Below, one piece after another: positions 1-64,000 of a stretch of 64,000 nucleotides of DNA (the first letter of the stretch is position 1; the number at the start of each line of letters is the position of its first letter). Source of the stretch: Apostichopus japonicus (taxonomy: Eukaryota; Echinodermata; Holothuroidea; Aspidochirotida; Stichopodidae); contig NC_092570.1 in the NCBI RefSeq assembly GCF_037975245.1, positions 1,679,501 to 1,743,500 on the forward strand. Reading direction: 5' to 3'. Made by a program: the position numbers and the translations under genes. The notes under the pieces were generated by a model. It was not told the origin of the DNA, made no database searches, and saw only the letters and a list, made by a program, of their open reading frames with translations.

Positions 1-1562
1 AAAACGTAAAGAAACTATTCAACTTTGCTGATAAACTCAACAGAGTGAATAATGATGTTCTGTCCATAGTCGCTGAAACTAAAGAAAAATGGAAATCACA
101 GTACGAAGATCAGACCAGGAAGTTACAGAATAAGAAAGAGGAAGAAAAGAGAGAATTCAACAGATTCAAAACAGTTCTTGAAGAAAGTATTCAACAGATC
201 ATGAAAGAATTGGAAACAGAAATGGAAGAGAAAATTAGAAAAATAAGAGACGAGTACGACAGAATGATTAAAATAAAAATAAGGGAATCAAAAGAGAAAG
301 AGGACACCAAAAGAAATGAAATCGAAAACAGAGAATTAAAGATTGACGAAACAATTAACCGACTTGATGCAGTCACGAATGAGAGCAATAAAACAATAGA
401 CGAACAACAGCAACGCAAGCTTAGAGAAACACAAAACTTATCAGATCTCTGTAATCAATGGGTCAATAAATTTGAAAATGTGTCTACTATATCTTCGAGT
501 GTCCTTGAATCATATAACCACTGGACAGACGCACAGTGCATTCCTGATATAAGAGCAGCGAGTGAACCTCTTGTTGAGGATATAACGAAAGATTTTCCTG
601 AAATAGAATCTTTATCTGATATAACAATGGATGATTTACCAATATTGCATATTGATAGAGTACATATGTCGGATCATGTAGACACTGTTGTGGATGTTGA
701 TGTGATCACAGCTGATCGTTTTTTTTTAACTGGTATAACAAGTACTGGCTCTGGTAATATTGTCATCTCTGGGAGATTATCACGTGACTATTCATTTATC
801 ACAGTCATAAACAGACAAGGACGTCAGATTCGTCATCACAAGATAGATAAAGGCAAAGGGAGCTCTTTTCAACACTTTCGCCACTGTGCTGCTTTATCAC
901 ATGATACGATAGCTTCGGTTTGTGAATCCAATCAGGTTGGTGTTTATAATATTCAAGATGGGTCCTTTACTCAAAATAACATCACGTCCCTCTTTGATGA
1001 CATCAAAACGGTGGATAGGAAGTATGCGACTTGTATAACTACTGATACTTTACGTGGCCACATCATTGTAGGTACACGGATTACTGGATTGCTATTTATA
1101 TTTGATGAAGAATTGAATTTCATTCGAGCTCTGAAGCTGCCAGAGGTTATAAAATTGTCAAGAGATATCCTTTATCATGAAGGAGTTCTGCTGATATGCG
1201 ATTTAGAGAGTGGATGTGCATGCGCTGTAACCTTGGATACATCTAAAACAGAAGCAGAGTTACTATACGAGCTTCCGAAACCAGATATTGACGGACGGAC
1301 TTGGTATCCTTCGAGTATATGTAAAGACAGGGCAGGTTTTGTATACATCTTGTGGTATGGTACTAACAGACGTATCATCACACAGTACAGTCAAGATGGT
1401 CAGCAGTTGTTGACAACCAAACGGACAGAATATCCAGCAGTATGTATGACAACATTGATGACAGAGAAGGGAGAGAAGCTACTTGTAGTTACAGCTACAC
1501 CATATCCAGGAAGGATGCTTTGTTATGGTCTGGTGAGTATATCTCAGTGTTTCTTATTTTAA
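1..1562 (+). CDS. TRIM/RBCC-NHL-like protein, copy 1 (5' end outside window, probable 2-nt deletion)
   Basis: This is the C-terminal two thirds of a TRIM-family E3 ubiquitin ligase. It holds most of the coiled coil (rich in K, E and R, to about base 430) and the complete six-bladed NHL-like propeller (about 710-1540), ending in TAA at 1560. The RING and B-boxes would lie left of the window. The frame is open from about base 3 and has no true ATG near its apparent beginning; GTG at 45 is an internal codon, not a start. Compared with copies 2-6, two bases (TG) are missing at about 15-17, so bases 1-15 are out of frame with the rest. The copy may therefore be a pseudogene or carry an assembly error, but the sequence upstream is not visible. 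The propeller has its own loop variants, such as YGTNRR where copy 2 has SQTQFSTGKC. Confidence 0.82.
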   Translation, partial: NVKKLFNFADKLNRVNNDVLSIVAETKEKWKSQYEDQTRKLQNKKEEEKREFNRFKTVLEESIQQIMKELETEMEEKIRKIRDEYDRMIKIKIRESKEKEDTKRNEIENRELKIDETINRLDAVTNESNKTIDEQQQRKLRETQNLSDLCNQWVNKFENVSTISSSVLESYNHWTDAQCIPDIRAASEPLVEDITKDFPEIESLSDITMDDLPILHIDRVHMSDHVDTVVDVDVITADRFFLTGITSTGSGNIVISGRLSRDYSFITVINRQGRQIRHHKIDKGKGSSFQHFRHCAALSHDTIASVCESNQVGVYNIQDGSFTQNNITSLFDDIKTVDRKYATCITTDTLRGHIIVGTRITGLLFIFDEELNFIRALKLPEVIKLSRDILYHEGVLLICDLESGCACAVTLDTSKTEAELLYELPKPDIDGRTWYPSSICKDRAGFVYILWYGTNRRIITQYSQDGQQLLTTKRTEYPAVCMTTLMTEKGEKLLVVTATPYPGRMLCYGLVSISQCFLF

Positions 1563-2689
1563 TATTACTAGATATGACAGGATTCTCTGATGTTACGACA
1601 TTGAAAGGGTACATTAAACTGGGACAATAATATCGCCAAGGATATTATCTGCTTGTATTGACTTTATGTATGACCAAATAGTGTGCTATATTAATAACTT
1701 TAAAGATAGTTTTCGATTGACTTTAGCTCAAGTAATAGTAGATGTTATTTCCCAAACCAATATACATGAAACTAAAGTGCACAACTTGTTCACTATTTCC
1801 TATACGGAATCGTAAAAGAATTCTTACGAGATCATGGTATTGTTGTTGACAAGACATCGCAATGCCAACTTAAGTTGATTTAAAAGAAGTAAAACAACAA
1901 CAAAAACAGAAATGTGAACAGAAAATATAGGCAAAAAGAATAGAAGAAAAGACAAGAAAAGACAAGAAAAGAAGGGATTTGTTTGCTGAAAAACGTAACA
2001 CAAACGGTCTACATCTAACATGACTTGTTTTAGCATTCTAAATGTACTTCAAACGTTTAGAGAACTGGATCAACGCAGGTAACTTTATAAATGTTCTTTC
2101 CAACAGATGCCAGAATAAAGTCAACCGCGAAAACATACATGAAAGAAACTAATATCCAGAGCATATACCACACTGAATCGAATATCAAGGGCAGCCGATG
2201 AGGAGAGAATAAGCAATATTTGAAGAAAACAACTAGAAACTTTAAGATGAAACGGATCCTTAATCTTTATCTTATGAGATGAAGATACAGTTCCTGATGA
2301 TTATCAACAGCTCCGACGAACAATAGTAAAAAGAAACAAGACTGTTTATATAAGATGGTGGTTATATTGTGAGTTTCTGATGTCATAATTCCACTATAAC
2401 CAATGTGTGATGTCACAATGCCATCAAAACGTGACGTCTTTCATGTTATTTTATTTTTATTTATTAAATAAATGTATATGTAAATATAAGGACTGTAGTA
2501 CTCGCGTCGGAGATCAAATTCCATGAAACTTAAAAATTCTATCATAGGTGGTAAAATGAATTCATTGAAAGTAACACAACTATTTGTTCTATTGTTAGAC
2601 CATGTTTAGTTTGTGTGTATGCGTGTGATGCCTTACTTGTTTACACGATATCTAAGGAGGGAAGCTTGGACAATCTCAACTTTCTTTTT
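1563..2689. other. Shared 3' flank of unit 1
   Basis: This non-coding sequence is homologous to the stretch after every TRIM copy. It includes a purine-rich tract around 1890-1975 (AAGAAAAGAC-type repeats), the conserved element TGATGTCATAATTCCACTATAACC near 2379, and TTTATTTATTAAATAAATG near 2456, which contains AATAAA. Homology with the other units stops at about 2690, inside the first monomer of the ~145-bp minisatellite. No gene is seen. Confidence 0.7.
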
Positions 2690-4804
2690 GCGCGAGTCTT
2701 CACACCCTTTAATCAGTACTGTTTGCTGTAGCAAGTTCCTAGGTTGTTGTACTGTGTGTTTTACCTTTTCGCATTGGTCATAACGACTGTTTTTGATGTA
2801 ATTAGTACGTTGTTTGTTACGATTCCGTGTATAAAGTGTATTGGTTGTAATCAGTGCGTTATGTTGTAACGTCAGCTGTTGTAATGCGTGTGCTTGTCTA
2901 GAATTGATGGGTTTCATTAGATAAATGTACTTGGATCTGCCATGCAATTATTACGGCGCTACAGTGATTCTCTCTAGCGATTAGGCAGTGGATGTACTTA
3001 TAGACAATAAATAGAGAGTTAATAACGTCCGCCACCAATGTAACAATAGCTACGTTTCATGTAACTCGATGTGTTTTTTTTTTTTAAATTAAAATTGTGT
3101 AATAACTTATATCAATTACACTGTTAAATTCTTTCGTTAGTTGCATAACGTCTGTTTTAAAATTAATTACTGGACAAATTGACACTCAGGTGCGTTGATG
3201 ATCCAGTACATTGTATATCCAGCCCGCTAGTATTCAAACTGGGCGTCGCGACCAAAATATTTTGGGGGGGGGGGTCGCCAAAACAACTGGGAGGATAAAA
3301 TGACGAAATATTGGCAAATAAAAATACATATCTTAAAGATGAAAGATAATAACAACTTTTTGCAACTATACACGCTTAATCGAATGAAAAAATTCGCTTC
3401 CTCCTCGTGACCCCCCCCCCCCCTCACGGGTCAAAACATCTGCCACTAGATGGTTGCCAAGATAAAGAAGGTGAAACTAGGGGTCACCATGGAAAAAGCT
3501 TGAATAATGGGGATGCAGAGTATTAGGCTGTTTCACCCCCCCCCCCCACCCCACCTCATTTTTCGAGAAGAATAGTATCTCTGTTTTGAAAGCAAGCAAA
3601 ATAAATTCATGTGCAACATTATTGTATAACAAAATGAAATAGATTGGATGGAGGACTAAAAAAACTTCATGAAATTGTAATAACGAAGACTCATTTTTTC
3701 AAGTTGGCGTTCTATTAGGGTTGTACAGCGCTATTGAATAGTTTGTAGATTTTAGCGCTTTATAAGTTCATTTATTATTCATTTATTATTAATGATTTTA
3801 ATACAGGACCACCGCATGCTGAAGCCATCGTAAGAATCCAATGCTCCGTAACGCTAGATCAATGCTTAGATATGTAATAAACAGAAAAGATGAGTACATC
3901 GTTCTTTTCTTAATAAACGAGTTAAAATCAAAGTCATATTCAATTTGATAAGTGAAGCACCCTTCGGGTGAGGATACGTTAACAGACGAAAGTATGTCAT
4001 ATGAGACCGTTGAATTCTTCGACATTTCGACATAATCCAATAGTTTCAGCGAATTTCGGACGATAAAATGTGCTAGCTCCATTAAGTGTAAAAATGCGGA
4101 CAGATTTCTACTTTGTTCGTTAAGAGACCGTTATACGTTACGCACAGATGTCCTAGTTTATAAAGCCGCCCACTCGAAATATAGACATGTGTCCCGTCAT
4201 ATCAATATAGAATTCATATAGGCGTTATTTCACATATGAAAAGAAAAGGTGTGCTTTTAATCCTACGTGCGAGCATATGGTTAACTACAAGCTACTTCGG
4301 AAAATAATATATTATCACTTTTGAAGAACGAGTTGAGAAATAATTTTCTGCAAATCCTGAATTTCTTTTCTTCTATTAACTTATCATATAGACGCATAAA
4401 TGTATCTGACTGTTGTGCGCTCTCTTAATTTACATTCATTTATGTATTACAAAACGGATATAGTTTGTTGTCTTAAAATTACATAATTTCATTTTATCAA
4501 AAAAACCCGAAGAATATAGGCTATGATACTGCAGAAGGATCTTTTGTTGTGTGTTGTAAAGAAACATAGTTTCGTTTTTTTTTTCTGGTGTATTGATCGT
4601 TTTTAATTTAATATATATATATCTGTCGAACCACTAGCTTCACATTTCTTATTTACGGCGTGGATTGCCTATAAACGAAAATATGTGTAAATTGTCAGAT
4701 TCAAAGCACCAGGGTGCACTCTGTACAATCATAACACTCTATGGTAATACGCCCATATTGACAGTTATACAAAGCCAGTTATGCACACTCACATACCAGG
4801 AGCA
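2690..4804. other. Unit-1-specific non-coding segment
   Basis: This segment is not shared with the other units. It replaces about 3.5 kb of the standard inter-gene sequence. It contains a G-run at 3265-3275, C-runs at 3410-3423 and 3536-3547, AT-rich DNA and short TA runs. Only scattered short ORFs are present and none resembles a known domain. Confidence 0.6.
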
Positions 4805-4876
4805 TCACTGTCATCGAGTGGTACGGAATTCGGTCTGTGACACAAGGTTCGGGGTTCGATTCCTATCTTCGCCTGG
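4805..4876 (+). repeat. Possible tRNA-derived SINE head
   Basis: A B-box-like GGTTCGATTCC (about 4852-4862) lies some 36 bases after an A-box-like CGAGTGG (about 4814-4820), the spacing of a pol III tRNA promoter. I cannot fold a full cloverleaf here, so a degenerate tRNA-derived SINE head is more likely than a tRNA gene. It sits at the edge of the unit-1-specific segment, just before homology with the other units resumes at about 4890. Confidence 0.3.
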
Positions 4877-4891
4877 GGATGATAGTAATGG

Positions 4892-5695
4892 TAGTTTTCG
4901 CAATGTTTACTTTTGATATAATATACCAGCCATATCAGTTCAGCGTGGGTGTTCTCGTGATATCAAAGTCCAAACTCAATTGTACAAAAGTTCCGTGCGT
5001 TATATCCATTGTACATATCCATTGTATACATATACGTACAACGTACTGCGCATATTCTCATGTATTTCGTTCTTGGCCCGATTTGTAACAACGTAAGAAA
5101 GATAAAATCCAGCTAGGTTGATACAAGACTAAGGGAAAGGGTAAACATTAATATAAGGTAAGTCTTGAATGTAAAACGGTAATAAACAAACATGTTTCTT
5201 TAGTTCGCTTTTAAGTTCCCCTATTGGCATCGATTAAATAGTCCTGTAGAGACTCAACGTGTGCTTTCTCTCTTACGATTTCAATTATATGTATGTATGT
5301 ATGTATGCTTATATATATATATATATATATATATACTCCTTATATGTACCTTAGGTCGACAGTTTATGGTATATATATTCATATATATAAAGTTTTCGCA
5401 ATGTGACTTTTGATATAATGTACCAACCATATCAGTTCAGCGTGGGTGTTCTCGTGATATCAAAGTCCAAACTCAATTGTACAAAAGTTCCGTGCGTTAT
5501 ATCCATTGTACATATACGTACAACGTACTGCGTATATTCTCATGAATTTCCTTCTTGGCCCGATTTGTAACAACGTAAGAAAGTTAAAATCCAACTAGGT
5601 TGATACAAGACTAAGGGAAAAGGTAAACATTACAATAAGGTAAGTCTTGAATGTAAAACGGTGATAATTTCAAACATGTTTCCTTAGTTCATCTG
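4892..5695 (+). repeat. Direct duplication of the ~310-bp leader region of TRIM copy 2
   Basis: The stretch 4892-5206 is repeated at 5391-5695 (period about 499), starting at AGTTTTCGCAATG and ending near CATGTTTC..TTAGTTC. The spacer holds TA/TATG microsatellite DNA (5290-5400). Other units have a single copy. Each copy keeps a good splice donor (ATAAG|GTAAGTC, about 5155-5162 and 5637-5645), so a possible 5' untranslated exon was duplicated. Confidence 0.75.
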
Positions 5696-5914
5696 TACTT
5701 TGTTATATCATAAAGTGGGAAGTAATATAACCAACTTACATTGGTGATCAGTATTATCGTTAATTTTGTGTATGTATTGCCATAGGTAGTACTAGGGCTA
5801 AAAAAGTCCTAACAGAACAGATATCGAGATCATTGCCATGATACCGAAGTCACTAAACTCCAGTATTACTGACTGTTTGAGTGAACTTCAAATCATCATG
5901 TATTGTCATTACAG

Positions 5915-5938
5915 GTCAACTATAGTCCTTGTATCAAG
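5915..5938 (+). other. Candidate 24-nt 5' untranslated exon upstream of TRIM copy 2
   Basis: An acceptor (GTCATTACAG) and a donor (ATCAAG|GTAAAG) bracket 24 bases. The arrangement is conserved upstream of copies 3 (about 13530), 5 (about 28024) and 6 (about 35305). Upstream of copy 4 the acceptor reads ACAA and the donor GTTAAG, so both look damaged. This is inferred from splice consensus and conservation only; no transcript evidence is available here. Confidence 0.3.
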
Positions 5939-6243
5939 GTAAAGTGCACTAAGGGCATGGTGCGCTGTTGGTGGTATCGTTCCAGCACTATTAACGTCTG
6001 TCAGGTCGTATTTGTCATCCATCAGCTACGCCCGAACAGTTCCATTATGCCAGTGATCGAGTTGCACCAATATCTCGACTTCTGTGTTCATATGGGGCAA
6101 TAATACCCGTCATACCGTAGGTTACAAAGAACAGTTTTTGAATTCAGTTATTAAAGGTCTTTCTAAATTAAATTTCTTACACTCAATTTGTTACTCCAGA
6201 TTATGATATTCATAAACACTGATCTTAATAACTTTCCTCACAG

Positions 6244-6263
6244 ATTAAATTTCCGAGACAAAA
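6244..6263 (+). promoter_or_regulatory. Splice acceptor and 20-nt 5' UTR ahead of the TRIM coding exon (copy 2)
   Basis: The bases before 6244 read CTTTCCTCACAG, a pyrimidine-rich acceptor, followed by 20 bases and the ATG in the context ACAAAAATGGC. The same layout precedes copies 3-6 (acceptors CTTCACAG or GCTTTACAG). This supports one large coding exon with an upstream non-coding leader exon, and supports the chosen ATG. Confidence 0.6.
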
Positions 6264-8492
6264 ATGGCATGCCCATCGCCTTGGAAAGACATCGCAGATA
6301 CATTCTTCGAATGTTCAATTTGTTTGGATCTGTTTAAAGAACCGAAACTATTACCATGTCTGCATAGATTCTGTAAACAATGCCTGAAACCTATATTAGA
6401 AGGACAGGCTGGGACATTTGAATGTCCTCTTTGTAAAGATGTCTGTAAAATACCAAACGATAGAATCGATGGATTCAAGACTGACTTCCATATGAAAAGT
6501 ATGCTGCAGTTTATTCAGCTACAGAAAACATTTGAAAACAAAGAAGAGAGAGAATGTATTGGTTGTGAAGAGAAGTTAAAGGTTACAGCGTACTGTTTTA
6601 TATGTAAAGGATTTCTTTGTGTTCAGTGTTATCAATTTCATTTGACCAAGAAGATGTTTGTCACACATCAGAAACACTTATTAGCCTTGAATGATCTTGA
6701 GGGGAAAAGTCTCACGCAAGAAAAACTTGCATCATTGATGGAAGCTCCTAGGTGCCATATTCACCCGGAATATATGGCTCAGTTGTGCTGTTGTACATGC
6801 GGAAACCTCCCAGTTTGTGTGACATGTACGTATGATGAACACAAAGGTCATGAACTTCGTGACGTCAGGAAAGTGGCGAACGACGAAAGGGAACACTTGA
6901 AGGAGATATTGGAAGAACTTGTAAAACGTAAAGATACTGTATTCAACATTGCTGATAAAATCAACAGAGTGAATAATGACATTCTGTCCATTGTCGCTGA
7001 AACTAAAGCAAAATGGAAAAAGCAGTACAAAGATCAGACCAGGGAGTTACAGAATGAAAAAGAGAAAGAAAAGAGAGAATTCAACACATTCAAAACAGGT
7101 CTCGAAGAAAGTACTCGGCACAAAATGAAAGAATTAGAAACAGAAATGGAAGAGAAAATTAGAAAAATAAGAGACGAGTACGACAGATTGATTAAAATTA
7201 AAATTAGGGAATCAAAAGAGAAAGAGGACACCAAAAGAAATGAAATAGGAAAAAGAGAATTGAAGATTGACGAAACAATGAACCGACTTGATGCGGTAAT
7301 GAATGAGAGAAATAAAACAATAGACGAACAACAGCAACGCAAGCTTAGAGAAACACAAAACTTATCAGATCTCTGTAATCAATGGGTCAATAAATTTGAA
7401 AATGTGTCTACTATATCTTCGAGTGTCCTTGCATCATGTAACCACTGGACAGACGCACAGTGTATTCCTGATATAAGAGCAGCCAGTGAACCTCTTGTTG
7501 AGGATATAATGAAAGATTTTCCTGAAATAGAATCTTTATCTGATATAACAATGGATGATTTACCAATATTGTGTATTGATAGAGTACATATATCGGTTAA
7601 TGCAGAATCTGTTGTTGATGTTGATGTGATCAAATCTCGTTGGTTTTGGTTAACTGGTATAACAAGTACTGGCTCTGGTAACATCGTCATCTCTGGGAGA
7701 TTATCACATGCCCATTCATTTATCACAGTCATAAACAGACAAGGACGTCAGATTCGTCATAACAAGATAGATAAAGGCAAAGGGAGCTCTTTTCAAACCT
7801 TTCGTCACTGTGCTGCTTTATCACGTGATAATATAGCTTCGGTTTGTGAATCCAATCAGGTTGTTGTTTATAATATTCAAAATGGGTCCTTTACTCAAAA
7901 TAACATCACGTCCCTCTTTGATGACATCAATGCGGGGGATGCGAAGTATGCGACTTGTATAACTACTGATACTAAACGTGGCCACATCATTGTAGGTACA
8001 TCACGAAAGATTGGATTGCTATTTATATTTGATGAAGAATTTAATTTCATTCGAGCTCTGAAGCTACCAGAGGTTATAAAATGGTCAAGAGATATCCTTT
8101 ATCATGAAGGCGTTCTGCTGATATGCGATGAAGAGAGTAGATGTGCATACGCTGTAACCATGGATACATCTAAAACAGAAGCAGAGTTACTTTACAAGCT
8201 TCCGAAACCAGATATTGACGGACTAACTTGGTATCCTTCGAGTATATGTAAAGACAGGGCAGGTTTTGTATACATCTTGTGGTCACAAACACAGTTTAGT
8301 ACTGGAAAATGTATAATCACACAGTACAGTCAAGATGGTCAGCAGTTGTTGACAACCAAACGGACAGAAGATAGAGTACATTGTATGACAACATTGATGA
8401 CAGAGGAGGGAGAGAAGCTACTTGTAGCATCATGGTCAGGAAAGATGCTTTGTTATGGTCTGGTGAGTATATCTCAGTGTTTCTTATTTTAA
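6264..8492 (+). CDS. TRIM/RBCC-NHL-like E3 ubiquitin ligase, copy 2
   Basis: A 742-aa protein in one exon. The RING finger at residues 17-57 shows C17, C20, C32, H34, C37, C40, C54 and C57, the zinc ligands of a C3HC4 ring that binds an E2 enzyme. B-box 1 (about 98-138) starts C98xxC101, C111xxC114, C119xxC122. B-box 2 (about 164-196) is CxxH-C-C-C-C-H-H. A charged coiled coil runs from about 200 to 375. Residues 462-732 form six repeats of about 40 residues ending in GRQIR- or YNIQNG-like strands, as in the six-bladed NHL propeller of TRIM2/3/32/71. TRIM proteins of this kind ubiquitinate targets recognised by the propeller; many act in immunity or RNA control, but the substrate here is unknown. 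AATAAA lies at 8828. A 48-nt GT..AG segment crosses the stop codon (8463-8510). Confidence 0.95.
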   Translation: MACPSPWKDIADTFFECSICLDLFKEPKLLPCLHRFCKQCLKPILEGQAGTFECPLCKDVCKIPNDRIDGFKTDFHMKSMLQFIQLQKTFENKEERECIGCEEKLKVTAYCFICKGFLCVQCYQFHLTKKMFVTHQKHLLALNDLEGKSLTQEKLASLMEAPRCHIHPEYMAQLCCCTCGNLPVCVTCTYDEHKGHELRDVRKVANDEREHLKEILEELVKRKDTVFNIADKINRVNNDILSIVAETKAKWKKQYKDQTRELQNEKEKEKREFNTFKTGLEESTRHKMKELETEMEEKIRKIRDEYDRLIKIKIRESKEKEDTKRNEIGKRELKIDETMNRLDAVMNERNKTIDEQQQRKLRETQNLSDLCNQWVNKFENVSTISSSVLASCNHWTDAQCIPDIRAASEPLVEDIMKDFPEIESLSDITMDDLPILCIDRVHISVNAESVVDVDVIKSRWFWLTGITSTGSGNIVISGRLSHAHSFITVINRQGRQIRHNKIDKGKGSSFQTFRHCAALSRDNIASVCESNQVVVYNIQNGSFTQNNITSLFDDINAGDAKYATCITTDTKRGHIIVGTSRKIGLLFIFDEEFNFIRALKLPEVIKWSRDILYHEGVLLICDEESRCAYAVTMDTSKTEAELLYKLPKPDIDGLTWYPSSICKDRAGFVYILWSQTQFSTGKCIITQYSQDGQQLLTTKRTEDRVHCMTTLMTEEGEKLLVASWSGKMLCYGLVSISQCFLF

Positions 8493-9430
8493 TACTACTA
8501 GATATCACAGGATACTCTGATGTAACGACATTGAAAGGGTACATTAAACTGGGACAATATCGCCAAGGATATTATCTTCATGTATTGACTTTATGTATGA
8601 CTAAATAGTGTGTTATATTAACAACTTTAAAGATAGTTTTCGATTGACTTTAGCTCAAGTAATAGTAGAAGTTATTTCCCAAACCCAATATACATGAAAC
8701 TGAAGTGCACACCTTGTTCACTATTTCCTATACGGAATCCTTAAAACGAAGATTAAAGAATTCTAAGGAGATCATGGTATTGTTTTTGACAAGACATCGC
8801 AATGTCTACTGAAGTTGATGTAAAAGAAATAAAACAACAACAAAAACAGAAATGTGAACAGAATATAGGCAAAAAGGAAAGAAGAAAAGAAAAGACAAGA
8901 AAAGAGCAGAAAAGAAGGGATTTGTTTGCTGAAAAACGTAACACAAACAGTCTACATCTAACATGACTTTTTTTTTAGGCCGCATTCTAAATGTACTTCA
9001 AACGTATAGAGAACTGGGTCAACGTTTGTAACTTTATAAATGTTGTTTCCAACAGATGCCAGAATAAAGTCAACCGCGAAAACATACATGAAAGAAAAAA
9101 ATATCCAGAGCATACACCAAACTGAATCGAATATCAAAGGCAGCCGATGAGGAGAGAATAATCAATATTTGAAGAAACAACTAGAAACTTTAAGATGAAA
9201 CAGATCCATTACCTTTATCTGATGAAATGAAGATACAGTTCCTGATGATTATCAACAGCCCCAACGAATAATAGTAAAGAGAAAAAGGTCTGTTTATATA
9301 AGATGGTGGTGATATTGTGAATTTCCGATGTCATAATTCCACTATAACCAATGTGTGATGTCACAATGCCACTAAAAAGTGACGTCTTTCATGTTATATT
9401 TATTTATTAAATAAAAGTATATGTAAATAT

Positions 9431-9775
9431 AAGCCTATTGGTTGTTGTGAACGTCAAAGGTCATTTTGGGTCAATAGGGGTCAAATAGTGAAACCATGTA
9501 AACACGATATCTCAAGAAGAAAAGCTTGTACCAATCTCATATATAGTGATTAGAAGCAGCCTATTGTTTAGAGTGGTGGTCAAAGTTCGTTTGGGTTCAC
9601 TAGGGGTACAATTGTGAAAACCCGGGTAAACACGATATCTCAAGAAGGAGAGCTGGGACCAATCACATATTTCGTGTGAAGTACAACATTGAGTTGAAGA
9701 AGCCAATTAGTTTTTGTGGCGGTCAAAGGAAATTTGGAGTCACCAGAGGTCAAATTGTTGAAACCGTGTTTCATA
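9431..9775. repeat. ~145-bp minisatellite, about two monomers
   Basis: Monomers are marked by CACGATATCTCAAGAAG followed by AGCTTG.ACCAATC and by GGTCAAA. Two key positions lie near 9503 and 9630. The same minisatellite has three monomers in unit 3 (17090-17595) and four in units 4, 5 and 6. In unit 2 the first part is deleted together with the ACTGTAGTACTCGCGTCGG segment that precedes it elsewhere. Confidence 0.75.
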
Positions 9776-11762
9776 ATCTACCGTATCTCCAACCGACCAG
9801 CCTGTTACATAACATGTGCGTCACGCCTCATAATAATAGTAGAGGTTGTATGCAATTGGAAATTAGCAGATGGGCATCCGTAGATAGTACCAGAGAAAGT
9901 CGAACCAATCGCCATTTACTTAACCGTGTCGCTAACTGCATACGTCATTGCATTACAAAGGTGTCATGTTTATACATACAACTTTCATTGGAATCAACTA
10001 TACCGTTGTGAAACATACCTGTATTAAATATTAGTTCACGTTGTTGAGGTTTTCCTGTCGTATTTCGCAATTGTCGAGATTCAGTGCCAAACAAAAACTT
10101 CAAGTTGGGATGTAGTTACGTTGAAAAAAACGACCAGGCGCCGTTTATGGTTCGCTAGCTGCACGTGCATTATGTACGGGAAGTTTTCATGTGCGGAGAT
10201 TGATCACAAACTTCACGGAGCATTTAAAAACATACAGCGAAATCATCATTTAAAGTCTAAAATAACAATTAATTACAGGGAACAGTTTAAGCTTAAGAAG
10301 TACGTAACATGTTTCAAAGGCATTAATAAATATGCTGGGTTCATATGTTAAATTTTCAACCAATTAGAAAATGTTATTAAACATCACCACGGCTTGGTTA
10401 TGCACAGGCAACCCTTACACAGAAGAGTATAGTACTAGCCGCCCCGGTATAGACTATAAATATTGGTCATCCTCATCTGAGTAGGGTAAAATTGGGTTCG
10501 TTAACACAAACACGTGAAGAAAAAATGCTTCATGTCAGAATACCAATTCACTTGAGGCGGCCAAACATCTCCTACATTATTTCTTCAGGCATTACCCACA
10601 TGCCATCAGTCATAATTCGCCAAATATAAAATTAAAGGAGATTTCAGACAAGACAGTTTGCTGTTACCACTGCCATGATTTTTTGCAAAGATTTTCAGTT
10701 GCGATTGAAAGATAGATGCTCTTTCAACCTTAGATTTTCATTGCGTAAAAGATCGCTTTGATATAGGCAGTGTAATGGAGTAATATCAATGTGTTCGCAC
10801 ACCAATATGCAGCTTAAGCCAAGATAAATAATTGGGAAAATCTCCGAAGTCGCGCCAATCGAAGAAGCGGTTCATAGCAGGAGTGAGGTACTATATAGGC
10901 TAAGGACTTGCGCACACCTATAGCTACTGTATATAGCGTATGTTTAGTACTAGAGGATCCCTAATGTAACAGAAGCCAAGCTATCGTCGTAGGTACTTTT
11001 GAAAATGAATTATTTTTAATTGTTTGAGACACTATACAGTAGCCCAAGCTGCATATGTATGATTCTGCCACATGTTTAACTTTGTTCAACACTTACTTTG
11101 GTGGAAAAATGTTTAAAGTTCACACTGCATAGACACATAATTTTCAAATGTGCGAGTACGTAACACCATATATATGCCAATAGTGCCTGCTCTGTAGTTC
11201 ATAGAAGTATTAATGTTGTAGATCTGTACTATGGAGACTTGAACAGCAGTCATAGTGGCGAGTGAATTGTTCGTTTTGGCGAGAAGAGTTTTAGTCACGT
11301 TCGCCAAATAACTAGTACTTTAAGAAATATTTCAGTATCGAGGCCTGACAAAACTTTAAACATGATTTCTTATAATATAAATCATGGATAATTTTCATAC
11401 ATGGTAATGGATTTGCCATATTGAGTACAAGAATCTTGTTGCCTGTGAGGTCAAATCTCAATTGCGGTCACCAGACGTCAAACTTTGAAAAACATTTTAC
11501 ATGATATCTAACGATGGGAATCTTGGATACTTCTCATGCTATGGTGTGTGGATGCATCACATTGAGCACAAGACCACTATTGGTTTTGGTGGAGGTGTGT
11601 ATTGCCACGTAGAGTAGACTTATCTGTGTTTGCCTTGTCATAGTGTAAATTGTTCATCAAAGAAGTGGTTCGGACTATTTATATTGTGATAGCTATTTCT
11701 GGTTAACACATAGAAGTCTAGTGCAATGAAGTCATCGTAACCTCAATGCATGTTGCATTCCG

Positions 11763-11875
11763 GTTATTATTATTTTTATTTTTATAGTAATAATAGTTAT
11801 TATTATTGTTACTATTATTATTATTTTTATTTTTATTTTTATTTTTATTTTTATTATTATTATTATTATTATTAA
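11763..11875. repeat. ATT/TTTTA-rich low-complexity tract (unit 2)
   Basis: Runs of ATT, TTTTTA and TAATA repeats. The tract lies at the same place in units 3 and 5 with different lengths, so it is a variable microsatellite within the unit. Confidence 0.85.
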
Positions 11876-12321
11876 CCTCGGCTTATCAAATACCTTACTG
11901 TTACATTTATGTAGTACCATAGACAATATCTGATGTTTTTCGCTGTTTTTTTCCTCACTGTGCTTTGTTTTACTTGTGTGTGGGTGTTTATGTTCGTACA
12001 TAAGTGTGTGTATGCGTGTGTGTCTCTGTATTTGTTCGTTGGTAGGTGTGTGTGTGGGTCTTTGTATGTGTATGTACTTTTTTTTTGCGCGTGTGTAAGG
12101 GTGAGTCTTGTATTCATTGAAGGTTGTTTTTTCTGGATGTGTATACATATATTTCGGTATAAGAGGAGAAGAAGAAATACTCAATTCAGAATCAATTTTC
12201 GCATCATGTAAATAATTCCTTTGTATCATTCAGATGACATACCTATGTTGTTATCAGAACTCTAATTATAATCGATGTACCATATACATGTTTACTAATC
12301 GTGAATAAATGAGATGGAAGA

Positions 12322-12465
12322 AAAATTATTTTTTTTAATTTATTTTTTAATATTATTTTTTATCATGATTATTATTATATATTTTTTATTATTATTATTA
12401 TTAGTAGTATTATTATTGTTATTATTATTAGTAGTATTATTATTGTTATTATTATTAGTAGTAGT
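12322..12465. repeat. ATT/AGT microsatellite (unit 2)
   Basis: ATT repeats interspersed with AGTAGT and TTGTT blocks. Shorter homologous tracts occur at 20101-20200, 26968-27045 and 34162-34270. Confidence 0.85.
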
Positions 12466-12802
12466 ATTGAATTGTGTGTATAGTTTGGGTGCGTGTACGC
12501 ACGGAATGTAGAAATAGGGCACTGCACTAATGCACCATTAAACAAGTTACGGGAGGGTGTAAGGTAATTGCTCAATACATTGACACCCAAATCAGCAACT
12601 GGGGATTTCCATTGTTATCGCGTGGTTTTGGAATTGCATCGGTACTTTGCGTCTCGTCTGTTGTATTTTCAACAACTGGAGAAAGTAGGATTCAAGTAAT
12701 TCTGATATTTCAACTTGAATTACAATAAGGCCTCAATACTCCATCGACTGAAAGCAAATAGCACAAGGTTAGTAACTATTCTGTTCTGCGATCGGTCTCT
12801 GT

Positions 12803-12850
12803 GTGCAATGCACTGATCTGTACACTAGTGTACAGATCAGTGGTTCAATG
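12803..12850. mobile_element. 32-bp perfect palindrome with 8-bp target-site duplication (unit 2)
   Basis: Bases 12811-12842 are a perfect palindrome with half-site CACTGATCTGTACACT. It is flanked by GTGCAATG on the left and GTTCAATG on the right. Unit 4 has a single GTTCAATG at 27332-27339 and no palindrome, so this is a filled site. An 8-bp duplication is typical of hAT transposons. The insert consists only of two abutting 16-bp inverted ends. Confidence 0.8.
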
Positions 12851-13870
12851 TATGAAGGAAGGTGCACGGCCATTTTAACCCGGAAGTATTGAATTGTGCA
12901 TGATTGGTTATAGCACTGAAGTACAGTGGATAAGTACGGTATTAACCACGAGCTTTTCTGCTCGTAGCAAATACATGGCATTAAGGACTTGTTAAGGACT
13001 ATAATGGTAGTTTTCGCAATGTTTATTTTTGATATAATGTACCAACCATATCAGTTCTGCTTGGGTGTTCTCGTGAAATCAAAGTCCAAAGTCAATTGTG
13101 TAAGTTCCGTGCGTTATATCCATTGTACATATACGTACAACGTACTGCGTATATTCTCATGTATTTCTTTCTTGGTCCGATTCGTAACAACTTAAGAAAG
13201 ATCAAATGCAGCTAGGTTGATACAAGGGAAAAGGTAAACATTAAAATAAGGTGGGTCTTGAAATGTAAAACGGTGATAATTTCAAACATGTTACCTTAGT
13301 TCATTTGTATTTTGTTATATCATTAAGTGGGAAATAATATAACCAACTTACATTGGTGATTAGTGTTATCGTTAAGCTTGTATATCTATAGCCATCGGTA
13401 GTACTAGGGCTAAAAAAAGTCCTAACAGAACAGATATCGAGATCATTGTCATGATACCGAATTCACTAAACCCCAGAGTTACTGACTGTTTGAGTAAACT
13501 TCAAACCATCATGTATTGTCATTACAGGTCAACTAGTTCTTGTATCAAGGTAAAGTGCACTAAGGCTATGGTGCGCTGTTGGTGGTATTGTTCCAGCACT
13601 ATAAACGTCTATAAGGTCATATTTGTCATCAGCTACGCACGAGCAGTTCCATTATGCCAGTGATCGAGTTACACCAATATTTCGACTTCTGTGTTTATAT
13701 GGGGCAATAATACCCGTCACACCGTAGGTTACAAAGAACAGTTTTTGAATTCAGTTCATTAAAGGTTTTTCTACTTAAATTTCTTACACTCAATTTGTTA
13801 CTCCAGACTATTATATTCATGAACACTGATCTTAATAACTTTCTTCACAGATTAAATTTCCGAGACAAAA

Positions 13871-16096
13871 ATGGCCTGCCCATCGCCTTGGAAAGACATC
13901 GCAGATACATTCTTTGAATGTTCAATTTGTTTGGATCTGTTTAAAGAACCGAAACTATTACCATGTCTGCATAGATTCTGTAAACAATGTCTGGAACCTA
14001 TACTAGAAGGACAGACTGGGACATTTGAATGTCCTCTTTGTAAAGATGTCTGTAAAATACCAAACGATAGAATCGATGGATTCAAGACTGACTTCCATAT
14101 GAAAAGTATGCTGCAGTTTATTCAGCTACAGAAAACATTTGAAAACAAAGAAGAGAGAGAATGTATTGGCTGTGAAGAGAAGTTAAAGGTTACAGCGTAC
14201 TGTTTTATCTGTAACGAATGTCTTTGTGTTCAGTGTTATCAATTTCATTTGACCAAGAAGATATTTGTCAAACATCAGAAACACGTATTAGCTCTGAATG
14301 ATCTTGAGGGGAAAAGTCTCACGCAAGAAAAACTTGCATCATTGATGGAAGCTCCTAGGTGCCATATTCACCCGGAATATATGGCTCAGTTGTGTTGTTG
14401 TACATGCGGAAACCTCCCAGTTTGTGTGACATGTACTTATGATGAACACAAAGGTCATGAACTTCGTGACGTCAGGAAAGTGGCGAACGACGAAAGGGAA
14501 CACTTGAAAGAGATATTGGAAGAACTTGAAAAACGTAAAAATACTGTATTCAACATTGCTGATAAAATCAACAGAGTGAATACTGACGTTCTGTCCATTG
14601 TCGCTGAAACTAAAGCAAAATGGAAATCACAGTACGAAGATCAGACCAGGAAGTTACAGAATGAGAAAGAGAAAGAAAAGAGAGAATTCGACAGATTCAA
14701 AACAGTTCTTGAAGAAAGTACTCGACACAAAATGAGAGAATTAGAAACAGAAATGGAAGAGAAAATTAGAAAAATAAGAGACGAGTACGACAGATTGAGG
14801 AAAATCAAAATTAGGGAATTCAAACAGAAAGAGGACATCAAAAGAATTCAAATTGAAAACAGAGAATTAAAGATAAACGAAACAATGAGCCGACTTGATG
14901 CAGAAATGAATGAGAGAAATAAAACAATAGACGAAAAACAGCAACGCAAGCTTAGAGAAACACAAAACTTATCAGATCTCTGTAATCAATGGGTCAATAA
15001 ATTTGAAAATGTGTCTACTATATCTTCGAGTGTCCTTGAATCATATAACCACTGGACAGACGCACAGTGTATTCCTGATATAAGAGCAGCCAGTGAACCT
15101 CTTGTTGAGGATATAATGAAAGATTTTCCTGAAATAGAATCTTTATCTGATATAACAATGGATGATTTACCAATATTGTGTATTGATAGAGTAAGTACAT
15201 CGGATAATGTAGAATCTGTTGTTTATGTTAATGTGATCAAAACTGAATGGTTTTGGTTAACTGGTATAACAAGTACTGGCTCTGGTAACATCGTCGTCTC
15301 TGGGAGATTATCATCGGACCATTCATTTATCACAGTCATAAACAGACAAGGACGTCAGATTCGTCATAACAAGATAGATAAAGGCAAAGGGGGCTCTTTT
15401 CAACACTTTCGCCACTGTGCTGCTTTATCACATGATACGATAGCTTCGGTTTGTGAATCCAATCAGGTTGTTGTTTATAATATTCAAGATGGTTCCTTTA
15501 CTCAAAATAACATCACGTCCCTACTTGATGACATCAAAACGGTGGATAGGAAGTATGCGACTTGTATAACTACTGATACTAAACGTGGCCACATCATTGT
15601 AGGTACATCTATTGGATCGCTACTCATATTTGATGAAGAATTGAATTTCATTCGAGCTCTGCAGTTGCCAGAGGTTATAAACTGGCAAAGAGATATCCTT
15701 TATCATGAAGGTGTTCTGCTGATATGCGATTTAGTTAGTGGATGTGCATGCGCTGTAACCATGGATACATCTAAAACAGAAGCAGAGTTATTATACAAGC
15801 TTCCAAAACCAGATATTGACGGACTGACTTGGAAGCCTTCGAGTATATGTAAAGACAGGGCAGGTTTTGTATACATCTTGTGGTCACAAACACAGTATGG
15901 TACTGGAAAATGTTTTATCACACAGTACAGTCAAGATGGTCAGCATTTGTTGACAACCAAACGGACAGACAATGCAGCAGGGTGTATGACAACATTGATG
16001 ACAGAGGAGGGAGAGAAGCTACTTGTAGCTACAAAACGGTCGGGAAGGATGCTTTGTTATTGTCTGGTGAGTATATCTCAGTGTTCCTTACTTTAG
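13871..16096 (+). CDS. TRIM/RBCC-NHL-like E3 ubiquitin ligase, copy 3
   Basis: A 741-aa intact paralogue with the same architecture: C3HC4 RING (17-57), two B-boxes (98-196), coiled coil (200-375) and six-bladed NHL-like propeller. Distinguishing features are CNECLC in B-box 1 where others have CK(E/G)FLC, EFKQKEDIKRIQI in the coiled coil, a one-residue-shorter loop after GTS (IGSLLIF), and LCYC instead of LCYG at the end. It shares DL(V/E)SGCACAV and ALSHDTIAS with copy 1. The acceptor of the 48-nt GT..AG segment seen in the other copies is ATTACTG here, so splicing of that segment should not be possible. The leader donor upstream is GTGGGT instead of GTAAGT. Confidence 0.95.
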   Translation: MACPSPWKDIADTFFECSICLDLFKEPKLLPCLHRFCKQCLEPILEGQTGTFECPLCKDVCKIPNDRIDGFKTDFHMKSMLQFIQLQKTFENKEERECIGCEEKLKVTAYCFICNECLCVQCYQFHLTKKIFVKHQKHVLALNDLEGKSLTQEKLASLMEAPRCHIHPEYMAQLCCCTCGNLPVCVTCTYDEHKGHELRDVRKVANDEREHLKEILEELEKRKNTVFNIADKINRVNTDVLSIVAETKAKWKSQYEDQTRKLQNEKEKEKREFDRFKTVLEESTRHKMRELETEMEEKIRKIRDEYDRLRKIKIREFKQKEDIKRIQIENRELKINETMSRLDAEMNERNKTIDEKQQRKLRETQNLSDLCNQWVNKFENVSTISSSVLESYNHWTDAQCIPDIRAASEPLVEDIMKDFPEIESLSDITMDDLPILCIDRVSTSDNVESVVYVNVIKTEWFWLTGITSTGSGNIVVSGRLSSDHSFITVINRQGRQIRHNKIDKGKGGSFQHFRHCAALSHDTIASVCESNQVVVYNIQDGSFTQNNITSLLDDIKTVDRKYATCITTDTKRGHIIVGTSIGSLLIFDEELNFIRALQLPEVINWQRDILYHEGVLLICDLVSGCACAVTMDTSKTEAELLYKLPKPDIDGLTWKPSSICKDRAGFVYILWSQTQYGTGKCFITQYSQDGQHLLTTKRTDNAAGCMTTLMTEEGEKLLVATKRSGRMLCYCLVSISQCSLL

Positions 16097-19000
16097 TGTT
16101 GCTAGATATTACTGGATACTCTGACGTAACTACGATGAAAGGGTACATTAAACTGGGACAATATCGCCAATATCTTAATGTATTGACTTTATATATGACC
16201 AAATAGTGTGCTATATTAATAACTTTAAAGATAGTTTTCGATTGACTTTAGCTGAAGTGATAGTAGAAGTTATTTCTCAAACCCAATATACATGAAACTA
16301 AAGTGAACAACTTGTTCACTATTACCTAAATGGAATCGTAAAACAAAGATTAAAGAATTCTAACGAGATCATGGTATTATTGTTGACAAGACATCGCAAT
16401 GCTAACTTAAGTTGATTTAATCGAATGAAAAACAACAAAAACAGAAAATTTCACAGAATAGGCAAAAAGAGAAAAGAAAAGACAAGAAAATAACAGAAAA
16501 GAAGGGATTTGTATGCTGAAAAACTTAACACAAACGGTCTACATCTAACATGACTTGTTTGAGCATTTTAAGTGTGCTTCAAAAATATAGAGAACTTGAT
16601 CAACGTTTGTAACTTTATAAATGTTCTTGCCAACAGATGCCAGAATAAAGTCAACTACGAAAACACACATGAAAGAAACGAATATCCAGAGCATACACCA
16701 CACTGAATCGAATATCAAGGGCAGCCGATGAGGAGAGAATGATCAATATTTGCCAGAAACAACCAGAAACTTTAAGGTGAAACGGATCCATTATCTTTAT
16801 CTGATGAAATAATGATACAGTTCCTGATGACTATCAACAGCCCCGACGAACAATAGTAAAAGAAATAAGTCTGTAATTTAAGATGGTGTGATATTGTGAT
16901 TTTCTGATGTCATAATTCCACTTTAACCAATGTGTGATGTCACAATGCCGGTAAAAAGGGACGTCTTTCATGTTATTTTATTTTTATTTATTAAATAAAT
17001 GTATATGTAAATATAAGGACTGTAGTACTCGCGTCGGAGATCAAATTCCATGACATTTTAAAATTCTATCCAAGATTGTAAAATGAATTTATTGAAAGTA
17101 TCACAACTATTTGTTTTATTGCAAGACCGTGGTTATTTTGCGTGTGCGTGTGACGCCTTGCTTGTAAACACGATATCTCAAGAAGTGACGCTTGGACAAT
17201 CTCAAATTTCGTGTGTAGGAGAACCTCATTTAGGAGTAAGAGCCAGTTATTTTTGGTGGAGGTCATATGTCATTTGAGGTCATCACGGGTCAACTTGTGA
17301 AACCTTGAAAACACGACGTCCCAAGAAAAGAAGCTTTGACCAATATCATATTTCGTGTGTTGGAGTAACACATTCAGTAGAATAAGCCTATTGGTTGTTG
17401 TGAACGTCAAAGGTCACTAGGGGTCACTAGGGGTCAAATAGTGAAACCCTGTAAACACGATATCTCAAGAAGGAGAGCTTGAACCAATCACATATTTCGT
17501 GTGAAGTACAACATTGAGTAGAAGAAGCCTATCGGTTTTTGTGGCGGTCAAAGGTAATTTGGAGTCACCAGAGGTTAAATTGTTGAAATCGTGTTTCATA
17601 ATCTACCGTATCTCCAACCGACCAGCCTATAATATAACATGTGCGTTACGCCTCATAAAATAAAAGAGGTTGTTTGCAAATGAAAATTTGCTAATGGGCA
17701 TCTGTAGTTAGTACCAGAGAAAGTCGAACCAATCGCCATTTACTTAACCGTGTCGCTATAACTGCATACGTCATTGCATTACAAAGGTGTCATATTTGTA
17801 CATACAAGGTTCATTGGAATCAACTATACCGTTGTGAATCACATACCTGTATTAAATATTAGCTCCCGTTGTTGAGGTTTTCCCGTCGTATTTCGCAATT
17901 GTCGAGATTCAGTGCCAAATAAAAACTTCAAGTTGGGATGTAGTTACGCTGAAGAAACGCCCAGGCGCCGTTTATGGTTCGCTAGCTGCACGTGCATTAT
18001 GTACAGGAAGTTTTCATGTGCGGAGATTGATCACAAACTTCCGGAGCATTTAAAAACATACAGCCAAATCATCATTTAAAGTCTAAAATAACAATTCATT
18101 ACAGGGAACAGTTTAAGCTTAAGAAGTACGTAACATGTTTCAAAGGCATTAATAAATATGCTGGGTTCATATGTTAAATTTTCAACCAATTAGAAAATGT
18201 TATTTAACATCACCACGGCTTGGTTATGCACAGGTAACCCCTACACAGAAGAGTAAAGTACTAGCCGCCCCGGTATAGACTATAAACATTGGTCATCCTC
18301 ATCTGAGTAGGGTAAAATTGGGTTCGTTAACACAAACACGTGAAGAAAAAAATGCTTCATGTCAGAATACCAATTCACTTGAGGCGGCCAAACATCTCCT
18401 ACATTATTTCTTCAGGCATTTCCTACATGCCATCAGTCATAATTCGCCAATTATAAAATTAAAAGAGATTTCAGACAAGACAGTTTGCTGTTACCACTGC
18501 CATGATTTTTGCAAAGATTTTCAGTTGCGATTGAAAGATAGATTCTCTTTCAACCTTAGATTTTCATTGTGTAAAAGATCGCTTTGATTTAGGCATTGTA
18601 ATGGAGTAATATCAATATTTTTGCACACCAATATGCATCTTAATCCAAGATAAATAATTGGGAAAATTTTCGAAGTCGCGCCAATCGAAGATGTGCATGG
18701 TTCATAGTAGGAGTGAGGTACTGTATAGGCTTAGGACTCGCGCACACCTATAGCTACTGTATATAGTGTACTAGAGGATCCCTTATGCAACAGAAGCCAA
18801 GCTATCGTCGTAGGTATTTTTATAAATGAATTATTTTTAATTGTTTGAGACACTACAGTAGGCCAAGCTGCATATTTATGATTTTGCGACATGTTTAACT
18901 TTGTTCAACACTTACTTTGGTGGAAAAAATGTTTAAAGTTCACACTGCATAGAAACATAATTTTCCAATGTGCGAGTACGTAACACCATATATCTGCCTA

Positions 19001-21392
19001 GGTGCCTAATCTGTAGTTCATAGAAAGTATTAATGTTGTAGATCTGTACTATGGAGACTTGAACAACAGTCATAGTGGCGAGTGAATTTTTCGTTTTGGC
19101 GAGAAGAGTTTTAGTCACGTTCGCCAAATAACTAGTACTTTAAAAAACATTTCAGTATCGAAGCCTGACAAACCTTTAAAACATGATTTCTCATAATATA
19201 AATCATGGATAATTTTCACACATGGTATACGGATTTGGCATATTGAGTACAAGAATCTTGTTGCCTATGTGGTCAAATCTCAATTGCGGTCACCAGACGT
19301 CAAACTTTGAAAACCATATTACATGATATCTAACGATGTGAATCTTGGATACTTCTTAAACATGGTGTGTGGATGCATCACATTGAGTGCAAGACCACTA
19401 TTGGTTTTGGTGGAGGTGTGTATTGCCACGTACAGTAGACTGATCTGTGTTTGCCTTGCCATAGTGGAAATTGTTCATCAAAGAAGTGGTTTGGACTATT
19501 TATATTGTGATAGCTATTTCTGGTTAACAAGTAGAAGTCTAGTGCAATGAAGTCATCGTAACCTCAATGCAATTTGCATTCCGGTTATTATTATTATTTT
19601 TATAATAATTATAATAATACTTATTATTATTATTATTAACCTCTGCTTATCAAATACCTTACTGTTACATTTATGTAGTAGCATAGACAATCTCTGATTA
19701 TTTTCGCTGTTTTATTCCGCACTGTGCTTTGTTTTACTTGTGTGTTGGTGTTTATGTTCGTACATACGTGTTTGCATGCATGTGTGTCCCTGTATTTGTA
19801 AGTTTTGTAGGTGTGTGTGTGTGTGTGGGTATTTGTATGTGTATGTATATGTATATGTACTTGTTTTGCGCGTGTGTAAGCGTGAGTTTTGTATTCACTG
19901 AAGGTTTGTTTTTCTGGATGTGTATACATATATTTCGGTATAAGAGGAGAAGAAGAAATACTCAATTCAGAATCAGTTTACGCATCATGTAAATAATTCC
20001 TTTGTATCATTCAGATGACATACCTATGCTGTTATCAGAACTCTAAATATAATCAATGTACCATATACATGTTTAATAATCGTGAATAAATGAGATGGAA
20101 AAAATATTATTATTAATTTTTTTTTAAATATTATTTTTTATCATGATTATTATTTTTATTTATATGATTTCTATTATTATCATTGTTATTATTATTATCA
20201 GTATTGAATTGTGTGTATATTTTGGGTGCGTGTTTGCAAGGAATGTAGAAATATGGCTCTGCACTAATGCACCATTAAACAAGTTACGGGAGGGTGTAAG
20301 GTAATTGCTCAATACATTGACACCCAAATCAGCAACTGGGGATTTCCATTATTATCGCGTGGCTTTGGACTTGCATCGGTGATTTGCGTCTCGTCTGTTG
20401 TATTTTCAACAACTGGGTAAGGTAGGATGAAGTACAGTGGATAATTACGGTATTAACCACGAGCTTTTCTGCTCGTAGCAAAAAATGGCATTAAGAACTT
20501 GTTAAGGACTTTAGTAATCATAGTTTTCGCAATGTTTACTTTTGATATAATATACCAACCATATCAGTTCTGCGTGGGTGTTCTCGTGATATCAAAGTCT
20601 AAACTCAATTGTATAAGTTCTGTGCGTTATATCCATTGTACATATACGTACAACGTACTGCGTATATTCTCATGTATTTCCTTCTTGGTCCGATTCGTAA
20701 CAACGTAAGAAAGATAAAATTAAACTAGATTGATACAAGACTAAGGGAAAAGGTTAACATTAAAACAAGGTAAGTCTTAAAATGTAAAACGGTGATAATT
20801 TCAAACATGTTTCTTTAGTTCATCTGTATTTTGTTATATCATTAAGTGGGAAATAATATAATCAACTTACATTGGTGATCACTATTATCGTTAATTTTGT
20901 GAATGTATTGCCATCGGTAATACTAGGGCTAAAAATTCTTAACAGAACTGATATCGAGATCATTGCCATGATACCGAATTCACTAAACCTTTGAAGTTAC
21001 TGACTTATTGAGTGAACTTCAAATCATCATGTATTGTCATTACAAATCAACTAGTTCTTGTATCAAGGTTAAGTGCACTAAAGGCATGGTGCGCTGTTGG
21101 TGGTATCGTTCCAGCACCATAAACGTCTATAAGGTCGTATTTGTCATCCATCAGCTACGCCCGAACAGTTCCATTATGCCTGTGATCGAGTTGCACCAAT
21201 ATCTCGACTTCTGTGTTTATATGGGGCAATAATACCGTCATACCGTAGGTTACAAAGAACATTTTTTTCATTCACTTCATAAAAGGTCTTTCTAAATAAA
21301 TTTTCTTACTCTCAATTTGTTACTGCAGATTATGATATTCATAAACACTGATATTAATAACTTGCTTTACAGCTTAAATTTCCGAGACAAAA
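16097..21392. other. Inter-gene part of unit 3
   Basis: Standard layout: purine-rich 3' flank, ~145-bp minisatellite with three monomers (17090-17595), conserved block to about 19550, ATT tracts (19583-19640 and 20101-20200) around a GT-rich stretch (19735-19870), and the leader region of copy 4. About 20425 a deletion removes the site where units 2 and 5 carry the 32-bp palindrome. No gene is supported. Confidence 0.7.
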
Positions 21393-23625
21393 ATGGCATG
21401 CCCATCGCCATGGAAGGACATCGCAGATACATTCTTCGAATGTTCAATTTGTTTGGATCTGTTTAAAGAACCGAAACTATTACCATGTCTGCATAGATTC
21501 TGTAAACAATGTCTGGAACCTATACTAGAAGGACAGGCTGGGACATTTGAATGTCCTCTTTGTAAAGATGTCTGTAAAATACCAAACGATAGAATCGATG
21601 GATTCAAGACTGACTTCCATATGAAAAGTATGCTGCAGTTTATTCAGCTACAGAAAACATTTGAAAACAAAGAAGAGAGAGAATGTATTGGCTGTGAAGA
21701 GAAGTTAAAGGTTACAGCGTACTGTTTTATGTGTAAAGAATTTCTTTGTGTTCAGTGTTATCAATTTCATTTGACCAAGAAGATGTTTGTCACACATCGG
21801 TTACACTTATTAGCCTTGAATGATCTTGAGGGCAAAAGTCTCACACAAGAAAAACTTGCATCATTGATGGAAGCTCCTAGGTGCCATATTCACCCGGAAC
21901 ATATGGCTCAGTTGTGTTGTTGTACATGCGGAAACCTCCCAGTTTGTGTGACATGTACGTATGATGAACACAAAGGTCATGAACTTCGTGACGTCAGGAA
22001 AGTGGCGAACGACGAAAGGGAACAGTTGAAGGAGATATTGGAAGAACTTGTAAAACGTAAAGATACCGTATTCAACTTTGCTGATAAAATCAAAAGAGTG
22101 AATAATGATGTTCTGTCCAGTGTCGCTGAAACTAAAGCAAAATGGAAATCACAGTACGAAGATCAGACCAGGGAGTTACAGAATGAGAAAGAGAAAGAAA
22201 AGAGAGAATTCAACAGATTCAAAGCAGTTCTTGAAGAAAGGACTCGAAAAGAGTTGAAAGAATTAGAAACAGAAATGGAAGAGAAAATTAGAAAAATAAG
22301 AGACGAGTACGACAGAATGAAGAAAATCAAAATTAGGGAATCAAAAGAGAAAGAGGACACCAAAAGAAATGAAACAGGAAAAAGAGAATTCAAGATTAAC
22401 GAAACAATGAACCGACTTGATGCGGTAATGAATCAGAGAAATAAAACAATAGACGAACAACAGCAACGCAAGCTTAGAGAAACACAAAACTTATCAGATC
22501 TCTGTAAACAATGGGTCAATAAATTTGAAAATTTGTCTACTATATCTTCGAGTGTCCTTGAATCATATAACCACTGGACAGACGCACAGTGTATTCCTGA
22601 TATAAGAGCAGCGAGTGAACCTCTGGTTGAGGATATAATGAAAGATTTTCCTGAAATAGAATCTTTATCTGATATAACAATGGATGATTTACCAATATTG
22701 TGTATTGATAGAGTACATATATCGGATAATGTAGAATCTGTTGTTGATGTTGATGTGATCAAAATCTGTTTGGTGTTCGTTAACTGGTATAACAAGTACT
22801 GGCTCTGGTAACATCGTCATCTCTGGGAGATTATCATTGGACCAATCATTTATCACAGTCACAAACAGACAAGGACGTCAGATTCGTCATAACAAGATAC
22901 ATAAAGGCAAAGGGAGGGATCTTCAACCCTCTCGTCACTGTGCTGCTTTATCACGTGATAAGATAGCTTCGGTTTGTGAATCAAATCAGGTTGTTGTTTA
23001 TAATATTCAAGATGGGTCCTTTACTCAAAATAACATCACGTCCCTCTTTGATGACATCAAAACTGTGGATAGAAAGTATGCGACTTGTATAACTACTGAT
23101 ACTTTACGTGGCCACATCATTGTAGGTACATCAAGAAATTCTGGATTGCTATTTATATTTGATGAAGAATTTCATTTCATTCGAGCTCTGAAGCTGCCAG
23201 AGGTTATAAAATGGTCGAGAGATATCCTTTATCATAAAGGCATTCTGCTGATATGCGATGAAAAGAGTAGATGTGCATACGCTGTAACCCTGGATACATC
23301 TAAAACAGAAGCAGAGTTACTATACGAGCTTCCGAAACCAGATATTGACGGACTGACTTGGTATCCTTCGAGTATATGTAAAGACAGGGCAGGTTTTGTA
23401 TACATCTTGTGGTCAGATAGACAGTTAGGTAGTGGAAACGATATGATCACACAGTACAGTCAAGATGGTCAGCAGTTGTTGACAACCAAACGGACAGAAG
23501 ATAGAGCAGGGTGTATGACAACATTGATGACAGAGGAGGGAGAGAAGCTACTTGTAGCTACATCATATGCAGGAAAGATGTTTTGTTATGGTCTGGTGAG
23601 TATATCTCAGTGTTTCTTATTTTAA
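21393..23625 (+). pseudogene. TRIM/RBCC-NHL-like copy 4, frameshifted before the propeller
   Basis: RING, B-boxes and coiled coil are intact, but one extra base relative to all sisters lies within 22761-22781 (after GATGTGATCAAA). The frame then ends at 22811, giving a 472-aa protein without the propeller. The remaining propeller is open in the other frame from 22837 to 23625. The candidate small leader exon upstream has also lost its acceptor (ACAA) and part of its donor (GTTAAG). A base-calling error in a long-read assembly is the main alternative. If real, the product would be a RING/B-box/coiled-coil protein that could still dimerise with full-length sisters. Copy 4 otherwise groups with copies 2 and 6 in loops such as SRCAYAV. 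Confidence 0.75.
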
Positions 23626-26600
23626 TATTACTATATATTACAGGATACTCTGATGTAACGACATTGAAAGGGTACATTAAACTGGGACAATATCGCCAAG
23701 GATATTATCTTAATGTATTGGCTTTATGTATGACCAAATAGTGTGCTATTTTAATAACTTTAAAGATAGTTTTCGATTAATTTTAGCTCAAGTAATAGTA
23801 GAAGTTATTTCCCAAAGCCAATATACATGAAACTAAAGTGAACAACTTGTTCACTATTACCTAAACGGATTCTTAAAACAGATTAAAGAATTCTAACGAG
23901 ATCATGGTATTGTTGTTGACAAGACTTCGCAATGCCAACTTAAGTTGATTTAAAAAATAAAACAGAAATAAATAAACAACAACAAAAACAGAAAAGTGAA
24001 CAGAATAGGCAAAAAGGAAAGAAGAAAAAACAAGAAAAGAACAGAAAAGAAGTGATTTGTTTGCTGAAAAACGTAACACAAATAATCTACAACTAACATG
24101 ACTTGTTTGAGCATTCTAAATGTACTTCAAACGTATCTAGAACTGGATCAACGTTTGTAACTTCATAAATGTTCTTTCCAACAGATGCCAGAATAAAGTC
24201 ATCCGCGAAAACATACATGAAAGAAACGAATATGCAGAGCATACACCACACTGAATCGAATATCAAGGGCAGCCGATGAGGAGAGAATAATAAATATTTG
24301 CAGAAACAACTAGAAACTTTGAGATGAAACGGATCCAATATCTTTATCTGATTAAATGAAGATACAGTTCCTGATTATTATCAACAGCCCCGACGAACAA
24401 TAGTAAAAAGAGATAAGTCTGCTTATGTCAGATGGTGGTCATATTGTGATTTTCTGATGTCATAATTCCACTATAACCACTTGTGATGTCACAATGCCAC
24501 TAAAAAGTGACGTCTTTCATGTTATATTTATTTATTAAATAAATGTATATGTAAATATAAGGACTGTAGTACTCGCGTCGGAGATCAAATTCCGTGAAAC
24601 TTAAAAATTCTATCCAAGGTGGTAAAATGAATTTATTGAAAGTATCACAACTATTTGTTTTATTGCAAGACCGTGTTAATTTTGTGTGTGTGCGTGTGAC
24701 GCCTTGCTAGTAAACACGATATCTCAAGAAGTGAAGCTTGGACAATCTAAAATTTCGTGTGTAGAAGAACCTCATGTAGGAGTAAGAGCCAATTATTTTG
24801 GTGAAGATCATATGTCATTTGAGGTCACCAGTGGTCAAATTTTGAACCCTTGTAAACACAATGTCCCAAGAAAAGAAACTTTGACCAATATCATATTTTC
24901 GTGTGTAGAAAGTAACACATTCAGTAGAATAAGCCTATTGGTTGTTGTGTACGTCAATGTCATTTGGGGTCACTAGGGGTCAAATAGTGAAACCATGTCA
25001 ACACGATATCTCTAGAAGAAAAGCTGGTACCAATCTCATATATAGTGTGAATGAGTAACACATTTATTAGAAGCAGCCTATTGTTTAGAGTGACGGTCAA
25101 AGTTCGTCTGGGTTCACTAGGGGTACAATTGTGAAAACCCCCATTAATTAACACGATATCTCAAGAAGTAGAGCTGGGACCAATCACATATTTTGTGTGA
25201 AGTACAACATTGAGTAGAAAAAGCCAATTGGTTTTTGTGGCGGTCAACGGTAATATGGAGTCACCAGAGGTCAAATTGTTGAAACCGTGTTTCATAATCT
25301 ACCGTATCTCCAACCGACCAGCCTATTAGATAACATGTGCGTTACGCCTCATAATAAAAGAGGTTGTTTGCAATTGAAAATTAGCAGATGGGCATCCGTA
25401 GATAGTACCAGAGAAAGTCGAACCAATCGCCATTTACTTAAACGTGTCGCTAACTGCATACGTCATTGCATTACAAAGGTGGGATGTTTGTTCATACAAC
25501 GTTCATTGGAATGAACTATACCGTTGTGAATTACATACCTGTATTAAATATTTGTTTCCGTTGTTGAAGTTTTCCCGTCGTGTTTCGCAATTGTTGAGAT
25601 TAAGTGCCAAATAAAAACTGAGTTGGAATGTAGTTACGTTGAGGAAACGACCAGGCGCCGTTTAGGAACTTAACTGTCGCCTAGTGTAAAATGGTTCGCT
25701 AGCTGCACGTGCATTATGTACGGGAAGTTTTCATGTTCGGAGATTGATCACAAACTTCACAGGACATTTATAAACATAAAGCGAAATCATCATTTAAAAT
25801 GTAAAATAACAATTCATTACAGGGAACAGTTTAAGCTTACGCAGTACGTAACGTGTTTCAAAGGCATTGATAAATACGCTGGGTTCATATGTTAAATCAT
25901 CAACCAATTAAAATATGTTATTAAACATCACCACGGCTAGGTTATGCACAGGCAACACCTACACAGAAGATTATAGTACTAGCCGCCCCGGTATAGACTA
26001 TAAACATTGGTCATCCTCACCTGAGTAGGGTAAAATTGTGTTCGTTAACACAAACACGTGAAGAAAAAAATGCTTCATGTCAGAATACCAATTCACTTGA
26101 GGCGGCCAAACATCTCCTACACTATTTCTTCAGGCATTTCCTACATGCCATCAGTCATAATTCGCCAAATATAAAATTAAAGGAGATTTCAGACAAGACA
26201 GTTTGCTGTTACCATTGCCATGATTTTTTGTAAAGATTTTCAGTTGCGATTGAAAGATAGATTCTCTTTCAACCTTAGATTTTCATTGTGAAAAAGATCG
26301 CTTTGATTTAGGCAGTGTAATGGAGTAATATCAATGTTTTCGAACACCAATAAGCAGTTTAAGCCAAGATAAATAATTGGGAAAATCACCGAAGTCGCGC
26401 GAATCGAAGAAGCGGTTTATAGTAGGAGTGGGGTACTGTATAGGCTTAGGACTCGTGCACACCTTTATAGCTACTGTATATGGTATATGTTTAGTACTAG
26501 AGGATTCCTAATGTTGCAGAAGCCAAGCTATCGTCGTAGGTATTTTTGAAAATGATTTATTTTTAATTGTTTGAGACACTTTACAGTAGGCCAAGCTGTA

Positions 26601-28352
26601 TATTTATGATTCTGCGACATGTTTAACTTTGTTCAGCACTTACTTTTGGTGGAAAAAATATTTAAAGTTCACACTGCATAGAAACATAATATTTCAATGT
26701 GCGCGTACGTAACACCATATATCTGCCTACGTGCCTAATCTGTAGTTCATAGAAAGTATCAATGTTGTAGATCTGTACTATGGAGACTTGAACAACAGTC
26801 ATAGTGGCGAGTGGAATTTGCGTTTTGGCGAGGAGAGTTTTAGTCACTTTCGCCAAATAACTAGTACTTTAAAAAGCATTTCAGTATCGAGGCCTGACAA
26901 AACTTTAAAACATGATTTCTCATAATATAAATCATGGATATTTTTCATACATGGTATATGGATTTGCCATATTATTTTTTATTTATATTATTATTTTTTA
27001 TTTTTATTATTATTATTATTATCATCGTTATTATCAGTAGTAGCTTTGAATTGTGTGTAAAGTTTGGGCACGTGTACGCACGGAATGTAGAAATAGGGCT
27101 CTGCACTAATGCACCGTTAAACAAGTTACGGGAGGGTGTAAGGTAATTGCTCAATACATTGACACCCAAATCAGCAACTGGGGATTTCCATTATTATCGC
27201 GTGGTTTTGGAATTGCATCGGTCCTTTGTGTCTCGTCTATTGTATTTTCAACAACTGGATAAAGTAGGATTCAAGTAGTTATGATATTTCAACTTGTGTT
27301 GTAAATATTCTGTTCTGCGATTGGTCTCTGTGTTCAATGTATGAAGGAAGGTGCACGGCCATTTTAACCCGGAAGTATTGAATGGTGCATGATTGGTTAT
27401 AAAACTGAAGTACAGTGGATTATTACGAGATTACCGGAGCTTTCCTGCTCGTAGCAAATGCATGGCATTAAGGACTTGTTAAGGACTTTAGAAATGGAAG
27501 TTTTCGCAATGTTTACTTTTGATATAATATACCAACCATATCAGTTCTGCGTGGATGTTCTCGTGATATCAAATGTCAAACTCAATTGTATAAGTTCTGT
27601 GCGTTATATCTATTGTACATATACGTACAACGTACTGCGCATATTCTCATGTATTTCCTTCTTGGTCCGATTCGTAACAGATTCGTAACCATTCGTGCTG
27701 CTAGGCTGATACACGACTAAGGGAAAAGGTAAACATTAAAATAAGGTAAGTCTTGAAATGTAAAACGGTGATAATTTCAAACATGTTTCCTTAGTTCATT
27801 TGTATTTTGTTATATCATTAAGTGGGAAATAATATAACCAACTTAGTACATTGGTGATTAGTATTATCGTTAAGCTTGTATATCAATTGCCATCGGTAGT
27901 ACTAGGGCTAAAAAGTCCTAACAGAACAGATATTGAGATCATTGACATGATACCGAATTCACTAAACCCCAGAGTTACTGACTGTTTGTGTAAACTTCAA
28001 ATCATCATGTATTGTCATTACAGGTCAACTAGTTCTTTTATCAAGGTAAAGTGCACTTAGGGCATGGTGCGCTGCTGGTGGTATCGTTCCAGCACTATAA
28101 ACGTCTATAAGGTCGTATTTGTCATCAGCTACGCCCGAACGTTTCCTTTATGCCAGTGATCGAGTTGCACCAATATCTCGATTTCTGTGTTTATATGGGA
28201 CAATAATACCCGTCATACAGTAGGTTACAATGAACAGTTTTTGAATTCAGTTCATTAAAGGTTTTTCTAAATTAATTTTCTTACACTTAATTTGTTACTC
28301 CAGATTATGATATTCATAAACTTGCTTTACAGCTTAAATTTCCGAAACAAAA
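23626..28352. other. Inter-gene part of unit 4
   Basis: Shortest inter-gene region. The minisatellite has four monomers (24640-25300, key positions 24715, 24857, 25002 and 25152). About 900 bp present in unit 3 are missing at about 26974, joining GGATTTGCCATATT directly to an ATT tract (26968-27045). GTTCAATG at 27332-27339 is the empty site for the 32-bp palindrome. No gene is seen. Confidence 0.7.
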
Positions 28353-30575
28353 ATGGCATGCCCTTCTCCTTGGAAAGACATCGCAGATACATTCTTCGAA
28401 TGTTCAATTTGTTTGGATCTGTTTAAAGAACCGAAACTCTTACCATGTCTGCATAGATTCTGTAAACAATGTCTGGAACCTATACTAGAAGAACAGGCTG
28501 ATGGGACATTTGAATGTCCTCTTTGTAAAGATGTCTGTAAAATACCAAACGATAGAATCGATGGATTCAAGACTGACTTCCATATGAAAAGTATGCTGCA
28601 GTTTATTCAGCTACAGAAAACATTTGAAAACAAAGAAGAGAGAGAATGTATTGGCTGTGAAGAGAAGTTAAAGGTTACAGCGTACTGTTTTATGTGTAAA
28701 GAATTCCTTTGTGTTCAGTGTTATCAATTTCATTTGACCAAGAAGATATTTGTCAAACATCAGAAACACGTATTAGCTCTGAATGATCTTGAGGGGAAAA
28801 GTCTCACAAAAGAAAAACTTGCATCATTGATGGAAGCTCCTAGGTGCCATATTCACCCCGAACACAAGGCTAAGTTGTGTTGTTGTACTTGTGGAAACCT
28901 CCCAGTCTGTTTGACATGTACGTATGATGAACACAAAGGTCATGAACTTCGTGACGTCAGAAAAGTGGCGAACGACGAAAGAGAACACTTGAAGGAGATA
29001 TTGGAAGAACTTGTAAAACGTAAAGATGCTGTATTCAATTTTGCTGATAAAATCAAAAGAGTGAATAATGACGTTCTGTCCATTGTCGCTGAAACTAAAG
29101 CAAAATGGAAATCACAGTACGAAGATCAGACCAGGAAGTTACAGAATAAGAAAGAGGAAGAAAAGAGAGAATTCGACAGATTCAAAACAGGTCTTGAAGA
29201 AAGTACTCAACAGATCATGAAAGAATTAGAAACAGAAATGGAAGAGAAAATTAGAAAAATAAGAGACGAGTACGACAGATTGAAGAAAATCAAAATAAGG
29301 GAATCAAAAGAGGAAGAGGACAACAAAAGAAATGAAATAGAAAATAGAGAATTAAAGATTGACGAAACAATTAACCGACTTGATGCAGAAATGAATGAGA
29401 GAAATAAAACAATAGACGAACAACAGCAACGCAAGCTTAGAGAAACACAAAACTTATCAAATCTCTGTAATCAATGGGTCAATAAATTTGAAAATGTGTC
29501 TACTTTATCTTCGAGTGTCCTTGAATCATATAACCACTGGACAGACGCACAGTGTATTCCTGATATAAGAGCAGCGAGTGAACTTTTGGTTGAGGATATA
29601 ATGAAAGATTTTCCTGAAAAAGAATCTTTCTCTGATATAACAATTGATGATTTACCAATATTGTGTATTGATAGAGTACATATATCGGATAATGTAGAAT
29701 CTGTTGTTCATGTTGATGTGATCAAAGCTAAATGGTTTTGGTTAACTGGTATAACAAGTACTGGCTCTGGTAACATCGTCATCTCTGGAAGATTATCATC
29801 TGACCATTCATTTATCACAGTCATAAACAAACAAGGACGTCAGATTCGTCATAACAAGATAGATAAAGTTAAAGGGCGCTCTCTTCAACACTTTCGTCAC
29901 TGTGCTGCTTTATCACGTGATAAGATAGCTTCGGTTTGTGAATCCAACCAGGTTGTTGTTTATAATACTCAAGATGGGTCCTTCACTCAAAATAACATCA
30001 CGTCCCTCTTTGATGACATCAAAACAGTGGATAGAAAGTATGCGACTTGTATAACTACTGATACTTTACGTGGCCACATCATTGTAGGTACAAATAGAAA
30101 TACTGGATTGGTATTTATATTTGATGAAGAATTGAATTTCATTCGAGGTCTGAAGCTACCAGAGGTTATAAAATGGTCAAGAGATATCCTTTATCATAAA
30201 GGCGTTCTGCTGATATGCGATTCAGAGAGTAGATGTGCATGCGCTGTAACCATGGATACATCTAAAACAGAAGCAGAGTTACTATACGAGCTTCCGGAAC
30301 CAGATATTGACGGACTGACTTGGTGTCCTTACAGTATATGTGCAGACAGGGCAGGATATGTCTACATCTTGTGGCATAGTGCTGGAACAAAGTGTATCAT
30401 CACACAGTACAGTCAAGATGGTCAGCAGTTGTTGACAACCAAACGGACAGAATGTACAGCACGGTGTATGACAACATTGATGACAGAGGAGGGAGAGAAG
30501 CTACTTGTAGCATCATGGTCAGGAAAGATGCTTTGTTATGGTCTGGTGAGTTTATCTCAGTGTTTCTTATTTTAA
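28353..30575 (+). CDS. TRIM/RBCC-NHL-like E3 ubiquitin ligase, copy 5
   Basis: A 740-aa intact paralogue. The RING has one extra residue (EEQADGTFEC instead of EGQAGTFEC) between its sixth and seventh zinc ligands. B-box 2 reads HKAKLCCCTC with CLTC instead of CVTC; all zinc ligands are kept. The propeller loop after YILW is three residues shorter than in copy 2 (HSAGTKC), and GTNRNTG replaces GTSRKIG. The start is set by the family context ACAAAAATGGC after an acceptor GCTTTACAG. The 48-nt GT..AG segment over the stop codon lies at 30546-30593. Confidence 0.95.
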   Translation: MACPSPWKDIADTFFECSICLDLFKEPKLLPCLHRFCKQCLEPILEEQADGTFECPLCKDVCKIPNDRIDGFKTDFHMKSMLQFIQLQKTFENKEERECIGCEEKLKVTAYCFMCKEFLCVQCYQFHLTKKIFVKHQKHVLALNDLEGKSLTKEKLASLMEAPRCHIHPEHKAKLCCCTCGNLPVCLTCTYDEHKGHELRDVRKVANDEREHLKEILEELVKRKDAVFNFADKIKRVNNDVLSIVAETKAKWKSQYEDQTRKLQNKKEEEKREFDRFKTGLEESTQQIMKELETEMEEKIRKIRDEYDRLKKIKIRESKEEEDNKRNEIENRELKIDETINRLDAEMNERNKTIDEQQQRKLRETQNLSNLCNQWVNKFENVSTLSSSVLESYNHWTDAQCIPDIRAASELLVEDIMKDFPEKESFSDITIDDLPILCIDRVHISDNVESVVHVDVIKAKWFWLTGITSTGSGNIVISGRLSSDHSFITVINKQGRQIRHNKIDKVKGRSLQHFRHCAALSRDKIASVCESNQVVVYNTQDGSFTQNNITSLFDDIKTVDRKYATCITTDTLRGHIIVGTNRNTGLVFIFDEELNFIRGLKLPEVIKWSRDILYHKGVLLICDSESRCACAVTMDTSKTEAELLYELPEPDIDGLTWCPYSICADRAGYVYILWHSAGTKCIITQYSQDGQQLLTTKRTECTARCMTTLMTEEGEKLLVASWSGKMLCYGLVSLSQCFLF

Positions 30576-33500
30576 TATTACTAGATATTACAGGATAATC
30601 TGGTGTAACGAAATTGAAAGGGTACATTATACTGGGACAATATCGCCAATATCTTAATGTATTGACTTTATGTATGACCAAATAGTGTGCTATATTAATA
30701 ACTTTAAAGATAGTTTGCGATTGACTTTAGCTCAAGTAATAGTAGAAGTTAATTCCTAAACCCAATATACATGAAACTAAAGTGCACATCTTGTTCACTA
30801 TTTCCTATACGGAATCGCAAAAGAATTCTAACGAGATCATGGTATTGTTGTTGACAAGACATCGCAATGCCAACTTAAGTTGATTTAAAAGAAATAAAAC
30901 AACAACAAAAACAGAAATGTGAACAGAATATAGGCAAAAGGGAAAAAGAAAAGCCAAGAAAAGAACAGAAAAGAACTTAAAGAAGGGATTTGTTTGCTGA
31001 AAAACGTAACAAAAACAATCTACATCCAACATAACCTTTTTTAGCATTCTCAATGTACTTCAAACGTGTAGAGAATTGGATCAACGTTTGTAACTTTATA
31101 AATGTTCTTTCCAACAGATGCCAGAATAAAGTCAACCGCGAAAACATACATGGAAGAAACGAACATCCAGAGCATACATTACACTGAATCGAATATCAAG
31201 GGCAGCCGATGAGGAGAGAATAAGCAATATTTGCAGAAACAACTAGAAACTTTAAGATGAAACGGATCCAGTATCTTATGAAATGAAGATACAGTTCCTG
31301 ATGATTATCAACAGCCCCGACGAACAATAGTAATAAGAAATAAGACTGTTTATATAAGATGGTGGTTATATTGTGATTCTCTGATGTCATAATCCCACTA
31401 TAACCAATGTGTGATGTCACAATGCTACTAAAGAGTGACGTCTTTCATGTTATTGTAATTATATTTATTGAATAAATGTATATGTAAATATTAGGACTGT
31501 AGTACTCGCGTCGGAGATCAAATTCCATAAAACTAAAAAATTCTATCCAAGATGTAAAAATGAATTAATTGAAAGTATCACAACTATTTGTTTTATTGCA
31601 AGACCGTGTTTATTTTGTGTGTGCGTGTGACGCCTTGCTTATAAACACGATATCTCAAGAATTGAAGCTTGGACTATCTCAAATTTCGTGTGTAGGAGAA
31701 CCTCCATTTAGGAGTAAGAGCCAATTATTTTTGGTGGAGGTCATATGTCATTTGAGGTCACCGGTGGTCAAATTGTGAATCCTTGTAAACACGATATCCC
31801 AAGAAAAGAAGCTTTGATCAATATCATATTTCGTGTGTATAGAGTAACACATGCAGTAGAATAAGCCTATTGGTTGTTGTGAACGTCAAATGTCATTTGG
31901 GGTCAATAAGGGTCAAATAGTGAAACCCTTTAGACACGATATCTCAAGAAGAAAAGCTTGTACCAATCTCATATATAGTGTGAATGAGAACAACATTGAT
32001 TAAAAGCAGCCTATTGTTTAGAGTGGCGGTCAAAGTTCGTTTGGGTTCACTATAGGGGTACAATTGTGAAAACCCGGGTAAACACGATATCTCAAGACGG
32101 AGAGCTGGGACCAATCACATATTTCGTGTGAAGTACAAAATTGAGTAGAAGAAGCCAATTAGTTTTGTGGCGGTCAAAGGAAATTTGGAGTCACCAGATG
32201 TCAAATTTTTGAAACCGTGTTTCATAATCTACCGTATCTCCAACCGACCAGCCTATTAGATAACATATGCGTTACGTCTCATCATAAAAGAGGTTGTTTG
32301 TAATTGAAAAATAGCTAATGAGAAAGTCGAACCAATCGCCATTTACTTAACCGTGTCGCTAACTGCATACGTCTTGCATTACAAAGGTGTGAAAGGGAAA
32401 AAATGCTTCATGTCAGAATACCAATTCACCTGAGGTGGCCAAACATCTCCTACATTATTTCTTCAGGCATTTGCATTTGCCATCAGTCATAATTCGCCAA
32501 ATATACAATTAAAGGAGTTTTGAGACAAGTTTGCTGTATACCACTGCCATGATTTTTTGCAAAGATTTTCAGTTGCGATTGAAAGATAGATGCTCTTTCA
32601 ACCTTAGATTTTCATTGTGTAAAAGATCGCTTTGATTTAGGCAGTGTAATGGAGTAATATCAATATTTTTGCACACCAATATGCAGCTTAATCCATCATA
32701 AATAATTGGGAAAATCTTCGAAGTCGCGCCAATCGAAGATGTGGTTCATAGTAAGAGTGAGGTACTGTATAGGCTTAGGACTTGCGCACACCTATAACTA
32801 CTGTATATAGCGTATGTTTAGTACTAGACGATCCCTAATGTAACAGAAGCCAAGCTATCGTCGTAGGTACTTTTGAAAATGGTTTATTTTTAATTGTTTG
32901 AGACACTACAGTAGCCAAGCTGCGTGTTTATGATTCTCCGACATTTTTAACTTTGTTCAACACTTACTTTTGGCGAAAAAAAATATTTAAAGTTCACACT
33001 GCATAGAAACATAATTTTCCAATGTGCGAGTACGTAACACCATATATCTGCCTAGGTGCCTAATCTGTAGTTCATAGAAAGTATTAATGTTGTAGATCTG
33101 TACTATGGAGACTTGAACAACAGTCATAGTGGCGAGTGAATTTTTCGTTTTGGCGAGAAGAGTTTTAGTCACGTTCGCCAAATAACTAGTACTTTAAAAA
33201 ACATTTCAGTATCGAAGCCTGACAAACCTTTAAAACATGATTTCTCATAATATAAATCATGGATAATTTTCATACATGGTATATGGATTTGGCATATTGA
33301 GTACAAGAATCTTGTTGCCAAATCATAATTGTCAAATCTCAATTGCGGTCACCAGACGTCAAACTTTGAAAACCATTCACATGATATCTAACGATGGGAA
33401 TCGTGGATATTTCTCATACTTAGCGTGTGGATGCATCACATTGAGTACCACTATTTGTCTTGGTGGACGAGTGTAATGCCACGTACAGAAAACTGGTCTG

Positions 33501-35646
33501 TGTTTTGCCTTGCCATAGTGTAAATTGTTCATCAAAGAAGTGGTTCGGACTATTTATATTGTGATAGCTATTTCTGTTTAACAAGTAGAAGTCTAGTGCA
33601 ATGAAGTCATCGAAACCTCAATGCATTTTGAATTCCGGTTATTATTATTTTTATTTTTATAATAATAATAAGCATAATTATGATTATGATTATTATTATT
33701 TTTAATATGAATAACCTCTGCTTATCAAATACCTTACTGTTACATTTATGTAGTAGCATAGACAATCTCTGATGTTTTACGCTGTTTTATTCCTCACTGT
33801 GCTTTGTTTTACTTGTGTGGGGGTGTTTATGTTCGTACTAACGTGTTTGTATGCGTGTGTGTCTCTGTATTTGTATGTGTGTAGGTGTGTGTGTGGGTCT
33901 TTGTATGTGTATGTATATGTACTATTTTGCGCGTGTGCAAGCGTGGGTTTTGTATTCACTGAGGGTTTGTTTTTCTGGATGTGTATCAAATATTTCGGTA
34001 TAAGAGGAGAAGAAGAAATACTCAATTCAGAATCAATTTTCGCATCATGTAAATAATTCCTTTGTATCATTCAGATGCATACCTATGTTGTTATCGGAAC
34101 TCTAAATATAATCAATGTACCATATACATGTTTAATAATCGTGAATAAATCAGATGGAAAAAATATTATTATTATTATTTTTTTTGAATACTATTTTTTA
34201 TCATGATTATTATTTCATTTTTATGATTATTATTATATATTTTTATTATTATTATTATTAGAAGTAGTAGTATTGTCGGAATGTAGAAAAATAGCTCTGC
34301 ACTAAAGCACCATTAAACAAGTTACGGGAGGGTGTAAGGTAATTGCTCAATACATTGACACCCAAATCAGCAACTGGGGATTTCCATTACTATCGCGACT
34401 TGCATCGGTACTTTGCGTCTCGTCTGTTGTATTTCAACAACTGGATAAAGTAGGATTGAAGTTATTCTGATATTTCAACTTGAATTACAATAAGGCCTCA
34501 ATACTCCATCGACTGGAAGCAAATAGCACAAGGTTAGAACTATTCTGTTCTGCGATCGGTCTCTGTGTTCAATGCACTGATCTGTACACTAGTGTACAGA
34601 TCAGTGGTTCAATGTATGAAGGAAGGTGCACGGCCATTTTAACCCGGAAGTATTGAATGGTGCATGATTGGTTATAACACTGAAGTACAGTGGATAATTA
34701 CGGTATTAACCACCAGCTTTTCTGCTCGTAGCAAATACATGGACTTGTTAAGGAATTGTTAAGGACTTTAGTAATGGTAGTTTTCGCAATGTTTACTTGT
34801 GATATAATATACCAACCATATCAGTTCTGCGTGGGTGTTCTCGTGATATCAAAGTCCAAACTCAATTGTATAAGTTCCGTGCATTATATCCATTGTACAT
34901 ATACGTACAACTTACTGCGTATATTCTCATGTTGTTCCTTCTTGGTCCGATTTGTAACAACTTAAGAAAGATCAAATGCAGCTAGGCTGATACAAGACTA
35001 AGGGAAAAGGTAAACATTAAAATAAGGTAAGTCTTGGAATGTAAAACGGTGATAATTGCAAACATGTTTCCTTAGTTCATCTGTATTTTGTTATATCATT
35101 AAGTGGGAAATAATATAACCAACTTACATTGGTGATTAGTATCATCGTTAAGCTTGTATATCAATTGCCATTGGTAGTGCTAGGGCTCAAAAAGTCCTAA
35201 CAGAACAGATATCGAGATCATTGCCATGATATCGAATTCATTAAACCCCAGAGTTACTGACTGTTTGAGTAAACTTCAAATGATCATGTATTGTCATTTC
35301 AGGTCAACTAGTTCTTGTATCAAGGTAAAGTTCACTAAGGGCATGGTGTGCTGTTGGTGGTATCGTTCCAGCACTATAAACGTCTATCAGGTAGTATTTG
35401 TCATCAGCTACGCCCGAACAGTTCCATTATGCCAGTGATCGAGTTGCACCAATATCTCGGCTTCTGTGTTTGTATGGAGCAATAATACCCGTCGTACCGT
35501 AGGTTACAAAGAACAGTTCTTGAATTCAGTTCAATAAAGGTCTTTCTAAATTAATTTTCTTATCCTCAATTTGTTACTCCAGATTATGATATTCATAAAC
35601 ACTGATCTTAATAACTTGCTTTACAGCTTAAATTTCCGAGACAAAA
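30576..35646. other. Inter-gene part of unit 5
   Basis: Standard layout with a four-monomer minisatellite (31580-32220). About 550 bp found in units 2-4 are missing at about 32391, where ACAAAGGTGTGA joins AAGGGAAAAAATGCTTC. ATT tracts lie at 33638-33712 and 34162-34270, a GT-rich stretch at 33800-33920, and the palindromic insertion at 34567-34614. No gene is supported. Confidence 0.7.
34567..34614. mobile_element. 32-bp perfect palindrome with perfect 8-bp target-site duplication (unit 5)
   Basis: The same palindrome as in unit 2 (half-site CACTGATCTGTACACT) occupies 34575-34606. It is flanked on both sides by GTTCAATG (34567-34574 and 34607-34614). Comparison with the empty site in unit 4 defines the insertion to the base. 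Confidence 0.82.
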
Positions 35647-37875
35647 ATGGCCTGCCCGTCGCCTTGGAAAGACATGGCAGATACATTCTTCGAATGTTCA
35701 ATTTGTTTGGATCTGTTTAAAGAACCGAAACTATTACCATGTCTGCATAGATTCTGTAAACAATGTCTGGAACCTATATTAGAAGGACAGGCTGGAACAT
35801 TTGAATGTCCTCTTTGTAAAGATGTCTGTAAAATACCAAACGATAGAATCGATGGATTCAAGACTGACTTCCATATGAAAAGTATGCTGCAGTTTGTTCA
35901 GCTACAGAAAACATTTGAAAACAATGAAGAGAGAGAATGTATTGGCTGTGAAGAGGAGTTAAAGGTTACAGCGTACTGTTTTATGTGTAAAGAATTTCTT
36001 TGTGTTCAGTGTTATCAATTTCATTTGACCAAGAAGATATTTGTCAAACATCAGAAACACGTATTAGCTCTGAATGATCTTGAGGGGAAAAGTCTCACAC
36101 AAGAAAAACTTGCATCATTGATGGAAGCTCCTAGGTGCCATATTCACCCGGAACACATGGCTCAGTTGTGTTGTTGTACATGCGGAAACCTCCCAGTTTG
36201 TGTGACATGTACGTATGAGGAACACAAAGGTCATGAACTTCGTGACGTCAGGAAAGTGGCGAACGACGAAAGGGAACACTTGAAGGAGATATTGGAAGAA
36301 CTTGTAAAACGTAAAGATACTGTATACAACATTGCTGATAAACTCAACAGAGTTAATAATGACGTTCTGTCCATTGTCGCTGAAACTAAAGTAAAATGGA
36401 AATCACAGTACGAAGATCAGACCAGGAAGTTACAGAATGAGAAAGAGAAAGAAAAGAGAGAATTCAACAGATTCAAAACAGGTCTTGAAGAAAGTACTCG
36501 AAACAAAATGAAAGAATTAGAAACAGAAATGGAAGAGAAAATTAGAAAAATAAGAGACGAGTACGACAGAATGAAGAAAATCAAAGTTAGGGAATCTAAA
36601 GAGAAAGAGGACACCAAACGAAATGAAATAGAAAATAGAGAATTAAAGATTGACGAAACAATGAAAAAACTTGATGCGGTAATGAATGAGAGAAATAAAT
36701 CAATAGACGAGCAACAGCAACGCAAGCTTAGAGAAACACAAAACTTATCAGATCTTTGTAATCAATGGGTCAATAAATTTGAAAATTTGTCTACTATATC
36801 TTCGAGTGTCCTTGAATCATATAACCACTGGACAGACGCACAGTGTATTCCTGATATAAGAGCAGCGAGTGAACCTCTTGTTGAGGATATAATGAAAGAT
36901 TTTCCAGAAATAGAATCTTTATCTGATATAACAATGGATGATTTACCAATATTGTCTATTGATAAAGTACATATATCGGATAATGTAGAATCTGTTGTTG
37001 ATGCTGATGTGATCAGAGATAAATGGTTTTGGTTATCTGGTATAACAAGTACTGGCTCTGGTAACATCGTCATTTCTGGGAGATTATCATTTGACCATTC
37101 ATTCATCACAGTCATAAACAAACAAGGACGTCAGATTAGTCATAACAAGATAGATGAAGGCAAACGGATTCGTCTTCCCTTTCGTCACTGTGCTGCTTTA
37201 TCACGTGATAAGATAGCTTCGGTTTGTGAATCCAATCAGCTTGGTGTTTATGATATTCGTGATGGGTCCTTTACTCAAAATAACATCACGTCCCTCTTTG
37301 ATGACTTCGAAACGGTGGATGGGAAGTATGCGACTTGTATAACTACTGATCCAATAAGTGGCAACATCATTGTAGGTACATCACGAAAGATTGGATTGCT
37401 ATTTACATTTGATGAAGACTTGAATTTCATTCGAGCTCTGAAGCTGCCAGAGGTTATAAAATGGTCAAGAGATATCCTTTACCATGAAGGCGTTCTGCTG
37501 ATATGCGATACAGAGAGTAGATGTGCATACGCTGTTACCATTGATATATCTAAAACAGAAGTAGAGTTACTATACGAGCTTCCGAAACCAGATATTGACG
37601 GACTGACTTGGTATCCTTGGAGTATATGTAAAGACAGGGCAGGCTTTGTATACATCTTGTGGTCAGAAGAACAGGGTAGTACTACTAAACGTATCATCAC
37701 ACAGTACAGTCAAGATGGTCAGCAGTTGTTGACAACCAAACGGACAGAAGACAGAGTAAGGTGTATGACAACATTGATGACAAAGGAGGGAGAGAAGCTA
37801 CTTGTAGCTACATCGTGGTCAGGAAAGATGTTTTGTTATGGTCTGGTGAGTATATCTCAGTGTTTCTTATTTTAA
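35647..37875 (+). CDS. TRIM/RBCC-NHL-like E3 ubiquitin ligase, copy 6 (last of the array)
   Basis: A 742-aa intact paralogue with RING, two B-boxes, coiled coil and propeller as in copy 2. It is the most divergent in the propeller: WLSGITS, DEGKRIRLPFRHC, NQLGVYDIRDG, FETVDGKYATC, and TDPISGNI where others read TDTxRGHI. B-box 1 has CEEELK instead of CEEKLK. The 48-nt GT..AG segment over the stop is present. It follows the same leader layout (acceptor GCTTTACAG). The 3' flank carries deletions shared with unit 5, pointing to a common recent ancestor for the inter-gene DNA. Confidence 0.95.
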   Translation: MACPSPWKDMADTFFECSICLDLFKEPKLLPCLHRFCKQCLEPILEGQAGTFECPLCKDVCKIPNDRIDGFKTDFHMKSMLQFVQLQKTFENNEERECIGCEEELKVTAYCFMCKEFLCVQCYQFHLTKKIFVKHQKHVLALNDLEGKSLTQEKLASLMEAPRCHIHPEHMAQLCCCTCGNLPVCVTCTYEEHKGHELRDVRKVANDEREHLKEILEELVKRKDTVYNIADKLNRVNNDVLSIVAETKVKWKSQYEDQTRKLQNEKEKEKREFNRFKTGLEESTRNKMKELETEMEEKIRKIRDEYDRMKKIKVRESKEKEDTKRNEIENRELKIDETMKKLDAVMNERNKSIDEQQQRKLRETQNLSDLCNQWVNKFENLSTISSSVLESYNHWTDAQCIPDIRAASEPLVEDIMKDFPEIESLSDITMDDLPILSIDKVHISDNVESVVDADVIRDKWFWLSGITSTGSGNIVISGRLSFDHSFITVINKQGRQISHNKIDEGKRIRLPFRHCAALSRDKIASVCESNQLGVYDIRDGSFTQNNITSLFDDFETVDGKYATCITTDPISGNIIVGTSRKIGLLFTFDEDLNFIRALKLPEVIKWSRDILYHEGVLLICDTESRCAYAVTIDISKTEVELLYELPKPDIDGLTWYPWSICKDRAGFVYILWSEEQGSTTKRIITQYSQDGQQLLTTKRTEDRVRCMTTLMTKEGEKLLVATSWSGKMFCYGLVSISQCFLF

Positions 37876-39690
37876 TATTACTATATATTACAGGATACAC
37901 TGATGTAATGACATTAAAAGGGTATATTAAACTGGAACAATATCGCCAAGGATGTTATCTTAATGTATGACTTTATGTATGACCAAATAATGTGCTATTT
38001 TAATAACTTTAAAGATAGTTTTCGATTAAATTTAGCTCAAGTAATAGTAGAAGTTATTTCCCAAAGCCAATATACATGAAACTAAAGTGAACAACTTGTT
38101 CACTATTACCTAAACGGATTCGTAAAACAAAGATTAAAGAATTCTAACGAGATCATGGTATTGTTGTTGACAAGACATCGCAATGCCAACTTAAGTTGAT
38201 TTAAAAGAAATAAAACAACAACAAAAACAGAAAAGTGAACAGAAAATAGGCAAAAAGGAAAGAAGAAAAGACAAGAAAAGAACAGAAAAGAAAGGATTTG
38301 TTTGCTGAAAAACGTAACAAAAACAATCTACATCCAACATGACTTTTTTTAGCATTCTCAATGTACTTCAAACGTATCGAGAACTGGAACAACGTTTGTA
38401 ACTTTATTAATGTTCTTTCCAACAGATGCAAGAATAAAGTCAACCGCGAAAACATACATGAAAGAAAAAACTATCCAGAGTATACACCAAACTGAATCGA
38501 ATATCAAAGGCAGCCGATGAGGAGAGAATAATCAATATTTGAAGAAACAACTAGAAACTTTAAGATGAAACGGATCCCTTATCTTAATCCGATGAAATGA
38601 AGATACAGTTCCTGATGATTATCAACAGCCCCGACGAACAATAGTAAGAAGAAATAAGTCTGTTTATATAAGATGGTGGTGATATTGTGATTTTCTGATG
38701 TCATAATTCCACTATAACCGATGTGTGGTGTCACAATGCCACCAAAAAGTGACGTCTTTCATGTTATTTTATTTTTATTTATTAAATAAATGTATATGTA
38801 AATATAAGGACTGTACTCGCGTCGGAGATCCAATTCCATGACATTTTAAAATTCTATCCAAGATTGTAAAATGAATTTATTGAAAGCATCAGAACTATTT
38901 GTTTTATTGCAAGACCATGTTTATTTTGTGTGTGTGCATGTGACGCCTTGCTTGTACACACGATATCTCAAGAAGTGAAGCTTGGACAATATAAAATTCG
39001 TGTGTAGGAGAACCTCATTTAGGAGTAAGAGCCAATTATTTTGGTGGAGGTCATATGTCATTTGAGGTCACCAAAGGTCAACTTGTGAAACCTTGTAAAC
39101 ACGATATCCCAAGAAAAGAAGCTTTGACCAATATCATATTTCGTGGGTATAGTAGAATAAGCCTATTGGTTGTTGTGAACGACAAAGGTCATTTGGGGTC
39201 ACTAGGGGTCAAATAGTGAAACCCTGTGAACACGATATCTCAAGAAGAAAAGCTTGTACCAATCTCATAATGAGTACCACATTGGTTAGAAGCAGCCTAT
39301 TGTTTAGAGTGATGGTCAAAGTTCGTTTGGGTTCACTATGGGTACAATTGTGAAAACCCGGGTAAACACGATATCTCAAGAAGGAGAGCTTGGACCATCA
39401 CATATTTCGTGTGAAGTACAACATTGGTTAGAAGAAGCCAATAGGTTTTGGTGGCGGTCAACGGTAATATGAAGTCACCAGAGCTCAAATTGTTGAAACC
39501 GTGTTTCATAATCTACCGTATCTCCAACCGACCAGCCTGTTAGATAACATATGCGTTACGCCTCATAATAAAAGAGGTTGTTTGCAATTGAAAATTAGCT
39601 AACGAGAAAGTCGAACCAATCGCCATTTACTTAACCGTGTCGCTAAGTGCATACGTCTTGCGTTACAAAGGTGTGATGTTTGTACATAGT
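37876..39690. other. Truncated inter-gene part of unit 6 and array end
   Basis: Contains the purine-rich 3' flank and the four-monomer ~145-bp minisatellite (38900-39515). Homology to the array ends at about 39690, close to the point where unit 5 has its 550-bp deletion. Unrelated single-copy-looking sequence follows. Confidence 0.75.
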
Positions 39691-39872
39691 CATGGTTTAT
39701 TTGGTTCTTATTTCATCATTGCAACTTACATTTATCTAGCGTCATACTTTCATTGTGTTACATTTTGTACTTTTCATTCGACTGCCAAGTATTGCTGACG
39801 AAGGTCCCAGATAACATATGCGTTATCTCCTTATTTGTCAATTATGAGTCATATCTTATTTCTCTGGTTTTC

Positions 39873-39914
<42 letters not shown>

Positions 39915-41385
39915 ATACTTGCGCAGAAAATTACTATGATCATTTTTTTTCATAATGGAGTTATAAGGAAGGCAACGAAATCACAAGAAACCAGACACGA
40001 TTTATATAGGGATTAGTTTGGAGTTAGTGCCAAGAGACTGGTGTTTCTAACGAGATGTATATGATTAAGACCTAATGAATGATGATTCCTTTTGGGATAT
40101 TCCAGGAATAAACTATCGTCCTTACACGGAAAAAAAGAAGAAAAGCAAAACAGATACAGTATGGCTTCCTTTCAGTAACAATTACTCTCTGTATTACTGG
40201 ATTTGAAATAGCAATTTCTTAATGAACGCATCAAACTACTTCAAACATCTGCGAACGTAACACTATTTGCACTAAAAGTCATGATACATGTAAACATTTG
40301 GTTGAGACAAATTCCAGCCTCCTATTTACCAAAGATAAACCCCCCCCCCCCCATTTCCATTTTTATCCATTTGCAGGCAAGACGACCAAGGGTAGGATAT
40401 AAATTTAAACAACCATTCGCAACCGCCAGATTTAGTGGCACTGGTGACGATATTGTTCTCGTCACAAAGAAAGTTCTGAAATTGAATTAGAAATAAAAGG
40501 ACAAATGGAATTAAATAAAAGAGAATAAATACGCTAAAAGTCTGTTTAGTTTAGAAATCAAGGATAGACCTGAAAAATAAAAGCGAAATTTGAGATATAA
40601 CTGAAGATGCGCAAAAGCTTTTTTATTTCGTTTTTGGTGGGTTGGAGGGGGTGGGGTGGGGAGGGGAATGGGGAATAACTGTATTTCGCATTTTGATCAT
40701 TTTGTGTTGATTAAAGTAATAGAGATAATATCAGTTTATTCTTACCCATCATTCTCCTAATTATTTACTTAATCGCAATTCGGGTTTTCGATGTAGAGCT
40801 TTTACCACGCTGATTTAGGTTGGTTTTACTGATCTCTATTGATACACGACGGTACACCATCATGTGACGTATGACCGTGTGGCTGCATAATCAACACACA
40901 TGGCAACAATTTGTAGCAAAAGGTAAACCTAAAACTTCAGCAACAGTGTTTGTTATAGGTATCAATCAGTTCTCTGTTTTCAGCAAGCAAACCTGCAACA
41001 AGCATGATGAAAATCATAGAAATTACTGTGTTGACAGATATTTTGTGAAGTGTTGTTTTCTTTGGTTAAACGTTTGATTTTGAGGTAAACCAAAGGGAGT
41101 CCTTTTAATAACCTATACATTTGTTCACATTTACTTGCTTCTCACGCAATGTTTGCGTAGTCAATTACTATATTTGTGTATGTCATTTATTGCTCCACTG
41201 GAATTATGTGCTGCTTTTTTTTCTGCAAGAAAATGTAGGTGCATTGAAAACGTGAAACATTAGAAGGTTGGTCTATAGTGTCAACATTGGATTGAGATGG
41301 GTTTTTTTTATAAAGAGAGCAAAAACTGCTAAAATAGGAGGCGGAGTATAGGCTCTGAGAGTGGAGGTGTGCTGGTGGGGGGGAG

Positions 41386-41444
<59 letters not shown>

Positions 41445-43552
41445 TTAATAAAACAGAAACGGAAGACAAATAATTACAATAAACATTTGTAACATATTTG
41501 ACCTCTTGTATTTTTTCTTAAATCTCAAAATACGATTGTTCTACATCGTATTTTTAGAACAAACAATCATTTTGTTACTTTCCCTTTCCAATCCTGAAAG
41601 AAAATATAACATATTTAATGGTAACATTTAAAACCCTTGTAATGATATTAAAGCACCATTGGAAATTGTTTTCATCATTTCTGTTTTCGAAAACTGCCTT
41701 TTGAAGAAACTGTTGATGATCTTTTAGCGATGACCGACGAATTTAGCAGTTGAGTTAGAACGATGTCATGATCACAAGATGACAACAAATCTCGTTATCT
41801 GGAAAAAAATTTACAATAAGTTGACATACTATATGTTCTTGCTGTATAGGCTAACGGTAGGCTTTCTCTCCATACATGAACGTCTGGTATCATAACGCTA
41901 AATGTCATAAGAGTAAAATGGACACACGTTTGGTAGACTTTGATAAACCTTCACGTTTCAATGACATGACAAGAAGTTTAACTCTCTTTAAGTAATGTTT
42001 ATAAGTACATGGGAAAGGTAATATGTTTAGGCCAATAAATGACAAATTGTGTGAAAGGTTTTGAAAGATTAAGGTTTTTTATTTTTAAAGGATGCATCCC
42101 CTCCCCCTCCCCCTTTGAGCACACACAGACTCACACCTACTATTTGCATCTCCTCGTTTTAGCTCAAGAGGTAGCTTGCCAATGCAGTCACTCTCTGGCG
42201 GTTTTATGTTTGATAAATATGTTTTCTACTTGAACAATAAATAAACGTTATCTTTGAGGCCTCGAATTTCATGTGCAGATGGAGCTTGATGGTTTCGCAT
42301 TGATCTCTCAAGTGCACCTCTTCAACTTAATATATCTACTATGGTTTCTAACTCACGTAACACCACTTAATTTCAAATGAAATAACATAAAACAATTGGT
42401 ACAGTATTAACCGGCATAAAATTGCCAGCGCATTTAAAAAAAAAAAAGCATCCTGCCAAGCGTATCTCTCATTGGACCATTTGTTCCTAGGTTTCGACAC
42501 TTTTCAGCCGTAATGGCTTACATAAGTTAGTTAAATTCATTGTACTTATATTGTGAAGAAACAAATAAATGAATGAATGAAAATATGATTTAATCAATAC
42601 ACTCGAACAATTGACATATTTGACCTTTGGATAACTTCTATCTATATGTTCAAAGAAATAACTTTATGTATAAGTTACAAGGTAAGAGTTTACTTCAAAA
42701 AGAACGAAATTCTTTGCCCCACTTAATTTCCATCTTCACCTCCTTTACCTCAAATTTGATATAACAAAACTATTATTCAGTCTATGATCGAAAAAAGTTG
42801 ACAGTCCTAGACAAGGAAAAGGTGAATCATTCACTATGAGGCAATCTGTCTTCCAATGAGAACTTTATATATTATCATGTCGCCGACCTTTTCACAGTAG
42901 TAAATTATAAATAATTGGGCAATAGTCCAAAACTTAACCGAATCTGACGTTTGAATTTATAATTTCAAATTTATCATCATGATGAATAAATGCATGAATT
43001 TAGATATATTATCCTAGAGTCTTAAGATATCAAGAACGTGTTAGGTTTAAAGATATCAGTCAGAATTGGATGGGAAATAGGAGAGGAATTAGGGGAGATT
43101 AATTCAATACCATGAGATAAAAAGGTTCTCCCCGAGAAAAACAAAACATCTAATCAATTTAGTCATCCAATGTTTAAATAAAAATAAAAGTGCTAATACA
43201 AAGAAACCCAAACAAATAGGCAAGGCAGAGAGATGGGATGGAGACAAGAGAACAATGAGGATTATCACGATTTACTTCAGTGTCAACTAAGGGTCAATGA
43301 TTGATCGTTTTTCTTTCCAAAGAGACCAAGAGAGTCCAATGTTTCTCAAAATCACATTCAATTCTCTTCATTATCTATATTACCTTACCCATAACTTCAA
43401 CAAGTACACATTTTTCCTTCAGCTGAACGTCATAAAACTTCTCTGTCTTGGGATTTAAAATTCCATTTTGACATTTTTTTCTCACTTTTACTTCATTTTC
43501 ATTTTTATTTTTTTTTAATTTGAATTTTTTTAAACTTTTTCCTGGAAATATT
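39691..43552. other. Non-array region without a recognised gene
   Basis: AT-rich DNA with TA microsatellites (39879-39911 and 41389-41441), a C-run at 40341-40352, a G-quadruplex-like stretch at 40647-40673 and a possible retroelement 3' tail at 42430-42590 (oligo-A, then ..AAACAAATAAATGAATGAATGAA). The short ORFs present have no recognisable domain. Confidence 0.6.
41389..41441. repeat. TA microsatellite
   Basis: About 26 uninterrupted TA units following a G-rich stretch (GGTGGGGGGGAGGGG). Confidence 0.95.
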
Positions 43553-44374
43553 TTAAACGTCCTGCAGATCCTCCATGTCTTCATTTTCTGCTACATAATT
43601 TCTCTTTCCAAGGTAAAACGAGGACTTGAATCGTTTGTTTTGTGTTATAGCATCCTTCTTCTCAAATTTCTGTTCCATTTCATCGTCTTCATTAGCATCC
43701 ATGCCCAATGCGCCATCTTCCCTCTTTCCAAACTTGAACTGGCTAAATTGACCTCCACGGTGTCCCCTTTTGCCAAAATATAGCTTACTTTGGCCTCCAT
43801 CACTTTCGTCTAATTCTGGGACACGTTTGCCGAAATATAAGGCACTGTATCCTCCTCGTTTGACCTCCTCTAAATTCTCGTCCTCGTCATCTGCACCGTC
43901 TCTTTTACCGAACATAAAAGGGCTGTACCTAGCTCGCTTTTCGCTCAAATGTGGCTGCGCCATTTCTCTTTTACCAAACATGAAAGGACTGTAACCACGC
44001 TTGTCTAAACCATTGAGGTCTTCTCGCTTACCAAACATGAAAGGACTGTAACCACGCTTGTCTAAACCATTGAGGTCTTCTCGCTTACCAAACATGAAAG
44101 GACTGTAACCGCGCTTGTCTAAACCATTGAGGTCTTCTCGCTTACCAAACATGAAAGGGGATTTGAACCTTTTGTCGTCTGATCTTTTACCATAGGTTAC
44201 CTTAACGACATATGGTGGGACACCGCGTCTAACGAAGGGCTCATACATCGTATCTTTGTTATTGGTAGTACTACTTCTGCCGGGCTCACGTTTGGCTATG
44301 TTTGAGAAAGTGTCGTCATCGTCACTTCTTTCATTTAAGTAGTCCAAAGCCAACTCATCTGCCAGGTCACGCAA
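43553..44374 (-). CDS. SALMFamide neuropeptide precursor, main coding exon
   Basis: With the exon at 46927-47091 this gives a 328-aa secreted precursor. The exon begins after an acceptor (CTTACAG at about 44375) in phase 0 with LRDLADELALDYL. Ten segments end in GKR, the amidation and dibasic cleavage signal: GVPPYVVKVTY, FKSPFMF, three copies of GYSPFMF, ARYSPFMF, GGYSALYF, VPELDESDGGQSKLYF, GHRGGQFSQFKF and FKSSFYL. These are SxxFamide or SxLYFamide peptides like the SALMFamides known as muscle relaxants in sea cucumbers. They are separated by acidic spacers such as EDLNGLD. A C-terminal acidic tail follows the last GKR; the stop is TAA at 43555-43553. AATAAA on this strand (43509-43504) is close to the stop and may be the poly-A signal. 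Codons before the acceptor (to 44509) are intronic. Confidence 0.95.
   Translation of the reverse strand: MRDLADELALDYLNERSDDDDTFSNIAKREPGRSSTTNNKDTMYEPFVRRGVPPYVVKVTYGKRSDDKRFKSPFMFGKREDLNGLDKRGYSPFMFGKREDLNGLDKRGYSPFMFGKREDLNGLDKRGYSPFMFGKREMAQPHLSEKRARYSPFMFGKRDGADDEDENLEEVKRGGYSALYFGKRVPELDESDGGQSKLYFGKRGHRGGQFSQFKFGKREDGALGMDANEDDEMEQKFEKKDAITQNKRFKSSFYLGKRNYVAENEDMEDLQDV
43979..44153 (-). repeat. Three 57-bp tandem repeats encoding GYSPFMF peptides and spacer
   Basis: The 57-bp unit (19 codons: spacer EDLNGLDKR, then GYSPFMFGKR) is repeated three times with period 57 (marker GTAACC(A/G)CGC at 43991, 44048 and 44105 on the + strand). The copies are almost identical in DNA, indicating a recent in-frame expansion. 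Confidence 0.93.
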
Positions 44375-46926
44375 CTGTAAGAAACAACAAAAAAGCGATA
44401 CTTTATGATGACATATGAAAGTATGTGCCAAGAAATATGATATACATTCACAATTATTAGGCATGAAGCCCCCCAAAAAACAAGCAGTATCTCTTAATAT
44501 TTTTAACACTGACTTTATAGAACAAAAAGTCGTCAGTGTTATTTCAGGGAGTAGTATTTAATGCTTTAGAACCCTTGGATAACTAGATCTGGTTTCAACC
44601 CCAAGAGCAACTAGGGTGTGTAATGTTTTTGTTGTTGTGGATATTCGACGCTTTAAACTTGTTTCGAATGTGATCCGACTAAGATGTAACGACGTCTGTT
44701 GCCCATGATCATTGCTTGGCTAATTTATGAATTGTCATGTTATCTACAAACTATGGAGCCAGCCGATACTTAAAGCTGGTACAGCAACTATACTGTTCAT
44801 GTCCTACAACCGTGCATCAGTCATTACTATACATTACTGTACCAGCTGTGAGTATCAGGTGATGGAGCACAATCCAAGGGTGGGTCCCGCACAATCTCCG
44901 ACAGGTAGCTGATTTGTTTCTCCCAGAAGTATACTTTTTGAGAAAAAGTCGCCCAGACAAGAACCTGGGCACGAAAACCAAACTACCGAACGACTGATCC
45001 GCTCTCAACCCCAGCCCCCCTTGCATCGGGCTGTGACTATGTGATAATCGTCGGGTGTGCATCACCATTCCCTTCGAAATGGAACAGATACTACACATGA
45101 TCTTAGCCAAAAAGCCGAGAAGTTGGAAGTTTGGAGCATGTTGCGACCGAGATCGACTAAGTTATTATATAAAACATCAAACCATAGTTCAAGTTAGCTA
45201 ACTTTCATGCATACTGAACAGCGTTTCGGAGGGATGCATGGGGGTCTGATGGGTGTCGTAGATCGATCTGTATTGAAGATCTAGGATAGTGGGCCTATAA
45301 CCTTGGACGGACATGAAGTTGAACGTTTGTAATGAAGTCCCAAGTATTGAGCCCTGGAAACCTCTGACAAGTAAACAGAGCTCTGAAAGATTCGACATTG
45401 AGTTCTGACTCAACTTCTTATACGGGTAACTTTGATTCAGGGGGAAGTTGACGACATCATAACCACTACTGAGGCTCGAGTTACATTTGTTAAAGTGTAT
45501 GTATACTCTCCGAGTCGACCCAATGTGCTTGCGTATCAAAATCATATTAGTTAAGGCGATATTTTACGCGGTGTAGGATTGTAAGAATTACTCATCTTGA
45601 TTCAAAAGAAAGTACTATTTGCAGTCATATTAGATTATATGATCTATAAATGACGTTTTGAGTCTTTTATCCACCTTACCTAACAAATGTCAACATTCAA
45701 CATTCAATTCGAAGTGTATCAATTGGTATTCATGACAGTCCATTATCACTTTTAAACACTTCTAAAGTTGTGAATGTCGTGAATTTAGATGTAATTTTTT
45801 TTATCATATCATAGTAAATTATCAGTATTCCGAACCTTTTAAGAGTAACTGTGGAATAGGTATCAATATACGAACAGGGATGTGTTAGAGATGGAGAAAA
45901 CTAAGTCGGATATTCAACCTTTGAACGTATGTGCGTTGACGCCTGTAACTTTGATAGTGTTTCGACCCAGTGATACAATATAGCAATCTATAATTTATGA
46001 GAACTCTCTGTCTCATCGTCTGCTACAGCTAAATTCTACTTTGAAGAAGGTGCCACGGTGTGCCAACCTGAATGCCATCGATTAATGGACTTTTCATGAT
46101 ATTTCTTCTTTTCAAAACCCTTTCGTCGATGGCAAGAAATTGTAGAAAATTGGTTAAAGATTGGTAGAAAGTTATATACATATTGAAAGGTACTTTTGAT
46201 AATGATCAAAGCTAAGTCTCGTAAAAAGCTTTGATATAAGATACTGTAGATTTGACTTTTCAGTCGTTTTTAAATAAAAAATAAGCCAGAAAGTTAATGA
46301 GGGTTGTCGGTAATAAACATGTCACTTCGAAGTATTGCTTGTCGTTGTCTGAGAATCTCCTAGACTGGGAAAGAGTATCAACTTCCGTTGGGAACGGTAA
46401 TCATACTTAGTTGGGCAATGAATCGGCTCGCCTGCCAATCAAACGACTTGACAAACATGAACATTATCAAACGACTTGAAAATCATGAAAATGATTACAC
46501 AGTACTCAAGTACACCCTATGAAGTGTGCAAATATTTAAAAGATTACGACGGTTTAACCAATTGAATTGGCAAAAAGTGAAAAGTTAGTCAAACTTGTCT
46601 GCATGTTACTGGTCTTGGGGCAAAATGTGACCCATCATTTATTAGATACATACCACGTGGTGGGTAGAAAGATTTGTCCAACATTTTTAGTGTGTTTATA
46701 GAGAAAAACATGGAAAGTGCGTTGTTAATCCGTTTCTAAAGCCTCCCTATTGCGACCATGTTGCTACAGAGCAATTACGCGACCCTGTTGCTATGGAGAA
46801 ATTATACCTCACTACTTCATTGCATTTTGAAGGGTTCTCTTAGGGGAAGCGTCAAAATGATTTGCAGATAAAGTTATCACGATCGTAATAGAAATACATA
46901 ACAATAATCGAAAGGTTGTGGTTTAC
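44375..46926 (-). other. Intron of the SALMFamide precursor
   Basis: A donor GAG|GTAAAC at 46926 and an acceptor TTTCTTACAG at 44375 bound a 2552-bp phase-0 intron. It contains the U2-headed repeat (44933-45124) in the same orientation as the gene. Nothing else is recognised in it. Confidence 0.85.
44933..45124 (-). repeat. U2 snRNA-headed repeat, copy A
   Basis: Read on the minus strand, the first ~45 bases match the 5' end of U2 snRNA: CTTCTCGGC.TTTTGGCTAAG, then the branch-point-pairing segment GTGTAGTATCTGTTC. After that the sequence leaves U2 (no Sm site or U2 3' stem loops) and follows a body shared with copy B at 60645-60836 at roughly 90 percent by eye. The body ends in two hairpins: GCCCAGG..CTGGGC and ACTTTTT..AAAAAGT. 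It is therefore a snRNA-derived repeat, not a U2 gene. Confidence 0.8.
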
Positions 46927-47091
46927 CTCTTGACCTTGAAGTAAAAGCTGAGCTGTTTCCATGTCGTGCGGTAACTCCATTTGTATCTCTTTAACGATAG
47001 CCCCTGTATGATCCAATGTCTCCGTATGGCTGGGATGGAGCACAGCTAGGAAAGACACCGAAATAAGAAGGAAAATGGACGGTGGAGCCAT
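46927..47091 (-). CDS. SALMFamide neuropeptide precursor, signal-peptide exon
   Basis: Fifty-five codons starting at ATG 47091. MAPPSIFLLISVSFLAVLHP is a signal peptide with probable cleavage near residue 23, followed by an acidic propeptide segment ending LLLQGQE. An acceptor (GTTTTCAACAG) lies directly before the ATG, so the codons further upstream are intronic and a non-coding first exon should lie outside this exon. The donor GAG|GTAAAC is in phase 0 and joins LRDLADE of the main exon. Confidence 0.9.
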
Positions 47092-47392
47092 CTGTTGAAA
47101 ACAAAGCAATACCAACTTACTGATCGATTGATCAACTTACTGATCGATACACGTGCGCATGCTTAATGTCAAAAAGTTATAGGTGAAAATAAGAGAAAAT
47201 CCACGGTTAACTATATATTGATTTCGAAACTCGCCTCTGCAGTCTTCGACGACCACTTATCTGCCTGGATGTGTCTTCGTCATTTTGGGGTCGCATATCA
47301 AGGAACTGAGTATTACAAAGATAATGATGATGATGATATATATATATATATATATATATATAAATGAATCTATATATAAATCTATATATAAA

Positions 47393-47429
<37 letters not shown>

Positions 47430-47663
47430 CATGGGCGAGGACCCCTTCATCGGAATAGGCTGCAACGAAATCAGGACCAATCTCCCTTCATCTTAAACAT
47501 GTTATTTGAATACTAAACATCACATATATGATATACGTTAAGTTCACACTTTAAATTGGTTAAGCAGTGCCCACTTAAAGGTACTCATTTATGTCAAGCG
47601 AGTTAACGCATCACTGAGTCTATTGAAATTTTGGTTATTCACACGCTGCGGTTGCATACATAT

Positions 47664-47720
<57 letters not shown>
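47092..47720. repeat. Upstream DNA with TA/TC microsatellites
   Basis: TGA/TA repeats at about 47325-47362, TC then TA repeats at 47394-47428, and a long TA tract at 47666-47720 that abuts the palindrome. The first exon of the SALMFamide gene may lie here, but I cannot place it. Confidence 0.7.
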
Positions 47721-47725
<5 letters not shown>

Positions 47726-47850
47726 ATAATATACTTAACTAAACTATCATCATACTGCTACTCGGAGTTTCACGTGTGCGGTGCGCGAGCCGCACACGTG
47801 AAACACCGAGTAGCAGTATGATGATAGTTTAGTTAAGTATATTATGTGAT
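47721..47850. repeat. 130-bp near-perfect palindrome (60-bp arms, 10-base centre)
   Basis: The left arm 47721-47780 is the reverse complement of 47791-47850 with a single mismatch (59 of 60). The centre is GTGCGCGAGC. The arms run from AT-rich outside (ATCACATAAT) to GC-rich inside (GTTTCACGTGTGCG). A TA microsatellite abuts the left arm and another lies 60 bp to the right. Confidence 0.95.
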
Positions 47851-47918
47851 ATTCTAGCTCTGCCTTGGCATAGAGCACCCTTTGTGAATATTGACCAACA
47901 TTCTATGTGATATATATA

Positions 47919-47956
<38 letters not shown>

Positions 47957-47959
<3 letters not shown>

Positions 47960-48096
47960 GATGATCTGGAAATGGAGCGGACTCTCTGAATGGCTTCACG
48001 CACCCTTCTGGCACTATGGCCCTTGGCAGTAAGGTGTTTTTCTAAAGCATCTGTATGGCGAATGAAAGAGTTATTGTTAGAGCAAATGCGACTGTC
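47957..48096 (-). mobile_element. Penelope-like retroelement remnant
   Basis: On the minus strand this reads SRICSNNNSFIRHTDALEKH and continues to REAIQRVRSISR. It aligns with RRICSTEVDFDSRTKELSQH and ENAIKKAKSKPR of the Penelope-like ORF at 50285-51708, the segment after the RT core. Its downstream end is cut by a TA microsatellite (47909-47956). Upstream it turns into a C/T-rich tract. Confidence 0.7.
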
Positions 48097-48360
48097 CCCC
48101 ACTCCTTCTCCCCTTGTTCCCTCCCCCACCCCCTTTCACTCATCCTCCCACATCTCTCTTCCCTTCCTTTTTCTCCACACCTTTCTGTCTTCGTCCTTCT
48201 CCAGTGTATTCCCTACCCTGTTCCTTTAATCCTCTCTTTGTCCCTCCACTGTTTATCTCCTACCTCTCCTCTTTCCCTGCTGCTTTCTTTTCACCATCCA
48301 TTGTCCACTTATAATCCCCTTTCATCTATCTCATTGTGTTCACCGTGCTCATTAACCTGT
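48090..48360. repeat. Pyrimidine-rich tract
   Basis: Long C/T-rich low-complexity DNA (CTCC, TTCC and CCCC runs). The overlapping ORFs rich in S, P, L and F are by-products of composition. Confidence 0.8.
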
Positions 48361-48410
48361 CTGTTTTTTGTGCGTGATTTTGTCCCTTCTGTTACTGTAC
48401 TTGTCATTTA

Positions 48411-48449
48411 GCCTCTGAAGAAGATCCTGCTAGGATCGAAACGTCAGGT
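48411..48449 (+). ncRNA. Hammerhead-ribozyme-like motif 1
   Basis: The core is CTGAAGA (48415-48421, matching CUGANGA), one A, a perfect 6-bp hairpin GATCCT-GCT-AGGATC, then GAAA (48438-48441), then CGTC. GCCT before the core can pair with AGGT after GTC, forming a short stem I. ACGT around the stem III position is self-complementary, as in dimer-type minimal hammerheads. The extra A before stem II departs from the consensus. No activity is shown. Confidence 0.5.
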
Positions 48450-48529
48450 CTACTTACTTTTACACATTCTCTTACACAGGCTCTCTAGTGGATAAGCAGT
48501 TTGCTAACAGTTTTATTTTCTTTTTCTTT

Positions 48530-48815
48530 TTTATTGTCAATAGAAATGAAACCAAAATATCATGTTTTATCACCTTTGCCTTTTACGGTATGAAGCATTT
48601 AACAATTATGCAATTATGCATTAAGCCGAACGAATCTACTTTTCATTTTATATTGTCTTTAGATATTAAACCAAAATATCATGTTTTTTTCACTTTCGTC
48701 TTTTAAAGTATCAAGCATTTAACAATTATGCATTAAGCCGAACGAATCTCCTTTCCTTTTTAATTGTCTATAGATATGAAACGAAAGGATTATGTTTTGT
48801 CACATTTGTCTTTAC
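48530..48815 (+). repeat. Tandem repeat, ~112-119 bp, 2.4 copies
   Basis: TAGA.AT.AAAC.AAA..ATCATG recurs at 48541, 48660 and 48771, each followed by AAGCATTTAACAATTATGC and by AAGCCGAACGAATCTxCTTT. It is diverged and non-coding. Confidence 0.85.
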
Positions 48816-48996
48816 CGTATTGTTATTGCCTTTGGCAAAGAGCCGGAATAACATCACACTTAGACCATTGCAGTAATTAGGTCACATCAGTTCTATTAGC
48901 CTAACACTTTCCCAGCTTAAAAGAATTGCGCATATTGAAGACTCTGTGACGAATAGCAAAATCAAACTACCGACAAAACTACGAAAAGAGTGCAGC

Positions 48997-49075
48997 ATGT
49001 GTAATCGAAAGGGATGTTTAGAACTCTTTCTCCAGTGGATGACTATCCTAGAATTGTGCATTTCCATGGTTCCAG
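48997..49075 (+). CDS. Predicted signal-peptide exon of an Ig-domain protein
   Basis: ATG at 48997 opens MCNRKGC followed by a hydrophobic stretch (LELFLQWMTILELCISMVP), ending at a donor CCAG|GTAAAC in phase 1. Joining to the Ig exon at 49315 (phase 1 acceptor) gives ..SMVPAQSQKEKF. The frame upstream of the ATG stays open for a while, so the start is chosen by the signal-peptide logic. This is a prediction from splice sites and phase only. Confidence 0.5.
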
Positions 49076-49314
49076 GTAAACCTATTGTATAAGTTAAGTT
49101 TAAGGGTTAGAATATTCACTAAGTATTGTAAAATACGACCATGGTTTAACAGGTTGCAGTGGTTACGTCGTTTTATATTGGCACCATTACTTGTGGCAAT
49201 TACACAAACACTGCTCTTATTGTTAAATAAACGGATGCATTAAGGTTCACTTAGGATCAAATACGTGACCAGCTAATTCTCATTTTGTTTTCCAACCTTT
49301 CTCAAACACGGTAG

Positions 49315-49623
49315 CCCAAAGTCAGAAAGAGAAATTTGTTGCTCTTGGGGAAGTCGCTGAAATGAATTGTGTGTTCGAGTTCGTCTATTCGGACTTCCTT
49401 ATTTTATGGAAATGGAACAATTCTGAGATGTTGAGTCACCGATATGATGAATCCGTCATAAAAACAGATGGCAAGCGTATCTTTACAATATGGTCAAATG
49501 GAAGAACTGCTCGTTTGAAAGTCACGAATTTTACCCTCCAAGATGTTGGACAATATTCTTGCTACAAGAGATATCTTTTCTCAGGAAAACCAGAAATGTG
49601 TGAATGGTTGATCAATGCTCAAG
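49315..49623 (+). CDS. Immunoglobulin V-like domain exon
   Basis: Bounded by an acceptor (ACACGGTAG) and a donor (CAAG|GTATGT). It is 309 bp long and phase 1-1, the usual symmetry of Ig-domain exons. It encodes GEVAEMNC (B-strand Cys), LWKWNN (C-strand Trp), RTARLKVTNFTL (D/E strands) and DVGQYSCY (F-strand D-x-G-x-Y-x-C), then GKPEMCEWLINAQ, where the extra Cys could bond elsewhere. The protein is probably a secreted or membrane Ig-superfamily member starting with the exon at 48997. Further exons could not be identified, and the next 2 kb hold a retroelement. Confidence 0.75.
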
Positions 49624-49840
49624 GTATGTTACAAACTGTCACAAGTAGCTCAGTTTGATAATTACGACATCCGAGGACTTTTTCAATGTAATTTAAGCTC
49701 TTAACCTTATGCCTCATGTGTTATTTCCTTTAAGGTGGTCCGCAAATTGTTCATGTCTCATCCGAATGACAAAACGAAATCGCATCAGCAGAGTGCTGCC
49801 TTCAATCGACAGATGCTCATATCGCTTCTTAATTAATTTC

Positions 49841-49848
<8 letters not shown>

Positions 49849-49936
<88 letters not shown>
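49849..49936. repeat. TA microsatellite
   Basis: About 43 TA units. It directly abuts the 3' end of the Penelope-like element. Confidence 0.97.
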
Positions 49937-49939
<3 letters not shown>

Positions 49940-50055
49940 ATAACGGAAAAACTGTTAAACAACTATGCTGCATTTAAAGAAAGGCTGGATCTCGAGTGAG
50001 ATACAATAATTGAATTAGGTAAGTGATTGGAAGTAAAACGGCCAATGTTTGGTTT

Positions 50056-50097
50056 CTGCAGAGCTTTCGAGCAAAACTTGCTCTTCTTCAGTGTATG
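50056..50097 (-). ncRNA. Hammerhead-ribozyme-like motif 2
   Basis: Minus strand, about 190 bases past the Penelope-like stop codon. The core is CTGAAGA (50091-50085), one A, a 6-bp hairpin GAGCAA-GTT-TTGCTC, GAAA (50068-50065), then GCTC. The order matches motif 1 at 48411, but all stem II base pairs differ compatibly and the self-complementary stem III tetramer changes from ACGT to AGCT. ATACA before the core can pair in part with TGCAG after it. Hammerheads are reported from Penelope-like elements, which supports the call. Confidence 0.55.
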
Positions 50098-50284
50098 ATC
50101 ACCGAAAGTGACAAGGAGTAGCAGGAATTGAAACTACTTTATAGAGAAGATGTCGGCATGGTTGTAAAGGCAAAGCGACTTACTGATTTCTGCTGAATTG
50201 AGCAGAAGTTTTAGAAATTCGGATTATTTTAATCCGCGTCGGATTATTTTAATCCGATTCCGTCGTAATTGTGAAGGAATTGTT

Positions 50285-51703
50285 TTAGTTTATCTGGGAC
50301 GGCAAATCGTTTCTGATGTTTAAACCGAATGGTGCCGTGGTCTTTAGGTTTAGTTCCCAGAAATTTTCTTTCGCTTTCCTAGATTTATCTGTCCAAGAAT
50401 CGTTCTGGTCAATGGCAATAACACGCAAATTCTCAATTGAATGATTTTGGAGATTGAAGTGATTTGCAACAGGTTGGTAGATCTTTTTTGTTTTGATCGC
50501 CGATCTATGTTGTGTCATTCTCATTCTAAGAGTGCTTCTTGACTCTCCAATGTATTGTAAGTTACAAATATTGCAGTAGATGAGGTAAATGACATTTTTG
50601 GATAGGCAGTTAATTTTGTGCCGAATTTGGAACGTGCGTTTGGTTTGGTTGCTCTGAAAGGCCCCGGTCGAATCGACAAGTAAGCACGTTTTGCAATTTT
50701 GTGTACAGGGCGATGATCCTGTAGTTTCTGTTTTGCTTTCCCCTAATGGGGTGTCATCCCGAAAGGATGCCCGAACTAAGATATCCCGTAGGTTGCTGGG
50801 TCTTTTAAAAGCGATGACAGGTAATTCTGGGAAAACTGATTTCAGGCGTTCGGTGCCTTGAAGTAGGTGAAAATTCTTCTGAATGATATTAGCCAGTGGT
50901 GGGAGACCAGGGTGGTATTCAGTAACCAGTGGTACCCTTTTGGAACTGGTTTGACGAATTTTGCACGTTAATGTTTCGGTACGGGGTTTGCTTTTAGCCT
51001 TTTTGATTGCATTTTCAATAGTACCCCGAAAATACTGTCTGTTTAGGAGGTGTTGTGACAGTTCTTTAGTGCGTGAATCAAAATCGACTTCAGTGGAGCA
51101 AATGCGTCGAATGCGCAACGCTTGACTGTACGGAATATTTCTGGTACAGTGACGTGGATGGCAACTGCTTGGTAAGAGGTAGTTGTGCTTGTTCGTGGGT
51201 TTCTTGAACAAGTCTGTTTTGAGTGAACCATTTTGTAGGGTCACAGTGGTGTCCAGGAAGTGAACGCCATGTCCAGAAAAATCAGCAGTGAATTTGATAG
51301 TGTGATGAAACGAGTTTATGTCATCAATGAGGAGTTTTAGATTTGCCTCACCATGGGTCCATATCATAAAGATATCGTCAATGTAACGTAACCACGTGTG
51401 TGGTTTCAAGTTTTGTCGAGATAGAAATTCTTTCTCGAGGTTTCCCATAAAGATGTTGGCAAAAGACGGTGCCATTTTGGTACCCATTGCAATGCCATGA
51501 ATTTGGAAGTAGTGTTTGTTGCCAAATACCAGATTATTGTTAGTCAAGATTAGTTGCATTAATTCGGCCAATTCTTTTTTCGTGGGAGGTTTGCCACGTT
51601 TCAGTTTGAATGCTTTTGTGCAGGCCGAAATGCCCTCTTCGTTAGGGATATTTTTGTATAACGAAGACACATCCAAGGTAACTAACAAAGTTGATAAGGG
51701 AAG

Positions 51704-51708
<5 letters not shown>
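50285..51708 (-). CDS. Penelope-like reverse transcriptase with GIY-YIG endonuclease (5' truncated)
   Basis: At least 467 codons, open to the TA tract at the 5' side. No authentic start is present; the first codons before LVTLDVSS are simply in frame. RT motifs are TLDVSSLYKNIPNEEGI, MGTKMAPSFANIFMG and YIDD at about residue 102 counted from TTG 51688. The linker RRICSTEVDFD follows. Near the C-terminus the GIY-YIG nuclease domain starts at about 365: IYLIYCNICNLQYIGES, an Arg three residues later, and a Glu in KENFWELN (about 441). The RT plus C-terminal GIY-YIG order is diagnostic for Penelope-like elements. The reading frame is intact after truncation, suggesting a fairly young insertion, but the copy lacks its N-terminal RT part and should not be autonomous. 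Confidence 0.93.
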
Positions 51709-51737
<29 letters not shown>

Positions 51738-53926
51738 CAACTTTAGCAGTCAAAGTCACGTCCTATGTAGTATGTATCGTAAAGACAGGGACTATGAAAC
51801 TCTGTTCATATACTTTGTGAATGTATCTGGCAACAACAGCGTGAATCACGACATCTTGACAATTGCTCTGAACATGTCTTTGTTACTCTTAATAATTTAA
51901 TCATATATTTACAGAGGGAAGTATTATTTCTGCGTAATTCTGACCAAATCTCCCTCCAGGCTCTATCGTCTAGAGCAATACACTATAATAACGATACCTG
52001 AAATCCTTAGCAAATCATGTAGATATAGATCGCGATCCTTGTATCTCGTTATTTTACATCATTTCTTTTACCATAATAAAGCAATAAAGTTCGAAGTTTT
52101 CAAGTCAATATTTTATTTAATGGGATACAATATAAATTTAGGACTTAATAAGTGCATATATGTTCACGACCGTTAGCTGTTCTACTTTGTCAAATGAAAA
52201 CGCCCAAACTGACTACATTTATTCTCATTATCAATAGCGAAATGGGTTCTTTTAGGCACTTTTTGTAGCTGGGAGAAATAATTACACAAATCATTTTGTC
52301 GAGAAATAAAAGAAAACCGGGTTAAAAATCCATTATCAATTCTTTTAGTTCTTCAATGATTATTAAGCTCTTTTTTAGATCATAGTCTCTTTTGTTTTTA
52401 ATTCCTCGCAGGAGTCTTAAAAAAGTTAACTTAGCAGTACCGAGGAAATGTTAAACATCGATCAAACTGTATTATTATATTTTATTCTTTAAACTTTGTT
52501 TTTTGCAATTAAGCTATGAGAAACATTTCTGTGTAGCTTCAATTACTTAAAGAGCCAAGGAGAGTATCTCATGATCTACTGGAATTAGAGAAGAAGAAAT
52601 CAATTCCTCTGGGTATCTTTAAAAGCAAGAGGAAGAGGTAATTGTTTTTTTACCCAGGTGATTCACAAAGGAGGTTATTCAACTTGTTAGGTAAGGCATA
52701 AGTAGCCAGTGAGACAAAAGTGTGCAAGGAGAATTTATTTATAAGCTAACCTTATCATCCTGTTCGATGATAGTCTGTGTGTTGAAAAATCCATGGGATA
52801 TACAAATTAAGTTAGATATTCGCATATATATATATATTTATATATATATATTTTTTATATATATATTATATATATATAATATATATAATATAAAATATAT
52901 ATATATGTATCTATATTTATATATTCACTAGGTGTTTCCCTTTCGAAACCGTTTCATTACGTGAGTATTTTGTGTGACGTTAAAGAGGTCCATGAGTGTA
53001 CTAGGGGGAACAGACAAACGTTGATCAATATTTCTTTGCAGCAGTAAAATATATTTCCCGTCACTCTTTTCGATACATTTCAAGTGACAGCAATCTATGA
53101 AGTAGCTTCGTCTTGAATTTTATGACAATTCATGACAACGCAAGCACAGTTAAAGGAAGCAAGTTTCTTCGAATGAGAAACCAATATTAGGAACTTACAA
53201 CAAGAATGGTTTACTAGCAGGAAATCCCCCGCCCCAACCCTACCCCCCCCCCCCCGCCCCACTACCAACAGCCATACTCTTCAATCTTGATAGGTAGATT
53301 TAATATCCAATGTTTAAAATTTCTTTTCCTTTTTTTAACAAACGTTATTGCAAAATAAAACGCCTAAGTCCATTAATCAATGGAACCACAAGATGAGTCT
53401 TTTTCCCCAAAGTAAGTCGTGAATTATTTTCCAATGAGTTTTAAATTTTTACAGCCACTAATAAAAAATAGTTTAGGAAGTGGCTTCGTGTTTGAGGGCA
53501 TTAATAAAATTTCCTATACAACGATGTTTTCCTGAAATAAGATCCTTCCAGTATAACCGCAAAATTGTTCATAAAACAGCTGCTTAATTTCAATTTTTTT
53601 CATAACCATCTCTTCAGCACTTACCATGTTTCAGAGTTAATTTCATTGTCTCGCCGTAAATTATAACACCCAACATGTTTGATTTTTATAGACTCCATGC
53701 AGTCGTTCATCATAATGTACATAATCGTCTACTGTAACTTGGTTTTAGCACTCACATATAAACACTCACAAATTAAAAAAAAAAAGAAACATTTCTTGTA
53801 TTCCAAATATTTCATCGGCAAATATTACACCCCCCCCCCCTTTCTTGTAAATGAATGGTAACAAGGCAGTGAGTTATTTTCGTTCGTGTATGTTTGTGCA
53901 TGTATGCGTGGGTGTATCTGCGGTTG
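51709..53926. other. AT-rich region without a recognised gene
   Basis: Begins with the TA tract (51709-51736) at the truncated end of the retroelement. It contains imperfect TA-rich DNA (52823-52922) and a C-run (53244-53256). No exon could be supported. Confidence 0.6.
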
Positions 53927-54298
53927 CAGTGGCGTAGGAAGTTATTTTTGAGTGGGGGGGGAGCTGAAGGCTGATGGCCGGCCTGGGGGAGGGGTCTAAG
54001 GGGAGGGGGTGTCCTCCTGAATTTTTTTGCATTTCCAGGTGGCCTCAGATGCAATTTGGTGCAATATAGCACACTTCAACTCCCACTCCATTTTGTAAAG
54101 AATTTTGCATTTTCACCTGGCCTTAAATGCAATTTGGTGCTCCAAATGAGATTTTTTTCTCATTTGGAAATGAAAAAGGGGTTTTCTGACTTGCGGAGCG
54201 GGGGGGGGGGGCGGAATGATACTTCCGCCCCCCATATTATTCACTGGGGGGCTGGCGCCCCCCCCAGCCCCCCCGGTTCCTACGCCCTTGTGCGGTTG
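53919..54298. mobile_element. hAT-like MITE 1 with perfect 8-bp target-site duplication
   Basis: The element spans 53927-54290 (364 bp). It starts CAGTGGCGTAGGAA and ends with the inverted counterpart TTCCTACGCCCTTG (12 of 14 matches). TGCGGTTG flanks it on both sides (53919-53926 and 54291-54298). The interior is G-rich and C-rich with no transposase ORF. An 8-bp duplication and a CAxxG terminus indicate a non-autonomous hAT element. Confidence 0.88.
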
Positions 54299-54534
54299 TA
54301 TTTTATCCATATCGTTGTTATTGCGAGGCAATCTTTTGAAGTATACCCGTTAAAGGTTCCCTTTACAATAATGAACTCGAAAACTGTGAAGTATTCGGAA
54401 AATTTCATGACACTGGTGTTCATCTTCCGGTTTCAGTATAAGGCACCACAATCGTCAAACTCTTAATACATATCTCCGTCGCAACTGCTCTAAGATCGAT
54501 CAGGGTCGAGGGGAGGGAGGGGGTGGTGTGTAGG

Positions 54535-54837
54535 TGTAGCGGCAGTGACGTACACAGAATTTCAAATGGCATTGACCTTTATGCTAAATGACAGAGGCGG
54601 AGACAAGATTTTATAAACGTGTGGCTCGTATGGCTCATATAAGATCTAGGGTTCACCCTTCCCATAGGGAAGCAAATCAAGTTAAAGTTTTGACGTAAAT
54701 GATGCATTCTTAGATTATAAATTAGGTCACTAAACGTAATGTTGTGGTAATAAATACTTTTAAGTTTTGACGAACGAAATCACCCGACTGAGCGTTGCAC
54801 CCTCCCCCTTTTGCGTACGTACACCACTGGGTAGCGG
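54535..54837. mobile_element. hAT-like MITE 2 with 8-bp target-site duplication
   Basis: The element spans 54543-54829 (287 bp). The left end is CAGTGACGTACAC, the right end GTACGTACACCACTG. Flanks are TGTAGCGG (54535-54542) and GGTAGCGG (54830-54837), 7 of 8 identical. No coding capacity is present. The internal sequence differs from MITE 1, so it belongs to another family. Confidence 0.8.
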
Positions 54838-57800
54838 CATTCTGTATCTGTGTTAATTACAAACTATTTTAATTCATGTTTCCAATTAGATAATATGGAC
54901 TAGACCTACTTCTCAAATGCCTTGCCTTGCAATTAAGGGGTTATTCTAAACCACTTTTACAGGTAATCTATCATATGTAGCCATCAAATCTGTACCGTTC
55001 AACATCTTACGTTCATTCACAATTCACTGACGTCCTCCACTTTCATAGCCGATATAGGCTCTAACCGAGTGTGCTCTAAGAAATTTATTAAACGACCGAG
55101 GTGCAAGCCTACTGTTATACTACCTCATACGCCTAGACATTATACGGCGCTGTTCTTTACGGTATAGCCCCCCCCCCCCCTTTGTGGCGCAGTACCAACA
55201 TAGGAGAGTTATACACGTAATAAAGCGAGGAATGCACGCAGCTCATTAATATTTTGTACATCTTCGGATAGATTCAAAGGTATAAAACCAAGTTTGCTGA
55301 CGGTAACTTTTTATTTTTAATCCAAGTTTATAAAATCTCGATGTCGTTCAAGAATATCATTCCGTGTCCACACAACGTGACTAATCACGTTTCATTTCCA
55401 AAGAAGAAAACAAAATGGACGTTTTTTTTTTTTCTCTTAAGGTTTACAATCTGCTATTTGCATGTTTATTATGCCTTATATTATGTGACAAATATTTAAC
55501 TGACGGAATGTTGAGAATTTAATCAAATTCATTCATTCTTTCGTTCATTATCCTTACTCGCTGAACAATTTCTAGGCTGGTGTATCGGGTTTGATCAAGT
55601 ATACACTCGTATATAGTAATATAGCAACAGTGTATAATGTTTAATCATTTAGACTTGTCTCAATTTACCATCTTTTTAATATAGACCCTTCAGAAGATCT
55701 CATCATTTGATGGTTTATTTCTCACCTTGAACTCCCGCTGGATTTAGTCTAGCAACAAATCTTGGTAATATCACTGCCCTCTCTACGTGAACGAACCTAC
55801 GGAGAAAATGTAAGAAAACAAAGGGAAAAAATGAACTTTATTATTAATTTACAAGATTATACAAGAATTGCCATGTTTATATTCATATATATATTTAAGG
55901 ACCGTAAAATGAGAAAACAACAGTATTACATATATATATATATTCTGATCATTCTTGTGAACTGTTACCATCGTAACGTCATCTCAAACCGACCACATAC
56001 TTTTTTTTTATTCACAAATTTCACTCTCTCAAACACTTTGGATAATAACGGTCGAGCGATACCACCCGATTAAAGTTTTTTTTCTTTTCATCTTTATTTT
56101 TGTATACATAATATTTTACGTATTGCAAGGTGGAAAAGTACATGTGAATTTCACACTTGCATATTTATGTACATGTGAGAGGCGTTGATCTATACCAGAT
56201 ACGTTTTCAGTGTTTTACAGTCTTACAATTAAACATATGGTTAATTGAGATGTCTGGTTGGGTAGTACCACTTTGTAAAAGGGACGAGTGTGATATTTAT
56301 TTTGGTAACACTTTGAAGCACGATAATAAACAAACAGGTTATAAGGGAGGATGAGGGGTGGGGGGGCAAAGTGCTCCCACGGAAATGTCGAGGGACGAAA
56401 AGGGATCGCTAAAACTCCGTACGCAAAGTCGTAAACACTGGTAAAAATGATTAATATGATGATATATGATGGAAATGATGTCACCATTGTGGATATAAGC
56501 CTCCTTAACGAAACAAAATATTCCAAGAGGAGAGGGTCCCTCCCCCTTAGACACCCATGGGCAAAATGTTGTACCCCTCCCCTTCAAAATTCGAATTCGT
56601 AACTGTATAACCAGGGTCTATATGATGCCATGAAAATGCATATCCAGGTAAGCGTTAATTAAACTCGGACTCTTAAAATGGGAGGGGAAGGGCAGAAACA
56701 TTGGTTTTACCCCCTTGTACTACAGAGGGCTAGCTATACGCATGCCTGCATTGACAGTTAGTCCTAGACAGAGTGGTTATTTTGAACAGTCCAAGTCTCT
56801 TGAATATCTTCATATCAAAACAATTTGGTGGTGGAGGAGGGAGGGGGTGGCGTATAATGGGAGGTGGGTGAGGGTTAGTTGTAGTGGTGGGGAGGGTGAG
56901 AGATGGCGTGTAAGTGGTGGGAGAGGGTTAACCAGCGTGAAACACAATCTCATGAACTAATTAGTTTAATTCACCTCACAGTTTAACGTACCTCCATTGT
57001 TATTCATCAAAGATTTATATTCATTGAAGAATTGATCTGTTGTTATAGTTTTGTGCATTTTAAACTTTATTTTTTTCGTTACAAATGAAAATATTTGTTT
57101 AAGCGAAATTTTGCATCTTAACCCCCCCCCCCTACCCCTCCTACCCCTCCCCCTATTTATCTTTCTCTGTAATTGAATTCTACATTAAGAGATCAATGTA
57201 CAGATTGACGATCATTACATTTGAAGTATAATCCTCTTCAAGAAACGACACCTTGGAGACTACGTTTATATTTTTCTTCATTACTAACGTTTATCCGATC
57301 ATTTCCTTACAATATCAAACGGTGATATACATAGCTATGAATCTTTATTGTCTCATGTCACGGCGATGGAAGGAATAAAATGAAACAAAAACAAACCAAA
57401 AGAAGAAGAAGAAAAACATTCCATCGGAAGCTAAATTCCCACAGCACCATCAGCAAATAAAACTGTTTGGACAAAATCAGCAAATTCCACTCCACTCTGA
57501 TCAGTTTATAAACCAAACCATTATATACATATGCAATGATGACGTCATGTTTTATTACAAAGATATATCTTATACTTTTTGACCAAGAACCTATTGTATA
57601 TTTCGAATTCTATTGGGAATCACCAAGGTCTCTCTTGAATCCCCACCCCCCCCCCCCCTCAAAAAAAAAATTGTCTAAATATTGACTATATAGGCATTGT
57701 TTGAATATAGACACAAACACGAAACCCTCAAGATATACGTAAACATAAATTTTCAATTTGACAACACAAGACATACGTTTATGAGTGTATATACTGAAGA

Positions 57801-60557
57801 TTTTCAAGCAACGTTTGTCACCTTCACTAATTCTATGCCATAAAACAAATACGTTTCGATTGTTACGAGTTTATAAAGACAAAGCAGAAACAAACAAGCA
57901 ATTTGCTAAAGTAGTTTTGTTGATCATGAGCAATCAATGTAGCATTTGCACGAGGAGAATGGGATACGACGGTTGTTTATTTAACTCATAATGTATATGT
58001 TTATGTACTCAAAGAAAGTGTTTTTTGGGCTTCTCCAATATTGTATATAAAAGGCATTGCCATTACTTTGGGTATATTACATTGGTAAGATATTCCTTTT
58101 ATGACATCATAAATCCTTTCTTTTACGTTCGGAATGCGCCGCCTCGCTAAAGAAAATATTAGTAAATAACAATTTCTACTAAATCGTGGGAACAACATGA
58201 AGTAATGTAGTGTTAGGTAAATAAAGTTGTTATCCTTGTAGTTTTTGAAAATGTCAAACCGAAACAGGAAAGATTGGTCTCGAATTAACTTGATTCAGTT
58301 TCTCCTACTCCCGGTGTTTGACGAGGGCAAGGTTTGTTATCATTTAGGTACATTCCGAATAATCAGGACAAAAGGCGCTGAAAACCATTATCGTAACCAC
58401 GGTAGCGAAGATAAACAATAAAAGTTATTCATGAATCACTTTAATCTAAATTTTAAGTTTACGTTGTAATGACGGTGGATGGGGGGGGGGGGGGGGTTAA
58501 CGTTGTAATGAAAGAACATGCTGAACGCATACAGTTCATTTGTATATATATATATTATATATATTACTTTTATATATTATTTTTATATATTATATTTATA
58601 TATTATATATATTTATATTATATACCCGTATCACTTTCATCAAGATGACTGTATAAGTTTTTGGAGATTAAACAGACAATTTTTGGAAAAGGTAACAGAA
58701 AGTGAGACGTAATTGTTGTTTTTAGCTATAAATCTTCCCTGGTAAAGGCAAAATTATTGATGGAGTCGTTTTAGTTGAATTATTTAACGTGCAGTTAGAA
58801 AAGTCTTCCTAAACCCAGTTTTCTTCGCTTTTGTGTAGTTTTATTAAGAATTTCTGCGTGCGTTTTTATTTGGCGAGGGGAGGGAGGTGGGGGGCAATTG
58901 AAAAGTTGACATTTAAGTATGTAGTGACCTTTAAAATGCTGGTGATTATCTAGATGTGGACCGGGACAGAAGTGACATTTCAAGAAACAGACATAAAGTC
59001 GACAGGAACGCCAACGTGCTATGCCATGAATAACATTCACATCAAGACTATTTTATAGGTTAGGAAATGGCTTCATAAATAACCAAGAGAAAAATAAAAA
59101 GGTTGAAAAAGTCATCCTTTCGTAGCTGGGTCAATCTGTCTGTTCCTATTTATGTATCTGTATTCCTACGTAAAAAGGAAAAAAAAAACATGGAAAAATG
59201 TCTGTAATAAATACAAAAGTATATCAAACACGGAAATATGCCACTACCCCTAATGAAATTGTCTACAAAGGCGACGTAACTTGATTTGAAAGTCAACTGC
59301 AGGAGACATATATAGCAATGCTTGTAAAATATATCTCTTGACTCTGTGAAGGATGGCCAGTCATAGCTTAAAGAGGCATTCCGGTGGCAGATAATGTGAG
59401 ACCTAAATGTCGGGGGAATATTCGTTGTTAAAATTGTTAAAAACACAACCTCAACATCTTTCTTCTAACTTGAGATATGGATATTAGAATCCAAAACGTG
59501 TTTTTTCCCTGTTTTATAGATAAAGCCGTCCCATACTCATCCGGAAGTAAATCACAGTAGATGGTCTGTGACGTCATTGTGGGGGCTGGTCTTCAAAGGT
59601 TCATTTTCGTAATGTACAATATTGTTGTTCATTTGTCCTTGAAAGGGATATATTTTGAATGGTTATTTATATGTCAATCTTCTCTGTAGGTATTTATAAC
59701 TTTCTCATTATGCAAGTATATTATTTTCCTTAGTGCATATATGATTTGGTCAATTAAAACGAAGAACCAAACTTTTCTAGCTAAACTTCCCATGATGAAT
59801 TCAGCGCTCACTCAATGCCTAACCGTAAGCCATTAATAACATTGTCACTACAATTTCAACTTTTGTATCTCCAAAAGAGAAAATGCTCCCAGGATATCGT
59901 TTTGGGACTTTAAAAGATGCAGAAAATCTAGAGCAATATTCTTAAATGATGAAATTCGGTCACCGGGAATATCCCTTCAACGTTATCAAGAGCTTCCGAT
60001 CATATTACGGATCCCGTAGTAGCAATGCACTGCTTTGAAACGGCCGGGGGCTTTATGGAAAGCGTCAATTACTTTGGACGACTCGAGAACAACTCAAGTG
60101 TTTTTATGCGACGCTGAACAACTTGGAATTAGCTAATCCAGTCACTACTTTAATCAGTAACACGAGGTATAATTTATTAGTTTTCGGTATGTTAATATTT
60201 CATATTAGATTGGTATTTTCTTCCAACCCCCGCCCCCACTCCCCCACTCTCTCCCGGCTCCTAAACCTCAAGTATAAAACAGTGATGAAAACACAGAGAG
60301 CTATGCTACTTTTTTTTTTTACCTGAACATGATTATCAAATTTTACAAAATGTTATGTCGTTTCATCCCACGGACGAATGTACTCTCAACGTTCCAAGAA
60401 ATGGATGAAATATTGAAGTGACTTAATGAGATAGAGACATACGGAAGATTAAAGTAATTACATTTTGACATTTTGAAATCCATCATGACTTCACGGCGAC
60501 AGGAATGTTTTCGTCCCCTGTAAAGTGCAGGAGAACTGAAGTTGAGGCAACCAATTA
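54838..60557. other. Long region without a recognised gene
   Basis: AT-rich DNA with C-runs (55167-55180, 57121-57133, 57644-57658), a G-run (58481-58496), G-rich patches (56340-56370, 56827-56930) and imperfect TA DNA (58540-58625). Short ORFs lack recognisable domains. Exons of a split gene could be hidden here. Confidence 0.5.
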
Positions 60558-60635
60558 GGATCAGTCGGGTAAAATTATGACGTAGTTTGGTTTTCGTGCC
60601 CAGGTTCTTTCCTGGGCGACTTTTTCTTAAAAAGT
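60558..60635 (+). repeat. Partial (3') copy of the U2-headed repeat
   Basis: Starts GGATCAGTCGGG and contains TAGTTTGGTTTTCGTGCCCA and the two terminal hairpins, like the last third of copy B. It lies directly before copy B with a period of 202 bases, forming a head-to-tail partial dimer. Its U2-like head is missing. Confidence 0.8.
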
Positions 60636-60644
60636 ATTACATGT

Positions 60645-60836
60645 ATCGCTTCTCGGCCTTTTGGCTAAGATCATGTGTAGTATATGTTCCCTTTCGAGGG
60701 AATGGTGATACACATCCGACGATGATCACACAGTCACAGTCTCGATGCAAGGGGACTGGGGTTGAGAGCGGATCAGTCGTTCGGTAGTTTGGTTTTCGTG
60801 CCCAGGTTCTTTCCTGGGTGACTTTTCTTAAAAAGT
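60645..60836 (+). repeat. U2 snRNA-headed repeat, copy B
   Basis: Begins ATCGCTTCTCGGCCTTTTGG, identical to the start of U2 snRNA, and keeps GCTAAGATCA and GTGTAGTA. It then changes to a non-U2 body with the hairpin TTCCCTTTCGAGGGAA. The rest follows copy A of 44933-45124 closely. It is not a functional U2 gene because the Sm site and U2 stem loops III-IV are absent. Confidence 0.82.
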
Positions 60837-61950
60837 AATTTCATGTTTACAAGTTTGTCTCTTTGAATATTTTGTTTGTTTTTTTTTCTATAGGAAGCGA
60901 TGGTGTAACCAAATGTATTGTATTTTCCCTTAAGACGTCTAATTAACTCTTCTTGATAGTTAAGCTACCACACACCCAAACTACGTATTTCTATTTGACT
61001 GACATGGTAATGGTATATATACTTTGAACATATTTTCTTACAAACATATTTTATTACAAACCGATTTGATTATTCCTCTCGTAGATGCGCTCTCATGTCT
61101 TTTATTAACATCATTATCTCTAATTTTTAAGATGGTAGGAACAAGGCCAAATTAGAAAAAAAAAATTAAATGGTAAAACGAAGAATTGTCAAAGATTTGC
61201 GGTACTGTGCGTGTGAAGCTTATGTGGCCTACTTAAATGTTCCCAATATAATTAGCTTTGGCTTTTAGTGACGACAAAACCCATCTATATATCTTTTGAT
61301 TTAATTTTAGTTTCTTTGAGATTTTTTTCGCCCGTTTCTTCGGAGAGCACTCAGAGATGAATCGTGTCTGTTATAATTTTCGCAAATTACCGTTTCTTAT
61401 CTTCCCCTTTTTTCAACCCTTTGAATATCCTCTTTTTTTTTGTGGCTTAGATATGTTTTTATTTTCATTTCTGTTGTTAACAGAAGAATAGTGGCATAAT
61501 GAGTAAACTATGCTTGAGTCGAGCTATGTTTAATTAGCTTGACTCTGGTAGACTGACATAATCGTTTTCTATGCGAGATGAAGAAAATGACTTGCTCGAG
61601 TTCGTCCATTACAAAAAAAAAATACACACATTCAAGGCATGTGAGTTAAGTTTACCGAATGGTGCTCTTCTTGTATCATAAAAAAAATGAAAGTATTAAA
61701 TGATTAAACACGGTCAAATCTATCAACTCAAAGGAACACGACCCTTTAATATAAGATAATGGAGACAGAAAGTCGCAGAACATTAATTAATGAAGGGTGA
61801 AACTTAAGTCCAATGTATTTTGGTCTTTTAATTATTCAAATTAAGAAAAGGCAATTCAAGGTTAGAAAACACAGGTTTCATGAGGTTTCTTATATTCGTA
61901 TAGATTCAATTCCGTTATAACATATATGTATATATTTATTTTTCCCTTCT
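60837..61950. other. AT-rich region without a recognised gene
   Basis: No coding exon, RNA gene or repeat beyond short homopolymers is seen. Confidence 0.6.
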
Positions 61951-62270
61951 GTTTCGAGAACATGAAACTTTATATCCGAGATGGAAAAAAAAACAAATTC
62001 AAATTTGATCAGAATAAAACCGAAAGTTCCTTTTTCGGAAATGTTTAATTTCAGGATAGACAGGGACCTATCAAAGACAGACATATTAAAGAGGATAAAA
62101 CATCTCTCGTTCGTTTCGTGAATATGAAACTTTATATCCCATATAAAATAAAATAAATTCAAATTTGATCGGAATATAACCGAATTTTCCTTTTCGGAAA
62201 TGTTTAATTTCAGGATAGACAGGGACCTAACGTAGACGGGCATTTTAAAGAGGGGAAAAAATATCTCTCA
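61951..62270. repeat. Tandem dimer, ~160 bp unit
   Basis: ATGAAACTTTATATCC recurs at 61962 and 62124. TTTCGGAAATGTTTAATTTC followed by AGGATAGACAGGGACCTA recurs with the same offset (about 159-162). The copies are diverged. The ORF on the minus strand spans both copies and has no recognisable domain. Confidence 0.85.
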
Positions 62271-64000
62271 TTAATAACGAACCATCAGTCAACATTGTCC
62301 AATTTGTACGAAATAGAAGTATACATAAATTTATATATACATATATATATATATGTCTAAACGAGTTTGAACATTGATACCTTTCACTTGGGTCTCTTTC
62401 AAAGATAAAGAAAGATTTGGATACTATTTTCTGCTATCCCAAAATAAATGACCTAAATGTTATTTATATGTAGGGTAACCAGTTCTGAAAGGTATCTATT
62501 GTGAAATGAATGAATTGGTAAAGGAATCATATCATATATGTATATGAGTCTGGAACCCTGTCTCTGCTTAAATTTCATCCTACTAATATGAAAGAGAATA
62601 GTTAAAGGTTACTTTTGTTACTCGTCATGAAGAGGAATGAGGGGTGAAAATAAGAAGTGTGGGAGGGGAGGTTGGGAGGAGGGGAGGCGGAGGGGAGAGT
62701 GGGTGGGTGGGCATAAGGAGAGAAGGAGGTTATACGTATGAATATTTATGTATATTTATAAACGTAAGTATAACGTATAAGATATAAAGGTAACTTACAA
62801 CCGAAATTCATGAGTTACACAAAGCAAAAGGGAGGGAGGGGGGGGGGAGGGGGGGTAGGGGTGCTTAAGAACATGATCGATATACTTTACCTATGAATAT
62901 GTTTGCAACTACTGTCGGTATAATACTTGACCCTCACTGTAATAATGCGAAGGTAATGACTGTCTATTGTGTTTTAAATGTTGTAAGCCTTTTTAACTTA
63001 TTTCCTTTTGCTAATAAATAAGCCTTTCTTCGTGTAATTGAGATATTAATTACGCCTGGAGGAGTGCGGATCAATAATTATACTGTAAATCACACTCAAA
63101 ATGGCGAAGACGGCATTTTCTCCTCTCTTTTGTTTTTACTCTTGCCTTTTTTTTTCACGAGAGGTTTAAATCTGTACAGTAGTAGCCGCAGATATACAAA
63201 CGTATGACGCTTACTAATTGTACAATGTTATATTCCAGACTTCCCACTCCGGAGTGTCTAAATAATGTAATTTGGAAAGAAATTGTCAGCGAATTAGACA
63301 CCAAACGTGATGGAATTAGCACCCAGCTTTAGACGCTGTTCGCAGTTCTTGTGAACAGTTGCAGAACGAATGAAAGAACAGTAATGTGATAAAATGTAAG
63401 CGAAGGTTTTGCGTGGGCGACCTATTAAATAATGGCAGGATCAAGGAATGAACAAATTTGAATCATGTATCTGCTTTTCTAGCTAGAAGATCTGGAAAGT
63501 TCGTAAACCAGGAGAAATGAAGGAAGGAGATAGAGAGAGAGAGAGAGAGAGGTGGAGACAGAGAGAGTTTAGAAACAAAAACATAAGTGAAAAGTAACTG
63601 AACTTTAAAAAAAAAAAAAAAAGCATTATGGTATGCATTTTGTGATCGACATACAGAGCCATCTATGGACAATCATTGACAATATTGCCTATACAATAAG
63701 AACTATCCGCTGTTCTTTGAGTTGTACTCACTCCACTTGCATAAAATACCCGAAACACGGACATCTACGAAGCAGGATAAACAGCCAGCGGGAAGGTTTA
63801 CATGAATCGTTATAGTATAGGCTTATATGAGTTTGGTGGAGGACAATTTTGGCCAAAAACCGACTTGGCAAAGTCTACACATCCATTGACCTCATTCAAA
63901 AGCCAGGAAGACACGTTCTTGTTAATATAATGTACCAAGAGGTATACGTTGCTGTAATATAGATTAATGAGTTTCTTTTCTGTCCGAGGTTGCGACATTT
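62271..64000. other. Terminal region without a recognised gene
   Basis: Purine-rich G patches (62657-62715 and 62831-62862), a GA microsatellite (63531-63552) and an A-run (63607-63622). No gene is supported. Confidence 0.6.

Follow-up and report, generated by a model that had tools for sequence, protein, structure and literature searches.

The locus described here raises the question of whether a set of tandem genes in the sea cucumber Apostichopus japonicus pairs a constant zinc-binding half with a propeller surface that has been diversified in the germline. Our best explanation, to which we give a probability of about 60%, is that these genes encode TRIM-type proteins with an NHL-like propeller, in which the RING/B-box half is kept constant and germline diversification affects the loops on one side of the propeller, probably for non-self or otherwise changing targets.

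The array and its copies

The window, i.e., the whole stretch of 64,000 nucleotides analysed (C10:1679501-1743500; the assembly has 35 contigs and 671.6 Mb), holds a tandem array that extends past it. When 100 kb upstream and 50 kb downstream were added, 14 copies were found at C10:1620273-1717372, and a tblastn search with copy c2 returned no further copy in that span. The left end of the array is uncertain because of a 5-kb run of N upstream. The distance from one start to the next is 4.5 to 11.4 kb, in most cases around 7 kb, and when the units in the window were compared with their non-coding DNA included, long matches were mostly 87-93% identical, with some poorer stretches. Nine copies are intact and five (u2, u4, u6, c1, and c4) are broken by frameshifts or a stop; every count for nine intact copies below omits these five. 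The propeller of c5 cannot be told from that of the upstream copy u3 (zero-length branches). The coding part of the array genes is one open frame. A pyrimidine-rich, splice-acceptor-like ACAG motif lies at about 6224-6263, directly before the ATG of c2, and likewise in u1 and u3, which suggests a 5' UTR intron ahead of the coding exon.

Table 1. Features of the array. Positions are those of the window unless C10 coordinates are given; residues are those of c2.
Feature	Position	Strand	Remarks
Copy c1, 3' part	1..1562	+	Starts before the window; frameshift near residue 226, at window start
Copy c2, intact, 742 aa, one open frame	6264..8492	+	RING, B-box region, coiled-coil-like region, NHL-like propeller
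c2 RING finger, residues 16-58	6309..6437	+	Pfam PF00097, E 1.4e-10; every Cys/His invariant
c2 first B-box-like Cys/His cluster, residues 98-138	6555..6677	+	Cys/His invariant
c2 B-box, residues 161-199	6744..6860	+	PF00643, 23.8 bits (cut-off 24.1)
c2 coiled-coil-like region, residues 211-395	6894..7448	+	Glu/Lys-rich by eye
c2 six-bladed NHL-like beta-propeller, residues 452-736	7617..8471	+	Predicted
Variable loop, D-A link of blades 6 and 1, residues 457-462	7632..7649	+	Selected 459, 460, 462
Variable loop, B-C of blade 1, residues 480-485	7701..7718	+	Selected 482
Variable loop, D-A link of blades 1-2, residues 504-513	7773..7802	+	Selected 505, 508-513
Variable loop, D-A link of blades 2-3, residues 556-561	7929..7946	+	Selected 560
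Variable loop, B-C of blade 3, residues 580-584	8001..8015	+	Selected 583
Variable loop, B-C of blade 4, residues 622-627	8127..8144	+	Selected 623
Most variable loop, B-C of blade 5, residues 674-684	8283..8315	+	Length changes; selected 674-681, 683
Variable loop, D-A link of blades 5-6, residues 701-706	8364..8381	+	Selected 706 (nine-copy set: 704, 706)
Variable loop, B-C of blade 6, residues 722-727	8427..8444	+	Selected 723, 724
Copy c3, intact, 741 aa	13871..16096	+	
Copy c4, two open pieces	21393..23625	+	Frameshifted between 22764 and 22779
Copy c5, intact, 740 aa	28353..30575	+	
Copy c6, intact, 742 aa	35647..37875	+	
14-kb repeated block	C10:1629188-1643435 (L013-L015) and about 23700-38000		

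Domain architecture

The proteins have the layout of TRIM (RBCC) proteins, with an N-terminal C3HC4 RING (PF00097 in c2) followed by one or two B-boxes. Stretches matching PF00643 number two each in c3, c5, and c6 and one in c2; c3 (25.5 bits) and c6 (28.2) score above the cut-off, c5 (20.2) below, and c2 just below, and in the genome search the B-boxes of c2, c3, and c6 exceed it. By eye, neither a signal peptide nor a membrane segment is apparent in the translation.

For the C-terminal part, Pfam scans of five copies from the window and of three relatives detected no NHL repeat at E <= 1; the five copies gave no filamin or B30.2/SPRY match either, and two of the three relatives showed WD40/CDC20 similarity that was weak and under the cut-off. 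A profile of six copies searched against PDB sequences retrieved no NHL domain and only weak matches, mostly to RNase A, which we took as chance (E 0.004 and worse). In two AlphaFold2 models (pTM 0.73 and 0.74, mean pLDDT 65 and 69), on the other hand, the region is predicted as a six-bladed propeller closed by an N-terminal strand, as in TRIM-NHL proteins (class VII, subfamily C), with the closing strand reduced to a single residue in the second model. The closest PDB structures are NHL domains, at about 13-18% identity to the known NHL domains listed. Model confidence is middling, and three of the nine variable loops lie at least partly under pLDDT 50, which counts against our best explanation.

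Variable loops in the propeller

The preliminary description had reported hypervariable propeller segments at 7632-8441, in the numbering of the second copy, and these positions are indeed codons 457-726 of c2; the four loop strings that it quoted (SQTQFSTGK, SDRQLGSGN, HSAGTK, and SEEQGSTTK) are all in place. Differences do cluster in these segments: across the nine intact copies, mean amino-acid heterozygosity is 0.409 in them and 0.100 in the remaining propeller. None of 305 circular shifts of the segment mask matches its heterozygosity, ruling out chance clustering, and the autocorrelation is matched by none of 2000 shuffles. All of the listed segments are variable, although the variable loop at 480-485 had been overlooked. 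The segments had been said to recur once per blade, which is roughly so, with nine segments on six blades; B-C loops vary in five of the six (blade 2 excepted), together with several D-A loops. Likewise, the RING/B-box scaffold described as invariant hardly changes, but 6 of 64 RING columns and 24 of 146 columns of the B-box region are variable in the nine intact copies. The coiled-coil region is moderately variable in the same copies (66 of 185 columns), with a cluster near residues 283-290.

Selection on the propeller

By counting in the nine intact copies, omega is 0.10 in the RING, 0.25 in the B-box region, 0.61 in the coiled-coil region, and 1.05 in the propeller. The expectation that dN/dS exceeds 1 in the noted segments is borne out by the point estimate from the same method (dN 0.344, dS 0.259, omega 1.33) but only weakly, as the interval of 0.86-2.08 spans 1, and this counts against our best explanation. 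Outside these segments, dN in the propeller is 0.055 and dS 0.062. The same copies' non-coding flanks, used as a neutral yardstick, diverge by 0.081 (3') and 0.068 (5'), and loop dN is therefore over four times the neutral value.

Codon models give site classes with dN/dS above 1. These models were run with our own code, not PAML, and were checked by 12 null simulations only; posteriors are naive empirical Bayes, and branch proportions in the rate and site models were fixed from M0. For the propeller, the M7-M8 comparison yields a 2dlnL of 172.6 with 14 copies and 119.9 with the nine intact ones, and the positive class has an omega of 7.4 on 14% of sites and 9.3 on 11%, respectively. The 12 data sets simulated under M7 reach at most 3.2. 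Inflation of the test by near-identical copies was rejected, as seven non-redundant intact copies still give 122.0; so was misalignment around indels, since removal of the columns within two of a gap (31 of 306) leaves 89.5. No positive selection was found in the RING plus B-box (2dlnL 0), and the coiled-coil region is not significant (2dlnL 4.4, p 0.11), with one site (310) above 0.9.

A different explanation would be that constraint has been relaxed on loops in duplicates that are decaying, and that the test is inflated by recombination. The five broken copies out of 14 fit this explanation and count against our own, and recombination is indeed detectable (PHI-type test, p 0.0005 for 14 copies and 0.0055 for nine). 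Nevertheless, the signal is present in the nine intact copies alone, it survives separate trees for the propeller regions (see below), and the RING is still constrained. Loop dN at over four times flank divergence is beyond what relaxation gives, which largely refutes pure relaxed constraint, and we regard this explanation as very improbable.

Selection versus a raised local rate

Plain positive selection does not explain the fast synonymous change of the loops, and this counts against our best explanation. Local hypermutation, or very short conversion tracts, could speed synonymous and non-synonymous change together with little selection. The dS of 0.259 in the noted segments versus 0.062 in the remaining propeller is in line with this, as are the differing codon pairs with two or three base changes, which make up 414 of 989 in loops versus 137 of 1178 elsewhere, and the raised overall rate of the fast-class codons, 2.6-3.4 times that of the rest (5.2 and 3.3 with regional trees). 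In contrast, there is no such rise next to the loops: fourfold sites that belong to conserved residues and lie at most five codons from a loop have a mean heterozygosity of 0.058 (23 sites) versus 0.104 for residues 1-440 (58 sites).

When the local rate was freed for synonymous change too, the fast class kept an omega of 2.5-3.0 (p 1.3e-4 with 14 copies, 4.2e-4 with nine), and star trees with the rate freed gave p values of 4e-9 and 3e-5. With an individual tree for each of five propeller regions, meant to absorb recombination, omega was 1.9 (p 0.017) for nine copies and 2.3 (p 0.0007) for 14. Recombination alone as the cause of the signal is rejected by the regional trees and the star tree. 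Under regional trees with nine copies, a fast-but-neutral class alone (lnL -2616.7) beats a selected class without rate change (-2621.2), which speaks for the rate effect and against our best explanation, and the two tie with 14 copies; under single trees, the selected class alone wins in four of four fits. The model with both rate and selection is the best under regional trees for nine and for 14 copies. Omega thus stays above 1 with rate and omega both free, and a rate effect with little selection seems quite unlikely to us. We read the pattern as loop alleles being swapped or mutated as short blocks with selection afterwards, although this is not settled.

Because synonymous and non-synonymous change are both raised in the loops, a loop-focused process (micro-conversion or mutation) can be proposed. 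A wider and doubtful proposal would make the NHL propeller an invertebrate immune module diversified in the germline, in which the top-face loops of many arrayed single-exon TRIM genes would undergo such a process, then selection, and the genes would supply a repertoire of E3 ligases that differ in their target faces.

One face of the predicted propeller

We sorted the loops by the strand order of the first model, in which D-A and B-C loops make up one face and A-B and C-D loops the other. The variable segments had been suspected of lying on one face. With 14 copies, 29 sites have a posterior above 0.9, and in the predicted structure 27 of them have D-A or B-C loops, and no others, at most two residues away; of the two exceptions, 571 belongs to the opposite face and 659 to a strand. 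This zone takes up 130 of 285 residues, and none of 284 circular shifts does as well. In the nine-copy set, 20 of 21 selected sites are in the zone, a result equalled by one of 284 shifts. Mean heterozygosity is 0.215 in D-A and 0.370 in B-C loops, compared with 0.143 in A-B, 0.122 in C-D, and 0.104 in strands; taken by itself, heterozygosity separates the faces modestly (18 of 284 shifts are as good), which counts against our best explanation.

In the parts of PMC5908797 and PMC9070667 available to us, the NHL domain figures mainly as a module with which developmental regulators bind RNA. In the excerpts on Mei-P26, the sixth sheet comprises residues 1178-1202; deletion of the longest loop (1169-1175) served to probe RNA binding, which was abolished by the triple substitution R1150A/K1172A/R1175A. 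Loop 1169-1175 just precedes the sixth sheet and should therefore be the D-A link that leads to blade 6, the counterpart of 701-706 in c2. By topology, the variable face should then correspond to the RNA-binding face of known NHL domains. The copies could accordingly have diverged, on a face used as in Brat, Mei-P26, and LIN41, for different RNAs of endogenous or selfish kind (transposons, germline mRNAs), with no pathogen recognition involved. That the fold matches RNA-binding NHL domains best, that the D-A link of blades 5-6 should sit where Mei-P26 contacts RNA, and that the loops of each of the 14 copies carry a positive net charge (+1 to +8) would agree with this. However, the RNA-binding residues could not be aligned at the low identity given above, and the loops carry acids (5-11) beside their bases (10-14). 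We consider this alternative unlikely.

Recombination and the origin of diversity

The copies are mosaics. Loop types recur across copies that otherwise differ, a near-same 674-683 loop being found in u1, u7, and c4, and outside this loop u1 is closest to c2. The coding sequences of u5 and c1 diverge by 0.4-2% at either end, but windows with centres at residues 291-541 show 6-11%, a divergent middle that resembles a conversion tract. A two-unit block of 14 kb that runs between the ends of u2 and u4 recurs between those of c4 and c6, mostly 0-1% divergent and with sharp borders at gene ends. Either unequal crossing-over took place here recently, or one haplotype entered the assembly twice (an assembly haplotig); the heterozygosity of A. 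japonicus was estimated at about 0.73%, termed an underestimate in the portion of PMC5638244 available. The selection result is unaffected by dropping the twin copies. Paralogue differences plus conversion in an assembled genome fit the description of the surface as germline-diversified. Both checks proposed with the preliminary description, on dN/dS and on the spread of the variable sites, left its interpretation unrefuted, and we consider it supported in part.

Under our best explanation, the RING/B-box effector half would be held constant while three processes together diversify the loops on a single propeller face in the germline: unequal crossing-over, gene conversion with reshuffling of loop cassettes, and positive selection acting on substitutions and small indels. 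Each copy would then most likely display a different binding face for non-self or fast-changing targets (microbial or viral protein or RNA), and the shared RING would ubiquitinate bound targets or signal from them. For these proteins we infer ligand binding, ligase activity, and an immune role; the recognition surface and the constant ubiquitin ligase of the preliminary description would be such functions, and on the ligase side the Cys and His residues of the zinc region are intact. Gamete and allorecognition genes likewise include tandem families with positively selected loops, and the diversification here could serve conflict over reproduction or self-recognition instead of immunity. Nevertheless, a cytosolic-type RING/B-box protein, with no signal peptide or membrane segment apparent, is unlikely to be a surface receptor, and we hold such a conflict to be highly improbable.

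Relatives elsewhere in the genome

At least 136 B-box matches were found genome-wide (150 candidates scored of 477; two matches in some genes), and more RING/B-box clusters with long open frames lie on C2, C3, C9, C16, C17, and others. All 20 related loci fetched match c2. The array on C2 (ten loci, 25.37-25.63 Mb), whose full loci are 32-33% identical to c2, is an independent set. Nine of its ten loci, three of them partial, were tested with their propeller sequence, omitting L025, whose frame ends inside the propeller. M7-M8 gives 17.3 (p 1.7e-4, nine loci), and N-terminal omega is 0.35 (six full copies). Heterozygosity is 0.157 in D-A and 0.246 in B-C loops versus 0.079 in A-B, 0.094 in C-D, and 0.102 in strands, and nine of 12 sites above 0.8 are within two residues of D-A or B-C loops, by a looser count that keeps in sites also near other loops. 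The C2 array thus has the same pattern as the C10 array, in milder form, and the looser count of nine sites in 12 weighs against our best explanation. Six loci of an array on C3 yielded just three long open frames, and four genes on C9 (L040-L043) match c2 chiefly in residues 1-279.

Comparison with known systems

Brat, Mei-P26, TRIM2/3, TRIM71/LIN41, and TRIM56 are conserved, low-copy developmental or signalling genes, in contrast to the expanded array here, and the window copies also differ from known TRIM-NHL proteins in giving no Pfam match to NHL or to a filamin domain. The ligand of TRIM5alpha is the retroviral capsid. In the sections of PMC2657112 available, primate TRIM5alpha has a constant RING, B-box, and coiled coil and hypervariable C-terminal loops under diversifying selection, as here, but on a B30.2 domain and in a comparison between species rather than among tandem copies. 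According to the same sections, the finTRIM (ftr) genes of teleosts are a lineage-specific expanded TRIM family with recombination and with a positively selected C-terminal domain (M1a/M2a, M7/M8), the sites being in variable loops (PMC2657112); the array likewise is an expanded family with positively selected C-terminal loops, and the share of selected sites is similar (15.6-17.6% versus 11-14% here). The differences are that the finTRIM recognition domain is B30.2 and not a propeller of NHL type, that the hosts are fish and not echinoderms, and that a few finTRIM sites just upstream of the RING are selected (PMC2657112), of which our tests found none.

The proposed logic would be that of TRIM5alpha and the fish finTRIMs, carried by NHL instead of B30.2. 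The plan of a constant RING/B-box with variable loops is already known, with hypervariable recognition loops documented for primate and fish B30.2 domains in the same parts of PMC2657112; what differs is the fold that carries the loops. Among the open-access matches listed, none describes this family or diversifying selection acting on the face of an NHL domain. The available text of PMC13245067 says nothing about the propeller face, and in the portions seen of sea cucumber genome papers, including PMC5638244, "tripartite" is absent and "trim", among the matches listed, refers to alignment trimming. If an NHL face is under strong diversifying selection, an antibody-less animal has evolved the plan of constant ligase and variable sensor on a different fold. 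The diversified face beside a near-fixed, predicted catalytic part looks as if the tail recognised changing targets such as pathogens, and the array supplies the exact residues plus nine natural variants for binding tests.

Neighbouring features in the window

On the reverse strand, an open frame at 43553-44509 contains repeated GYSPFMF-GKR and related amidated-peptide units and has no Pfam match; we take it to resemble a sea cucumber neuropeptide precursor of SALMFamide type. At 50285-51688, also on the reverse strand, a reverse transcriptase (PF00078, E 4.8e-11) and a GIY-YIG domain (PF01541, E 6.8e-5) presumably mark a fragment of a Penelope-like retroelement. A short forward-strand frame at 49362-49658 has weak immunoglobulin-domain similarity, below Pfam cut-offs, and is perhaps one exon of a receptor gene.
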